The translations under genes were made by a program, and so were the position numbers. From positions 1 to 40,139 of the IMG/VR virus record IMGVR_UViG_3300032322_001884: a stretch of 40,139 bases of DNA. The stretch is one strand, 5' to 3'. This document shows, piece by piece, positions 1 through 40,139 of the stretch. The DNA is from a virus. Numbering within the stretch: the stretch's first letter is position 1; each line of letters starts with the position of its first letter. The notes beneath the pieces were generated by a model. That model was not told the origin of the DNA, did not search any database, and saw only the letters and a program-made list of their open reading frames with translations.

Positions 1-406
1 GACCAACAACAGTTCCTATCAATTCTCCTGGATTAAAATCAAATTCAAAATACAAATTACCATCTTCAATGTAACTATATGTTACAGATCTTCCAGTAGC
101 ACCTGTTGGTCCCTGAATTCCCTGTGAACCAGTAGGTCCAGTTGGACCTGTAGCACCCGTTACACCTGTACCACCTCCACCACTTCCACTTGAGGAAATG
201 GTAAACGTGTTTCCACTTTGCGTGATCGTTACATTGCTTCCTGAAATGATTCCTATTGCACCAGTAACACCATTAATAGAAATCACATATGGACCAACTA
301 ATCCTATGTTATAGGAAATCCAACCAGCACCATCCCATTTCCAGGTTTTTCCCCCGAATGTGTACAATTCATTTAATACAGGTGATGTTGGAAAATCTAA
401 TGGCAT
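1..406 (-). CDS. Collagen-like tail fibre protein, partial (C-terminus beyond window)
   Basis: Open frame from an ATG at 406 running off the left edge, so only the first 135 residues are visible. The N-terminus has the short motif DFPTSP...W.WDGAGW at residues 4-29, which recurs in many marine phage fibre proteins and in the neighbour at 1650-2219. Residues 75-80 are Gly/Ser-rich, then residues 81-105 form eight perfect Gly-X-Y triplets (GVT GAT GPT GPT GSQ GIQ GPT GAT), a collagen-like trimerising stretch. Residues 110-124 (SYIEDGNLYFEFD) begin a further beta-rich module. It follows the 415-1653 gene with an 8-base gap. The likely role is a trimeric fibre or fibre-associated protein of the virion. 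Function is inferred from composition and context; the distal receptor-binding part is not visible. Confidence 0.75.
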   Translation of the reverse strand, partial: MPLDFPTSPVLNELYTFGGKTWKWDGAGWISYNIGLVGPYVISINGVTGAIGIISGSNVTITQSGNTFTISSSGSGGGGTGVTGATGPTGPTGSQGIQGPTGATGRSVTYSYIEDGNLYFEFDFNPGELIGTVVG

Positions 407-414
407 ATTTTAAC

Positions 415-1653
415 TCATATAAGTTCAAACCATGAGAGATCAGTATAAACTCTTGCTCCATTATTCACTGGAGTTAATGTCAAAACAAATGTATCACTCA
501 CGCCCTTCTGAGTTCTACCCAATTGAAAATTGAATTCATTGACACTATTAATATCTAAACTTCCAGAACTACTAATATATCCACCAATAATATCAGTTCC
601 ACCAGATACAGCAGTTGCTGTAATATTGTATTCGACATTTCCATTAAAGTGCGTACTCCATGTTCCACCAGTCAATGTTGGATTCAATAAGATTCTATAT
701 TGAACTGTATCTGGGGCTGCTGGTGATGTTCGTTGTTCAAGAACTGCACTTACATTCGCAGGAATAACGACTGCATCTAATCTGTTGGATGGCAAACGCA
801 GAGCAATCATAGGAATTTGCACCCCTGCCGTCGTCAGCGTAGTTGCAGTAACTCCGCTATGAGTGACATTATATCTTCTGCTGAATCCTTCATACCCACC
901 ATCACTCATTACAGTTGAGCATATTTGTTTCATCGTACTAGACGATGCAGTTGTTGCTCCATTGAAAATTTCATATCTTATGGGAAGACATGCGGTGGTC
1001 ATGTATGTTGTTGAATGTATATTTTCGTTGTGAAAAGTATGTGCAATTATTGGTTTACCATCAACAATGAATCCTGTTCTGACATCTCCAACACCTAACC
1101 ACTCAATATCCATCCAGAAGATATTTCCCTTCGTAACATCTAAAAGTCTTCCAGATGCACCAGACCCATCAAATTTGTCTGTATTCCAATCTGATTGATT
1201 TACAGTTGTTATTGAATTTAAAGATCCACTTGCCAAGCATAAAGATAATGTAAGTCCATTTTGTTGAAGATAAATTCCATTATACGGAACACCAGATGTT
1301 GCTCCACCAGTAATGCCAAAATAACCAACTCTTTGAATTAATCCTTCTTTGGGCGTATTCAGTGCAAAGGTATTCAGAACCAACAATGATTTTCCTGGTT
1401 GATATGCAAATACTCTTTTTGTTTCTCTTGTTACTTTACATCCTAAAGTCGTTCCAACTACCAGATTTATGGCACTTTCGTTCAAAATATAATTTGCAGT
1501 TCCACCAGTAACACCAAAGGTATCCCATTTATCATTTGTTTGATATCTATGCTGAGAATCAAAAAGAGTAAATGGATTAGATACTCTAAGACGATTAAAT
1601 GCGTCAACAGAATTATCCTTAAAACCAACTTTATCGTTAAATAGATAACTCAT
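415..1653 (-). CDS. Putative virion structural protein (fibre/baseplate region)
   Basis: A 412-residue protein with no signal peptide or membrane segment, rich in Gly, Thr, Ser and Asn as expected for beta-structured virion proteins. The N-terminal part (VDAFNRLRVSNPFTLFDSQ, about residues 13-32) is a pattern I associate with structural proteins of marine myoviruses, but I cannot assign a T4 counterpart. I chose the ATG at 1653: its ATGA overlaps the stop of the preceding gene (1650) and it has GGAG seven bases upstream. An in-frame ATG at 1665 gives four extra residues and lacks such a site. It lies between two fibre-like genes in one apparent late unit started at 2226. The specific role (fibre, decoration or adhesin) is not resolved. 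Confidence 0.7.
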   Translation of the reverse strand: MSYLFNDKVGFKDNSVDAFNRLRVSNPFTLFDSQHRYQTNDKWDTFGVTGGTANYILNESAINLVVGTTLGCKVTRETKRVFAYQPGKSLLVLNTFALNTPKEGLIQRVGYFGITGGATSGVPYNGIYLQQNGLTLSLCLASGSLNSITTVNQSDWNTDKFDGSGASGRLLDVTKGNIFWMDIEWLGVGDVRTGFIVDGKPIIAHTFHNENIHSTTYMTTACLPIRYEIFNGATTASSSTMKQICSTVMSDGGYEGFSRRYNVTHSGVTATTLTTAGVQIPMIALRLPSNRLDAVVIPANVSAVLEQRTSPAAPDTVQYRILLNPTLTGGTWSTHFNGNVEYNITATAVSGGTDIIGGYISSSGSLDINSVNEFNFQLGRTQKGVSDTFVLTLTPVNNGARVYTDLSWFELI

Positions 1654-2219
1654 ATAATTCTCCATCCATTATTGTATATAAATTGCAGAGATGCGTTATT
1701 GATATTTATTGTTGCTGATGATTGTTTATCGATTGTATCAGATGCTGTAGCACCAGTTATAACGATGTATTTATAAGGATCTCCAGCATATCCAGACTCA
1801 TCTTTTACAACGATCATTCTTCCCGTTTCTGGATTTGAGGGAAGAACAATGCCAGCAGTTCCAGAATAACTAACCCCAATATAATAATCAGATATCGTGG
1901 CAGCATAGGTAGCACCAATGACTATATTTGTAGCCTGAATTACTGTTGATGATCCATCATTAGTAGGTTGTACCCATTGTGAACTATTTCCATCATTAAT
2001 GTAAATATATTCAACACCAGTATCAGAATCCATCCAACGAGTACCAAATGTAATACCAGTTGGTGGATTTTGCTGATAATAAAACGAGAATCCCACACCA
2101 CCAGTATCTCCCTCTGGACCAACTAATCTCTGCCAAGCATATCCATTATATGTCCATGACACATTTTCAAATGAAAATGTAGCACCAGTCATAGGATTTG
2201 CTGGAAAATTAAATGACAT
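1650..2219 (-). CDS. Short fibre-like virion protein with collagen-like linker
   Basis: A 189-residue protein. Residues 3-29 (FNFPANP...WTYNGYAW) match the N-terminal module of the partial fibre at 1-406. Residues 34-43 are a brief Gly-X-Y-like linker (GPEGDTGGVG). Residues 59-84 hold a module, G-RW-D--TG--Y-YI-D-N---WV, also found at the C-terminus of the protein at 21587-21904. The rest (about 95-189) is Thr/Ile/Val/Gly-rich and ends in NGWRII, typical of beta-structured tail proteins. The start is fixed by the conserved N-terminal motif. No Shine-Dalgarno sequence can exist upstream on its own transcript, because the late box at 2226-2233 ends 6 bases before the ATG. Likely a fibre or fibre-accessory protein; exact place in the virion unknown. 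Confidence 0.7.
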   Translation of the reverse strand: MSFNFPANPMTGATFSFENVSWTYNGYAWQRLVGPEGDTGGVGFSFYYQQNPPTGITFGTRWMDSDTGVEYIYINDGNSSQWVQPTNDGSSTVIQATNIVIGATYAATISDYYIGVSYSGTAGIVLPSNPETGRMIVVKDESGYAGDPYKYIVITGATASDTIDKQSSATININNASLQFIYNNGWRII

Positions 2220-2225
2220 TATGAA

Positions 2226-2233
2226 TATTTATA
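2226..2233 (-). promoter_or_regulatory. T4-type late promoter TATAAATA
   Basis: Exact TATAAATA on the minus strand between the terminator at 2238-2267 and the ATG at 2219. By T4 late promoter geometry (box at -13 to -6) transcription would start at about 2220, one base before the start codon, so the mRNA would be essentially leaderless. It would serve the fibre-like genes 1650-2219, 415-1653 and 1-406. Confidence 0.7.
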
Positions 2234-2237
2234 AAAG

Positions 2238-2267
2238 AAAAACCGTGGAATTTCTCCCACGGTTTTT
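2238..2267 (-). terminator. Rho-independent terminator after the 1271-residue gene
   Basis: Perfect 11-bp inverted repeat (2238-2248 with 2257-2267, 8-base loop). On the minus strand the GC part (CCGTGG/CCACGG) is followed by TTTTTCTTTT. It lies just after the stop of the 2292-6107 gene and directly before a late promoter, separating two late transcription units. Confidence 0.8.
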
Positions 2268-2291
2268 GTATTCAAGTTATTTTTTATTTAC

Positions 2292-5200
2292 TTATGTAGT
2301 AACTCCGCTTGCCCATAGTAGTGTTTGAGGTACTAATGGCATATGGAATACCAATGTCTGACCACGAATATATTTGTTATAGAATTGTTCATTTGCTCCA
2401 ACATCACTTTCAATTATACTGACTTTGATTTCGTCACTCTTTGGTAAATAATACTGAACATTATTCAGAGTAAAGAAATCGTTATAATTATAACGATCTA
2501 AATGATAAATGTAAGGTTCGTTTTGACCCAAATCATTTTGTATGAATGTAGTAAATGCATCGAAGCCTTTTGCATTTTCATATTCATAAAAATTATTATG
2601 CCATACTCTGAAGTGATTATATGCTAATCTACGATAGTCATTAGAAGACCCACTACTATTAAACTGGTATGTTAAATAACCATTACTATTAGAAGCATTG
2701 TTTGTCTTAATCAGATCTATTTTATAAAGCTTAACAATATCATTATTATTCCAACCACTATAATTAGTATTATTAAATGGTGCTACTGTGATTCCGATTG
2801 GTGAAGGAACATTTACAGGATAATATTGTTGTGGTGTTACTTCCTTATTCACCAAATATCTGAAGAATATTAATTTATCATCAGTATTTGAAGTATAATT
2901 AGGTGTTAACGATCCGTTATGTAGATTTGGAATGGTGAATGTTAGTTCATTTCCGCTAATAGCATATTCAGAAACCTGAACCCAATTACTGTACTTATAT
3001 TCTTCCGCCATATCAGTATTAGCACTACCTATGGTTACACCTGAGATACAATACCATAAATCGTTATTTTCTACTTGAGTATCTATTGGTAATACAAGTG
3101 TCACTTCATTTTGATTCAGTGTATTTGTTCTCTTCAATGAAGCCATACCATTAGTAGAAACTAACTTGCTAGTTTCTGTAAAGTTCGGCAGAATACCAGC
3201 CGCTCCAGCCATTGCAAATCTATCTGAAACAAATGTTGCTTTTATGATTGTAGAATTTGCTGCTGCTTCTTGGAACGAAGGAAGTTCTTTGACATATTTT
3301 GTAGATTTTGTTACTTCACTCAAAGCAAATTGATTTCTAGTTTGTCCAAAATCTATCATTGCAACTTGATCTATAAATTCACTAGCTGGATCTGTACTTC
3401 TTTCCTCTGAGATAATTAGTCTATTAGACAAGAATGGACCATACTTTAATTTCAATGAGTCCATGAGATTATATAAACCTGGTTGTGCCTTATCAATAAA
3501 CAACTTATCATCAATTATAGCATAAATTCTAAGTGGAGTTATAGGTTCTGTATAAGTAGCACCAAAACCTGTATAGGTAATACCACTACCACCAAATACT
3601 TTATAAGAATCTATTTGTCGTGGAATAAATTCTAGTGTAATACCATCTAACGAGAAAGCTGGATCATTATCTGATTGCCCAGAAAGTCCTGTTATATTTG
3701 TTGGGAAGAATTGATCTCCAGTAAGACCAAGACCAGAACTAACCATTAATCCACCCAATATATTTTTTTTGTCAAATATTTCACCAACATAAGCACTTCC
3801 AATTACTTTTTGTAGCTTCTGCGTAGAAGTCAATTCATTGCTAAAATATTGATATTTAACATAATCTATTAAAAATTGATCTTGTGTAATTCCTAACCAA
3901 TCCTGCAAAGCAGCATGTTTCATTACAGTTTCATCTGAAATATTATTATATGCTCTAGTTACATAAACTGGTTGTAGTTGGCCACCGAATAAAGTAGTAC
4001 CGAAAGATTTCAAATTATCAAACCAACAACCAGCACTGAACGAATATGATGACGCTGTTGGTTCCATTGGATAAATTTCAAATACAGAAGTATTATCAAT
4101 TACTCCATTCTGGAAATCTCTATCTAAAGTAAAATTAGCATATCTTAATGTAGCTAATCCACTATAGGCTGCCAATTCATCCTCTTCAACATCGTCTCTT
4201 GCGACTTCATTGCGTTCAGCAAAAACATTATCTGCTTCAATAATTGTATAAACGGTTGGGCCAGATCCAGCACCAGAAACTATTCTAAGTTTAGCACCTC
4301 TAAAGTTTGAAGATAGAAAGCCCCAATATGCTTCAACGTCAGCATCAGTCGTAAAACATCTATTTATTAAATTATTATTTGAATCAGTCACGGGAGGTAA
4401 TTTAGCTGGTAGTGGTTTTTGTGATTTTGGTCCAAGCGCATTCAATCTAGAAACATAATTTCTATCAGCAACAACAACAGCAAATGACCCGAATACTTCT
4501 TGTCCACCCAACCTAATATTATTAATAGTATAACCATAAGAACCAGAAATACCACTAATTTTATATAACCAACCTCTATCTTTAGCCGATGGGTGCAAAC
4601 TTGGGGATGTTAGACCGTGATATAAAGTTAGTCCTGGATCAGTTACCTTACCACCAGTAAAACCTTGAAAATCTACTACAGAAGAACCAAACAACTTAGT
4701 TCGCTGCAAATAATCTTGACATGTTAAAGCCTTATAATAATAATCTAACGGCATTAATTTTGTTGCATTTGCAATACTTAGGCTTCCAGTTAATCCCTCG
4801 GATAATCTATTCAAAAGTTGTGTGTTTGTGTGGAAGTTTGTTATATCACTTCTATTATAGAGCCAACCCAATAAAATATTCCACGGTCTATTTTTACATG
4901 TTTGGTGTCCACCGTTACCTGAGACAATACCACCAGCATTAATTAGACCCCAAGAATCTATAGCAAATTGAGTTATTTTATCTAATGCTTTCTTACGATT
5001 TTCTTTAGTTACCCAGCCAGCAAAAGCAGCTTGAGCCATTTTATCCATTACTTTGGCTGAATATCCACCATAAGTTGATTTACCAAGATCATTTACATCA
5101 TCATTATGTAAATCATGCATAGGACCAACAGCTTCGTATATTGTACCGCTAAAATACGGCATATACGAAGAATTCCATTTTGTATTAACAAAATTATTCC

Positions 5201-6107
5201 ACTGTTGTATTTCTACTTGAATTTGTTCTGAACTCGGAGCTATATCTAGACCTTTTATATTTTTTCCAGACAATGGAATCAAGTGATTATCTGGTCTATT
5301 TACCATATCATGTCTATAAAATATTGGACGATTTGTTAAAGATGCACCATTCCAGAAAACTGGTGGTCTATAGCAATCAGCATATGTTGGTGGTGTGGAT
5401 AGAGTAGTTAAGATACCATATCTTTCCATCATACATTTAGTTGCGTCTGGTTCTGTCCAAGAAATATAAACATTTATTCCCTGGGGTTTAATCATTTTTG
5501 TCCAATCTCCGTTGAAACTAGACTTACCAGTTACTAAAACATCACCAGGAACTAATTTAGTAGGCAAGAATTGGAAACCACTAAAAGAATTATTAGGAAC
5601 ATATCCATTGTGGTTTGGGTTGAATGGTTTATTTCTCTCTATGGAACCACTCGCTGCTCTTTCATCATAATTCCAATTATAGTATGTAGCTCCGACCCAA
5701 TTAAATTCTCTTTGTTCATACCAAGGAGTTGGATTTTTCATAAATCCGTTGATCCAGAAGGTGAACCCATCTCCATTAGCCGCTTGTGTTTCGGCTGAAG
5801 TAAAACCTTTCACCAATGCTGGGCATGAGAATGTACCTCGGCTATCAGTATAACTCATAGCCTGAACAGTAACACCACCAGCTGGAATAACGATAAAAGG
5901 TTCACCAGAAATAAATCTACCAGTTGTGACACCTTGACTTAGTGTCCAACTAAACCCATTATAGGTAATTACATTAGACGTTGTTAAAAGAGGTGGTGTT
6001 ATGGCATCAGAGCCATAAAAAGTCATTCCTAGATAAGCATTGACTTTACCAGATACAACATTCGCGCCTTTGCCTGTGGTTGGTGGTGGGGGGGGGGGTG
6101 CTGCCAT
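2292..6107 (-). CDS. Large virion protein, candidate tail spike/adhesin (1271 aa)
   Basis: The largest protein of the window. It starts MAAPPPPPPTTG, encoded partly by an 11-base C run, and has a Shine-Dalgarno GGAA 10 bases upstream. I see no signal peptide or membrane helix. Residues about 345-440 form an amphipathic helical segment with the pattern AFAGWVTKENRKKALDKI, then WGLINAGGIVSGNGGHQTCKN and WNILLGWLY. This looks like the alpha/alpha-toroid repeats of some polysaccharide lyases and glycoside hydrolases, but I cannot confirm a catalytic site. The rest is Gly/Asn/Thr/Ser-rich and beta-like. It is the last gene of a late unit (promoter 7155) behind three small paralogous virion proteins, and is followed by a strong terminator. 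A receptor-binding or glycan-degrading tail protein is my best inference; a baseplate or other large structural protein is possible. Confidence 0.65.
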   Translation of the reverse strand: MAAPPPPPPTTGKGANVVSGKVNAYLGMTFYGSDAITPPLLTTSNVITYNGFSWTLSQGVTTGRFISGEPFIVIPAGGVTVQAMSYTDSRGTFSCPALVKGFTSAETQAANGDGFTFWINGFMKNPTPWYEQREFNWVGATYYNWNYDERAASGSIERNKPFNPNHNGYVPNNSFSGFQFLPTKLVPGDVLVTGKSSFNGDWTKMIKPQGINVYISWTEPDATKCMMERYGILTTLSTPPTYADCYRPPVFWNGASLTNRPIFYRHDMVNRPDNHLIPLSGKNIKGLDIAPSSEQIQVEIQQWNNFVNTKWNSSYMPYFSGTIYEAVGPMHDLHNDDVNDLGKSTYGGYSAKVMDKMAQAAFAGWVTKENRKKALDKITQFAIDSWGLINAGGIVSGNGGHQTCKNRPWNILLGWLYNRSDITNFHTNTQLLNRLSEGLTGSLSIANATKLMPLDYYYKALTCQDYLQRTKLFGSSVVDFQGFTGGKVTDPGLTLYHGLTSPSLHPSAKDRGWLYKISGISGSYGYTINNIRLGGQEVFGSFAVVVADRNYVSRLNALGPKSQKPLPAKLPPVTDSNNNLINRCFTTDADVEAYWGFLSSNFRGAKLRIVSGAGSGPTVYTIIEADNVFAERNEVARDDVEEDELAAYSGLATLRYANFTLDRDFQNGVIDNTSVFEIYPMEPTASSYSFSAGCWFDNLKSFGTTLFGGQLQPVYVTRAYNNISDETVMKHAALQDWLGITQDQFLIDYVKYQYFSNELTSTQKLQKVIGSAYVGEIFDKKNILGGLMVSSGLGLTGDQFFPTNITGLSGQSDNDPAFSLDGITLEFIPRQIDSYKVFGGSGITYTGFGATYTEPITPLRIYAIIDDKLFIDKAQPGLYNLMDSLKLKYGPFLSNRLIISEERSTDPASEFIDQVAMIDFGQTRNQFALSEVTKSTKYVKELPSFQEAAANSTIIKATFVSDRFAMAGAAGILPNFTETSKLVSTNGMASLKRTNTLNQNEVTLVLPIDTQVENNDLWYCISGVTIGSANTDMAEEYKYSNWVQVSEYAISGNELTFTIPNLHNGSLTPNYTSNTDDKLIFFRYLVNKEVTPQQYYPVNVPSPIGITVAPFNNTNYSGWNNNDIVKLYKIDLIKTNNASNSNGYLTYQFNSSGSSNDYRRLAYNHFRVWHNNFYEYENAKGFDAFTTFIQNDLGQNEPYIYHLDRYNYNDFFTLNNVQYYLPKSDEIKVSIIESDVGANEQFYNKYIRGQTLVFHMPLVPQTLLWASGVTT
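6088..6098. repeat. 11-base G/C homopolymer at the start of the large virion gene
   Basis: Eleven consecutive G on the plus strand (C on the coding strand), beginning nine bases into the 2292-6107 gene and encoding most of a six-proline run. No comparable GC homopolymer occurs elsewhere in this AT-rich window. A change of one base would shift the frame after four to six codons. Confidence 0.9.
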
Positions 6108-6117
6108 TTATTTTTCC

Positions 6118-6435
6118 TTAGTTTGCAACGATACCAATAGTGGAACCTAATACTGTGTTTGTCTTGATTTGAATATTACCAATATTTGATAAATTTATAA
6201 AAATACTTTCATCTGGGATAAGATTAATTTCTCTTTGTCTATTTTTTGCTGTACTATTATAAATCGTAATATTACCGAAACCATAATTTCTTAATAAAAC
6301 ACCATTTTTTAAATTTGCGGTAGAAATCCCACTCACAATATCGGTAATACTAGTATAATTTATATTAGTAATAGCAACGGTAGCCATTACAATTGGATTA
6401 TGAATTGGATCGATTAAAATTGAATTTCTAGACAT
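6118..6435 (-). CDS. Small virion-type protein, third member of a tandem paralogous trio
   Basis: A 105-residue protein with no membrane segment, beta-rich composition and many Ile/Asn. It shares the layout of the two genes upstream: residues about 43-54 NGVLLRNYGFGN, then a Tyr/Lys/Asn strand, a L-P-DESIFI element, a short -I-IK- strand and a C-terminus -VAN. The start ATG directly follows the stop of the 6436-6780 gene (TAAATG) with AGGAT upstream, implying translational coupling. It precedes the 1271-residue gene by 10 bases. Small beta-sandwich decoration or fibre-base proteins are plausible, but I recognise no named family. It is the most diverged of the three. Confidence 0.7.
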   Translation of the reverse strand: MSRNSILIDPIHNPIVMATVAITNINYTSITDIVSGISTANLKNGVLLRNYGFGNITIYNSTAKNRQREINLIPDESIFINLSNIGNIQIKTNTVLGSTIGIVAN

Positions 6436-6780
6436 TTAGTATCCTATTACTTCTACATTTAGAGTAGTAGATGGTGCTCTTTTGACTTGTATTTTTGAGT
6501 AGTCTTTACACTCCAAAAATATACTTTCTCCAGAATTTAATAAAAATCCATCATTGGCTCCATGATTTAAATCTGAATATTTAACATAAAAATATGGAGC
6601 GGAACCATATGATATATTTTTAATCAAAAATCCATACTGAGGTGTTATTTGTTCATTTAATACTGTATTTGTACCAATATGAACAAAGCTATCAGCCTCA
6701 GATGTCAAAGTATTTGAGAAAAATACCTTTGGGTTTAAATTTCGTATTATATTTTCTATTCTTCTTGGGCCAATAGGCAT
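6436..6780 (-). CDS. Small virion-type protein, second member of the trio
   Basis: A 114-residue protein. The C-terminal two thirds carries the shared pattern: GFLIKNISYG, then FYVKYSDLNHGANDGFLL, then GESIFLECKDYSKIQVKR and a final -VIGY. The element KYxxLxHGANxGFxL is nearly identical in the gene at 6789-7133, so these two arose by duplication. The N-terminus (MPIGPRRIENIIRNLNP) is unlike the other two. The Shine-Dalgarno sequence GAGGT lies 6 bases before the ATG; it sits 8 bases downstream of the preceding gene in the same late unit. No enzyme motif is visible; a structural role is inferred from neighbours and late promoter. Confidence 0.7.
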   Translation of the reverse strand: MPIGPRRIENIIRNLNPKVFFSNTLTSEADSFVHIGTNTVLNEQITPQYGFLIKNISYGSAPYFYVKYSDLNHGANDGFLLNSGESIFLECKDYSKIQVKRAPSTTLNVEVIGY

Positions 6781-6788
6781 GTTTTACC

Positions 6789-7133
6789 TCAGTTTGCGTA
6801 TACGCTAAATGTAATTCCTGCTGAAGTGGCGATATTCTTAACGAGAATACTCGAAAGGCTGTTGGTTTCAATTAAAACTTGATCTAATTCAGTAAGTCTA
6901 AAACCAGTATTTGCACCGTGATCTAGGGTAGTATACTTAACAGCGATTGGGTTTGGTCCAATATTTTTAACAAGAACACCATCATTTAGAGTGACATCAG
7001 AGGCAGTTGAGCCAGCCCCTGATACGTGAGCATTAATTTCTGTAAATGTATTCGCTGTTGCTCCTATATGACCAACAGTAAACATGGCTTTTGGATTTGT
7101 GATTTGTACTTCTGCTGGAAATGTTCTAGACAT
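6789..7133 (-). CDS. Small virion-type protein, first member of the trio
   Basis: A 114-residue, Thr/Ala/Val-rich protein, first gene after the late promoter at 7155-7162 with a strong AGGAGAAAAT ribosome binding site. Residues about 50-80 read NDGVLVKNIGPNPIAVKY and then LDHGANTGFRL, followed by LDQVLIETNSLSSILVKN and a C-terminal SVYAN, the pattern that defines the trio. No signal peptide. The composition and the spacing of hydrophobic residues suggest a small beta-barrel or sandwich. It probably ends up in the virion in many copies, since it has the best late promoter and ribosome site of this region, but this is inference. No family name is assigned. Confidence 0.72.
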   Translation of the reverse strand: MSRTFPAEVQITNPKAMFTVGHIGATANTFTEINAHVSGAGSTASDVTLNDGVLVKNIGPNPIAVKYTTLDHGANTGFRLTELDQVLIETNSLSSILVKNIATSAGITFSVYAN

Positions 7134-7154
7134 ATTTTCTCCTATAATATATTA

Positions 7155-7162
7155 TATTTATG
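7155..7162 (-). promoter_or_regulatory. T4-type late promoter CATAAATA
   Basis: CATAAATA on the minus strand, directly downstream of a terminator and 21 bases before the ATG at 7133. The expected start at about 7149 gives a leader of about 16 bases containing AGGAGAAAAT. It should drive the small paralog trio and the 1271-residue gene. Confidence 0.75.
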
Positions 7163-7186
7163 AAAAAATCCCCCTCAACGGGGGAT
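7163..7186 (-). terminator. Rho-independent terminator after the GT2-TPR gene
   Basis: Perfect 7-bp stem ATCCCCC/GGGGGAT (7168-7174 with 7180-7186, 5-base loop) followed on the minus strand by a T run at 7168-7163. It lies 6 bases after the stop of the 7193-8386 gene and abuts the late promoter at 7155-7162. Confidence 0.85.
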
Positions 7187-7192
7187 CGAAAA

Positions 7193-8386
7193 TTATTTCC
7201 TTTTTTCTTTATATTTTTTCTTTTTTTCTACTTTTTCTGGAATGTTTTTACTATTTTGATATTCATGTGCCTCTTTTTGCATTTGAGCCAATATTTGTTC
7301 ATATTGTCTTAAATTTCCATGAACTCTCTCCAATTCTGCTTGTGGAACTCGATTTTCCTTTAGCAATTTCATACAGGCCGCGTGACCAACCAGCGGTTGT
7401 CCTGCATAAAATGCTGTAGAAGCCACTTCATCCAAAATACCGAACTTGTAAATTATGTCTGGAACAAAGAGAATATCATTTGCTGGATATGGTACTTCTG
7501 CTGCCATTTTAGCAAACATATAAGCCAAGGCTGGTTTATTGAATTTCATTCTATAAATCTGGGCAATATGGAAAAGTGGCTCCGCGCGAATTGGTCTATA
7601 ATTGTATGCTTCCATGAATGCCTGTTGAATTTCTATCCATTCACGGTTCATCATACTCTTACAAATAGCAATACGATATAATGAATAATAAACCTCTTCT
7701 TGCCAACCACCCATATCGACACGTTTCATGTAGGCAGCTTCTGCCTTTTCCCATTGCTGAGAATCAAAATAAGATTGTGCTAAGTAGAACTGATATCGAA
7801 TATTTCCAGGTTCTGTTTCAAGAGCCTTTTCTAAAAGTTCTGCATCTTTAGAATATTTTTCTGTTGGAGTGATATTAAGATTTCTAGCACCCATCGTTCT
7901 TGCCACAACTCTATAATTACCATCTAACTTTGTAACTACTGGATTTGGTTTTTCACATTGAGCGTATTCATGAAGAACACCAATATATTTCCAATTAGAT
8001 TCTACCTTATAGATTTGTGTTCTCCACCAAGAAAATTCTTCTCTTCCCATTCGAAGAATATAACCATCTACATTTGAATCTGGTTTAAAATTTAAAGAGC
8101 CAACCAGATAATCGTCAGCATCAATCATGAACGCATATTCTGCTTTTCCTTTACACAAATCTAATGCTTCTGATCTGTTGTGACCAAATGATACCCATGG
8201 TCTTTCATGGAGTTCACCTGGAATATTTTTTTCTTTGAAAAAATTTGTTATAATTTCTTTTGTATTATCTGTGGAACCTGTATCCACGATAATCCAATAG
8301 TCAATCTCTTTATACACTGAATTTAAACATTCAAGAATAATATGAGATTCATTTTTCACGATCATTGAGAGGCATAATTTGTACAT
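7193..8386 (-). CDS. Family 2 glycosyltransferase with C-terminal TPR-like repeats
   Basis: A 397-residue protein. The N-terminal GT-A domain starts LCLSMIVKNES, has DTGSTDNT at residues 35-42 (nucleotide-sugar binding) and a metal-binding DADD at 89-92, placing it in the GT2 superfamily. Residues about 180-290 contain helical pairs of TPR type (for example EPGNIRYQFYLAQSYFDSQQ, WEKAEAAYMK). The C-terminus is a charged, lysine-rich tail (VEKKKKYKEKRK). This two-domain layout is common in GT2 enzymes of phages and bacteria. It ends the glycan island but has its own late box (8405-8412) and terminator, so it can be made independently and late. The substrate is unknown; host glycan or virion protein are both possible. 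Confidence 0.85.
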   Translation of the reverse strand: MYKLCLSMIVKNESHIILECLNSVYKEIDYWIIVDTGSTDNTKEIITNFFKEKNIPGELHERPWVSFGHNRSEALDLCKGKAEYAFMIDADDYLVGSLNFKPDSNVDGYILRMGREEFSWWRTQIYKVESNWKYIGVLHEYAQCEKPNPVVTKLDGNYRVVARTMGARNLNITPTEKYSKDAELLEKALETEPGNIRYQFYLAQSYFDSQQWEKAEAAYMKRVDMGGWQEEVYYSLYRIAICKSMMNREWIEIQQAFMEAYNYRPIRAEPLFHIAQIYRMKFNKPALAYMFAKMAAEVPYPANDILFVPDIIYKFGILDEVASTAFYAGQPLVGHAACMKLLKENRVPQAELERVHGNLRQYEQILAQMQKEAHEYQNSKNIPEKVEKKKKYKEKRK

Positions 8387-8404
8387 TATAAATTCCTTTT
8401 ATCT

Positions 8405-8412
8405 TATTTATA
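8405..8412 (-). promoter_or_regulatory. T4-type late promoter TATAAATA
   Basis: Exact TATAAATA on the minus strand in the 26-base gap between the dehydrase gene and the GT2-TPR gene. The predicted start at about 8399 leaves a leader of about 12 bases with AAAGGAATTT before the ATG at 8386. Confidence 0.7.
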
Positions 8413-9756
8413 TTATACTCTAATATTATTTGCTTTATGAAAGTAATTATTCACAACTTCTTCGATATAATCTAATTGTTCATCTGTTATAACGGGGCTA
8501 GTGCCTAAGAAAAAAGTATCTGTTGTTACTTTAGTTGATATGGGAAAATCTTTTTTCGGGTTTCCAGAATAAATTTCCCCATAAGCTGGTTGAAGTAGCA
8601 CATTTCCACCAAAATAATTTCTAGTCTGTATCTTATTATCTTCAAGATACATAGTAAATTCAGTTCTCTTAAGATATACTCCATCTCTTATTGTCAATGG
8701 GAATGCAAACCAAGAAGGATCTGATTTTTCTGTTGCTTTTGGTAAATGAAATACTTTATCATATTTTGAAAAAATTTGATAAAGACGATCAAAGTTTTTC
8801 TTACGAATTTTAATTATTTCTTCTAATTTTTTAAGTTGTACAAGTCCAATTGCTGCTTGTAAATCTAGTGGTTTTAAATTATAACCAATTTCTTCATAAA
8901 CATATTTGTGGTCAAAAATTTCATCTGGAAAACTTGGCAACCAATTACTAAATCTCTTTTTACACATTCCATTCTTTAAACATGCTGAACCTTTCCCATA
9001 GCAATAACATCCTCGGCCCCATTCTCTTAAACTCTTAATAACAGTTTCTTGTTGTTCTGTATTACATGCAACAAATCCACCTTCACCCATTGTAATATGA
9101 TGTGCTGGATAAAATGAACAAGATGCAAAATCCCCAAAAGATCCTAATAATTTTCCATCGTACATACTCCCAAGAGCGTCACAACAATCTTCCAATAAAA
9201 TAAGATTATATTTTTTAACAATGTCCATTAGACGATCCATATTTGGTGGATTTCCAAGAACATGGGCAAATATTAAAACCTTTGCTCCATTTTTTGCTGC
9301 TTCTTCTACTTGATCTAAATTTAGATTCAAAGTATCAAGTTCAATATCAACAAAAATTGGTTCAAAATTATTTTGAATAATTGGATTTATTGTGGTGGGA
9401 AATCCAGCTGCTGGAGTAATTATTTTCGTTCCTATTGGAAGATTATATAATCTTTTTGATTTAAGAGCTGATACCATCAAAAGATTTGCACTAGATCCAC
9501 TGTTGGTCAGTGCTCCATATTGTTTTCCTAATTTACTTTTAAAATCTCTTTCAAATCTAACTCCATTTTCACCAAGAGCAAACCAACCATCTAAAAGACA
9601 CTCTATTGCAGCTATATACTCATCCTTTGATAAGTATGATCCAGAATATTGGATCCAATCTTTACCAGGAATCCAATTTTTCTTTTTTGCTTCAATTATT
9701 TTTTCAATATTTTTTTTAAGGTCTTCTTTTCCAGAATTCACATTAATTTCAATCAT
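8413..9756 (-). CDS. rfbH: CDP-4-keto-6-deoxy-D-glucose-3-dehydrase (E1, RfbH/DdhC type)
   Basis: A 447-residue member of the DegT/DnrJ/EryC1/StrS fold that uses pyridoxamine phosphate to remove the C3 hydroxyl of a 4-keto-6-deoxy sugar, the committing step to 3,6-dideoxyhexoses such as abequose, paratose or tyvelose. The diagnostic site SFYPAHHITMGEGG (residues 214-227) has His220 in place of the catalytic lysine of aminotransferases, as in E1. Cysteines 192, 250, 252 and 259 (C-X57-C-X-C-X6-C, with an extra Cys265) match the iron-sulphur ligand pattern of E1 apart from one spacing residue. Length equals bacterial E1 (about 437). The downstream reductase E3 and the CDP-sugar synthesis genes are absent here, so host enzymes would have to supply them. 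Its start lies 1 base after the stop of the SDR gene. Confidence 0.9.
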   Translation of the reverse strand: MIEINVNSGKEDLKKNIEKIIEAKKKNWIPGKDWIQYSGSYLSKDEYIAAIECLLDGWFALGENGVRFERDFKSKLGKQYGALTNSGSSANLLMVSALKSKRLYNLPIGTKIITPAAGFPTTINPIIQNNFEPIFVDIELDTLNLNLDQVEEAAKNGAKVLIFAHVLGNPPNMDRLMDIVKKYNLILLEDCCDALGSMYDGKLLGSFGDFASCSFYPAHHITMGEGGFVACNTEQQETVIKSLREWGRGCYCYGKGSACLKNGMCKKRFSNWLPSFPDEIFDHKYVYEEIGYNLKPLDLQAAIGLVQLKKLEEIIKIRKKNFDRLYQIFSKYDKVFHLPKATEKSDPSWFAFPLTIRDGVYLKRTEFTMYLEDNKIQTRNYFGGNVLLQPAYGEIYSGNPKKDFPISTKVTTDTFFLGTSPVITDEQLDYIEEVVNNYFHKANNIRV

Positions 9757-9757
9757 T

Positions 9758-10591
9758 TTAAATTCCTAATATTTTATCAATTGCATCATATACCGTAGTT
9801 GAAGGCTTATATTTTAAGTTAAGCAATTTAGTATTGTCAAGATAAATATTTTCGATCTGGACATTTTTATGAAATTCTGGGGTATCTATAGAAATAATAT
9901 TACTTGTAGATTTTATTTTTTCTTTAGCATAATAAATTATATCTTTAATATATGCTGGTTCTGAATTTGATATATTAATTATTTCGTTATGATTAGCGTT
10001 TGTAATACAAATATCAATAGCACGACAACAATCATCAATAAACATATAATCTCTTATTACTTTACCACTATTATACAATTCTACATCCTCATTATTTTTA
10101 ACTTTATTAATTAAATATTGAATTGCGTTTTTCTTTTTTGATATTTTTTTGTCATTACTTCCAATTATATTGGTAAGCCTTAATATTCTATATTTTATAT
10201 TAAATGTATCGCAATATGATATTAATAATTTTTCAGCGGCGTGTTTTGTTATAGAATAAAATCCTGTTGGATTACATATAGATGTTTCTTTTGCTGGAAA
10301 ATCATTAGTTTTTCCATAAACAAACCAAGAACTTATAAAATTAAAAGTTACTGGTGTTTTTTCGTTTATTTTTTTACATTCTTCTAATACAGAAATAAGT
10401 TTTATCAAATTTGTATTAATATCTAAATATGGATCTGTATAAACATTGTAATTATCAACTGTACTAATAAAATATAAAATATTATTAGTTTTTGGAGTAT
10501 TTTGTGATTTTTCTATAAGGATACATTTATCATTATACATTGATACGAATCTAGAACCAATAAAACCAGAAGAACCATAGATAGAAATCAT
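9758..10591 (-). CDS. NAD-dependent epimerase/dehydratase (extended SDR), likely dideoxysugar reductase or epimerase
   Basis: A 277-residue extended SDR. The Rossmann glycine motif is GSSGFIG (residues 6-12), the Ser of SSWFVYG lies at 87-93, and the catalytic YxxxK is Y112-S-I-T-K116. RDYMFIDD near residue 185 is the usual sugar-nucleotide substrate loop. It starts inside the stop of the upstream glycosyltransferase (ATGA overlap) and is followed 1 base later by the E1 dehydrase. That pairing, and its modest length, fit enzymes like CDP-abequose or CDP-paratose synthase (RfbJ/RfbS) that reduce the 4-keto group after E1. Family membership is clear; the exact sugar product is inference from the neighbour. 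Confidence 0.8.
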   Translation of the reverse strand: MISIYGSSGFIGSRFVSMYNDKCILIEKSQNTPKTNNILYFISTVDNYNVYTDPYLDINTNLIKLISVLEECKKINEKTPVTFNFISSWFVYGKTNDFPAKETSICNPTGFYSITKHAAEKLLISYCDTFNIKYRILRLTNIIGSNDKKISKKKNAIQYLINKVKNNEDVELYNSGKVIRDYMFIDDCCRAIDICITNANHNEIINISNSEPAYIKDIIYYAKEKIKSTSNIISIDTPEFHKNVQIENIYLDNTKLLNLKYKPSTTVYDAIDKILGI

Positions 10592-11463
10592 AAATTATAA
10601 AAAACTTTCAAGATTTGATCAACTCTATTTCCAACTAAATGATTTTCTACTATCTTTTTATGAATATTAGTTGCTAATTTATTTCTATATTCATGATCTT
10701 CATATAATCTAAGCATTTTCTCATAAGCTTCTTGCGCTGTAGAAAAATAACATATATCTTCATCTTCAATAAATAGATCATAAATTCCAGTTTCTGGAGA
10801 AATACGATTTGTTATTATTGCATTTCCACATCCACCAGATTCAAATATTCTACGAGTAATTTCATCAAATCTGGCAAATTGATATGTAAAAGTACCAGAA
10901 TTAAAATAATCTGTATTATCATATCCCCAAACATTCTTATTGACAAATTTATCTTTAAATATTTGTGTGAATTCATTAATCAATGGTCTATAGCCAATAC
11001 AAGAAGTAACACAAATATTTTTCCTATTTGTATTTTCTTTTTTATAAAAAACAGAATCATCACACCAATGAGTCATCCAATGAGAGGGTAATCCTCTAGA
11101 AATATATTCTTTATGACATCTTAAATCGGGTGTAAAGAATGCGTCAACATATTTTATTCTTTCTTGATTGTCATTTTTTGTTTGTGGTTCATCTCCGAGT
11201 TCTAAAAATATTTTAGTTTTTATAGATGATTTTAATTTTTTCAATTCATTATCAAAAATTAAGGAAGGGCCACACCAACAAATAAATATTAAATCATAAT
11301 TATTTGCATCAGATATCAATTTATCCATATTACAATTTTTTGGATCTAAAGCATATTGTTTTACAATATAATTTTTTTTACTGAATGCGTTAACTATTCC
11401 TGATGGTGTACTCCATAAATCAGGTTTATTTTCATCAAAATGATATGCTACAGCAATCTTCAT
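10588..11463 (-). CDS. GT-B glycosyltransferase, CgeB/family 1-like
   Basis: A 291-residue protein with a GT-B C-terminal half: TRRIFESGGCGNAIITNR (residues about 200-217), then ETGIYDLFIEDEDICYF and an EAYEKM helix, the arrangement of CgeB-type family 1 glycosyltransferases where the donor nucleotide sugar is bound. The N-terminal half is a Rossmann-like domain (KIAVAYHFDENKP) with FFTPDLRCHKEYISRGLP before the inter-domain region. No signal peptide or membrane helix, so it is cytoplasmic. It overlaps the upstream gene by 29 bases and the SDR by 4 bases, a tightly coupled operon. Substrate unknown. The protein is rich in Asn, Lys and Ile, as are its neighbours. Confidence 0.75.
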   Translation of the reverse strand: MKIAVAYHFDENKPDLWSTPSGIVNAFSKKNYIVKQYALDPKNCNMDKLISDANNYDLIFICWCGPSLIFDNELKKLKSSIKTKIFLELGDEPQTKNDNQERIKYVDAFFTPDLRCHKEYISRGLPSHWMTHWCDDSVFYKKENTNRKNICVTSCIGYRPLINEFTQIFKDKFVNKNVWGYDNTDYFNSGTFTYQFARFDEITRRIFESGGCGNAIITNRISPETGIYDLFIEDEDICYFSTAQEAYEKMLRLYEDHEYRNKLATNIHKKIVENHLVGNRVDQILKVFYNL

Positions 11464-12121
11464 TCAAATATTCCTTTAAATATTGTTGATATTTTTCTTT
11501 TGGACCTTCCTTATTTTCTTTCCATGCAAATTCTGGAAGATCTGCTGTTACTGACATTCGAGATTTACTCATATTTAAATTGGAGATAGTTTTTACTTTA
11601 TTATTTCTGTGTTTAAAAAGATCAATCAAAAAATCATCCCCTCTCCATATTAAATATTCACAAGGAATATCTTTATATAATTTTTTTTCAAGAAACATCA
11701 TAGAACCAAATCCAATTGTTCGATCTGTATGTGTTATATCATTAAAAGTAGGAATCACTGTATCAGAAAAATTACTATAACATGATACATCTATACCTAT
11801 TATAGATTTTTCTTTTTCCAATTCTTCAAAAGTTATATCTAAAAAATCATATTTATCAACAACAACATCATCACTTAATAAAATAATATATTTATTTTTT
11901 GCAATCTTTACCCCAAGATTCCATGAAGGATTAACATATAAATTTTCTGGTGGTTGAATAATTTTTAATTTATTAATATTTAATTTATTCAACCATTCTG
12001 GAGTTTGTTTTTTATCATTATCAATTAAAATTATTTCTCCTATAATATTACATTCTTGAAGTTTTAATAATTCATTTTTAAAATCAACTTTCCATAATGT
12101 TGGTATAATTACAGTAAACAT
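11435..12121 (-). CDS. GT-A glycosyltransferase, family 2-like
   Basis: About 228 residues from the ATG at 12121 (MFTVIIPTLWK), which places the typical first strand of a GT2 domain at the N-terminus and spaces the start one base after the previous stop. An ATG at 12142 would add seven residues. Features are ILIDNDK in strand 2, NPSWNLGVKIAKNKYI before LLSDDVV (metal-binding DD), and RGDDFLIDLFK, the acidic catalytic-base region. The length is short, close to a bare GT-A domain. It overlaps the next gene (10588-11463) by 29 bases in another frame. The acceptor and donor are unknown. Confidence 0.75.
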   Translation of the reverse strand: MFTVIIPTLWKVDFKNELLKLQECNIIGEIILIDNDKKQTPEWLNKLNINKLKIIQPPENLYVNPSWNLGVKIAKNKYIILLSDDVVVDKYDFLDITFEELEKEKSIIGIDVSCYSNFSDTVIPTFNDITHTDRTIGFGSMMFLEKKLYKDIPCEYLIWRGDDFLIDLFKHRNNKVKTISNLNMSKSRMSVTADLPEFAWKENKEGPKEKYQQYLKEYLNEDCCSISF

Positions 12122-12122
12122 A

Positions 12123-12914
12123 TCAAATAACTCTATATCCATTTAAGTGACTAACAATTGGTTCATCATTCCAATTTCCATAAATAAAACATTTGAAATT
12201 TTTAATTGCTTGATCAATTCCCTGTTTATTTGCATAATATTTATAAAAAACATTAAGCGGTCCTTCCACAAATCCACCCTCTTCGTATGTAGGATAAATA
12301 AAAGTTTTCCACCATTTTTGAAATACTTCAGTTCTACAAATATAAGGATTATTTGACCATTGGGTAGTTCTTAGTAAGGGTATTTTGTCAGAAATCTTTT
12401 CGTCTTTATATTTTATTGGAATAAAATCAACAATATCATTATTATTTTTATGTGCATTAAATCGTATCCAATTTATATTGTCATTATTTTCCATTTCATG
12501 TAATATTTCAATGAGATCAATAAAATTATTAAAAATCCAATCATGTTCCCAAAATAGATAATAATCAGTTTTAACTGAATCAATTAATTTTATAAAGTTA
12601 TTTGGAGCAGTAATTATTGGATCATCAATTTCAGATTCATTAACTATTACTTTTAAATTTGGATAAGTATTTTTAAGATTAGTTAAGTTATCTTCATATT
12701 GTTGATCTATTTTTCTATTTTTTCTTTTATCAAATCCAATATGAATATTAATATCGTTTGGTAAGTTTGTTTTTAATAATAGATCATGAATTACACCATG
12801 AACTAATTTAGCACTAGGTGCGCTTGGTATTATTTGGTTTATTCCAATATATTGACCGTTAGTTTCTGTTTTAATAGAATGTGTAGGAATACAAATTGTA
12901 ATATTATATTTCAT
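12123..12914 (-). CDS. Putative GT-A glycosyltransferase
   Basis: A 263-residue protein beginning with ITICIPTHSI, the first strand of a GT2-like fold. The segment DYYLFWEHDWIF (about residues 137-148) holds an EHD in the place of the usual DXD metal site, and WSNNPYICRTEVFQKWW with EEGGFVEGPLN looks like the acceptor/catalytic region. It is cytoplasmic by composition. It overlaps the upstream gene by 4 bases (ATGA) and so is translationally coupled to it. Its similarity to GT2 is weaker than for its neighbours, and the EHD variant makes the call less certain. It could have lost activity or use a different metal arrangement. Confidence 0.65.
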   Translation of the reverse strand: MKYNITICIPTHSIKTETNGQYIGINQIIPSAPSAKLVHGVIHDLLLKTNLPNDINIHIGFDKRKNRKIDQQYEDNLTNLKNTYPNLKVIVNESEIDDPIITAPNNFIKLIDSVKTDYYLFWEHDWIFNNFIDLIEILHEMENNDNINWIRFNAHKNNNDIVDFIPIKYKDEKISDKIPLLRTTQWSNNPYICRTEVFQKWWKTFIYPTYEEGGFVEGPLNVFYKYYANKQGIDQAIKNFKCFIYGNWNDEPIVSHLNGYRVI

Positions 12915-13873
12915 GTTAAAAATACCTCTTTAAATTTATTCATCACGTTTGTTGGATTATATGGACGAACTATATCAGCATAATAATCAAAATCAATCTT
13001 ATTTCTATTAAAATTATTTACTTGCTCAACAAATTCTTCTTTAGATCTATACCACAATCCTTTATCTCCTAAAAATAAAACATGACCAATATCGTGGGTT
13101 GTGTATGGACAAGAAAGCACAGGTTTTCCGTGATAGCAAAACTCTCCTATGGAACAACTAAAAATTTCTCCCATTTGTCTAGCATGAACCATGGCATCAC
13201 AACAATTTATCCAATTTGATTTTTCTTGCATATCAATAATTTTATCTAAATGAATTATCTGTGGATGTTTGTAAAATACATTAGTGTTGACTAAAACAAA
13301 ATAAACATCCTTTCTAGAATTAACAATATCAATAATCCCTTGGAGTGCAAATCCGATATTGAATTCATCAGAACCACCATGACGACCAAACACAATAGCA
13401 TCATTTGGTATACCATATTTCAATCTAGTTTGTTGCTTTGTTTCATTAGGTTCTGGCATATCAAACATATGAGGAACATCTGGATATTTTCCACCTGTTA
13501 TTTTTTCAGAAACCCATTTTGCCACATATGCATATATATCCCCATGTGGTTCAAAAAATTGAAATACTACATGTACTCCAGTTTTACATGAGTCGGGTTG
13601 AATATTATCTTTGTGACCTGCTTTAATTGCATAAAAAAAATCAACTTTATTTGATTCTAAAATATAATCAATTTCACTAGGATCATTGTATCCAAAAACT
13701 GGAAACAATTTACTAAATTTTTCTATAGCAGATATATCATTCAATTGTGAATTTTTATTATATAAAATAACACTTTCGTTATTTAGCAATGTTTGATTAT
13801 ATTTCGCATAATCAAACATTGCTACTTCTGTACCACGAATACCCAATTGTGAGCTATGAAATGCAATTTTCAT
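12911..13873 (-). CDS. GT-B glycosyltransferase (family 4-like)
   Basis: A 320-residue protein. The N-terminus KIAFHSSQLGIRGTEVAMFDY has the GGxE-like loop of GT4 enzymes in the form RGTEVA. After a linker, LKYGIPNDAIVFGRHGG begins the C-terminal Rossmann domain, and MVHARQMGEIFSCSIGEF with YHGKPVLSC (about residues 234-259) is the GT4 donor-binding E-x7-E type region (GE...GEF). Cytoplasmic, no membrane segment. Coupled by 4-base overlaps on both sides (13870-13873 and 12911-12914). It probably transfers a sugar to a growing surface glycan; the donor cannot be told. Confidence 0.78.
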   Translation of the reverse strand: MKIAFHSSQLGIRGTEVAMFDYAKYNQTLLNNESVILYNKNSQLNDISAIEKFSKLFPVFGYNDPSEIDYILESNKVDFFYAIKAGHKDNIQPDSCKTGVHVVFQFFEPHGDIYAYVAKWVSEKITGGKYPDVPHMFDMPEPNETKQQTRLKYGIPNDAIVFGRHGGSDEFNIGFALQGIIDIVNSRKDVYFVLVNTNVFYKHPQIIHLDKIIDMQEKSNWINCCDAMVHARQMGEIFSCSIGEFCYHGKPVLSCPYTTHDIGHVLFLGDKGLWYRSKEEFVEQVNNFNRNKIDFDYYADIVRPYNPTNVMNKFKEVFLT

Positions 13874-14514
13874 ATAGTTTCCTTTTTAAATAAATCATCG
13901 TTATTACTAATTTTCTCATAATAAATATAACCTTTAGACTTCATAAATGAATAAACACTCTCTTTATATAATGGTCGCGCCGCAGTTTCTATTAAAATAT
14001 AATTTATATTAAATTCATTAAAATTAAAATTTTTAAGAGCTTCTAATTCATATCCTTCTAAATCTAAAGATAAAAAATCCACATGAATAATATTATTTTC
14101 TTTTAATATTGAATTTAAAGTTTTTGCTGGAACTAAAATTTGTTCCCTAGTTTTTATTTTTTGTTTTATTTCATTTTTAAATATTTCGTCATAATAATCT
14201 AAACTAAGCAATGCAGATGAACATGCCATTAGACTCTCACCGCTACAATCTTCATTAAAATTTCCACTAATAGAATCAATAGTTTCATCTGAAGATAATG
14301 CACAGTTGTAAAAAAAATTAGATGGATCTCTATAATATTTACAAGTAAGCATTTTTTTTATATTTGGTTCTATTAAAATTCCTTTCCATCCTAAATTTTT
14401 CTCAAGATATAAAGTATTAGATTGTCTAATTCCATCATTAGCACCAGCTTCAATGTAGAATCCATTTTTAAAATTTAAGTCAGAATGTATTAAATCTGGT
14501 AAAAGTTCACCCAT
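13870..14514 (-). CDS. FkbM family SAM-dependent methyltransferase
   Basis: A 214-residue protein with the FkbM signature: GFYIEAGANDGIRQSNT (residues about 18-34, SAM motif I), ILIEPN at 46-51 (motif II acidic residue), FFYNCALSS (about 67-75) and VDFLSLDLEGYELEALK (about 144-160), then an IETA strand. FkbM enzymes O-methylate sugars in surface polysaccharides, glycolipids or natural products. Placed among glycosyltransferases it most likely methylates a glycan residue, perhaps as a cap. It starts 4 bases after the stop of the family 25 gene and ends overlapping the family 4-like gene. Confidence 0.85.
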   Translation of the reverse strand: MGELLPDLIHSDLNFKNGFYIEAGANDGIRQSNTLYLEKNLGWKGILIEPNIKKMLTCKYYRDPSNFFYNCALSSDETIDSISGNFNEDCSGESLMACSSALLSLDYYDEIFKNEIKQKIKTREQILVPAKTLNSILKENNIIHVDFLSLDLEGYELEALKNFNFNEFNINYILIETAARPLYKESVYSFMKSKGYIYYEKISNNDDLFKKETI

Positions 14515-14518
14515 TTTA

Positions 14519-15214
14519 TTATCTCAATGTGCTTTTAAATTTGCCATACTCAGATCCTTGTTTAACCAAAGACGGTTCCCACCAATAAATTTTATGATTA
14601 TGGTTGTGGTGTTGATATCCAAGTTCCCAATCAGAAACCAAATTAAAAGGAAACCAAGTCGATGCTAAATCTTCAATAGTTTTCTTTTTAAGAATAATCG
14701 AATCTGCACATCTTGATGCTGGATGAGATTTCAAGTAAGCAATTTGATTTGTATTAATACTTGATGGCTTTAGATTTGCACCGCTTCCAAAATAAATAGC
14801 ATCCCAATCATCTGGTGTTTGTGAAAGATATTGATGAAAGCGTTCATTGAAATCATCACAAAGAATAACATCATCCTCAAAAAGTATGAACATATTAGCA
14901 TCAACTTTACTTAGTTGTTGGAATACTTTTCCAAATTTAATAGTCAAGGATATTTCAGCAGAATTACATTTTTTTGGATGGTATCCAAGTGCTGCTGAAC
15001 CCCAAAGACTTACTTTTTTTGTCCATTCATGTGAATCTTCTATACCAGAAACATAATGTGTTTTAATAAATTGATCGGTTAATTCATTTGCATCATAATC
15101 TTCAAAAAATGAATAGTTTGAAAATCTAAATTTATTCATTTGATCTAACATATTTTGTTTACGATCAACTAATCTTTTGCAATGTAATATAACTGTTTGT
15201 ATATCAATACCCAT
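14519..15214 (-). CDS. Glycosyltransferase family 25 (LPS biosynthesis type)
   Basis: About 231 residues. QTVILHCKRLVDRKQNMLDQ near the N-terminus is the GT25 pattern (L-R--R---M), and MFILFEDDVIL (about residues 109-119) holds the EDD metal site of this family. WDAIYFGSGA and SRCADSIILKK are also typical. GT25 enzymes act in LPS and lipo-oligosaccharide outer core synthesis. I chose the ATG at 15214 because GAGG lies about 7 bases upstream; an ATG at 15220 would have none at a proper distance. It overlaps the end of the upstream gene by 11 bases. Confidence 0.82.
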   Translation of the reverse strand: MGIDIQTVILHCKRLVDRKQNMLDQMNKFRFSNYSFFEDYDANELTDQFIKTHYVSGIEDSHEWTKKVSLWGSAALGYHPKKCNSAEISLTIKFGKVFQQLSKVDANMFILFEDDVILCDDFNERFHQYLSQTPDDWDAIYFGSGANLKPSSINTNQIAYLKSHPASRCADSIILKKKTIEDLASTWFPFNLVSDWELGYQHHNHNHKIYWWEPSLVKQGSEYGKFKSTLR

Positions 15215-15905
15215 AATCATCCTCTATCGGGAGTATTCCCATATATTCATCACGACAGTTGTACTTTCTATTTATAGAAGATAGATTATTTTTCAAAACA
15301 CATCGCACGGTGTCTTTGAATAATTCGATATTTTGCTGAAATCTAGTTTGAAACAAATGGTACATCTTTTCATCAAAAATTGTACCAATTCCATAATATC
15401 CATATCCAGTTAATCTCCAGATTCCTCCAGATGGTGTTGATTGAAATGATGTTGGAAAATTCATTTTTAATCGTAACTCTGCGTCAACTGCTGCTCTTGT
15501 AAATTCCTGAGCAATATCAGATCGTTTATTATTTACTGCACTAGGTTTACCAATTCTTTCATAATATGGTCTACTTATAACAAGAAATGAAGGAGCACAA
15601 AATAAATCATGTTTTGCTTTTATACAATTTGTAACTTGTGCATTTCCGACCATATAACCATTTGCACAATACTTAATGGCTTCACTTATATACTCTCCTT
15701 TTAATGGAATACAATCTGCATCGATAAAGATAAAAATATCACTATTAATATCATTTTCAAAGATAGAGTCTATCCATTTTCCATGATGAATATTGGCTTG
15801 TGTATAATTTACTTTTAAATTAAAATAATCCATCACCTTTTTATGTGCATCAATTATTTCGGGATTTGTGTTATCCCAATATAAAGTATTAATACTTATT
15901 TTCAT
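15204..15905 (-). CDS. Putative GT-A glycosyltransferase (DXD type)
   Basis: A 233-residue protein with a GT-A-like N-terminal strand (KISINTLYWDN), the segment IFIFIDADCIPL (residues 57-68) containing the DXD motif D62-A-D64, and a later aromatic region WRLTGYGYYGIG that could shape the acceptor site. No membrane segment. It is not clearly assignable to a numbered family. It overlaps both neighbours: the exostosin-like gene by 4 bases and the family 25 gene by about 11 bases. An exact TATAAATA at 15269-15276 lies inside it but is probably coincidence. Confidence 0.7.
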   Translation of the reverse strand: MKISINTLYWDNTNPEIIDAHKKVMDYFNLKVNYTQANIHHGKWIDSIFENDINSDIFIFIDADCIPLKGEYISEAIKYCANGYMVGNAQVTNCIKAKHDLFCAPSFLVISRPYYERIGKPSAVNNKRSDIAQEFTRAAVDAELRLKMNFPTSFQSTPSGGIWRLTGYGYYGIGTIFDEKMYHLFQTRFQQNIELFKDTVRCVLKNNLSSINRKYNCRDEYMGILPIEDDYGY

Positions 15906-16744
15906 TTTAATCTCTTAATAATATTATTATACATTCCATCCAATGAAAAATGAGTTTTCCATAATTGTTTTAGTTTATCTCTCATTTTTAATATTTCATC
16001 ATCATTATATTTTAATAATATATTAGAAATATTTGGTAATTCTTGCTCAGAAATTAATACAGAAAATTCATTCCAATTTAACTCATCTTGCCAAGGTAAG
16101 TAAAAATTATCTGTTATTATGACAGGAATACTTTCTAATTGCATAGCTTCATATAATCTAAAACTATTTAAACCATATCCACGGGGACATAAGCAAAATT
16201 TACTATGTGCAGTAAGATTAATAAATGTATCAAATTCGTTTTGATTTACCGCTGGTGTCCAATTTTTCATGTAAATGATAATATTTTTATTTTCTTTACA
16301 TGCTTCTATCATTTTAATTCTTATTGGATGAGTTGCTGAACCAACAAAAGAAGCAAGAATTGATTTATCTATATCATTTGGAAGTTCTATAGGAATTTTA
16401 GAGCATACTAATGGAATAGAAGTTATATTATTTCCTCTTATATTACCACCAGCAGAAAAACAAATAGTATCTGGTGGTAAATTTTCAATCGGTGCATCAT
16501 CGTGTTGACTTACTGTAAAGTATTTTTTATCTCTTGGAAGATTATTTAAATATTCTTGTAATCCTTGTCTTTTATTATCACAATATAAAGTTGTCCAACT
16601 TATTCCAATATAATTTCTAGAAATATCTGGATTTTCTTTATTGAATCTTGTAAAAAAATAATCTTCAAGATATTCACCTTTATGATATGGTGGGTATACT
16701 GGATATTCTGGAATAGGTCTAAATTGTTTTTCTGTATAAATCAT
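15902..16744 (-). CDS. Exostosin-family glycosyltransferase (GT47-like)
   Basis: About 280 residues. The C-terminal half has the exostosin core SKFCLCPRGYGLNSFRLYEA (residues 184-203 counting from the ATG at 16753), followed by QLESIPVIITDN, LPW, and a W--FSV segment, as in GT47 enzymes that transfer uronic acid, galactose or other sugars. The ATGA at 16744 overlaps the previous stop and is my chosen start; an ATG at 16753 adds three residues. Cytoplasmic by composition. GT47-like genes occur in viruses and bacteria with surface polysaccharide clusters. Substrate unknown. Confidence 0.8.
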   Translation of the reverse strand: MIYTEKQFRPIPEYPVYPPYHKGEYLEDYFFTRFNKENPDISRNYIGISWTTLYCDNKRQGLQEYLNNLPRDKKYFTVSQHDDAPIENLPPDTICFSAGGNIRGNNITSIPLVCSKIPIELPNDIDKSILASFVGSATHPIRIKMIEACKENKNIIIYMKNWTPAVNQNEFDTFINLTAHSKFCLCPRGYGLNSFRLYEAMQLESIPVIITDNFYLPWQDELNWNEFSVLISEQELPNISNILLKYNDDEILKMRDKLKQLWKTHFSLDGMYNNIIKRLK

Positions 16745-17403
16745 AGATGCCATAATCCATTTTCTTTAAATTTACTAATTTTTTCTTCTATTCCAACCAT
16801 ATGATTATTATGAACTATAATGGCTTTATTTTTTCTATTTTGTCTATAATAAACAAAACCATTTGGAAAAAAATCTTGATCTAATAATCTGCAATTATTT
16901 GCATATTTTATAACTTTTGTATTAATAAGAATCTGATCATCTTCTTCAGTATTTTCACCACATTCAAATATTAATTCTTCACATACTTTTGTATCATTAA
17001 ATACCATAAACCCAGAACAAATATATGAACCAGGTATATCACATTGAAAAAGTATGTGTGTATTATTTTCTATAATTGGTAATGGATTGTGCTTAAATAC
17101 AATATCAGTATCGACCCAACAAAGATTCTTATAATTAGAATAAGTTTCTTTAATCAATTTCCATTTATTTTTAACTATTTTTCTAAATGTGCTATTCGAA
17201 TCAAATGACCAGTTTTGGTATTCTTTTAAATCAATATTATCATATAAAAATGCTCCGTTATAATCTTTCATATTTTCATAAGCATTTTTATCTAAACAAG
17301 CAATAATAAAATCATCTTTATTTAAACCAACAAGCTCGGCAGATTTTAACATATTTCTGCATATTTTTATGCAGCCAGAATTTAATTGTGTTAAAAATTT
17401 CAT
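16741..17403 (-). CDS. Nucleotide-diphospho-sugar transferase (PF03407/GT77-like)
   Basis: A 220-residue protein with KNLCWVDTDIVFKHNP (DTD at residues 98-100), then CSGFMVF (129-135), EEDDQILIN (153-161, catalytic region), CRLLDQDFFPNG (171-182) and IIVHNN (195-200). This order of motifs is that of the PF03407 family. Its neighbour at 17406-18074 has a similar DXD layout but is not close in sequence. It overlaps the GT47-like gene by 4 bases and starts 2 bases after the upstream stop. The product is probably a cytoplasmic enzyme adding a sugar to a lipid- or protein-linked glycan. Confidence 0.8.
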   Translation of the reverse strand: MKFLTQLNSGCIKICRNMLKSAELVGLNKDDFIIACLDKNAYENMKDYNGAFLYDNIDLKEYQNWSFDSNSTFRKIVKNKWKLIKETYSNYKNLCWVDTDIVFKHNPLPIIENNTHILFQCDIPGSYICSGFMVFNDTKVCEELIFECGENTEEDDQILINTKVIKYANNCRLLDQDFFPNGFVYYRQNRKNKAIIVHNNHMVGIEEKISKFKENGLWHL

Positions 17404-17405
17404 AA

Positions 17406-18074
17406 TTAAGTTTCTATAAATTTATTACCAACACTTTGATATTTTATAGCAGAATCATCAAATCCCATTTCTTTTAAAGTTTGTTGTTTTGATTCACTAT
17501 CTGCCAAACCCATTGTTATATATTTCTCACCATTATATTCTTCACCTGGCCATATACAATATGCTTTTGGTAAACATGCAATTCTTATTTTTTTAGTATT
17601 TTTCAAAAATAAAGATACTAAAATTTCATGATCAAATAATTTAACATCTTGATTTTTTACCTGTTCGGATAATTTCATCCATTCATACAAAAATTCAATA
17701 GAAGCTGCTGTATTATTTACAAAAATAGGAGATGCCTTTGGCAAGGACATTGAGGGATCTTCTTTAGTTGGAGTTTTAGGAAAAGCAAATCCTAAATCAC
17801 AATTTGCTGCTAAATCATCAAATACATTTAAAGTTTTATGGATAATAGTATCAATATCCATCCATACAAATGGAATATTAATTTCCTTTGCCATTTCATA
17901 AATAAATCTTGGTTTTGATAAGCAATTAGATCTATAATCACCTTTAGATTGAAGTTCTCTTATTATAAAGGGAATATTTAAATCTTTACAATTTTTAATG
18001 AATCGCTTTGCATGATCGCTATAATATGTTCTACCATCTATATCAGCAAAAAAACTTACTAAAGGTGTTTTCAT
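17406..18074 (-). CDS. Putative nucleotide-diphospho-sugar transferase (DXD type)
   Basis: A 222-residue GT-A-like protein. TPLVSFFADIDGRTYYSDHAK is the first strand and loop; NIPFVWMDIDTIIHK (residues 66-80) carries the DID metal site; SPIFVNNTAASIEFLYEW and LFDHEILVSLF resemble the acceptor and catalytic segments of PF03407-type enzymes. It overlaps the upstream GT10 gene by 4 bases and precedes the related gene at 16741-17403 by 2 bases. Donor and acceptor cannot be told. Confidence 0.72.
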   Translation of the reverse strand: MKTPLVSFFADIDGRTYYSDHAKRFIKNCKDLNIPFIIRELQSKGDYRSNCLSKPRFIYEMAKEINIPFVWMDIDTIIHKTLNVFDDLAANCDLGFAFPKTPTKEDPSMSLPKASPIFVNNTAASIEFLYEWMKLSEQVKNQDVKLFDHEILVSLFLKNTKKIRIACLPKAYCIWPGEEYNGEKYITMGLADSESKQQTLKEMGFDDSAIKYQSVGNKFIET

Positions 18075-18913
18075 AGTTGTTTTATCAGATCATAAAGGAT
18101 ATCATCTGACCCTCGCATTTTTTGTATTATATCAAAATTTTCTTTTATTGCATCTATTTTACTATAATAATAATCAGATGTCAATAAATTTAAATCTATT
18201 TGATCATTGATTATTATCATACCATCTGTGTTGAAATACTTACCAATATCAGGAGCACCCCAATATACTGGTATAGTTCCAGTTGCAAAACAATCTGTTA
18301 ATTTTTCTGTAAAATAAGTTTCATACTTGTCATTTTCTATGACAATCTGAAACATATAATCATTAAGATATTGAAATTTTGAATCCCATGGTGAATCTGC
18401 TGAACCAACTCTTTGACTGTTGGCTGCTCCACCAAATATATCAATTTTACTTTTAAGATTCTCAGCTATTTGGTGGCGTAAAGCATGACCAGGAGTTACT
18501 TTTTTCGATGAAGCAAACATCGAACATAATTTAGACTTTGAAAAAACTTTATGTTCTTTTACCCAAGGTAAGTTACTTCCAGCAAATGAGAAATGAAATT
18601 TCGAACTTTTCTTGCAATATTCCCTATCTGCAAAATAAATTGCATCATAACTTTCTTCAAGTTGTGGGATGAGTTGATCAAGCACACTGCGAGGTAATGA
18701 CCAAGCATGAAAAATAGCCCTTGATTCACAGATCCATGCAATTTTTTTCTCATCTGGTTTTTTCCTATAATTTATTCCATGTGGAATAGCAGAATCAATA
18801 AAAACTTTGATTGGACTGTCTTCTTGCGTCCATTCAAAATTTTTAGGTTTTAGGTTAGAATTAGAAGAAAAGTGAATAGAAAAAGGAGCACCGATTGCTT
18901 GCACATATTCCAT
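18071..18913 (-). CDS. Glycosyltransferase family 10 (fucosyltransferase-like)
   Basis: A 280-residue protein. The family 10 C-terminal motif is complete: FQIVIENDKYETYFTEKLTD (residues 188-207; EN at 193-194, TEKL at 202-205), then GTIPVYWGAPDIGKYF (212-227). GT10 enzymes transfer fucose, or occasionally other 6-deoxysugars, from GDP-sugars onto LPS or glycan acceptors. Residues 55-75 (EKKIAWICESR) match the N-terminal domain. It is the first gene of the glycan island, 26 bases after regA, with AAAGGAT upstream of its ATG but no clear promoter of its own, so it probably depends on transcription through regA. Confidence 0.87.
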   Translation of the reverse strand: MEYVQAIGAPFSIHFSSNSNLKPKNFEWTQEDSPIKVFIDSAIPHGINYRKKPDEKKIAWICESRAIFHAWSLPRSVLDQLIPQLEESYDAIYFADREYCKKSSKFHFSFAGSNLPWVKEHKVFSKSKLCSMFASSKKVTPGHALRHQIAENLKSKIDIFGGAANSQRVGSADSPWDSKFQYLNDYMFQIVIENDKYETYFTEKLTDCFATGTIPVYWGAPDIGKYFNTDGMIIINDQIDLNLLTSDYYYSKIDAIKENFDIIQKMRGSDDILYDLIKQL

Positions 18914-18939
18914 AGTATAAATCCTTTTATCTATTTAGG

Positions 18940-19344
18940 TCACTTACCTATGTGATACTTAGGTATCAATTGCCATTCTTGTTTTTCTTTATGTGGTATA
19001 ATTTTAAGTCTAGCCAAAGAAATCTGTGGTTCTTTATATTCATCTGGATCTACTGGATCTATTAGATTCCATTCAACCAAAAGCCTTACAATGGTATTTC
19101 TACGACCTATATCATCATTTGATATGTCGCTTTCAAGACCATCAAGTAAGAACATTTCTTTAAAATGCATAATCGCGTATCTACCACGTTTATGTAAAAT
19201 ATGACAAGATTGGAATAATTTCTTCTCCTTTTTGGAAGAAACTCCAATTCTTGTCAATGTTTCTTTTACCTTAAGAAAATCTTCTTTATTTTTAAGATTA
19301 ATCTCTACACCAAGGCCATCAAAAATATCGTCATCTTCTGTCAT
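18940..19344 (-). CDS. regA: RegA translational repressor
   Basis: A 134-residue homologue of T4 RegA (122 aa), the RNA-binding protein that blocks ribosome binding on early mRNAs, including its own. The core reads VEINLKNKEDFLKVKETLTR, SCHILHKRGRYAIMHFKEMF, RRNTIVRLLVEW and a C-terminal WQLIPKYHIGK, all closely matching T4. The N-terminus carries about eleven extra, acidic residues (TEDDDIFDGLG). The ATG at 19344 has GGAGTT upstream and lies after a late box at 19367-19374. It follows gene 62 at a 33-base gap, as in T4. In T4-like phages DNA polymerase (gene 43) often comes next; here the glycan island does. Confidence 0.95.
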   Translation of the reverse strand: MTEDDDIFDGLGVEINLKNKEDFLKVKETLTRIGVSSKKEKKLFQSCHILHKRGRYAIMHFKEMFLLDGLESDISNDDIGRRNTIVRLLVEWNLIDPVDPDEYKEPQISLARLKIIPHKEKQEWQLIPKYHIGK

Positions 19345-19366
19345 TTTAACTCCATAAAATATAAAT

Positions 19367-19374
19367 TATTTATA
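19367..19374 (-). promoter_or_regulatory. T4-type late promoter TATAAATA upstream of regA
   Basis: Exact TATAAATA on the minus strand in the gap between gene 62 and regA. The predicted start is near 19361, leaving a leader of about 16 bases with a GGAG ribosome site. It could carry late transcription through regA into the glycan island, for which no other promoter is evident until 8405. Confidence 0.6.
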
Positions 19375-19377
19375 TTT

Positions 19378-19755
19378 TTAGGACTTTCCACCCTTATTTA
19401 ATGACTCTTTTATGGCCTCTAGCTGGCTTTCTGAAAGGATTTTAGCTACTTCCATGGCCTTGGTTCTGGAATAGCCATAAAACTCCATAATAGGCTCTAT
19501 AGAGCCTTTATCGTCTTTATGCCACTTTGCATATCTATTACCCTTTGGTAAGGAGTACAGATAATAATCATACTGCATTTTCTTATCAAGATTGGGCTTT
19601 AAATTCATAAAATTAGCATGAAAAATAGCATCTTTATGATAAGAAAGTGACTTATTGATAACAAAAGGGATATAACCCCGTTCTCCCTGTTCATTTGAAC
19701 CGATTATATCCTTTTTGGATTTATTAATAGAATTTAAGTATTCACCAAGATCCAT
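19378..19755 (-). CDS. gp62: Clamp loader small subunit (gp62)
   Basis: A 125-residue protein, shorter than T4 gp62 (187 aa) but with the recognisable core YIPFVINKSLSYHKDAIFHA (residues about 29-48) and LDKKMQYDYYLYSLPKGNRY. It acts with four gp44 subunits to load the sliding clamp. The start codon shares a base with the stop of gene 44 (overlap at 19755), the same translational coupling as in T4. A C-terminal region equivalent to the last part of T4 gp62 is missing, as is usual in marine T4-like phages. Confidence 0.9.
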   Translation of the reverse strand: MDLGEYLNSINKSKKDIIGSNEQGERGYIPFVINKSLSYHKDAIFHANFMNLKPNLDKKMQYDYYLYSLPKGNRYAKWHKDDKGSIEPIMEFYGYSRTKAMEVAKILSESQLEAIKESLNKGGKS

Positions 19756-20705
19756 TAGTTAAACTCACAACTCATCATCAATTCTACCAAACATGCTACC
19801 ATATTAATTTCCTGATCTGCGACAAATGCAGCCTTGTATTGGTATTCCCCGATCACAATAATAGCCTGTGGAATAGATTGCTTAGTCAGAACTTCTGCTA
19901 AATTATCATAGATTTTTCGAAAAATATCCGTGTGGGATAGATGGACATTAGCCGCTACCCACTTACGGACAGAAGAAAAGTCCTTCTTTTTCATAAAGTC
20001 AATAAGATTTTTGACTTCCAAATCTGTAACATTTACCAAAATACCATGATCAATAATTCCAGATACAGAATATCGCTGAAGTTCATTCAAAATTCTACGA
20101 AAATCTGGGAAGTGCTTATTGATAAGCTTTGCTAGAACTTGAGATTCATATTTAATCTTTTCATTCTTAAGAATTTGCTCACAACGAGTATAGAGTTGTG
20201 TACAGATTTGCCTCTTTTCCTCTTGAGAAACTGTAAAGTCAATACAAGTACATCGTGAATGAATAGGTTCAATAATCCTAGACTTGTAGTTGCAAGTAAT
20301 AATAAATCGACAATTATTTGCAAACTCTTCAATTGCTCCACGAAGGGCTGGTTGAATACTATTCGCATTTGAATAGTCAAACTCGTCAAGAATAACTACT
20401 TTCCTGACACCATTAGAAAAAGAAACTGTACTGGCAAACTGCCGAATCTTTGTGCGTAGAGTATCAATATTACCCTCTTCAGAGCAATTGATGATGATCC
20501 AATCACATCCCATTTCATTGCATAATGCTTTGGCTACTGTAGTCTTTCCAGTTCCAGCAGTGCCAAAAAGCAATAAATTTTGTGGTTCACCTTTAGCAAC
20601 CATGTCCTTGAAGGTTTGCTTCAAGGACATGGGAAGAATGCATTCATCGATAGTCTTGGGTCGATATTTCTCTACAAAGAGAAAGTGTTCTGGGTTTGTT
20701 TTCAT
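19755..20705 (-). CDS. gp44: Clamp loader large subunit, AAA+ ATPase (gp44)
   Basis: A 316-residue AAA+ protein (T4 gp44 is 319). Walker A is GTAGTGKTT (residues 48-56), Walker B is VVILDEFD (103-110), sensor I is ITCNYKSR (136-143) and the clamp-loader SRC motif lies at 150-152. VEKYRPKTIDECILP at 11-25 is the typical N-terminus. It opens and loads gp45 onto primer-template DNA with ATP. It lies 6 bases downstream of gene 45 and overlaps gene 62 by one base. It has no clear Shine-Dalgarno sequence, consistent with coupling to gene 45 translation. Confidence 0.96.
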   Translation of the reverse strand: MKTNPEHFLFVEKYRPKTIDECILPMSLKQTFKDMVAKGEPQNLLLFGTAGTGKTTVAKALCNEMGCDWIIINCSEEGNIDTLRTKIRQFASTVSFSNGVRKVVILDEFDYSNANSIQPALRGAIEEFANNCRFIITCNYKSRIIEPIHSRCTCIDFTVSQEEKRQICTQLYTRCEQILKNEKIKYESQVLAKLINKHFPDFRRILNELQRYSVSGIIDHGILVNVTDLEVKNLIDFMKKKDFSSVRKWVAANVHLSHTDIFRKIYDNLAEVLTKQSIPQAIIVIGEYQYKAAFVADQEINMVACLVELMMSCEFN

Positions 20706-20711
20706 AATAAA

Positions 20712-21398
20712 TCACTTGCAATAAGAATCTGGCTGCATTGCAAACCAGTAGGTCAACTGAATATTTTCATTCTCAAATCGCCCAGCAAGTTGCTTTGCGA
20801 AAGAAATCTTATAGTTTCCTGGAAGGAGTTTAATATTATCCATCTTGAAATGGAATGCAAAGTCCTTATCATCTAAGTTGTCATCAAGACGAATCTTACA
20901 ACTATTACTTGATGGATCAGCCCTATCTGATACTTCAACGAAGATACCATCTTCATTACCAGTGAATGAAATATCAGGTAATTGCATGATAGAACTTGCT
21001 CGACTAAGTTCAGAGAACATTTCCTGTGTAATGTTCACTTCTACTGCAATCTCTGGCATATTAACATTCTTCGTAGGTGTAGTCAAAAGTCGTGGTTCAG
21101 AGTAACCAAAATTAACTACAGAATTATTGCTACCTGAAATTGTAACAGACTTCTCACCAAACTCAAAAGTTGGATTTGTAAAAAGACTAATCACTCCAAG
21201 AAACTTATTCAGATCCCAAATACCAAATTGAGTATCGAATGTTTCTTCTACAATCGCTTCAGCCATACCATTCATCGAAGGTGTGATTGTCTTGATTGTA
21301 TTTCCTGGGTTTACCAGGATATTCGAATTGAGTGATGCAAAATTCTTCAGGATAGCAAGTGTTGTCTTGCTCAATGTAATTTGTGTCGCTGTATTCAT
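20712..21398 (-). CDS. gp45: Sliding clamp DNA polymerase processivity factor (gp45)
   Basis: A 228-residue protein, the same length as T4 gp45. The N-terminus ITLSKTTLAILKNFASLNSN, the central FDTQFGIWDLNKFLGVISLF and the C-terminal NIQLTYWFAMQPDS match clamp family landmarks. The trimeric ring tethers polymerase to DNA and in T4 also activates late transcription through gp55 and gp33. It heads the 45-44-62 operon; a 9-base gap separates it from the small upstream gene at 21408-21587. Confidence 0.95.
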   Translation of the reverse strand: MNTATQITLSKTTLAILKNFASLNSNILVNPGNTIKTITPSMNGMAEAIVEETFDTQFGIWDLNKFLGVISLFTNPTFEFGEKSVTISGSNNSVVNFGYSEPRLLTTPTKNVNMPEIAVEVNITQEMFSELSRASSIMQLPDISFTGNEDGIFVEVSDRADPSSNSCKIRLDDNLDDKDFAFHFKMDNIKLLPGNYKISFAKQLAGRFENENIQLTYWFAMQPDSYCK

Positions 21399-21407
21399 AG
21401 TAATCTT

Positions 21408-21587
21408 TCATTTAAATTCTTCAAAATTTTCAACTTCATCAAAGTCATCAAACTCATCAAGATCATTAGTATTACCTACGTAATTACGCAAATCTTGCTT
21501 GAGTCGATGCTTCTTTCCATTCTTTTCTTTGTTATGAACGCCACGATCCGTTCGTGGCTTTGGTTGTTGATTTTTATTCTTGTCCAT
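21408..21587 (-). CDS. Small basic/acidic two-part protein of unknown function
   Basis: A 59-residue protein, from the ATG at 21587 that overlaps the preceding stop (TAATG); a TTG at 21602 would add five residues and is less likely. The first 36 residues are strongly basic (MDKNKNQQPKPRTDRG, KEKNGKKHRLK). The last 20 are acidic and punctuated by Phe (LDEFDDFDEVENFEEF). No homologue recognised. Its place immediately before the clamp gene is where T4 carries small RNA-polymerase-binding genes (rpbA region), and an acidic Phe-rich tail is the sort of peptide that docks on a clamp or polymerase. That idea is inference only. Confidence 0.6.
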   Translation of the reverse strand: MDKNKNQQPKPRTDRGVHNKEKNGKKHRLKQDLRNYVGNTNDLDEFDDFDEVENFEEFK

Positions 21588-21904
21588 TAAAATTCTACCC
21601 AATGAAATCCATTTTTATCTTCAATGTAAGTATACATCACACCAGTTAATCTGTCAACCCACCTATCTCCGACATTAGCATTTAAGGGAATACTGTCAGA
21701 ATAATGATAATCTTCTATATCACCAGAGAGTTCTTTCCATCCAGAATTTTTCTTTATCGGAAGAGATCTTTTGTTTCTCTCTATGGCAATATATTCTTTA
21801 CCATCATAAAGAACGACATCCCCCACATTATATGTTATTTCATACCCACGGGAATCATATTCTTTAAAATTTCCTCTATAATTAAGTTTATCAGGATTAC
21901 TCAT
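21587..21904 (-). CDS. Small late protein with carbohydrate-binding-like and fibre-like modules
   Basis: A 105-residue protein with two parts. Residues about 24-61 (YNVGDVVLYDGKEYIAI...SGWKEL) fit the CBM5/12-like pattern of short chitin/carbohydrate binding modules. Residues 79-105 (GDRWVDRLTGVMYTYIED...WVEF) match the module at residues 59-84 of the fibre-like protein at 1650-2219. It has its own late box CATAAATA ending 5 bases before the ATG. It therefore looks like a virion or adhesion protein placed inside the replication module, between genes 46 and 45. The module similarity is seen directly; the binding role is inferred. Confidence 0.7.
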   Translation of the reverse strand: MSNPDKLNYRGNFKEYDSRGYEITYNVGDVVLYDGKEYIAIERNKRSLPIKKNSGWKELSGDIEDYHYSDSIPLNANVGDRWVDRLTGVMYTYIEDKNGFHWVEF

Positions 21905-21909
21905 AATAA

Positions 21910-21917
21910 TATTTATG
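21910..21917 (-). promoter_or_regulatory. T4-type late promoter CATAAATA, leaderless spacing
   Basis: CATAAATA on the minus strand overlapping the stop codon of gene 46 (21913-21915). Only TTATT separates it from the ATG at 21904, so T4 geometry puts the transcription start on the A of the start codon. Confidence 0.65.
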
Positions 21918-23631
21918 AAATGGTCATTTTGCTAAAATTATTCTTCTTCTCGAAAGTTATTGTGTTCGTAAACTTATCGACTATTTGATCTGCCTTATGG
22001 CTTATTACAAATACATTCGTTTTTGTCCCGAGAGCATTCAACAATCTTAAAACTTCATCTGTTCCTACAGAATCTAAAGAAGAATCAAAAATTTCATCTA
22101 AAATAAGCAAATTACAGTTTACACTATTTTTCATTTTGGCGATTTCTCTCCATGCTAATAGAAGTGCCAAATCAATACGCATCTTTTCACCTTCGCTAAA
22201 ATTCATATAACTGAATTCATCTCTGTGTCTACTTTTTATAACCTCATTAAATTCTTCATCTATATTGAATTGAATGAAGAAATCCATAGATCTTAGATAC
22301 TTATTGATGAACTTATTCATAGAAGGTAAATAGTGTTTAATTATTTTAATCTTAACACCATTGTCTTTTAGAATATCACCAGCCAACTTAAGATAAGATA
22401 AATCTTCTTTCAATACTTCAGATTCTTTACTTAATTTAAGTAATTCAGATTTTTCCATTTTGAGAACTGCTTTTTCTCTAGATAAATCTATTTCTATTTT
22501 TGTTGATTCTTGAAGTTGTTTATTTTTATATGCAATCAAAGATTTTACTTCTCTTATGGAAGAATTTATATCTTTAATATTACCTTCAATATTACCTATT
22601 CTTGTTTTATTTTTTTGTTCTGTTGAGATAATTTTTTGATTATCTGTGTTTAATTCTGCCAAAGAATTTATTTTAGTTTCTAATGAAGTAATATTATCTG
22701 TTAACGAATCAATATTTTCTTTCTTTAGACTCTCTGATAAATGTGTTTTGCACTTAGGACAATTCTCTGTTTTTTCATAAAACTTAATTTCTTTTTCTAG
22801 ATCAGATATCTTAAATGCAAATTGCGATATTGTAGTTTCGTTCTGTTTAAAAAGATTCAAAATATCTTGTATTTTACTATTTAATTCTATAGAATTTTTT
22901 TCTTGTTGTAATTTTTCAATTTCTTGTAAATAATTATTTTCTTCTATTGTATGTTGGTCTATTTCTTCCTGAATCTTCTTAACATCATTGTTAAGACGTA
23001 ATGTTAGATTATCTACAATTTTTTGCTGATATTCAACTTTTTGTTTCTGTAGTTCTATTTTATTTACAATATCTGTAATATTTTCTTTTGCAATAGTAAC
23101 CTTTGTCTTAAGAATAACATTCATTGTTGTGAAAATATTAATATCAAGAATATTTTCTATTACGGCTCTTCTGTCTGAAGCCGTGAGTTGCATAAATGGT
23201 ATAAAAGCAGAACTTCCTAAAATCACTACCTGTGTGAATGTTTTATAATTCATTTTCAGGATTTGTTCTTCGAGAACATCTTGATAATCAATATTTTTAG
23301 AATCTTGATTGATCAATTTATTGTTTCTGTGTATCTCAAAAATTTTTGGAGATAAACCACGAATAATTTTATAGTCATCCTTATCAATCGAAAATTCTAA
23401 TTCGACAGTGCAATTTTTCTTGTTGATCGAATTATTCAATTGTGCTAAATTAATTTTTCTAAATGGTTTACCGAATAATGCAAATGTAATAGTATCAAGC
23501 AAAGCGAACGATTTACCACTACCATTTGTACCACAGACTAATGTTGTGGAATTTTTATTTAAATCGATTTCAGTCCAATTATTACCAAAAGAACCAAAAT
23601 TCTTAAACTTTATCTTTTTGAATAATATCAT
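21913..23631 (-). CDS. gp46: Recombination nuclease subunit, SMC/Rad50-like ATPase (gp46)
   Basis: A 572-residue Rad50-like protein (T4 gp46 is 560). Walker A is GTNGSGKS (residues 34-41), a Q-loop region TQVVILGSS follows at about 133-141, and a long coiled coil spans about 175-405 with a zinc-hook CPKC at 291-294. The ABC signature FSEGEKMR lies at 478-485 and Walker B LLILDEIFD at 508-516. With gp47 it resects DNA ends and feeds recombination-dependent replication, and degrades host DNA. The ATG at 23631 lies inside the small gene at 23603-23722, itself overlapping gene 47. Confidence 0.95.
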   Translation of the reverse strand: MILFKKIKFKNFGSFGNNWTEIDLNKNSTTLVCGTNGSGKSFALLDTITFALFGKPFRKINLAQLNNSINKKNCTVELEFSIDKDDYKIIRGLSPKIFEIHRNNKLINQDSKNIDYQDVLEEQILKMNYKTFTQVVILGSSAFIPFMQLTASDRRAVIENILDINIFTTMNVILKTKVTIAKENITDIVNKIELQKQKVEYQQKIVDNLTLRLNNDVKKIQEEIDQHTIEENNYLQEIEKLQQEKNSIELNSKIQDILNLFKQNETTISQFAFKISDLEKEIKFYEKTENCPKCKTHLSESLKKENIDSLTDNITSLETKINSLAELNTDNQKIISTEQKNKTRIGNIEGNIKDINSSIREVKSLIAYKNKQLQESTKIEIDLSREKAVLKMEKSELLKLSKESEVLKEDLSYLKLAGDILKDNGVKIKIIKHYLPSMNKFINKYLRSMDFFIQFNIDEEFNEVIKSRHRDEFSYMNFSEGEKMRIDLALLLAWREIAKMKNSVNCNLLILDEIFDSSLDSVGTDEVLRLLNALGTKTNVFVISHKADQIVDKFTNTITFEKKNNFSKMTIS

Positions 23632-23722
23632 TTAAAAGTACACCTTCCGCTACCATTGATCTAAATACTAGTTTTTCTTCTTCAAACAATAACTCGTCCG
23701 CTGTTTTTTTATCATTATTCAC
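23603..23722 (-). CDS. Small protein between genes 47 and 46 (GTG start)
   Basis: A 39-codon frame that begins with GTG overlapping the stop of gene 47 (AGTGAATAA) and ends 29 bases inside gene 46. A GGAG ribosome site lies about 12 bases before the GTG. The product is charged and probably helical (DELLFEEEKLVFRSMVAEGV). It fills the whole 83-base gap between the two nuclease genes with an open, coupled frame. T4 also has small genes (46.1, 46.2) at this place, though I cannot show homology. The function is unknown. Small size and a non-ATG start leave doubt. Confidence 0.55.
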   Translation of the reverse strand: MNNDKKTADELLFEEEKLVFRSMVAEGVLLNDIIQKDKV

Positions 23723-24779
23723 TGCTAAGACTCTCCATATAAAGATCCTTAATAATAAGTTTTAACTTATTTTTGTCTTCTATTTGTTCCATCCCATCTA
23801 TTTCCTTCGAAATAATTGTGATTGTATCTTCGCTTACATCTACTTCTGTATCATCCATTTTTGATGAGATGCTGGTATCTTCAATAATTTGAATTCCGTA
23901 AACACCCACAGAATTTAAAGAATCTACCATCGTATCTAGAAGTTTTGAATTTTTCTTATTTACAACAACAATTTTGATATATGAGTCTTTGTACTTATCA
24001 TATTTTGCTTTTGTTAATGCCTTGACGAAAGCTTCATCACCATCATCATATCGAAGAGTATAAAACAGATTCTTTTTATTCTCTATAAAGGTTATTTCTC
24101 TGGTTTGTGTATCAAATACGTGAAAACCTTTTTTGCTTCCAACATCAGCAAAAGATAACTGGTATTGTGTGCCGAGATAATGAATATTTTTGTGTGTTTG
24201 TTTCAAATGAAAATGACCAGAAAATACTTTATCATAATTATTGAAGATAAAACTTTCTACACCACCTTCATGTCGAATACCAGAAATAACTTCAAATCCA
24301 TTGATCTCAAAATGACCACATAGAATAGAACATGAGTTATTTTGAATGAAATTTACACAATCATCAAAATTTTCTGGTGTAATCCATGGAACTATTCCTA
24401 CACACATACCGTCAAATACAATATCAGATGGTTCTTCATATAATTTAATATTATTATATCCATAGGAAAATAATTCTTTTATAGAATTTACATGATTTGA
24501 ATTTTTATAAAAAACGTCATGATTTCCTAAAGTAATATGTAATGTAATACCATATTCATCGAATTTATTCATAAATCTGGTTCTTACTTGACCTAAAGTA
24601 TTAAAATTAACATACTTTCTACGATCAAGTAAATCACCCATATGAATTACATTGGTAATATTATTTTCTTTTAAATATGGAAAAAATATATTTTCAAAAT
24701 AATCTAAAGAATAATTTAAAAATATCGGAGAATCATTACGAACTCCAAAATGTGTATCTGAAATAATAGCAATTTTCAT
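23715..24779 (-). CDS. gp47: Recombination endonuclease subunit, Mre11-like (gp47)
   Basis: A 354-residue metallophosphoesterase (T4 gp47 is 339). Phosphoesterase motifs are in order: SDTHFG with D8 and H10, HMGDLLDRR with D49, TLGNHDVFY with N86 and H87, LCGHFEI with H156, and VFSGHFHLKQ with H189 and H191. These bind two Mn ions. It forms the end-resecting nuclease with gp46. Its ATG overlaps the stop of gene 55 by 4 bases. The C-terminal residues beyond about 260 are acidic and family-specific. Confidence 0.95.
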   Translation of the reverse strand: MKIAIISDTHFGVRNDSPIFLNYSLDYFENIFFPYLKENNITNVIHMGDLLDRRKYVNFNTLGQVRTRFMNKFDEYGITLHITLGNHDVFYKNSNHVNSIKELFSYGYNNIKLYEEPSDIVFDGMCVGIVPWITPENFDDCVNFIQNNSCSILCGHFEINGFEVISGIRHEGGVESFIFNNYDKVFSGHFHLKQTHKNIHYLGTQYQLSFADVGSKKGFHVFDTQTREITFIENKKNLFYTLRYDDGDEAFVKALTKAKYDKYKDSYIKIVVVNKKNSKLLDTMVDSLNSVGVYGIQIIEDTSISSKMDDTEVDVSEDTITIISKEIDGMEQIEDKNKLKLIIKDLYMESLSSE

Positions 24780-25339
24780 GATTTCTTTTTTGATTTTTTA
24801 CCGCGTTTTTTCTTTACTTTTTCTTTGGCTTCCATTTTTTCTATATCGTTTTCAGATAAGAAAAATGTGTGCTGAAGAAATTCACCAAAAGTAGATGATC
24901 CTTGATTATTTTGTAGCCAATCTACAAATTTTCCATCAACATCATTCATCTGTAAGCATTTATATTTTATGAAAGATTGTTTCTTTTCTCTTTCTATTCG
25001 ACGCAAAAAAGCGTAATAAATTATTTGTGTAAAATATGAGAATGGATTTGATGATTTCTCAGAATCAAAATTGTGAGCGTATGCTATACAATTTTCTATA
25101 CCATCACCAACCATATCTTCTCTAAAAGGGTAATTAATAAAATTAGGCCGTTGAGAAAGATGTTCAGCGATCATTATAAAGCATTCTGCTATATAATCCG
25201 TTACTGGTGGTCGCTTCTGACCTTTCTTTTCGGCCTTTTTGACTTCCTTTTTCCACTCATTCATGGATTTAAGGAATTTTTCGTTGTCAACGTAATGTCT
25301 TAATGATTTTAATTCTTTTTCTACTATATCTTCTGCCAT
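24776..25339 (-). CDS. gp55: Late-transcription sigma factor (gp55)
   Basis: A 187-residue homologue of T4 gp55 (185 aa), a minimal sigma factor that directs host RNA polymerase to NATAAATA late promoters. FDSEKSSNPFSYFTQIIYYA (residues 91-110) and FLRRIEREKK are the sigma region 2-like core that reads the -10 box. I start it at the ATG at 25339, preceded by GAGGAG. A longer frame from 25357 would use an ATG that lies inside the promoter's TATAAT and cannot be in the mRNA. The C-terminus is a lysine-rich tail (EKVKKKRGKKSKKK); the hydrophobic-acidic clamp-binding peptide that ends T4 gp55 (SLDFLYE) is not seen. Confidence 0.93.
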   Translation of the reverse strand: MAEDIVEKELKSLRHYVDNEKFLKSMNEWKKEVKKAEKKGQKRPPVTDYIAECFIMIAEHLSQRPNFINYPFREDMVGDGIENCIAYAHNFDSEKSSNPFSYFTQIIYYAFLRRIEREKKQSFIKYKCLQMNDVDGKFVDWLQNNQGSSTFGEFLQHTFFLSENDIEKMEAKEKVKKKRGKKSKKKS

Positions 25340-25355
25340 TTTGTACTCCTCTTTC

Positions 25356-25383
25356 ATTATAACAGATTCCTATAAAATTTCAA
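25356..25383 (-). promoter_or_regulatory. Sigma70-type promoter for gene 55
   Basis: Minus strand TTGAAA (25383-25378), 16-base spacer, then extended -10 TGTTATAAT with TATAAT at 25361-25356. The start of transcription near 25349 leaves a short leader with GGAG before the ATG at 25339. This would allow early expression of the late sigma factor and of 47 and 46. Confidence 0.75.
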
Positions 25384-25391
25384 GTTTTTAC

Positions 25392-25419
25392 TTGACACTT
25401 TTTATGTTTCTATTATAAT
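25392..25419 (+). promoter_or_regulatory. Perfect-consensus sigma70 promoter facing the plus strand
   Basis: TTGACA at 25392-25397, a 16-base spacer, and TATAAT at 25414-25419. Its -35 lies only 8 bases from the -35 of the divergent gene 55 promoter, and the two -35 elements are joined by the inverted repeat CAAGTTTTTACTTG (25381-25394). No plus-strand gene follows; the transcript, starting near 25426, would be antisense to the Lsm-like gene and uvsW. Confidence 0.6.
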
Positions 25420-25478
25420 TCCCCTTGTGGGGAGAGAAAGGGATAAACTATTAATACTTAGTTACTAATAGTAAGTAA

Positions 25479-26219
25479 TCAAGAATCTAATGGACCTAAA
25501 GGATCTTCTTCATTGTAATCAGCAGATTTAGGATCTGGGTTCCAATCAGATAATTTATTACCAAAATCTTCTCTCTTCTTCTCATCACCAGTAAAATTAT
25601 TTTTTTTCTTTACTTCTTCAATTATTTCTAATAATTGTTCTGGGTCAAGAATACCAGAAGTAATAAGATTCATTATACACTCTGGTGGTATAACCATAGA
25701 AAGATAAATCATCGGTCTTTCTTTTAATTCATCTGGAATTAAAGCTTCTAATGTTAATTCATCTGGCTCTGGTGGTAATGGTCTTCTCTTTTTATTTTTT
25801 CTTCTTTTTCTTGATGGTTCTTGTTTAGCAAGATCTGTTAGGTTATTCATGAAAGAATTCATAATTTCATCAAGAGGATTTGCAAAATTATTCTTCAAGT
25901 CATCTGAATTGAGAATTTGTTGTGATGATACATCACTTTTGGATATTTCAATTTTATATAATTCAAGAGTTTTTTCATTTGGACTGAATAAAATTGATAT
26001 TTGTTCTTTAGGCAGATCTGCTATTTTTTCATCTGATCGATACATCCAATCCTTTAGGATTGTAACATCGTGTGGCACACCTCTTGTGTCCAGCATAGTT
26101 GCTGTTTTAAAAACCATAGGATTTTCAATTTTAAGAACAGAATCACTGTCATTATTTAAAAGATTACCAATTATTTCTTCACCACTAATTAGTTTGAAGA
26201 TTTTTGTATTCTTGTTCAT
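25479..26219 (-). CDS. Conserved phage protein with N-terminal Lsm-like domain
   Basis: A 246-residue protein. Residues 5-95 begin FKLISGEEIIGNLLNNDSD and SVLKIENPMVF, a pattern like Sm/Lsm beta-barrels (one strand with GEEIIG, then a K-x-P-hydrophobic strand), and include TILKDWMYRSD and FSPNEKTLELY. A basic linker (SRKRRKNKKRRPLPP, about residues 134-148) joins to RPMIYLSMVIPPE and an acidic tail. Its position between uvsW and gene 55 is where marine T4-like phages carry a conserved hypothetical gene. RNA binding is suggested by the Lsm-like part but not proven. ATGA overlap with uvsW. Confidence 0.65.
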   Translation of the reverse strand: MNKNTKIFKLISGEEIIGNLLNNDSDSVLKIENPMVFKTATMLDTRGVPHDVTILKDWMYRSDEKIADLPKEQISILFSPNEKTLELYKIEISKSDVSSQQILNSDDLKNNFANPLDEIMNSFMNNLTDLAKQEPSRKRRKNKKRRPLPPEPDELTLEALIPDELKERPMIYLSMVIPPECIMNLITSGILDPEQLLEIIEEVKKKNNFTGDEKKREDFGNKLSDWNPDPKSADYNEEDPLGPLDS

Positions 26220-27676
26220 GTGTCTCCTAGCTTCACTTTTATAGTTTTATATGTGAACTTCTCATTATTATATATGGTCAAACGCTCATCCATATGTCTT
26301 AGCGTATGGTTTCGATATGATTTATAGTGTAAATCATCACTAATATCGTATACTACAACATTATCTTTGGTTTCGGATTTTCTCAACCCTCTACCTATTG
26401 ATTGCAAGACACGCACAACTGATTTAGAGGGAGAAGCAAAAATAATAGCATTGATATTTTTAATATTAATACCAGTGCTACATGTTCCGTAAGATGCCAC
26501 AAGAACACTATTGGTATGATTATTAACAATATTTCTTATTAGTTCTCGTTCTTCTATATCAGTTTTTCCGTGAATCTGAAAAACATCTTTTTTATTCTTT
26601 TGTTTTATCTTACTATAAAGAGGAATACCATGTTTTTCTACAAAATTATAGAGCACAAGAACATTACCTTTAATTTTACAAGCTAAATCAGCTATAAAAT
26701 TATTTCTGTATTCATTTGTAATTAACCATTCTATTTCTTGTGCATATAGTGGTTTTTTTGGAAATTGATCATAAGATAATAATATGTTATTAATATTTAA
26801 TTTTGATAAGATATTATCATCAATTAATTCTTTGGTTGTAGTTACTGCATAAGACCTACCAAATAAACCCTCTATAATTAGTTTATGAGCTTCTGTATTA
26901 TCTAGTGTACCTGTAGTTCCTATACGGTATTTTGTTTGCTTCATTTTGCGAACAAGTAAAGACAAAGATTTTGCTTTGAATAAATGGCATTCATCACCAA
27001 AGATTCCATCAAATTCATTAAAAAATGATTCTGGTTCTTTAAAAATACTTTGCCATGTCGATATAATAATTCTTTTACTTGTTGTTTTTTCTTTACCAGC
27101 AAAAATTGTATGAATTTTTTGTAAAAATTTAATATCTTTATTTGAATAATCAGCAAAATCATTATACAATTGATTTACAAGACCAGTTGTTGGCACTACA
27201 ATTAAATACTTTTTTTGATCTTTTTCTAAAAGATATTTTAGAATCAAATATATTATTAATGATTTTCCACTACCAGTGGGGGAAAGAAGTAATATTCTTT
27301 GCTTTGTTAATGCTTTTTTAACAGCATCTATTTGATAATCGTGGGGCTTTAGCTTTTTCTTATTAGAATAAATTTTTTGCTGAGAAATCCATATATCAAT
27401 AGAAGATTCATCAATTATAGATTGATCAAAATTTATCTGATATGAATAATTTCTTTCTTTAAGAAATTTTATTATATAATCCAATAGACCAGCATAAATT
27501 GTTTTGGATGCTAGATTAAATAATCTAATTTTACCATCCCATTTCTTTTTTCTATAAGCTGGTGTGTATTCATGATTTGGTACTTTGAATGTGAAAAAGG
27601 ATGAAAGTTCTCTTGCGATATCTTCTTCGCATTTTACTTTTATGAAACTTTCATCAACTTTTTCTATTTCAATCAT
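26216..27676 (-). CDS. uvsW: RNA-DNA and DNA helicase UvsW
   Basis: A 486-residue superfamily 2 helicase (T4 UvsW is 503). Q-like motif KPHDYQIDAV (residues 110-119), Walker A SPTGSGKS (132-139), DEAD-type DECH (228-231), motif III-like GTTGTL (253-258), and motif VI QSIGRGLRKS (425-434). UvsW unwinds R-loops and branched DNA, shifting replication from origin to recombination dependence. The N-terminal domain (residues 1-100), with YRKKKWDGKIRLF, matches the T4 DNA-binding region. It starts coupled to uvsY (ATGA overlap). Confidence 0.94.
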   Translation of the reverse strand: MIEIEKVDESFIKVKCEEDIARELSSFFTFKVPNHEYTPAYRKKKWDGKIRLFNLASKTIYAGLLDYIIKFLKERNYSYQINFDQSIIDESSIDIWISQQKIYSNKKKLKPHDYQIDAVKKALTKQRILLLSPTGSGKSLIIYLILKYLLEKDQKKYLIVVPTTGLVNQLYNDFADYSNKDIKFLQKIHTIFAGKEKTTSKRIIISTWQSIFKEPESFFNEFDGIFGDECHLFKAKSLSLLVRKMKQTKYRIGTTGTLDNTEAHKLIIEGLFGRSYAVTTTKELIDDNILSKLNINNILLSYDQFPKKPLYAQEIEWLITNEYRNNFIADLACKIKGNVLVLYNFVEKHGIPLYSKIKQKNKKDVFQIHGKTDIEERELIRNIVNNHTNSVLVASYGTCSTGINIKNINAIIFASPSKSVVRVLQSIGRGLRKSETKDNVVVYDISDDLHYKSYRNHTLRHMDERLTIYNNEKFTYKTIKVKLGDT

Positions 27677-28110
27677 GAAAGACCTTGAGTAAATTTAACC
27701 CACTCAATCGCAGATTTGATATTCCATCCACGATTGGACATTATCTTAATTACATTTTCTAAGTAATTTACTTTTTCTCTTTGTTGTTCAACTTTAATTT
27801 TAATATCAGAATATTGTTTATCTGCTTCTATAAAACGGTCAACATCTTGTTTTATTACAGCAAGATCAAATGGTTCCCATTTATGTTTTTTGAGATCTTC
27901 TTCACTCATTTTACCTGTATAGTAAAGCCATTTATCTTTTTCTGTAATTTTTAAGATTGATTCCATAAGATTTAGATTATGTTTTTCATCAAGTAAAAAA
28001 CACAAATACTTATTATGTAATTGAGGTGATCTTAATGCTTCAGAGCCTAATTCTGTTGAATCAATTTCAAGATCTTCTTCTACTAATTTTTTCAATTCAT
28101 TTATAGTCAT
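27673..28110 (-). CDS. uvsY: Recombination mediator UvsY
   Basis: A 145-residue protein (T4 UvsY is 137). IDSTELGSEALRSPQLHNKY (residues 16-35) matches the T4 segment with IDSTKL-YEAANNVMLYSK. A mid-protein KWLYYTGK parallels T4 LDYYSGR, and the C-terminus has IMSNRGWNIKSAIEW like T4 KSRGFAIKHI. UvsY loads recombinase UvsX onto gp32-coated DNA. It is the first gene of the uvsY-uvsW-Lsm operon under a sigma70-type promoter, with little leader and no clear ribosome site. Confidence 0.92.
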   Translation of the reverse strand: MTINELKKLVEEDLEIDSTELGSEALRSPQLHNKYLCFLLDEKHNLNLMESILKITEKDKWLYYTGKMSEEDLKKHKWEPFDLAVIKQDVDRFIEADKQYSDIKIKVEQQREKVNYLENVIKIMSNRGWNIKSAIEWVKFTQGLS

Positions 28111-28120
28111 AATAAAAAAA

Positions 28121-28149
28121 ATTATATAATTAAATAGTCTCTAAGTCAA
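28121..28149 (-). promoter_or_regulatory. Sigma70-type promoter for uvsY
   Basis: Minus strand TTGACT (28149-28144), 17-base spacer, TATAAT (28126-28121). The -35 element is inside the end of the upstream gene. The predicted start near 28114 is about four bases before the ATG at 28110, again giving an almost leaderless mRNA. Confidence 0.65.
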
Positions 28150-28684
28150 AATAAGAATACGCAAAATTTACAGAAGCAATAATATTATCTGTATCTGGTA
28201 ATGTAGTATCAAAATCAATACCACTTAAGAAGGTAGGAAAGATATCATAGAATCTAACTTTTAGAAATGGTCTATATGAACTATTTAGGATCAATAATGA
28301 AGCATTTGAAGTTTGTTGTTCTTCTTTAAGAATTGAACAATTATTTCCATAATATGTTATTGCTTTAATCCAATTATGAATTTCTTTCCAATTTAATAAA
28401 TCCTCATCGATAGCAAATCCAACTTGAAATTCTTCCAAAGTAACATTTGTACCTGGTCTTTGTATTTGAATTGCTGTTGGTGTATTCTGTATAGAAATAC
28501 CTAATGATACAGATGGTACATTTGCTCTTTGGCAGAAATATACCAATGTAGGACATCTATCAAGAATAAAAATAAATTTATTATTGGTTAAAAAATTAGT
28601 ATTTACTGGAATTGATGGATTTGATGTTAAAAAATCTCCAGGTAAATATTGCTTAACAGAATCTGGTATATTGTTAAATCCCAT
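28130..28684 (-). CDS. Tail-tube-fold protein (gp19 paralogue; position of gp3 in marine T4-like phages)
   Basis: A 184-residue protein. TNNKFIFILDRCPTLVYFCQ (residues 32-51) aligns with the tube protein pattern NRFMVNFTFP...IYCKAT; VPSVSLGI, then QIQRPGTNVTLEEFQVGF and IHNWIKAI match the corresponding strands and helix (PPSAIGQI, RPVKFSGE, FERWIDRM) of gp19 at 34256-34828. It follows gene 23 behind a terminator with its own leaderless late box. Marine T4-like phages have a gene often annotated gp3 (tail completion) here. It may cap the tube, start it at the baseplate, or be an alternative tube subunit. The fold call is inferred from pattern, and the role is open. Confidence 0.65.
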   Translation of the reverse strand: MGFNNIPDSVKQYLPGDFLTSNPSIPVNTNFLTNNKFIFILDRCPTLVYFCQRANVPSVSLGISIQNTPTAIQIQRPGTNVTLEEFQVGFAIDEDLLNWKEIHNWIKAITYYGNNCSILKEEQQTSNASLLILNSSYRPFLKVRFYDIFPTFLSGIDFDTTLPDTDNIIASVNFAYSYFDLETI

Positions 28685-28689
28685 AACAA

Positions 28690-28697
28690 TATTTATA
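28690..28697 (-). promoter_or_regulatory. T4-type late promoter TATAAATA, leaderless spacing
   Basis: Exact TATAAATA on the minus strand with TTGTT between it and the ATG at 28684. By T4 geometry transcription starts on the A of the start codon. It directly follows the gene 23 terminator. Confidence 0.7.
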
Positions 28698-28703
28698 AAA
28701 TAA

Positions 28704-28731
28704 CAAAGGGTTGGTTTTACCCAACCCTTTG
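28704..28731 (-). terminator. Terminator after the major capsid gene
   Basis: Perfect 11-bp inverted repeat CAAAGGGTTGG/CCAACCCTTTG (28704-28714 with 28721-28731, 6-base loop). On the minus strand it is followed by TTATTTTATAA, moderately T-rich. It lies in the 72-base gap after the stop of gene 23. Confidence 0.75.
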
Positions 28732-28756
28732 CTTTTATTTTTTCATTCAGCCTTTA

Positions 28757-30193
28757 TTATGAGGCTCCATTACCATGAAGATCAAGGACGCGGAACAGAC
28801 GGTAATAGGTGTTTAGACCATCACCTAGACCAACATTAGCGGTACGACCACCAGCGAATGGATTTGCAACCATGCCGTAGCGAGTCTTGAAGCCGATCTT
28901 TGGTTGGAAGGTATTTTCACCGACTGCACGTACCATTTGTAGAGGAACGTATGGGCAGTAGAACATACCAGCATCATATGGTGATTGACCCTTATAACCA
29001 ACACAGACGAAATCAACGCCAGCTGGAACGAACGGATCGATATAAACCTTGAACTTACCGTTAAGGACACCAGCAAATACGTTACCAGTATCATCAACAT
29101 TCATTTGAACATTGAGTGCTGGTGAGAGATTAAGGAATCCACCCATTGCAAGTGCTGATGCAACATCTGCGCTGCAAAGAATGAAGTTACCCTTACCTCT
29201 ACGAGTTTCTTTAGCGATTACGTTTGCTTCGCGTTCGATTTGGTACATTAAACCACGATAACGCTCTGCTGACCAACGACCATCGGAGTCCGATAAGAGG
29301 CTATAATCGCCTGCTTTAGAAAGATCAGTTTGTTGAGCACCAGCCTTAGCTGAAGCGTAGACTGCGCGAATGATTTCTCTATTGATTTCGTTGAGAATTT
29401 CAACTGAGAGAATATTTGCGAGTTCTGATTCTGCATCAAGACCGTGGACTGCTTTAAGATCTTGTGCAAGTTCTGTGGTGTATTCTGCCTTGAGAGCACG
29501 TGTACGAGCTTCTACAGCGACACGCTCAATGCTGAATGCCATTTCACGGAAACCTGTTGCCACACCAGCAGTATTATCTTGGGAAGATGATGTGGAAAGA
29601 TTTTCTGCTTGACCTGTAAGGAATCCGCGGAAATAGTTAAATTGACCAGCTCTATTAGATGCAGCACCAGTCCAACCAGTACCACCAGAACCAAACGGAT
29701 TGCTATAGGTATAACCACCAGAATAACCACCAGTAGATGAACCATAGCTATATGTACCACCGCAAACACCAGCGAAAGAAGCAATTGGTTCATCAAACAT
29801 TGCCTCTGGACCAACTTGGCTATCATATCTTGCTCTCATCGCAAAGATAAGACCAGTTGGTGCAGTCATTGGCTGAACGCCAGCGACATCATATGCAACA
29901 ACATTTGGCATTGCTCTGCGAACAAGACTAATGAGAATTGGGTCGTAACCTTGAAGTGCTGAGTTTGTACCAGCAACAGATGTGCTTGCAAAACCACCAG
30001 CATTCATTGCATTGGTTGGAGCTTCGGTCAAGAAACCAGCTTGTTCTCTGAGTGCTTTTCTTTGATTTTCAAGAAGAACTGCGGTTGTCTTCTTACGATA
30101 AACATCATCGATGTTGGGTAGATCTGGATGATCTATGACCGCATTCCATTTTTCTAAAAGTGTGTCGTAGGGTGTAACGCTATTAAAGTCCAT
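28757..30193 (-). CDS. gp23: Major capsid protein precursor (gp23)
   Basis: A 478-residue HK97-fold capsid protein (T4 gp23 is 521). A prohead protease site FLTE-A (cut after Glu57) matches the [LI]-x-E rule and the T4 cut at Glu65; the mature chain would be 421 residues. LISLVRRAMPNVVAYDVAGV and TGLIFAMRARY (residues about 88-125) are the conserved N-arm/E-loop landmarks; RYGMVANPF is the C-terminal landmark. Codon and base use here are less AT-rich than in the glycan island, as expected of a highly made protein. It has a late box at 30215-30222 and a strong AGGAGAAAAT ribosome site. No gene 24 vertex paralogue follows. Confidence 0.97.
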   Translation of the reverse strand: MDFNSVTPYDTLLEKWNAVIDHPDLPNIDDVYRKKTTAVLLENQRKALREQAGFLTEAPTNAMNAGGFASTSVAGTNSALQGYDPILISLVRRAMPNVVAYDVAGVQPMTAPTGLIFAMRARYDSQVGPEAMFDEPIASFAGVCGGTYSYGSSTGGYSGGYTYSNPFGSGGTGWTGAASNRAGQFNYFRGFLTGQAENLSTSSSQDNTAGVATGFREMAFSIERVAVEARTRALKAEYTTELAQDLKAVHGLDAESELANILSVEILNEINREIIRAVYASAKAGAQQTDLSKAGDYSLLSDSDGRWSAERYRGLMYQIEREANVIAKETRRGKGNFILCSADVASALAMGGFLNLSPALNVQMNVDDTGNVFAGVLNGKFKVYIDPFVPAGVDFVCVGYKGQSPYDAGMFYCPYVPLQMVRAVGENTFQPKIGFKTRYGMVANPFAGGRTANVGLGDGLNTYYRLFRVLDLHGNGAS

Positions 30194-30214
30194 TTATTTT
30201 CTCCTATACTTTTT

Positions 30215-30222
30215 TATTTATA
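30215..30222 (-). promoter_or_regulatory. T4-type late promoter TATAAATA for gene 23
   Basis: Exact TATAAATA on the minus strand in the 41-base gap after gene 22. Predicted start near 30209, giving a leader of about 15 bases with AGGAGAAAAT before the ATG at 30193. Confidence 0.85.
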
Positions 30223-30234
30223 ATTTTTTATTTT

Positions 30235-31242
30235 TTAAGACTTCTTAACTTTGTAATTTGAGTTTTTAACTTGTTCTGAAATTGAACGGACGATGAAATC
30301 CATATCACTTCCAGACTCTACAATTGGTTGGTTTGTTGATGAAACATGTTCATCGATTTGAGAATTAAATTGTTCTGAACCGTTGAAATATGATTCACGA
30401 AGCAATCTTACTTTTTCTCTATATTGATCTACGCTTGCAAATTCGATACCTTCGGCAAGTGATGCGAGTTTTTCAACTTCGGTATCAGCTAAACCAGATG
30501 ATTCCTGAACGAATGCTTCGGCGCATTGATGAGCAATTAAAGTATTCTTGAGTTCAATGTTCTCATTGATTTGTGCATTGAGTTTTGATTCAAGTTCGCT
30601 GTTGGCCTCGAAGAGTTCATCAACGACGTTATATTTTTCATCTGGAACATCAATGAAGCTATTCTCAAAGAGATCCTTAAGACCGTGAATAAAGTTCTCA
30701 ACAATTTCAGTCTTCATGCCTTGTTCAGCAGCAAGACGATTTTCATTGAGCCATTCTTCACAGACATAGGTGAGATACTTGTCAACACCTTCAGTGATTG
30801 TTTCAACTGAAGAGGCAACTTGCTCTTCTATAATCTTCTTTGAAGCTTCAATCATGGCTTGTTCCATCATTGAAACTTTTTCATTAACTGCTGCTTCAAA
30901 AATTGCAATGCATTTTTGTTTGAAGGATTCTGATAATTCTTCACCTTCGAAAAGAGCATTTGCAAAATCAGAGATGTCAAGTGCTACGGATTCTTTTTGT
31001 TCTTCCATATCACTTTCATCTTCATAGTCTTCTTCTGTATCTTGCTCTGGATACATTGCTGTACCTGTCTTTGATTTCATTGCCAACATGCCAGAAATAC
31101 CACCACCTGGTCTTAGTGATGCCATGTTTCTTTGTGCTGTTCCATCTGGAATAACTTCGGTCCCAGCATCTTGTGGCTCAACGCCATTTGCTGACATTGT
31201 TCCTGCTCCATTTGCTGCGAAAACTGCTTTCTTTTGTTTCAT
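30235..31242 (-). CDS. gp22: Prohead core scaffold protein (gp22)
   Basis: A 335-residue, acidic, largely helical protein (T4 gp22 is 269). Residues 75-240 are glutamate-rich with long heptad-like stretches (for example FEAAVNEKVSMMEQAMIEAS, ELFEANSELESKLNAQINEN). Several candidate protease sites of the type L-x-E occur (LFE-G, LFE-A, LAE-Q, LAE-G), as expected for a scaffold that is cut to peptides before packaging. The N-terminal 60 residues (Gly/Met-rich, basic) are unusual. Location between 21 and 23 fixes the call. Ribosome site GGAG 8 bases before the ATG. Confidence 0.9.
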   Translation of the reverse strand: MKQKKAVFAANGAGTMSANGVEPQDAGTEVIPDGTAQRNMASLRPGGGISGMLAMKSKTGTAMYPEQDTEEDYEDESDMEEQKESVALDISDFANALFEGEELSESFKQKCIAIFEAAVNEKVSMMEQAMIEASKKIIEEQVASSVETITEGVDKYLTYVCEEWLNENRLAAEQGMKTEIVENFIHGLKDLFENSFIDVPDEKYNVVDELFEANSELESKLNAQINENIELKNTLIAHQCAEAFVQESSGLADTEVEKLASLAEGIEFASVDQYREKVRLLRESYFNGSEQFNSQIDEHVSSTNQPIVESGSDMDFIVRSISEQVKNSNYKVKKS

Positions 31243-31294
31243 ATATTCTCCATTAAATTATTATATTATTATTTAGCAAAAATTATTTTTCCAC

Positions 31295-31942
31295 TTATAA
31301 TGAACGCATAAAATCTTTAAAAATTTTAGCAGCTGTTTCTTCTAATTTTTTGCTGCTTGCCTTTTTTAAAGCTTTATATTGTTGATTTACTTGACCTTCT
31401 GGCAAAAATTCATTGGCCCATACCCATTCTTTACCTTCTCTAAGAGCCATTACATAGGCATCCTGAGCTGATGGATCTGATACCAAGTCAACTGCAACAA
31501 GTTTAAAATCTGGCTGCACTTGGTTGTATCCATTCATTTTTACCAAAGAACCTAACCCTCTCGTAGAAACACCGAGTTTAACGCCTTCTTTGATTAAATT
31601 CTCAGCAATATTTCCCATCGGGGTAGATGATAAGATTTTTGCTTTTCCGTAAAAATCATTACCATTTCTTTCCAATTTAACTATTTTATGGGAGACTCTT
31701 GAAAGATCAATATCAGCGGTTGGTGGGTGATTTAACTCACCCAAAGCTCTATTTTCTCTGATGTAATTTTGGGTATATCGTGAAACCTCAGCATCCATAT
31801 GTTCTGTAACGTACATACGGTTGTTTTTATTTGGTTTATTGCATTGAATCATTTTGCCTTCAATAAACCATGATTTCGCACCGTTATCTACACCTTCAGA
31901 GATTACGATATCTGAATCATTATTTTCTTTTATTAAAAGCAT
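31295..31942 (-). CDS. gp21: Prohead maturation protease (gp21)
   Basis: A 215-residue member of the T4 gp21 (S80) serine protease family (T4 is 212). The catalytic His lies in GELNHP (residues about 68-73), the nucleophile Ser in GVSTRGLGS (about 123-131), and the acidic residue in VDLVSDPSA (about 150-158). It cuts scaffold, core and capsid proteins after L/I-x-E. The C-terminus (KKLEETAAKIFKDFM) may contain a self-processing site. Located between the core protein and gp22 as in T4. Confidence 0.93.
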   Translation of the reverse strand: MLLIKENNDSDIVISEGVDNGAKSWFIEGKMIQCNKPNKNNRMYVTEHMDAEVSRYTQNYIRENRALGELNHPPTADIDLSRVSHKIVKLERNGNDFYGKAKILSSTPMGNIAENLIKEGVKLGVSTRGLGSLVKMNGYNQVQPDFKLVAVDLVSDPSAQDAYVMALREGKEWVWANEFLPEGQVNQQYKALKKASSKKLEETAAKIFKDFMRSL

Positions 31943-31953
31943 TTTTATTTCCT

Positions 31954-32445
31954 TTATTTGGTTTCTTCTTCTTCGTAGTCTTCTTCTTCAAAATCTTCTT
32001 CGAAATCTTCTTCCTCGTCTTCATCTGGGCCACTCTCTTCCATTAAAATATTTGCAAGTTCTTCAATTTCAGATTCAGTGAGTTCTTCACCAATATCATT
32101 TTCTATTGATTCGACAAGTGCTTGCAATTCTTCGATAAAAGCATCCTCTTCAAGAAGATCATCATCAGATTCTTCAATTGATTCTTTCATCGATTTAGCT
32201 TTCATTGATTTTTTGATTGCTTTATCTCTAGAACCTAGAAATTCTTGTTCTGATGTTTCAATTTTCTTATCACCATCATAATCTTTATCTGCCATTTTTT
32301 CAGTAAAGATTGTTGGTGCATAATTCTTTAATTTTTCTTCAAGAATAGTCCCCAGACGAATGTAAAGTTCGTTTTCGATAAGTTTCTTGGCATTTACAAC
32401 ATCTTCATTAATTAAATGTATCACTGCTTCGTTTAATGGTTTCAT
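31954..32445 (-). CDS. gp67: Prohead core protein, gp67-like, with EF-hand-like loop
   Basis: A 163-residue, highly acidic protein between portal and protease, where T4 has core genes 67 and 68. The N-terminus NEDVVNAKKLIENELYIRLG resembles T4 gp67 (DLVAARKLFAEAMAAR). Residues about 54-66 read DYDGDKKIETSE, which fits an EF-hand loop (Asp at 1, 3, 5, Ile at 8, Glu at 12). Candidate protease sites follow. The last 27 residues are almost only Glu/Asp (EDEEEDFEEDFEEEDYEEEE). It is twice the length of T4 gp67 (80), so it may combine the roles of 67 and 68. An AATAAATA late box and GGAG precede it. Confidence 0.75.
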   Translation of the reverse strand: MKPLNEAVIHLINEDVVNAKKLIENELYIRLGTILEEKLKNYAPTIFTEKMADKDYDGDKKIETSEQEFLGSRDKAIKKSMKAKSMKESIEESDDDLLEEDAFIEELQALVESIENDIGEELTESEIEELANILMEESGPDEDEEEDFEEDFEEEDYEEEETK

Positions 32446-32465
32446 TTTTATATTCTCCGTATTTT

Positions 32466-32473
32466 TATTTATT
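32466..32473 (-). promoter_or_regulatory. T4-type late promoter variant AATAAATA
   Basis: AATAAATA on the minus strand 20 bases before the ATG at 32445, the same spacing as for gene 23 and for the gene at 7133. It overlaps the stop region of the small gene at 32469. The leader of about 15 bases contains GGAGAATAT. Confidence 0.5.
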
Positions 32474-32693
32474 TTTTTATGAAATTTGTCAAAAAGAAAA
32501 TAAAATTATTTTCACTAGAAAGTAATTTTTTCATAAAAGTTCTATCTTTTTTTGACAAATTTTGAATAATTTCTAATATATTTTTTGGTATAGAAACCTG
32601 TGTATGACCTTTAAATCTAACCATAAGAGCTTTATTTGATTTATTTCTAAGCTCTTTTTTCAAGGTTTCTTTATCATAAAAATAAACTTTCAT
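32469..32693 (-). CDS. Small basic protein between portal and prohead core genes
   Basis: A 74-residue basic protein (KVYFYDKETLKKELRNKSNK, RFKGHTQVSIPKNILEI, then DRTFMKKLLSSENNFIFF). The ATG overlaps the portal stop by 4 bases, so it is translated with gene 20. No membrane segment long enough to be sure, although the C-terminal NFIFFLTNFI is hydrophobic. I do not recognise a family. The position suggests a role in prohead initiation or core formation, but nothing in the sequence proves it. Confidence 0.75.
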   Translation of the reverse strand: MKVYFYDKETLKKELRNKSNKALMVRFKGHTQVSIPKNILEIIQNLSKKDRTFMKKLLSSENNFIFFLTNFIKK

Positions 32694-34243
32694 TGCTGTT
32701 CTTCAGGTGGCATAGCTGCCTGTGCCTGCATCTGTTGCTCTAGTTGCTTACGTCTTTCTACTTCTATTTCTTGATCTATTTGGGCTATTTCCTGATCTGT
32801 CATTTTGAGAATATTCTTACGAATATAATTTGTAGAATAGAATGTTCCTGTGAAATTTGCCATTACATTTAACATTTCTACCTTTTCACGAAGAATTTCA
32901 TTTTCCTTCAGATCATTAAAATAGGAATCTCTATTGAAATTAAAGATGATATCCTGTGATATTTTTTCCCAATCATTCTGAGTCAAAATACCTTTAAGAA
33001 TGCATTGTTTCTTTAACAATTCTAAGAAAAGATTCGCAAATTTATGACGCATTCTTTCTATGAATTTATAGAATTTAACCTCATCTCTAGTGATTTCTGA
33101 GGTTCTACCCATATTGAAACCAGTAGAAGTCTCAAGACGAGAGATGGGGACATTCAAGGCTCTATAGAGTTTTCTTTGAAGATATTCCACGTCTTCCATT
33201 TGACCAAGATTTTGACCACCATCAAGAGTGGTTATTTCGGTGCTACGGTTTCCTTCTTTTCTAGGAATCCAGTAATCTTCAAGCATGGAAAGATGACTTC
33301 TATCGTCTTTAATTTCACCAGTTTTTTGATCGTAGATTAATCTATTTCGATAACGATTCATGAGTTCTCTCATGTATTGTTCGGCCTTTTGTTTTGGCAA
33401 AGAACCAACATCTACATAAAATACTCTTCGTTCTGGTGCTCTAGACATTCGATAAATTACAACAGCATCCTCTATTTGTCTAAGCATGTTTAAAGGACGT
33501 ATGGCTTTATGTAAATAACTAATTACTCTTTTACTAGCATGATCGACAAGACCAGAAGTAGCATAAGCGATAGAATCCACAGCTATTTTCATACCAACGC
33601 TTGATGTCGGTAAAATAGCATCTGGATCTATATCTGTATAAACATAATACTCATCAATTTTTTTAACAATTGGAGTTTGTACTCCATTGATTATTTGATT
33701 TTCTCTCTCCACTTTGCGTACTTTTCGCATCTTAAGTGGATCAATTGGTCTTAACTCCTGTATACCTTTTTCTGGTCGATTAATATCAATCATGCAATGA
33801 TAATAAAGACGACCATCTATATACCAGCGTCTAAAAATTTCATATCCATTACTTGAAAAATTTAATAATTTTAAGATGTTTTTATATTCTGTAAACATCT
33901 TAGATTTGATATTTTCTGATAAAGCTACTTGATCTAAATTTAATTCTATACACTTTTTGGTATCATCAAAAACGATAGAATCATTCACTATATCTTCAAT
34001 AGCCAAGTCAACTTCTGGGTATAAAGACATTGATCTGTACTGCTGAATAAGAGCATTTTCATCTCTATACTGAGCACCAAAATCAAATACAGTTGATAAG
34101 AAACCACCCGCATCGACTACGACACTTCCATCGTAATCGTCGGGTGGAACAAAAGACGGTGTTGTTTTCTGATCATCTACAGTTGACTGTAAAGGATCAT
34201 TTTGTTTTTTACCAAATAAAAAGCCAAATAAATTTAAGTCCAT
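32690..34243 (-). CDS. gp20: Portal vertex protein (gp20)
   Basis: A 517-residue portal (T4 gp20 is 524). SLYPEVDLAIEDIVNDSIVF (residues about 73-92), FRRWYIDGRLYYHCMID (about 137-153), ELRPIDPLKMRKVRKV, and RAPERRVFYVDVGSLPKQKA are all canonical gp20 segments; FNMGRTSEITRDEVKFYKFI follows near residue 375. The dodecamer forms the DNA entry vertex, starts prohead assembly and docks terminase. The C-terminus is Gln-rich (EQQMQAQAAMPPEEQQ). It starts 12 bases after gene 19. Confidence 0.97.
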   Translation of the reverse strand: MDLNLFGFLFGKKQNDPLQSTVDDQKTTPSFVPPDDYDGSVVVDAGGFLSTVFDFGAQYRDENALIQQYRSMSLYPEVDLAIEDIVNDSIVFDDTKKCIELNLDQVALSENIKSKMFTEYKNILKLLNFSSNGYEIFRRWYIDGRLYYHCMIDINRPEKGIQELRPIDPLKMRKVRKVERENQIINGVQTPIVKKIDEYYVYTDIDPDAILPTSSVGMKIAVDSIAYATSGLVDHASKRVISYLHKAIRPLNMLRQIEDAVVIYRMSRAPERRVFYVDVGSLPKQKAEQYMRELMNRYRNRLIYDQKTGEIKDDRSHLSMLEDYWIPRKEGNRSTEITTLDGGQNLGQMEDVEYLQRKLYRALNVPISRLETSTGFNMGRTSEITRDEVKFYKFIERMRHKFANLFLELLKKQCILKGILTQNDWEKISQDIIFNFNRDSYFNDLKENEILREKVEMLNVMANFTGTFYSTNYIRKNILKMTDQEIAQIDQEIEVERRKQLEQQMQAQAAMPPEEQQ

Positions 34244-34255
34244 AATTTATATATG

Positions 34256-34828
34256 TCATGATCCTGCTGCTGCTGTCATTGGTTCCCAATAATCGAATGA
34301 CATACTTACAGTAAATTCAACGAATGTATTTTCAGTATCATACGATAAATCTACTGGAGAAATTTCTGTAGGGAAACAATTAATTAACTTAATATGTTTG
34401 CTATAATTTCCTGGAAGCTGTCCTGGTTGACCTGATCTTGAAGTTTGAATATCATCATAGTATAAATCCCAATTAGTAACTACATTGTAGTTGATTTGAT
34501 GGGTATCTCTCGCATCCATTCTATCGATCCATCTTTCAAAAGCAGCTTTAAGATTGTGTGATGATTTCTTTCCAGCTGCTTCATAAACAACAATTGCCCA
34601 ATCGCCATAAACTCTTTCACCAGAGAATTTAACAGGTCTTCCTTGCCACATAACTGGAATTTGACCTATTGCACTCGGTGGGGTTTGAGTGGCTTTGCAA
34701 TATATTGTTTGTGCTGTATCTAAATCAAGACCAGTACCTATTCCTGAAGGGAAGGTAAAATTAACCATAAAACGGTTTTGTCTTACCCCGAAGAAATTGT
34801 TTCTAAAATCCGATAATCCGTTTGCCAT
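34256..34828 (-). CDS. gp19: Tail tube protein (gp19)
   Basis: A 190-residue tube protein (T4 gp19 is 163). QNRFMVNFTFPSGIGTG near residue 17, IYCKATQTPPSAIGQIPVMW (about 42-61), RPVKFSGERVYGDW and FERWIDRMDAR are conserved elements. It polymerises as hexamer rings forming the channel inside the sheath. AAGGAG lies about 6 bases before the ATG and it follows gene 18 by 18 bases. A diverged paralogue is encoded at 28130-28684. Confidence 0.93.
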   Translation of the reverse strand: MANGLSDFRNNFFGVRQNRFMVNFTFPSGIGTGLDLDTAQTIYCKATQTPPSAIGQIPVMWQGRPVKFSGERVYGDWAIVVYEAAGKKSSHNLKAAFERWIDRMDARDTHQINYNVVTNWDLYYDDIQTSRSGQPGQLPGNYSKHIKLINCFPTEISPVDLSYDTENTFVEFTVSMSFDYWEPMTAAAGS

Positions 34829-34846
34829 ATTTACTCCTTATTGATA

Positions 34847-36040
34847 TCAAAGAGTGTCATTTAAATCTTTATTAGTTATAGTAATTCTTACAAAATTAAC
34901 TGAAGGAATTGGTTGAATTAAAATATCAGCAACAAATTCTTTGGCAGCAATTACGGCAGCAGTATTATTTGATTCGTCACAAATTATTTTGTATGCATTA
35001 ACGCCTCTTTGTGATTGAATATCTCTTAAAATAGAATCGGCTGCATTTGAGAATCTATTTCTTGTTAAAGCATCATTTTGCTCGAATAGAATACCTCTAG
35101 CAAGAGGTGTTAATGTTCTCTTCAAGTAAATTACCAATCTAGAAATATTAATTGAATTAAGTGATGACGTTGCTGCTGCAAAAGTCTTATCACCGAATAA
35201 AATTGTTCCCTCACCAACGAATGTTGCAACTGGATTTACTTTATTATCATAAAGATTATCTTGTTGTGTTTCTGTTAGGTTTTGTGTTAGGGAAACAACA
35301 TTTAGAATTTGACCTCTTCTGGTTCCAGCTGGAGAGAACCATGGATAGGAAACACGATCTGTTCTTGCCAAGCAACCAGCGATATCGGCGGCTAAAGTGG
35401 TTTTAACCAAAGTAGCACCATCACCAGAAACATTTAATTGATTTTTCTCACCATAGACAAAGCAGCCAAATTCAGGTGAATCTAATCCAACAAGAGCGGT
35501 TGGATTTCCTAAATTTGTTGCGTTTAAATTTACGTTCGCATCTCCTGATACTAGACTGAATACACCAAATGCTGGTGCTTCTTTTGCCACTCTGTGATTG
35601 AAGAATGCTTTGGTTTGTTCTCTGGCTCCACTAATCCCCTCAAAGATGACATCTACATCAAGACTAAAGAATCCAGATAAACCAGCAGAAGTATTATTGA
35701 AACCAACATAGCATGGTGCTCCATATTGTAAGAAATTATAAACAGAATACCATTCGTCTGTCCATGCAGTAGCACCATTGCTTGTGAGATAACGAGCTAT
35801 AAAAGTAACACCACTGGCTCCACTAAGTGAATTTTCTTTTTGTGTAAATGTCTGAAGTCTTGAAAACCAATCAGGAATATCATTTACTAAATAATATCCT
35901 TGATTCTTTTCGGCTGTCGTACCAAACAAACTAAGACCCTTAACCGAAACCATGGCTCCGATGGTTGGTGATCCTTCTTCGGATGTCGGGACAACCAGTG
36001 ATTCATCTAATATTGTAACTGATACATTTGGTCGTGCCAT
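34847..36040 (-). CDS. gp18: Tail sheath protein, short form (gp18)
   Basis: A 397-residue sheath protein, much shorter than T4 gp18 (659). The C-terminal conserved domain is complete: SRLVIYLKRTLTPLARGILF (residues about 300-319), DALTRNRFSNAADSILRDI, NAYKIICDESNN and FVADILIQPIPSVNFV. The N-terminus ARPNVSVTILDESLVV is the usual entry strand. The missing length corresponds to the surface-exposed middle domains of T4 gp18. It is the contractile part of the tail. AAGGAG precedes the ATG; it lies 55 bases after terminase, behind a weak hairpin. Confidence 0.93.
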   Translation of the reverse strand: MARPNVSVTILDESLVVPTSEEGSPTIGAMVSVKGLSLFGTTAEKNQGYYLVNDIPDWFSRLQTFTQKENSLSGASGVTFIARYLTSNGATAWTDEWYSVYNFLQYGAPCYVGFNNTSAGLSGFFSLDVDVIFEGISGAREQTKAFFNHRVAKEAPAFGVFSLVSGDANVNLNATNLGNPTALVGLDSPEFGCFVYGEKNQLNVSGDGATLVKTTLAADIAGCLARTDRVSYPWFSPAGTRRGQILNVVSLTQNLTETQQDNLYDNKVNPVATFVGEGTILFGDKTFAAATSSLNSINISRLVIYLKRTLTPLARGILFEQNDALTRNRFSNAADSILRDIQSQRGVNAYKIICDESNNTAAVIAAKEFVADILIQPIPSVNFVRITITNKDLNDTL

Positions 36041-36054
36041 AAATTCTCCTTAAA

Positions 36055-36086
36055 AATATTTTCGTCTAAAATATATATTATTTTAG
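36055..36086 (-). terminator. Weak AT-rich hairpin between genes 17 and 18
   Basis: Seven-bp inverted repeat CTAAAAT/ATTTTAG (36066-36072 with 36080-36086) with, on the minus strand, ATATTTTT a few bases downstream. All AT apart from one pair, so at most an inefficient terminator or an RNA processing site. Confidence 0.3.
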
Positions 36087-36095
36087 AGAATTTAA

Positions 36096-37811
36096 TCAAA
36101 AAAGCCAATATTGTGTACCAAATTGGTTTCTTCTTTGGTCTTTTTCATCGAACCAGCGGTCTTCTCCATCCCACTCGCTTCTTTCACCGAAGCCGTCCTC
36201 TACAAACATTGGAATAATTTCATTTTCAATTTTTTCTATATCTTTTTCAAAAAGCTCAACACGAACATCTTTATTCGTTAACGCTTCAAAGAAATCTTGT
36301 CTTGTTGCCCATGCAAATAAAACTAGAGTCATTACAAGATCGTCTGTATGACCTTCATCGGCAGCAAATGATTGACCATCTGCTATGAAAGTTGTCAATT
36401 CATCAATAGTATCTGCATCCTCAACCAACAACTTATCTTGTTCTATTAAATTCTTTAAAACAGCACATCCTAATTTTTTAACAGGAACTGTTGTGCGTAC
36501 ACCAAGTTGTACCCGCTTTGCTCCCATTCCAGTTTCGGTTATTGTTTGTCCTTTATGGCCCTTAAATGCCGCTTTGACCAAATTTTCATATTCTAGATCA
36601 TAGTGTAAGATATCAGCTACTTGGCTTCCTATATCATTTACTTCCACAAGAACATGTGCTGTATTATATTTCTTACCAACAGAACGAATATATGATGGTA
36701 AAAGTAAAGGTGACACTGTATTGCTTTTAAACCGTGCTACGATTCGATATGGCATGTCTGATATATCAAACACGGTAAAGGCACTATTATCACCACCTTG
36801 CCCTCTGGCAACGTCTACGGTGATAAAATAGTCTCTGTCTTTAGTACCTTTATCTTCTACACCTTTTACTGGTTCTTGATATATTAAAAGACCTTCAGCA
36901 TTTCTTTGTTTTGGTTTACCATAACTTAACTGATTTAATTTTTGAGCATCAATTAATGTATTGGCAGAGCCAATGAATGAACAGTTAAATTCCGCATCAA
37001 ACTGTCTTTCTGAAGTATTCTTGATTTGTTGTTCTTTCCAAGCCTCATCACGCAATGGACCACCTGGGTATTGAGGTACTTCTTGCCAATTTACCTCAAA
37101 TGGCACATATTCATTTTGCTTAGAAGTAGCACCCTTCCATAATTGATAAAACATATTCAACCCTTTCGGGGTAGAAATGATTATCATTTGAGTACTCTGA
37201 CCAGCAGTAATGGTTGGATAAACAGATGAAAAGAACTCTTCTGCTACGGTTGTTGGAACGAATGCAAATTCGTCCAAAAAAATTATATTGTAACTTCCAC
37301 CACGAATAGCAGATGACGAGGTAGCAGATGCAAGAATCTTAGATCCATTTTCTAATTGAATAGAACCTTTATTCCATTCCATGATACCCTGCTGTAGCCA
37401 CCAAGGTAAATGCTCATATGCTTCACGAATACGAGATAGAATTTCTCTAGCAGTATTTAATTTATTAGCTAGAATAGCCACACTCATATTTTGATTAAAT
37501 AAAACTTTATGTAAAAGATAGCAGCAACCAACAGTTGTTGTTTTACCAGACTGTCGGGCTAGTTTTCCGATCACAAAGCGATTATTACAAAGTTTTTCTA
37601 CCAAGCGTTCTTGGTAATCATATAAATCAAATTGAGTGACACCTTTATCAAGAGTTACAACCTTAACATATTTTTTGGCAAAATAGATAGGATCTTTCGC
37701 ACATTTAATATATTCTTCAACTTGTTCTTGTGTAAATTCAAGCTTAACTCCAGCTGGCTTAAGATTTTTATTACCAAGATAGCCTGGACCTCTACTCTGT
37801 TTGATCACCAT
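36096..37811 (-). CDS. gp17: Terminase large subunit, packaging ATPase and nuclease (gp17)
   Basis: A 571-residue protein (T4 gp17 is 610). ATPase domain: Walker A GKLARQSGKTT (residues 82-92), Walker B IIFLDE (176-181, catalytic Glu181), coupling motif STPKG (213-217). RNase H-like nuclease domain: D333 in ITVDVARG, E390 in VLVEVND and D490/D491 in GHTDDLVM. It pumps DNA into the prohead and cuts the concatemer. It overlaps gene 16 by 20 bases, suggesting coupled translation of the two terminase subunits. Confidence 0.97.
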   Translation of the reverse strand: MVIKQSRGPGYLGNKNLKPAGVKLEFTQEQVEEYIKCAKDPIYFAKKYVKVVTLDKGVTQFDLYDYQERLVEKLCNNRFVIGKLARQSGKTTTVGCCYLLHKVLFNQNMSVAILANKLNTAREILSRIREAYEHLPWWLQQGIMEWNKGSIQLENGSKILASATSSSAIRGGSYNIIFLDEFAFVPTTVAEEFFSSVYPTITAGQSTQMIIISTPKGLNMFYQLWKGATSKQNEYVPFEVNWQEVPQYPGGPLRDEAWKEQQIKNTSERQFDAEFNCSFIGSANTLIDAQKLNQLSYGKPKQRNAEGLLIYQEPVKGVEDKGTKDRDYFITVDVARGQGGDNSAFTVFDISDMPYRIVARFKSNTVSPLLLPSYIRSVGKKYNTAHVLVEVNDIGSQVADILHYDLEYENLVKAAFKGHKGQTITETGMGAKRVQLGVRTTVPVKKLGCAVLKNLIEQDKLLVEDADTIDELTTFIADGQSFAADEGHTDDLVMTLVLFAWATRQDFFEALTNKDVRVELFEKDIEKIENEIIPMFVEDGFGERSEWDGEDRWFDEKDQRRNQFGTQYWLF

Positions 37812-38232
37812 CTTTGTTTTGCGCTCTTTCTTTATTAATTAAATTTTGTAAATCTGTAGTAGATCCAACGTAAATAGAATTATTTGTTATATTTGTAATT
37901 TTTTCTTTTTGGATATTCGCATTTTTCTCATGAATACCGATTAAATCTTTATTAACATCTGATAATGTTTTTATCAATAATGCTGCTACTTCATAGGCTC
38001 TCGGGGAATCACTGGCCTCAGCGACTTTCATAATCCCGTCTAAAGCATTCATTCCATTATTCAGAAGCTCTTTCATATTGCTTCTGGCTAAAGAAAAATC
38101 AACATCAAGTTTTTCTGCTTTGATTTTCTTGACTTCAGATTTTATTTCTTTGGCTGGGCTTTGCACAGGATCATAAAAAACATCTAAAGCTTTTGAAATT
38201 TTTTCAACTGGTTCTTCATCAGGGGTTTTCAT
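37792..38232 (-). CDS. gp16: Terminase small subunit (gp16)
   Basis: A 146-residue protein (T4 gp16 is 164). The central helical-hairpin region ARSNMKELLNNGMNALDGIM, ASDSPRAYEVAALLIKTLSD and NKDLIGIHEK matches T4 (NADSPRHMEVFATLM...NREILKLHKD). The C-terminus NNSIYVGSTTDLQNLI parallels T4 NATVFMGSPTELMDEI. It recognises DNA and regulates gp17 as a ring. It overlaps gene 15 by 14 bases and gene 17 by 20 bases. Confidence 0.9.
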   Translation of the reverse strand: MKTPDEEPVEKISKALDVFYDPVQSPAKEIKSEVKKIKAEKLDVDFSLARSNMKELLNNGMNALDGIMKVAEASDSPRAYEVAALLIKTLSDVNKDLIGIHEKNANIQKEKITNITNNSIYVGSTTDLQNLINKERAQNKDGDQTE

Positions 38233-38968
38233 AATATGTTATTCCACTCATTGTAGACGAATTTCCTGTATATCCAACATCAAATATCTTAATAGATTCG
38301 GCTACAGTATTTTGACCATCGTATAGACGTATATTTGCATCTTCGATAAGAACTGTTGAAGATTCCTTTATTGGACCATAAAGATATGTTTTAACTGTAA
38401 AGTCAAAAACGCTATTTACAGTTCTTCTGGTATCAAAATCTCCTTCATAATCCTCAACAATATTTAAACTATTTAAAACTATTGGAACATCCACCTTTTG
38501 GTTTAGGGGATTCATATTTAAAGTTACTGTGAAATCAGGAGCAAAGTAAGGTAATATTTGCTCAACTATTTGTAGATTATCATCTAAATTTCTAGAAAAT
38601 AAATAAAGACCAAAGTTTATATTATAAGGAACTTCTATATAACTGCTTGTAATAACACCATCAATAGTAGAGATTTTTTGATTTAATCTATTTAATTTTC
38701 TCTGGGAATCATAAAGAAAACCAGTGATTTCAAATCCCATTCTAGGTAAATTCATTCTTGTATGAGTTTCATCAGTCAAACTTGTTTCTGATTTTAATCT
38801 TTGAATAAATTTTTCTTTTGGTGAATATATTAATGGAACTCTTGAAGTTTCAATTACATTATCAGAAGCATCAGTTCTATTAAAATAGATTTGGTTAAAT
38901 AAAGAACCAAAGGCTACAACAGTCTTTCGTATAGATTTATTGTAAAATGGTTCTAGTTTAGTAAACAT
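38219..38968 (-). CDS. gp15: Tail completion and sheath stabiliser protein (gp15)
   Basis: A 249-residue protein (T4 gp15 is 272). FYNKSIRKTVVAFGSLFNQI near the N-terminus, RVPLIYSPKEKFIQRL (residues about 43-58), MNLPRMGFEITGF and IVEQILPYFAPDFTVTLN (about 135-152) match T4 landmarks (RVPITYASKEHFMMKL, IVEQILPYFQPHF). It forms the hexameric ring that ends the tail and connects to the neck. Its ATG shares a base with the stop of gene 14. Confidence 0.93.
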   Translation of the reverse strand: MFTKLEPFYNKSIRKTVVAFGSLFNQIYFNRTDASDNVIETSRVPLIYSPKEKFIQRLKSETSLTDETHTRMNLPRMGFEITGFLYDSQRKLNRLNQKISTIDGVITSSYIEVPYNINFGLYLFSRNLDDNLQIVEQILPYFAPDFTVTLNMNPLNQKVDVPIVLNSLNIVEDYEGDFDTRRTVNSVFDFTVKTYLYGPIKESSTVLIEDANIRLYDGQNTVAESIKIFDVGYTGNSSTMSGITYYENP

Positions 38969-39894
38969 TAATATCTGCCTTCTGAGAATGGATCAGTTTC
39001 TGAAAAATCAAATAGATCATTATCATTTTGATCTACATCAAGTTCTTTATTATCACCACCAGATTCAAGAATCTTAGGATCTTTAGTGACATTTATTGTC
39101 GTTGTATTATTTGCTGTGACATAATATTTAACATTTTTAGGTTTATCTATAATTGTTTGTGTAGATGCACCTAGTTGTAGAGTTCCAGTTTCATCAGAGA
39201 CATAAACATATTTTGTCGCACCGTTAACAAAATCAGCAACAACTGCTGTATATGTCGCATCAACATAATTTCCATTTGTAACACCAGCGACTTGATAAAC
39301 AATATCACCAACCTTAAATATAGTTGAAGATGAAGCAGAGTTACCCAAAGTAATACGTGAAAGATACATTTTCCTCTTCGTTTCGACTTCATCCACTTCA
39401 GTAATTCCTGTTTCGATGGTTTCGTTAGAGTAAGAGAAGAGTTCACACTTAAGTGTATAAGTTGTCAAAATACCAAATTGGTAAAATGGAATTTCATCTT
39501 CCACAACATTTATTTCAAATAAGTGTTTAGAAAGTGGAAAATAAATTAAATCACCTTCTCTTGGTTTAAAAATATCTGAATTTTTAGAATATATTTCTTG
39601 TTTGAATCTAGTAATAGATACTTGAAGATCTAATTTGTCTGTGATGTCAATACCAAATTTAGTGGCAACATCACGCTGACCTTGAAATTTCACAACATCC
39701 ATAACATACATTTCAATCAAATATGCCTGTTTAAATTGTGATAAAATATCTTCACCAAAGATTCTATCCAATTTAACATATTCTCTTGGAATATAATAAA
39801 CATCACGGCCCATGGCCTTGATTGTTTCGACTGTCAGATCATCTAACAGTCTTTGTTCGTTTCTAAAATCACCAAAGTATGGATTTATTGCCAT
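38968..39894 (-). CDS. gp14: Neck protein (gp14)
   Basis: A 308-residue protein (T4 gp14 is 256). INPYFGDFRNEQRLLDDLTV and IKAMGRDVYYIPREYVKLD at residues 3-44 match the T4 gp14 start (NPYF...NEQNLIEDL, MGVDMYYIPR). LIYFPLSKHLFEINVVEDEI and ETGITEVDEVETKR follow. The Thr/Val-rich insert at about residues 190-270 is longer than in T4. With gp13 it forms the head-tail neck. It follows gene 13 by one base. Confidence 0.92.
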   Translation of the reverse strand: MAINPYFGDFRNEQRLLDDLTVETIKAMGRDVYYIPREYVKLDRIFGEDILSQFKQAYLIEMYVMDVVKFQGQRDVATKFGIDITDKLDLQVSITRFKQEIYSKNSDIFKPREGDLIYFPLSKHLFEINVVEDEIPFYQFGILTTYTLKCELFSYSNETIETGITEVDEVETKRKMYLSRITLGNSASSSTIFKVGDIVYQVAGVTNGNYVDATYTAVVADFVNGATKYVYVSDETGTLQLGASTQTIIDKPKNVKYYVTANNTTTINVTKDPKILESGGDNKELDVDQNDNDLFDFSETDPFSEGRY

Positions 39895-39895
39895 A

Positions 39896-40139
39896 TTAAC
39901 CTACAAAAAATTCTGGTGGATATTCATGGGACTGAATTAGTTCGTTTTCAATTTGTGAAATTTCGGCAGAAGCTTCTGAATAAATCTGCCCACCCTTAAA
40001 ACTAATACCACCTGGTAATTGAACTCCGTCGTATTTTGCCATATTCGCACCCCATTGACGTTTGATCAATGCGGTGATATACTTTTTAAGCATTCTATCG
40101 TTATAAATTTTAGTATATTGTTCTGGATCTATTATTACA
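39896..40139 (-). CDS. gp13: Neck protein (gp13), C-terminal part
   Basis: Open frame entering from the right edge; the last 80 residues are visible. IIDPEQYTKIYNDRMLKKYI then TALIKRQWGANMAKYDGVQL, PGGISFKGGQIY and a terminal PPEFFVG closely match the end of T4 gp13 (DPEQYT, LIKRQWG, QLPGG, PPDFFVG). An internal ATG at 40093 is not the start; the conserved residues before it are in frame. It works with gp14 to finish the head and form the neck. Confidence 0.93.
   Translation of the reverse strand, partial: VIIDPEQYTKIYNDRMLKKYITALIKRQWGANMAKYDGVQLPGGISFKGGQIYSEASAEISQIENELIQSHEYPPEFFVG

Follow-up and report, generated by a model that had tools for sequence, protein, structure and literature searches.

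What does a T4-like phage make with fourteen consecutive sugar genes placed directly behind regA, and to which molecule is the product attached? This question is raised by the stretch of DNA analysed here (40,139 nucleotides; hereafter the window), which is the entire 40-kb contig of an uncultured T4-like virus whose minus strand carries the core genes gp20-23, uvsY/W, gp55, gp46/47, gp45/44/62 and regA. An initial annotation had described a fourteen-gene glycan island after regA that encodes an oligosaccharide pathway, with host LPS, DNA or a virion protein as candidate acceptors. Both the island and this general reading of it were upheld, and the analysis below concerns its organization, its expression and the choice between the acceptors.

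The island consists of fourteen open reading frames (g01 to g14, all on the minus strand) that occupy positions 7193 to 18913 without a break, starting 26 nt past the end of regA (18940..19344, minus strand; PF01818, 1.3e-39). The GC content of its interior is 24-29%, versus 31-36% on both sides. Six glycosyltransferases exceed the Pfam cut-offs, namely g01 (GT10; 18071..18913; PF00852, 1.6e-9), g03 (PF03407 nucleotide-sugar transferase; 16741..17403; 3.6e-13), g04 (GT47/exostosin; 15902..16753; PF03016, 4.4e-28), g10 (GT2; 11435..12142; PF00535, 4.5e-8), g11 (CgeB-like, Glyco_trans_1_2; 10588..11463; PF13524, 8.1e-16) and g14 (GT2; 7193..8386). The product of g02 (17406..18074) matched nothing by sequence and is assigned to the GT-A glycosyltransferases by its AF2 model (pLDDT 89.7), whose closest PDB folds are BoGT6a and PBCV-1 A64R; as the identity is 12%, this is a likeness at the level of the fold only. 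The match of g06 (14519..15220) to GT25 is marginally under the cut-off (PF01755, 5.9e-5), and this gene also matches phage glucosyltransferase PHROGs. Three further genes gave no match in the family-library search, and their labels as putative glycosyltransferases come from motifs and context: g05 (GT-A; 15204..15905; FIDAD motif), g08 (GT-B; 12911..13873; 35-41% homologues in L117 and L118) and g09 (GT2-like; 12123..12914; EHDW motif). Hence, of the eleven glycosyltransferases initially claimed, the six Pfam assignments and g02 stand, g06 is marginal, and g05, g08 and g09 are unconfirmed. The other products over the Pfam cut-offs are the single FkbM methyltransferase, g07 (13870..14514; PF05050, 1.4e-20), as had been stated, g12, a compact SDR that is a probable NDP-deoxysugar reductase/epimerase (9758..10591; PF01370, 2e-30), and g13, a DegT-fold enzyme (8413..9756). 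The junctions had been described as mostly 4-base overlaps, but an exact 4-bp overlap is found at only five of the 13, and an overlap of any length at nine.

The initial annotation had proposed a comparison of the regA-gene 43 interval among related phages. Two IMG/VR scans, with g01 and regA as queries, yielded more than 100 loci, and about 60 distinct related uncultured contigs document the site; for regA, the best 80 of 211 relatives were used, and the result therefore describes the near clade. A g01 or g02 homologue lies within the first three genes past regA in 61 of the 62 distinct contigs with sequence beyond regA, and because the same site recurs in this way, the island is more than a chance arrangement. 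The g01/g02 arrangement was seen again in the loci found through the regA query alone, which carries no bias towards the island. Twelve longer related contigs were retrieved, and in the ten in which both regA and g14 could be placed, regA is followed without exception by 11-17 genes on the same strand and then by g14. Every complete island checked ends in g14, past which, where the sequence extends, fibre-like or virion genes are found; where these were examined, the matches were to tail-fibre and collagen-like families. The right flank in the window (2292..7133, minus strand) encodes a 1271-aa protein and three small proteins related to one another, none with a family match; they are presumed fibre or virion genes on account of syntenic relatives and of fibre-like genes at the equivalent place in L145.

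In cultured relatives, Hsp20, dUTPase or small genes are found past regA, and gene 43, where seen, lies within a few kb. In the island clade, gene 43 is roughly 20-30 kb past regA, beyond both the island and the fibre-like genes, and it is outside the window. The term "inserted" is thus apt in relation to the cultured relatives, in which gene 43 is nearer to regA, but less so within the clade, where the locus is general and only its interior is exchanged. A near-identity DNA search with the island gave no match among 50,697 phage records, nor did a tblastn search with g02, and none of the cultured phages in the collection searched belongs to the clade. Judged from the sequences of its site, ends and interior, the island represents one allele of a glycan locus that has a fixed site, conserved ends and a variable middle in a T4-like (Kyanoviridae-like) uncultured clade.

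Several observations were made beside the locus. In the window, the three tandem small proteins at 6118-7133 (105-114 aa), ahead of the 1271-aa protein, have C-terminal halves that are alike, and are possibly repeated decoration or fibre proteins and candidate acceptors. Downstream of the island of contig G013 (L160:10909-14531), sulfotransferase-domain and FkbM-domain proteins are encoded near an RCC1-repeat protein, which suggests further surface modification genes. An ORF of 254-278 aa sits between g01 and g02 in L019, L020, L028, L038, L040, L041, L046 and L108. In contig G006, behind L016, extra ORFs break up the gp46-gp45 block and may be a mobile or homing insert.

The variability of the middle is evident from the 46 related islands, whose 526 genes make up 136 families, including 52 singletons. 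The only general families are those of the left anchors g01 (44 of 46 islands) and g02 (42 of 46) and, in complete islands, that of the right anchor g14, whereas g03 to g11 belong to the variable part. In L004, identity to the window is 96.3% over 16759-23399 and 89% at the start of g14, but only 80% in the g12-g13 pair, and nothing detectable is common over 10593-15901. The core of L100 is just about 67-72% identical to that of the window, yet its g12-g13 pair, which moves as a unit, is 90% identical in nucleotide sequence and a GT10 gene is 90% identical to g01. These patterns indicate that segments pass from one phage lineage to another and leave the ends in place. Many islands have two GT10 paralogues among their first three genes; at L100:10405-12750, it is the second that is 90% identical to the window's g01 at the nucleotide level, the first being about 53% identical in protein, and the pair can be read as a gene-level exchange at the constant end. 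Some related islands also hold TPP-enzyme, TylF and cupin genes.

The upstream regions were then searched for the motif NATAAATA, which corresponds to the known T4 late -10 element, the sites being sequence matches rather than mapped starts. Positions -45 to -18 were considered, upstream sequences were thinned to less than 80% identity, and expectations were obtained from shuffles. The motif precedes regA in 20 of 27 thinned upstream sequences (1.1 expected) and g14 in 10 of 15 relatives (0.67 expected); it is also found before gp23 (4/7) and o114b (3/3). By comparison, it occurs in only 1 of 138 pooled upstream sequences of gp44, gp45, gp46, gp47, gp55 and gp62, and in only 1 of 97 from the island interior (g02-g13). 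In the window, TATAAATA lies 30 nt ahead of regA in the gp62-regA gap (19367..19374, minus strand), where it would serve regA and the island in common, and again ahead of g14 (8405..8412, minus strand). An intrinsic terminator, GATCCCCCGTTGAGGGGGATT-TTTT (7167..7187, minus strand), closes the island, and a further late motif, CATAAATA (7155..7162, minus strand), opens the next transcription unit. A strong late promoter immediately ahead of g01 was also considered; the window has a degenerate, late-motif-like CCTAAATA there, 26 nt ahead of the gene (18932..18939, minus strand), and the exact TATAAATA is present in some relatives, but this weak signal amounts to 2 of 40 thinned upstream sequences and the candidate was dropped. 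A sigma-70 scan performed no better than shuffles. The pattern suggests that the locus is transcribed late, alongside the capsid and tail genes.

Four cultured relatives that do not have the island (S-RIM2, S-SM2, DSL-LC03 and phiM19) show no such motif ahead of regA, and their gp62 and regA abut or overlap. Methylophilales phage Melnitz-3 has the motif ahead of gp22 and gp23. The best GT10 match lies in the LPS-type sugar cluster of the cultured cyanophage Sf-CH8, and not one gene start of this cluster has the motif. The position of regA behind a late motif and a short gap after gp62 in the island clade (window 19344-19378) points to late expression of RegA, which is unexpected for a translational repressor of early genes. 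Additionally, TATAAATA or CATAAATA lies just 13-14 nt ahead of the start codons of the second tail-tube gene, o189 and w105 (window positions 28684-28697, 2219-2233 and 21904-21917); these close-in sites, into which the usual leader would not fit, are kept in relatives, sometimes past a hairpin.

Two sugar-nucleotide enzymes had been predicted, which holds for g12 and g13 by Pfam, but g13 is not an ordinary aminotransferase. It passes the RfbH equivalog model NF011936 (472.8 bits, cut-off 423) and matches PDB 3bcx at 8e-106; the catalytic His that replaces the PLP-binding Lys is kept, as are four Cys for the Fe-S cluster (YPAHHITMGEGG, WGRGCYCYGKGSACLKNGMC). These features identify g13, as far as sequence can, as an RfbH-type CDP-4-keto-6-deoxyglucose 3-dehydratase (E1), and a CDP-derived 3,6-dideoxyhexose branch is therefore predicted. 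As no match over the cut-off to TIGR02622 or TIGR02623 (RfbF/RfbG, for the complete CDP-glucose pathway) was found in 38 relatives, CDP-4-keto-6-deoxyglucose, if used, must be supplied by the host. As to the identity of that host, one scan of genome contigs with g13 turned up just two relatives, a partial one at 64% in a Flavobacteriales MAG and one at 35% in a Pelagibacteraceae genome, neither strong enough to name a host; the psbA family PF00124, sought as a sign of a cyanobacterial host, is not present in the 12 related contigs, and gp23 is about 55-57% identical to the capsid proteins of Methylophilales phages, cyanophages and Pelagibacter phages alike.

None of the 526 proteins of the 46 related islands has two or more strongly hydrophobic, presumably membrane-spanning segments, and so these islands encode no flippase, polymerase or membrane initiator. 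The original remark that no flippase, polymerase or lipid-linked initiating transferase is seen can thus be extended to all 46 islands, and the polytopic flippase, polymerase or transferase that marks gtrABC serotype conversion or Wzx-Wzy systems is found in 0 of 526 proteins.

The enzyme that might start the chain is g14, which is 57-87% identical across 14 relatives. Its model (pLDDT 89.5) has a GT2 domain with a DxD motif and a C-terminal TPR region, and its top PDB folds are SunS/ThuS (E 3e-17), aligned across GT2 and TPR jointly; the domain orientation differs, giving an rmsd of 13-15 A at full length and about 3.5 A with a shorter SunS construct. The top matches in a profile search were the flagellin O-GlcNAc transferase GmaR (2.8e-14) and SunS (2.8e-12). 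However, with 45 bits against a cut-off of 350, g14 falls far short of the SunS equivalog model, and is similar to SunS in architecture without being a SunS. Lower-ranked PDB fold matches include wall-teichoic-acid enzymes, and among viral models, giant-virus GT2 proteins are closest (36-41% identity). In GmaR, the GT2 domain glycosylates flagellin and the TPR region has a proposed role in acceptor binding (PMC9638930). On these grounds g14 is predicted to be a protein-priming glycosyltransferase.

We consider the chances slightly better than even that the locus encodes a late, lipid-free pathway, primed by g14, that places a variable glycan on a phage protein, most likely of the virion. In such a pathway, late transcription would bring the enzymes and the virion proteins together, and cytoplasmic g14 would add the first sugar to the phage protein, held by the TPR arm. 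Constant residues would be added by g01 and g02, and the variable enzymes would extend and methylate an allele-specific chain, which in this phage probably includes a 3,6-dideoxyhexose, CDP-derived and produced from an intermediate of the host. With acceptor, enzymes and nucleotide sugars all in the cytoplasm, the pathway would need neither a lipid carrier nor a flippase. The sugar-bearing protein would belong to the virion, with a protein of the capsid surface or of a fibre as the most likely candidate, and swapping the interior would change the sugar "serotype" of the particle. Superinfection exclusion or a sugar coat on the virion had been named as possible uses; the late motifs, the SunS/GmaR-like conserved g14 and the fibre-like or virion neighbours favour a virion or other phage protein and speak against early exclusion.

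Modification of the host surface is the main rival, and we hold it to be possible but rather unlikely. In the cytoplasm, the enzymes would extend or cap lipid-linked LPS or core oligosaccharide of the host, whose flippase and ligase would export the product, and masked receptors would result in superinfection exclusion or in progeny being released from debris. Enzymes of the GT25 and GT10 types are frequent in LPS loci, the fibre-like neighbours recognise surfaces, and g13 is an O-antigen enzyme; that RfbH sugars are known above all as parts of O-antigens is in keeping with host LPS as acceptor. It is also the published view of P-SSM2-type and pelagimyophage glycosyltransferase clusters (PMC7824862, PMC7029224). 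However, superinfection exclusion normally needs early expression and the motifs at both island ends are late, the most conserved enzyme resembles protein glycosyltransferases, and the 46 islands are devoid of membrane Gtr-like or flippase genes. Late genes could change the host surface too, for instance to keep progeny off debris, GT2+TPR proteins could act on non-protein acceptors, and the bit score of g14 against the SunS model is low.

A non-virion phage product, a host protein such as pilin or flagellin, or a small glycosylated metabolite appears improbable as acceptor or product. In its favour, SunS and GmaR, the best relatives of g14, act on a bacteriocin peptide and on flagellin, respectively, and TPP-enzyme, TylF and cupin genes are present in some islands, but fibre-like and virion genes flank the complete islands checked, and no bacteriocin-like precursor was noticed beside the locus. 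DNA hypermodification, in which glycans on modified pyrimidines would block restriction, is very improbable, since the thymidylate-synthase/dCMP-hydroxymethylase family PF00303, to which the dCMP hydroxymethylase of T-even DNA glycosylation belongs, was found in none of the 12 related contigs (the longest 154 kb, all incomplete), such modification needs expression during replication whereas the motif pattern is late, and a dozen swapped enzymes per allele exceed the known DNA-sugar systems. In its favour, phages can hypermodify DNA with diverse glycans (cited in PMC12619734).

For glycosyltransferase clusters of environmental T4-like phages, the usual but untested explanation is that they remodel host LPS, and the present locus provides a concrete alternative to it. 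Its late motifs, its conserved primer of the protein type and its swappable enzymes beside fibre-like genes suggest that the virions are glycosylated and that their sugar serotypes can be exchanged. If true, this would have consequences for adsorption, for grazing and for the resistance of particles to proteases or antibodies, and the locus would be a source of soluble oligosaccharide enzymes that is genetically simple. Moreover, the conservation of g14 makes the acceptor question testable with a single enzyme.

Phage glycosyltransferase clusters and virion glycosylation as such are already known. The P-SSM2-type LPS/capsule clusters of jumbo cyanophages are large, contain varied glycosyltransferases and sugar-nucleotide enzymes, and are polymorphic between related viruses (PMC7824862); the same trait, a polymorphic cluster of soluble glycosyltransferase and sugar genes in a T4-like phage, is present here. 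The differences are the fixed site after regA, the two constant glycosyltransferases at one end and GT2+TPR at the other, and the late motifs, which the gene starts of the Sf-CH8 cluster lack. Pelagimyophages, which are T4-like phages of aquatic bacteria, likewise have hypervariable glycosyltransferase genes close to those for tail fibres; their host recognition cluster, situated between VrlC and gp14, mixes fibres with glycosyltransferases (PMC7029224), but here only glycan genes lie between regA and g14, and the left boundary is regA followed by g01/g02 (61/62 contigs) instead of VrlC in a structural region. In mycobacteriophages, phage-encoded glycosyltransferases glycosylate capsid and tail-tube protein (Freeman 2023, as cited in PMC12363180 and PMC12619734), with few glycosyltransferases, compared to 11-17 allele-varying genes here. 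Chloroviruses and mimivirus decorate virion proteins by means of virus-coded glycosyltransferases and rare-sugar enzymes (PMC4691112), and the fold of g02 is near A64R and g14 is near giant-virus GT2 proteins; these are eukaryotic viruses without a fixed-end swapped locus, and the systems need not be homologous. With SunS/ThuS and GmaR, which act on proteins, g14 shares solubility, a GT2 domain with DxD and a helical TPR arm, at a score below the SunS equivalog cut-off. Bacterial O-antigen and capsule loci have in common with the island the constant ends, the exchangeable middle and a 3,6-dideoxyhexose enzyme, but the island is without Wzx, Wzy, ABC exporter and membrane initiator. Tentatively, and with somewhat less than an even chance of being right, the locus may be the tailed-phage counterpart of a bacterial serotype locus, in which a conserved GT2+TPR primer and exchangeable enzymes would build, by a lipid-free route in the cytoplasm, allele-specific oligosaccharides on a virion protein, in some phages with a 3,6-dideoxyhexose, and coats would be swapped by recombination among aquatic T4-like phages. 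What is new in comparison with all of these systems is a fixed locus with conserved ends and a swappable middle, combined with late motifs and a protein-type primer.

Follow-up and report, generated by a model that had tools for sequence, protein, structure and literature searches.

A conserved sigma70 promoter antisense to the uvsW-GC139 operon beside gene 55 of marine T4-like phages, a candidate R-loop origin

The window, by which we mean the whole stretch of DNA analysed here (40,139 nucleotides, IMG/VR virus record IMGVR_UViG_3300032322_001884), comes from a T4-like marine phage. Judged by gene 55 DNA, it is closest among named phages to Pelagibacter phage HTVC008M and the Methylophilales Melnitz phages. 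The genes around the gene 55 gap all run leftward, and the description of the genes as leftward in an earlier note on this DNA is borne out for the region. Profile matches near the gap also identify gp47 and gp46, while the GC139-family gene gave a Pfam Sm_like match only below the Pfam cut-off in the profile search. The genes and features at the gap are, in order of position:

24776-25339, - strand: gene 55, late sigma factor (PHROG 234, E 9e-59), with an alternative start at 25357
25356-25361, - strand: -10 box TATAAT (extended) of the gene 55 promoter, read from the sequence; the sense promoter is conserved
25378-25383, - strand: -35 box TTGAAA of the same conserved gene 55 promoter, read from the sequence
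25381-25394, no strand assigned: CAAGTTTTTACTTG, a by-product of two abutting -35 boxes
25392-25397, + strand: -35 box TTGACA of the rightward (antisense) promoter, read from the sequence and conserved in relatives
25414-25419, + strand: -10 box TATAAT of the rightward promoter, after a 16-bp spacer, likewise conserved in relatives
25420-25433, + strand: dyad TCCCC-TTGT-GGGGA, directly 3' of the -10 box and centred on the predicted start; the arms vary and the pairing is kept
25426-25427, + strand: predicted +1 of the rightward RNA, placed 7-8 nt past the -10 box by sigma70 geometry, with a conserved TG
25429-25443, + strand: GGGGAGAGAAAGGGA, the G-rich, purine-rich start of the predicted RNA
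25479-26219, - strand: Sm-like gene of the T4-GC139 ("methylamine utilization") family (PHROG 471, E 2e-9; synteny with P-SSM4)
26216-27676, - strand: uvsW helicase (Pfam UvsW_N, E 2e-12; also a PHROG profile)
27673-28110, - strand: uvsY recombination mediator (Pfam UvsY, E 2e-26)

Several other features of these genes were observed. The GC139 Sm-like protein of the window (25479-26219, - strand) has 246 aa, ~100 residues more than that of P-SSM4 (146 aa), and contains a basic stretch and an acidic C-terminal tail. The leader of gene 55 (24776-25357, - strand) is very short, with the ribosome-binding site and start located a few bases past the -10 box. An 11/12 sigma70 promoter lies immediately before uvsY (28149-28121, - strand), and thus the uvsY-uvsW-GC139 operon may have early sense transcription too. 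A strong bidirectional terminator-like hairpin (28702-28733), with a stem of 11-13 bp and T-rich tails on both sides, separates the gene at 28757-30193 from the tail-tube-like gene at 28130-28684. In Melnitz-1 (L002, 3318-3413), an annotated short ORF opposite gene 55 overlaps the gene 55 start and the gap, and is probably spurious.

When both strands of the window were scanned, TTGACA-N16-TATAAT at 25392-25419 was the sole 12/12 sigma70 match, and both its position and its + strand agree with the earlier note. A perfect match is expected by chance 0.24 times per window. Since 20 of 100 shuffles contain one, a single 12/12 match is weak evidence alone, and conservation carries the case. Gene 55 loci were taken from IMG/VR and named phages, the upstream sequence was scanned, and near-duplicates were removed, which gave 169 gaps. 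Among these non-redundant gaps, 50 have a best rightward promoter of 12/12, 66 one of 11/12 and 42 one of 10/12; a score of 11/12 is found in ~0.7% of shuffled sequence (simple shuffles). The 145 elements having a TTGAC -35 box and a start-site TG were retained for the later tests, and the rightward promoter is at the same place in these 145 non-redundant relatives, among them SAR11 and cyanobacterial phages. The element is present in HTVC008M, Mosig, P-SSM4, Syn33, S-SKS1, Syn9 and Stenotrophomonas phage DLP_6, and Melnitz carries a weaker rightward promoter with a short distance between the -35 and -10 boxes. Searching the whole of IMG/VR for the promoter plus start motif gave 20 sites, of which 17 lie in the gap between uvsW-GC139 and gene 55. 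The boxes TTGACA and TATAAT, separated by 16-18 bp, are conserved and above chance, as is characteristic of sigma70 promoters.

An orphan element on the contig IMGVR_UViG_3300035698_021897 (L099) was rejected as a chance look-alike, since the contig has no gp55 or uvsW match, and eight perfect promoters on one contig strand and a nearby terminator also speak against it. At L099 11740-11960, this look-alike promoter, with a TCTCTGTGTGGGGG start, is located within an array of GGGACTCC repeats. The terminator is within ~110 nt, and a short RNA is possible.

On the opposite strand, the gene 55 promoter scores 11/12 (TTGAAA, 16 bp, TATAAT, with an extended -10), and a leftward gene 55 promoter of at least 11/12 was found in 92 of 141 gaps against ~0.4 expected. 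The rightward promoter does stand back to back with a near-consensus leftward promoter, as the earlier note had proposed. Its further proposal of divergent early promoters, the rightward one being functional, is upheld by conservation of both far above chance (169 and 141 relatives' gaps). Marine T4-like phages (Kyanoviridae) and some of their relatives have two divergent sigma70 promoters in the uvsW-GC139/gene 55 gap, and the -35 boxes of the two overlap in 38 of 117 cases and are separated by at most 15 bp in 21. The inverted repeat CAAGTTTTTACTTG does link the -35 boxes at 25381-25394 as had been noticed, but the suggested role as an operator is unsupported. Its arms are portions of the outward-facing -35 boxes CTTGAAA and CTTGACA, and cyanophages have TTGACAN4TGTCAA in its place. 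The CAAG...CTTG operator was thus rejected, the repeat being simply the two abutting -35 boxes. Conservation in related phages had been proposed as a check for all of these elements: TTGACA and TATAAT are kept widely, whereas CAAG...CTTG is kept in close relatives only. We consider it almost certain that a conserved functional antisense promoter lies beside gene 55, and very probable that the rightward RNA is made early in infection.

The position of the element follows the GC139 gene. In the 145 relatives, the predicted start is located a median of 27 nt past the GC139 stop codon, and the element stays near the GC139 3' end even when gene 55 is hundreds of bp off (~790 bp, four loci). On account of this constant place, the element is better assigned to the uvsW-GC139 operon, at its end, than to gene 55. 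The rightward RNA, if made, would be antisense to the GC139 gene first and to uvsW next.

The start of the predicted RNA is G-rich in the relatives as well, with a G skew of +0.48 at 11-20 nt past the -10 box (145 relatives). The R-loop energy at +1 to +29 favours the hybrid, but equally so in the sense gene 55 leader, and is not distinctive. At 31-60 nt past the -10 box the A+T content is 0.69-0.71, compared with ~0.64 further on, a weak candidate for an A+T-rich unwinding element. Past ~+25 of the predicted RNA, no conserved consensus was found in the 145 relatives. The predicted RNA gave no Rfam match, its folding across relatives was hardly above control (z of -0.53 vs -0.38 in a control stretch), and the GC139 codons, with only 33 distinct sequences, showed no clear drop or gradient in synonymous change. 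A structured downstream RNA was rejected on these three grounds, and the conserved sequence or fold expected of a structured or trans-acting sRNA was not found. The short inverted repeats that the earlier note had placed near the RNA start, at 25448-25471, are present (ACTATTA/TAATAGT, 25447-25472), but they are not conserved and the folding is close to that of the control. Since the promoter is conserved while the RNA content past ~25 nt varies freely, these sequences suggest that the act of transcription, or the RNA 5' end, may matter rather than a specific RNA.

The dyad directly past the -10 box was overlooked in the earlier note. Its TG(T) centre is located 6-8 nt past the -10 box, on the predicted start site. 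The dyads in relatives include AGGCA-TG-TGCCT, AACGG-TGT-CCGTT, AACCT-TGTGG-AGGTT, CAACTG-TGT-CAGTTG and GGTCTA-TG-TAGACC. Since at least 22 different perfect stems of at least 5 pairs replace each other while the TG centre stays nearly constant, the pairing is conserved and not the letters. We counted 45 perfect stems, compared with 11.5 +/- 2.8 after swapping the right arms among phages, a test that is inflated by kinship. Two other tests are less affected: among mutually dissimilar sequences only, ~6 stems of at least 5 pairs were observed vs 0.9, and such stems occur in 22% of the elements vs 5% of 99 same-shaped promoters at other phage loci, these controls being drawn from a looser IMG/VR pattern that is uninformative as a search itself. 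The stems of most elements are imperfect, and the dyad represents a strong tendency rather than a rule. Among the other strong promoters of HTVC008M, Syn33 and the window, none has a stem of at least 5 pairs so placed, except one within an HTVC008M gene. To our knowledge, the start-site dyad matches no textbook promoter class. Since the left arm falls before the predicted +1, the dyad cannot fold as a hairpin within the rightward RNA, barring an atypical start. The dyad could arise in the displaced DNA strand of a transcription bubble or an R-loop, act as a protein site, or fold as part of the sense RNA. A strand test on imperfect stems (G.T vs A.C) leans weakly to the + strand.

We tentatively take an early R-loop replication origin as the leading model, followed closely by antisense timing of uvsW, with an operator in third place; the first two both presuppose that the rightward RNA is made. 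The earlier note had suggested a regulatory antisense or non-coding RNA as well as transcription that primes replication, and the two leading models correspond to these suggestions. The R-loop origin is ranked first because, in the T4 record, the oriF RNA also runs from downstream towards the uvsW 3' end, and the promoter here reads into the site in that orientation. The R-loop origins of T4 need a promoter and an A+T-rich region and no specific RNA, and their downstream sequence is replaceable; the primer end is very likely produced by RNase H, and UvsW, made late, clears the R-loop (PMC3016281). The free downstream sequence of the present element fits an R-loop origin, since that of the T4 origin can be replaced. 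In such a mechanism, unmodified host RNA polymerase would fire the rightward promoter early in infection, and the G-rich nascent RNA would stay paired with the template strand, forming an R-loop. Re-annealing would be hindered by a small hairpin in the displaced strand, which would thereby help the R-loop. Since a displaced strand stabilised by single-strand-binding protein raises the R-loop frequency in vitro (PMC12478114), this role seems reasonable as a proposal for so short a hairpin. Phage RNase H would then trim the RNA, which would prime leading-strand synthesis towards uvsW, and the origin would be off once late transcription has set in and the R-loop has been unwound by UvsW, as happens in T4. 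Genes for UvsW, the gp41 loader and RNase H are all present in HTVC008M.

Cyanomyoviruses are without motA, and a single origin has been predicted for Syn9 (PMC2984593). The element has no MotA-dependent middle promoter of the kind found at oriF and oriG, though not at oriE, and no MotA dependence is expected because a consensus -35 box is present. This bars membership of oriF but not the mode of action of an R-loop origin. The third-position skew of the window is +0.13 to the left of the gap and -0.07 to the right. This contrast was promising but was dropped as support for an origin, since the skew switch of a general origin was not found at the gap in HTVC008M, Syn33 and Syn9. In Syn9 and HTVC008M, the turning points of the GC skew and of other skews are located 10-35 kb from the gap, although T4-type multi-origin replication need not show a strand-composition switch. 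Also speaking against the origin are the weakness of the A+T-rich element, the equally favourable hybrid start of the gene 55 leader, the lack of a start-site dyad at T4 oriF and the merely slight lean of the strand test. A more specific form of the origin model seems rather unlikely to us: the start-site palindrome, by folding in the displaced strand, would turn an ordinary strong sigma70 promoter into the replication origin of the marine T4-like phages, a promoter-plus-hairpin R-loop origin shared by phages of SAR11, of cyanobacteria and of Stenotrophomonas and located beside uvsW, the gene of its off-switch.

The promoter may instead serve as an antisense timing switch, in which early polymerase running against the uvsW-GC139 message, together with antisense RNA, keeps UvsW low until late transcription; this is possible, if doubtful. 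The antisense direction and the linkage to the GC139/uvsW 3' end in 145 relatives agree with it, as do the antisense RNA CfrI known in cyanophage S-PM2 and the finding that T4 UvsW, made from a late promoter, shuts off origins (PMC3016281). Neither added conservation nor structure was seen in the antisense sequence, though interference would need neither, and the start-site dyad would be left unexplained. Where the promoters overlap, competition with the gene 55 promoter may take part in the switch, with a similarly doubtful standing. The overlapping or close -35 boxes described above favour such competition, but the promoters are >50 bp apart in some relatives and it cannot be general.

The remaining readings start from the dyad or deny a function. 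A palindrome over the predicted +1, nearly unique to the rightward promoter among the promoters examined, would suit an operator at which a phage or host repressor shuts this promoter, the arms following changes of the repressor. However, at least 22 perfect stems that vary even among related phages around a near-constant TG are unusual for a protein site, and we consider the operator improbable. The location of the dyad ~20-35 nt past the GC139 stop is the usual place for a sense-RNA hairpin near the end of the uvsW-GC139 message, acting as a weak terminator, stabiliser or processing site separately from the promoter. This is very unlikely, as the stems of 4-6 bp are followed by ATTATA with no T run, unlike in an intrinsic terminator, and the dyad position is fixed relative to the -10 box. 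The A.C combinations, which would be G.U in the sense RNA, are if anything rarer (0.060 vs a null of 0.096 +/- 0.016). Finally, bacterial promoters often have divergent start sites and the region is A+T rich, which would allow the rightward promoter to be a by-product, that is, functionless divergent transcription from an A+T-rich sigma70 promoter. The separate near-consensus -35 and -10 boxes in 145 relatives, the start-site dyad and the position tied to GC139 instead of gene 55 make this the least probable of the readings.

We found no description of the rightward promoter in the parts of the literature examined. The Syn9 transcriptome study, reportedly that of Doron et al. in 2016, may already contain the start site, and the novelty of the promoter is provisional. 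The DLP_6 and Melnitz genome papers, in the passages found, mention promoters but not the rightward one. Likewise, no mapping of cyanomyovirus or pelagimyophage origins beyond the Syn9 prediction was found in the parts of the literature examined. The element provides one precise conserved place to test for an origin in marine T4-like phages, and changes that swap the dyad arms make experiments on structure versus sequence simple. If the antisense model is true, it would help explain the timing of UvsW and the early-to-late switch in phages without MotA.

Compared with known systems, the element resembles T4 oriF/ori(uvsY) in that the promoter RNA is directed at the uvsW 3' end, and T4 needs no specific downstream sequence. 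The relatives of the window also encode uvsW, and HTVC008M has RNase H as well. However, the T4 oriF RNA is the protein-coding uvsY message from a MotA-dependent middle promoter, whereas the element here is a consensus sigma70 promoter with a predicted non-coding RNA, a candidate origin. Unlike at oriF, uvsY is located here beyond uvsW and in the same orientation as uvsW, and no start-site dyad was found in the T4 oriF sequence. T4 oriE, like the present element, apparently uses an early sigma70-type promoter (PMC3016281), but its gene neighbourhood is different and its mechanism in T4 is incompletely known. Antisense transcription in a cyanomyovirus is represented by CfrI of S-PM2 (PMC2984593, PMC5931967), which lies at psbA and was experimentally demonstrated, while that at uvsW-GC139/gene 55 is predicted from the promoter alone. 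The element shares the consensus -35 and -10 boxes and spacing with the sigma70 early promoters of Kyanoviridae, and differs in being antisense, conserved in place and equipped with a start-site palindrome, which the other strong promoters examined lack.
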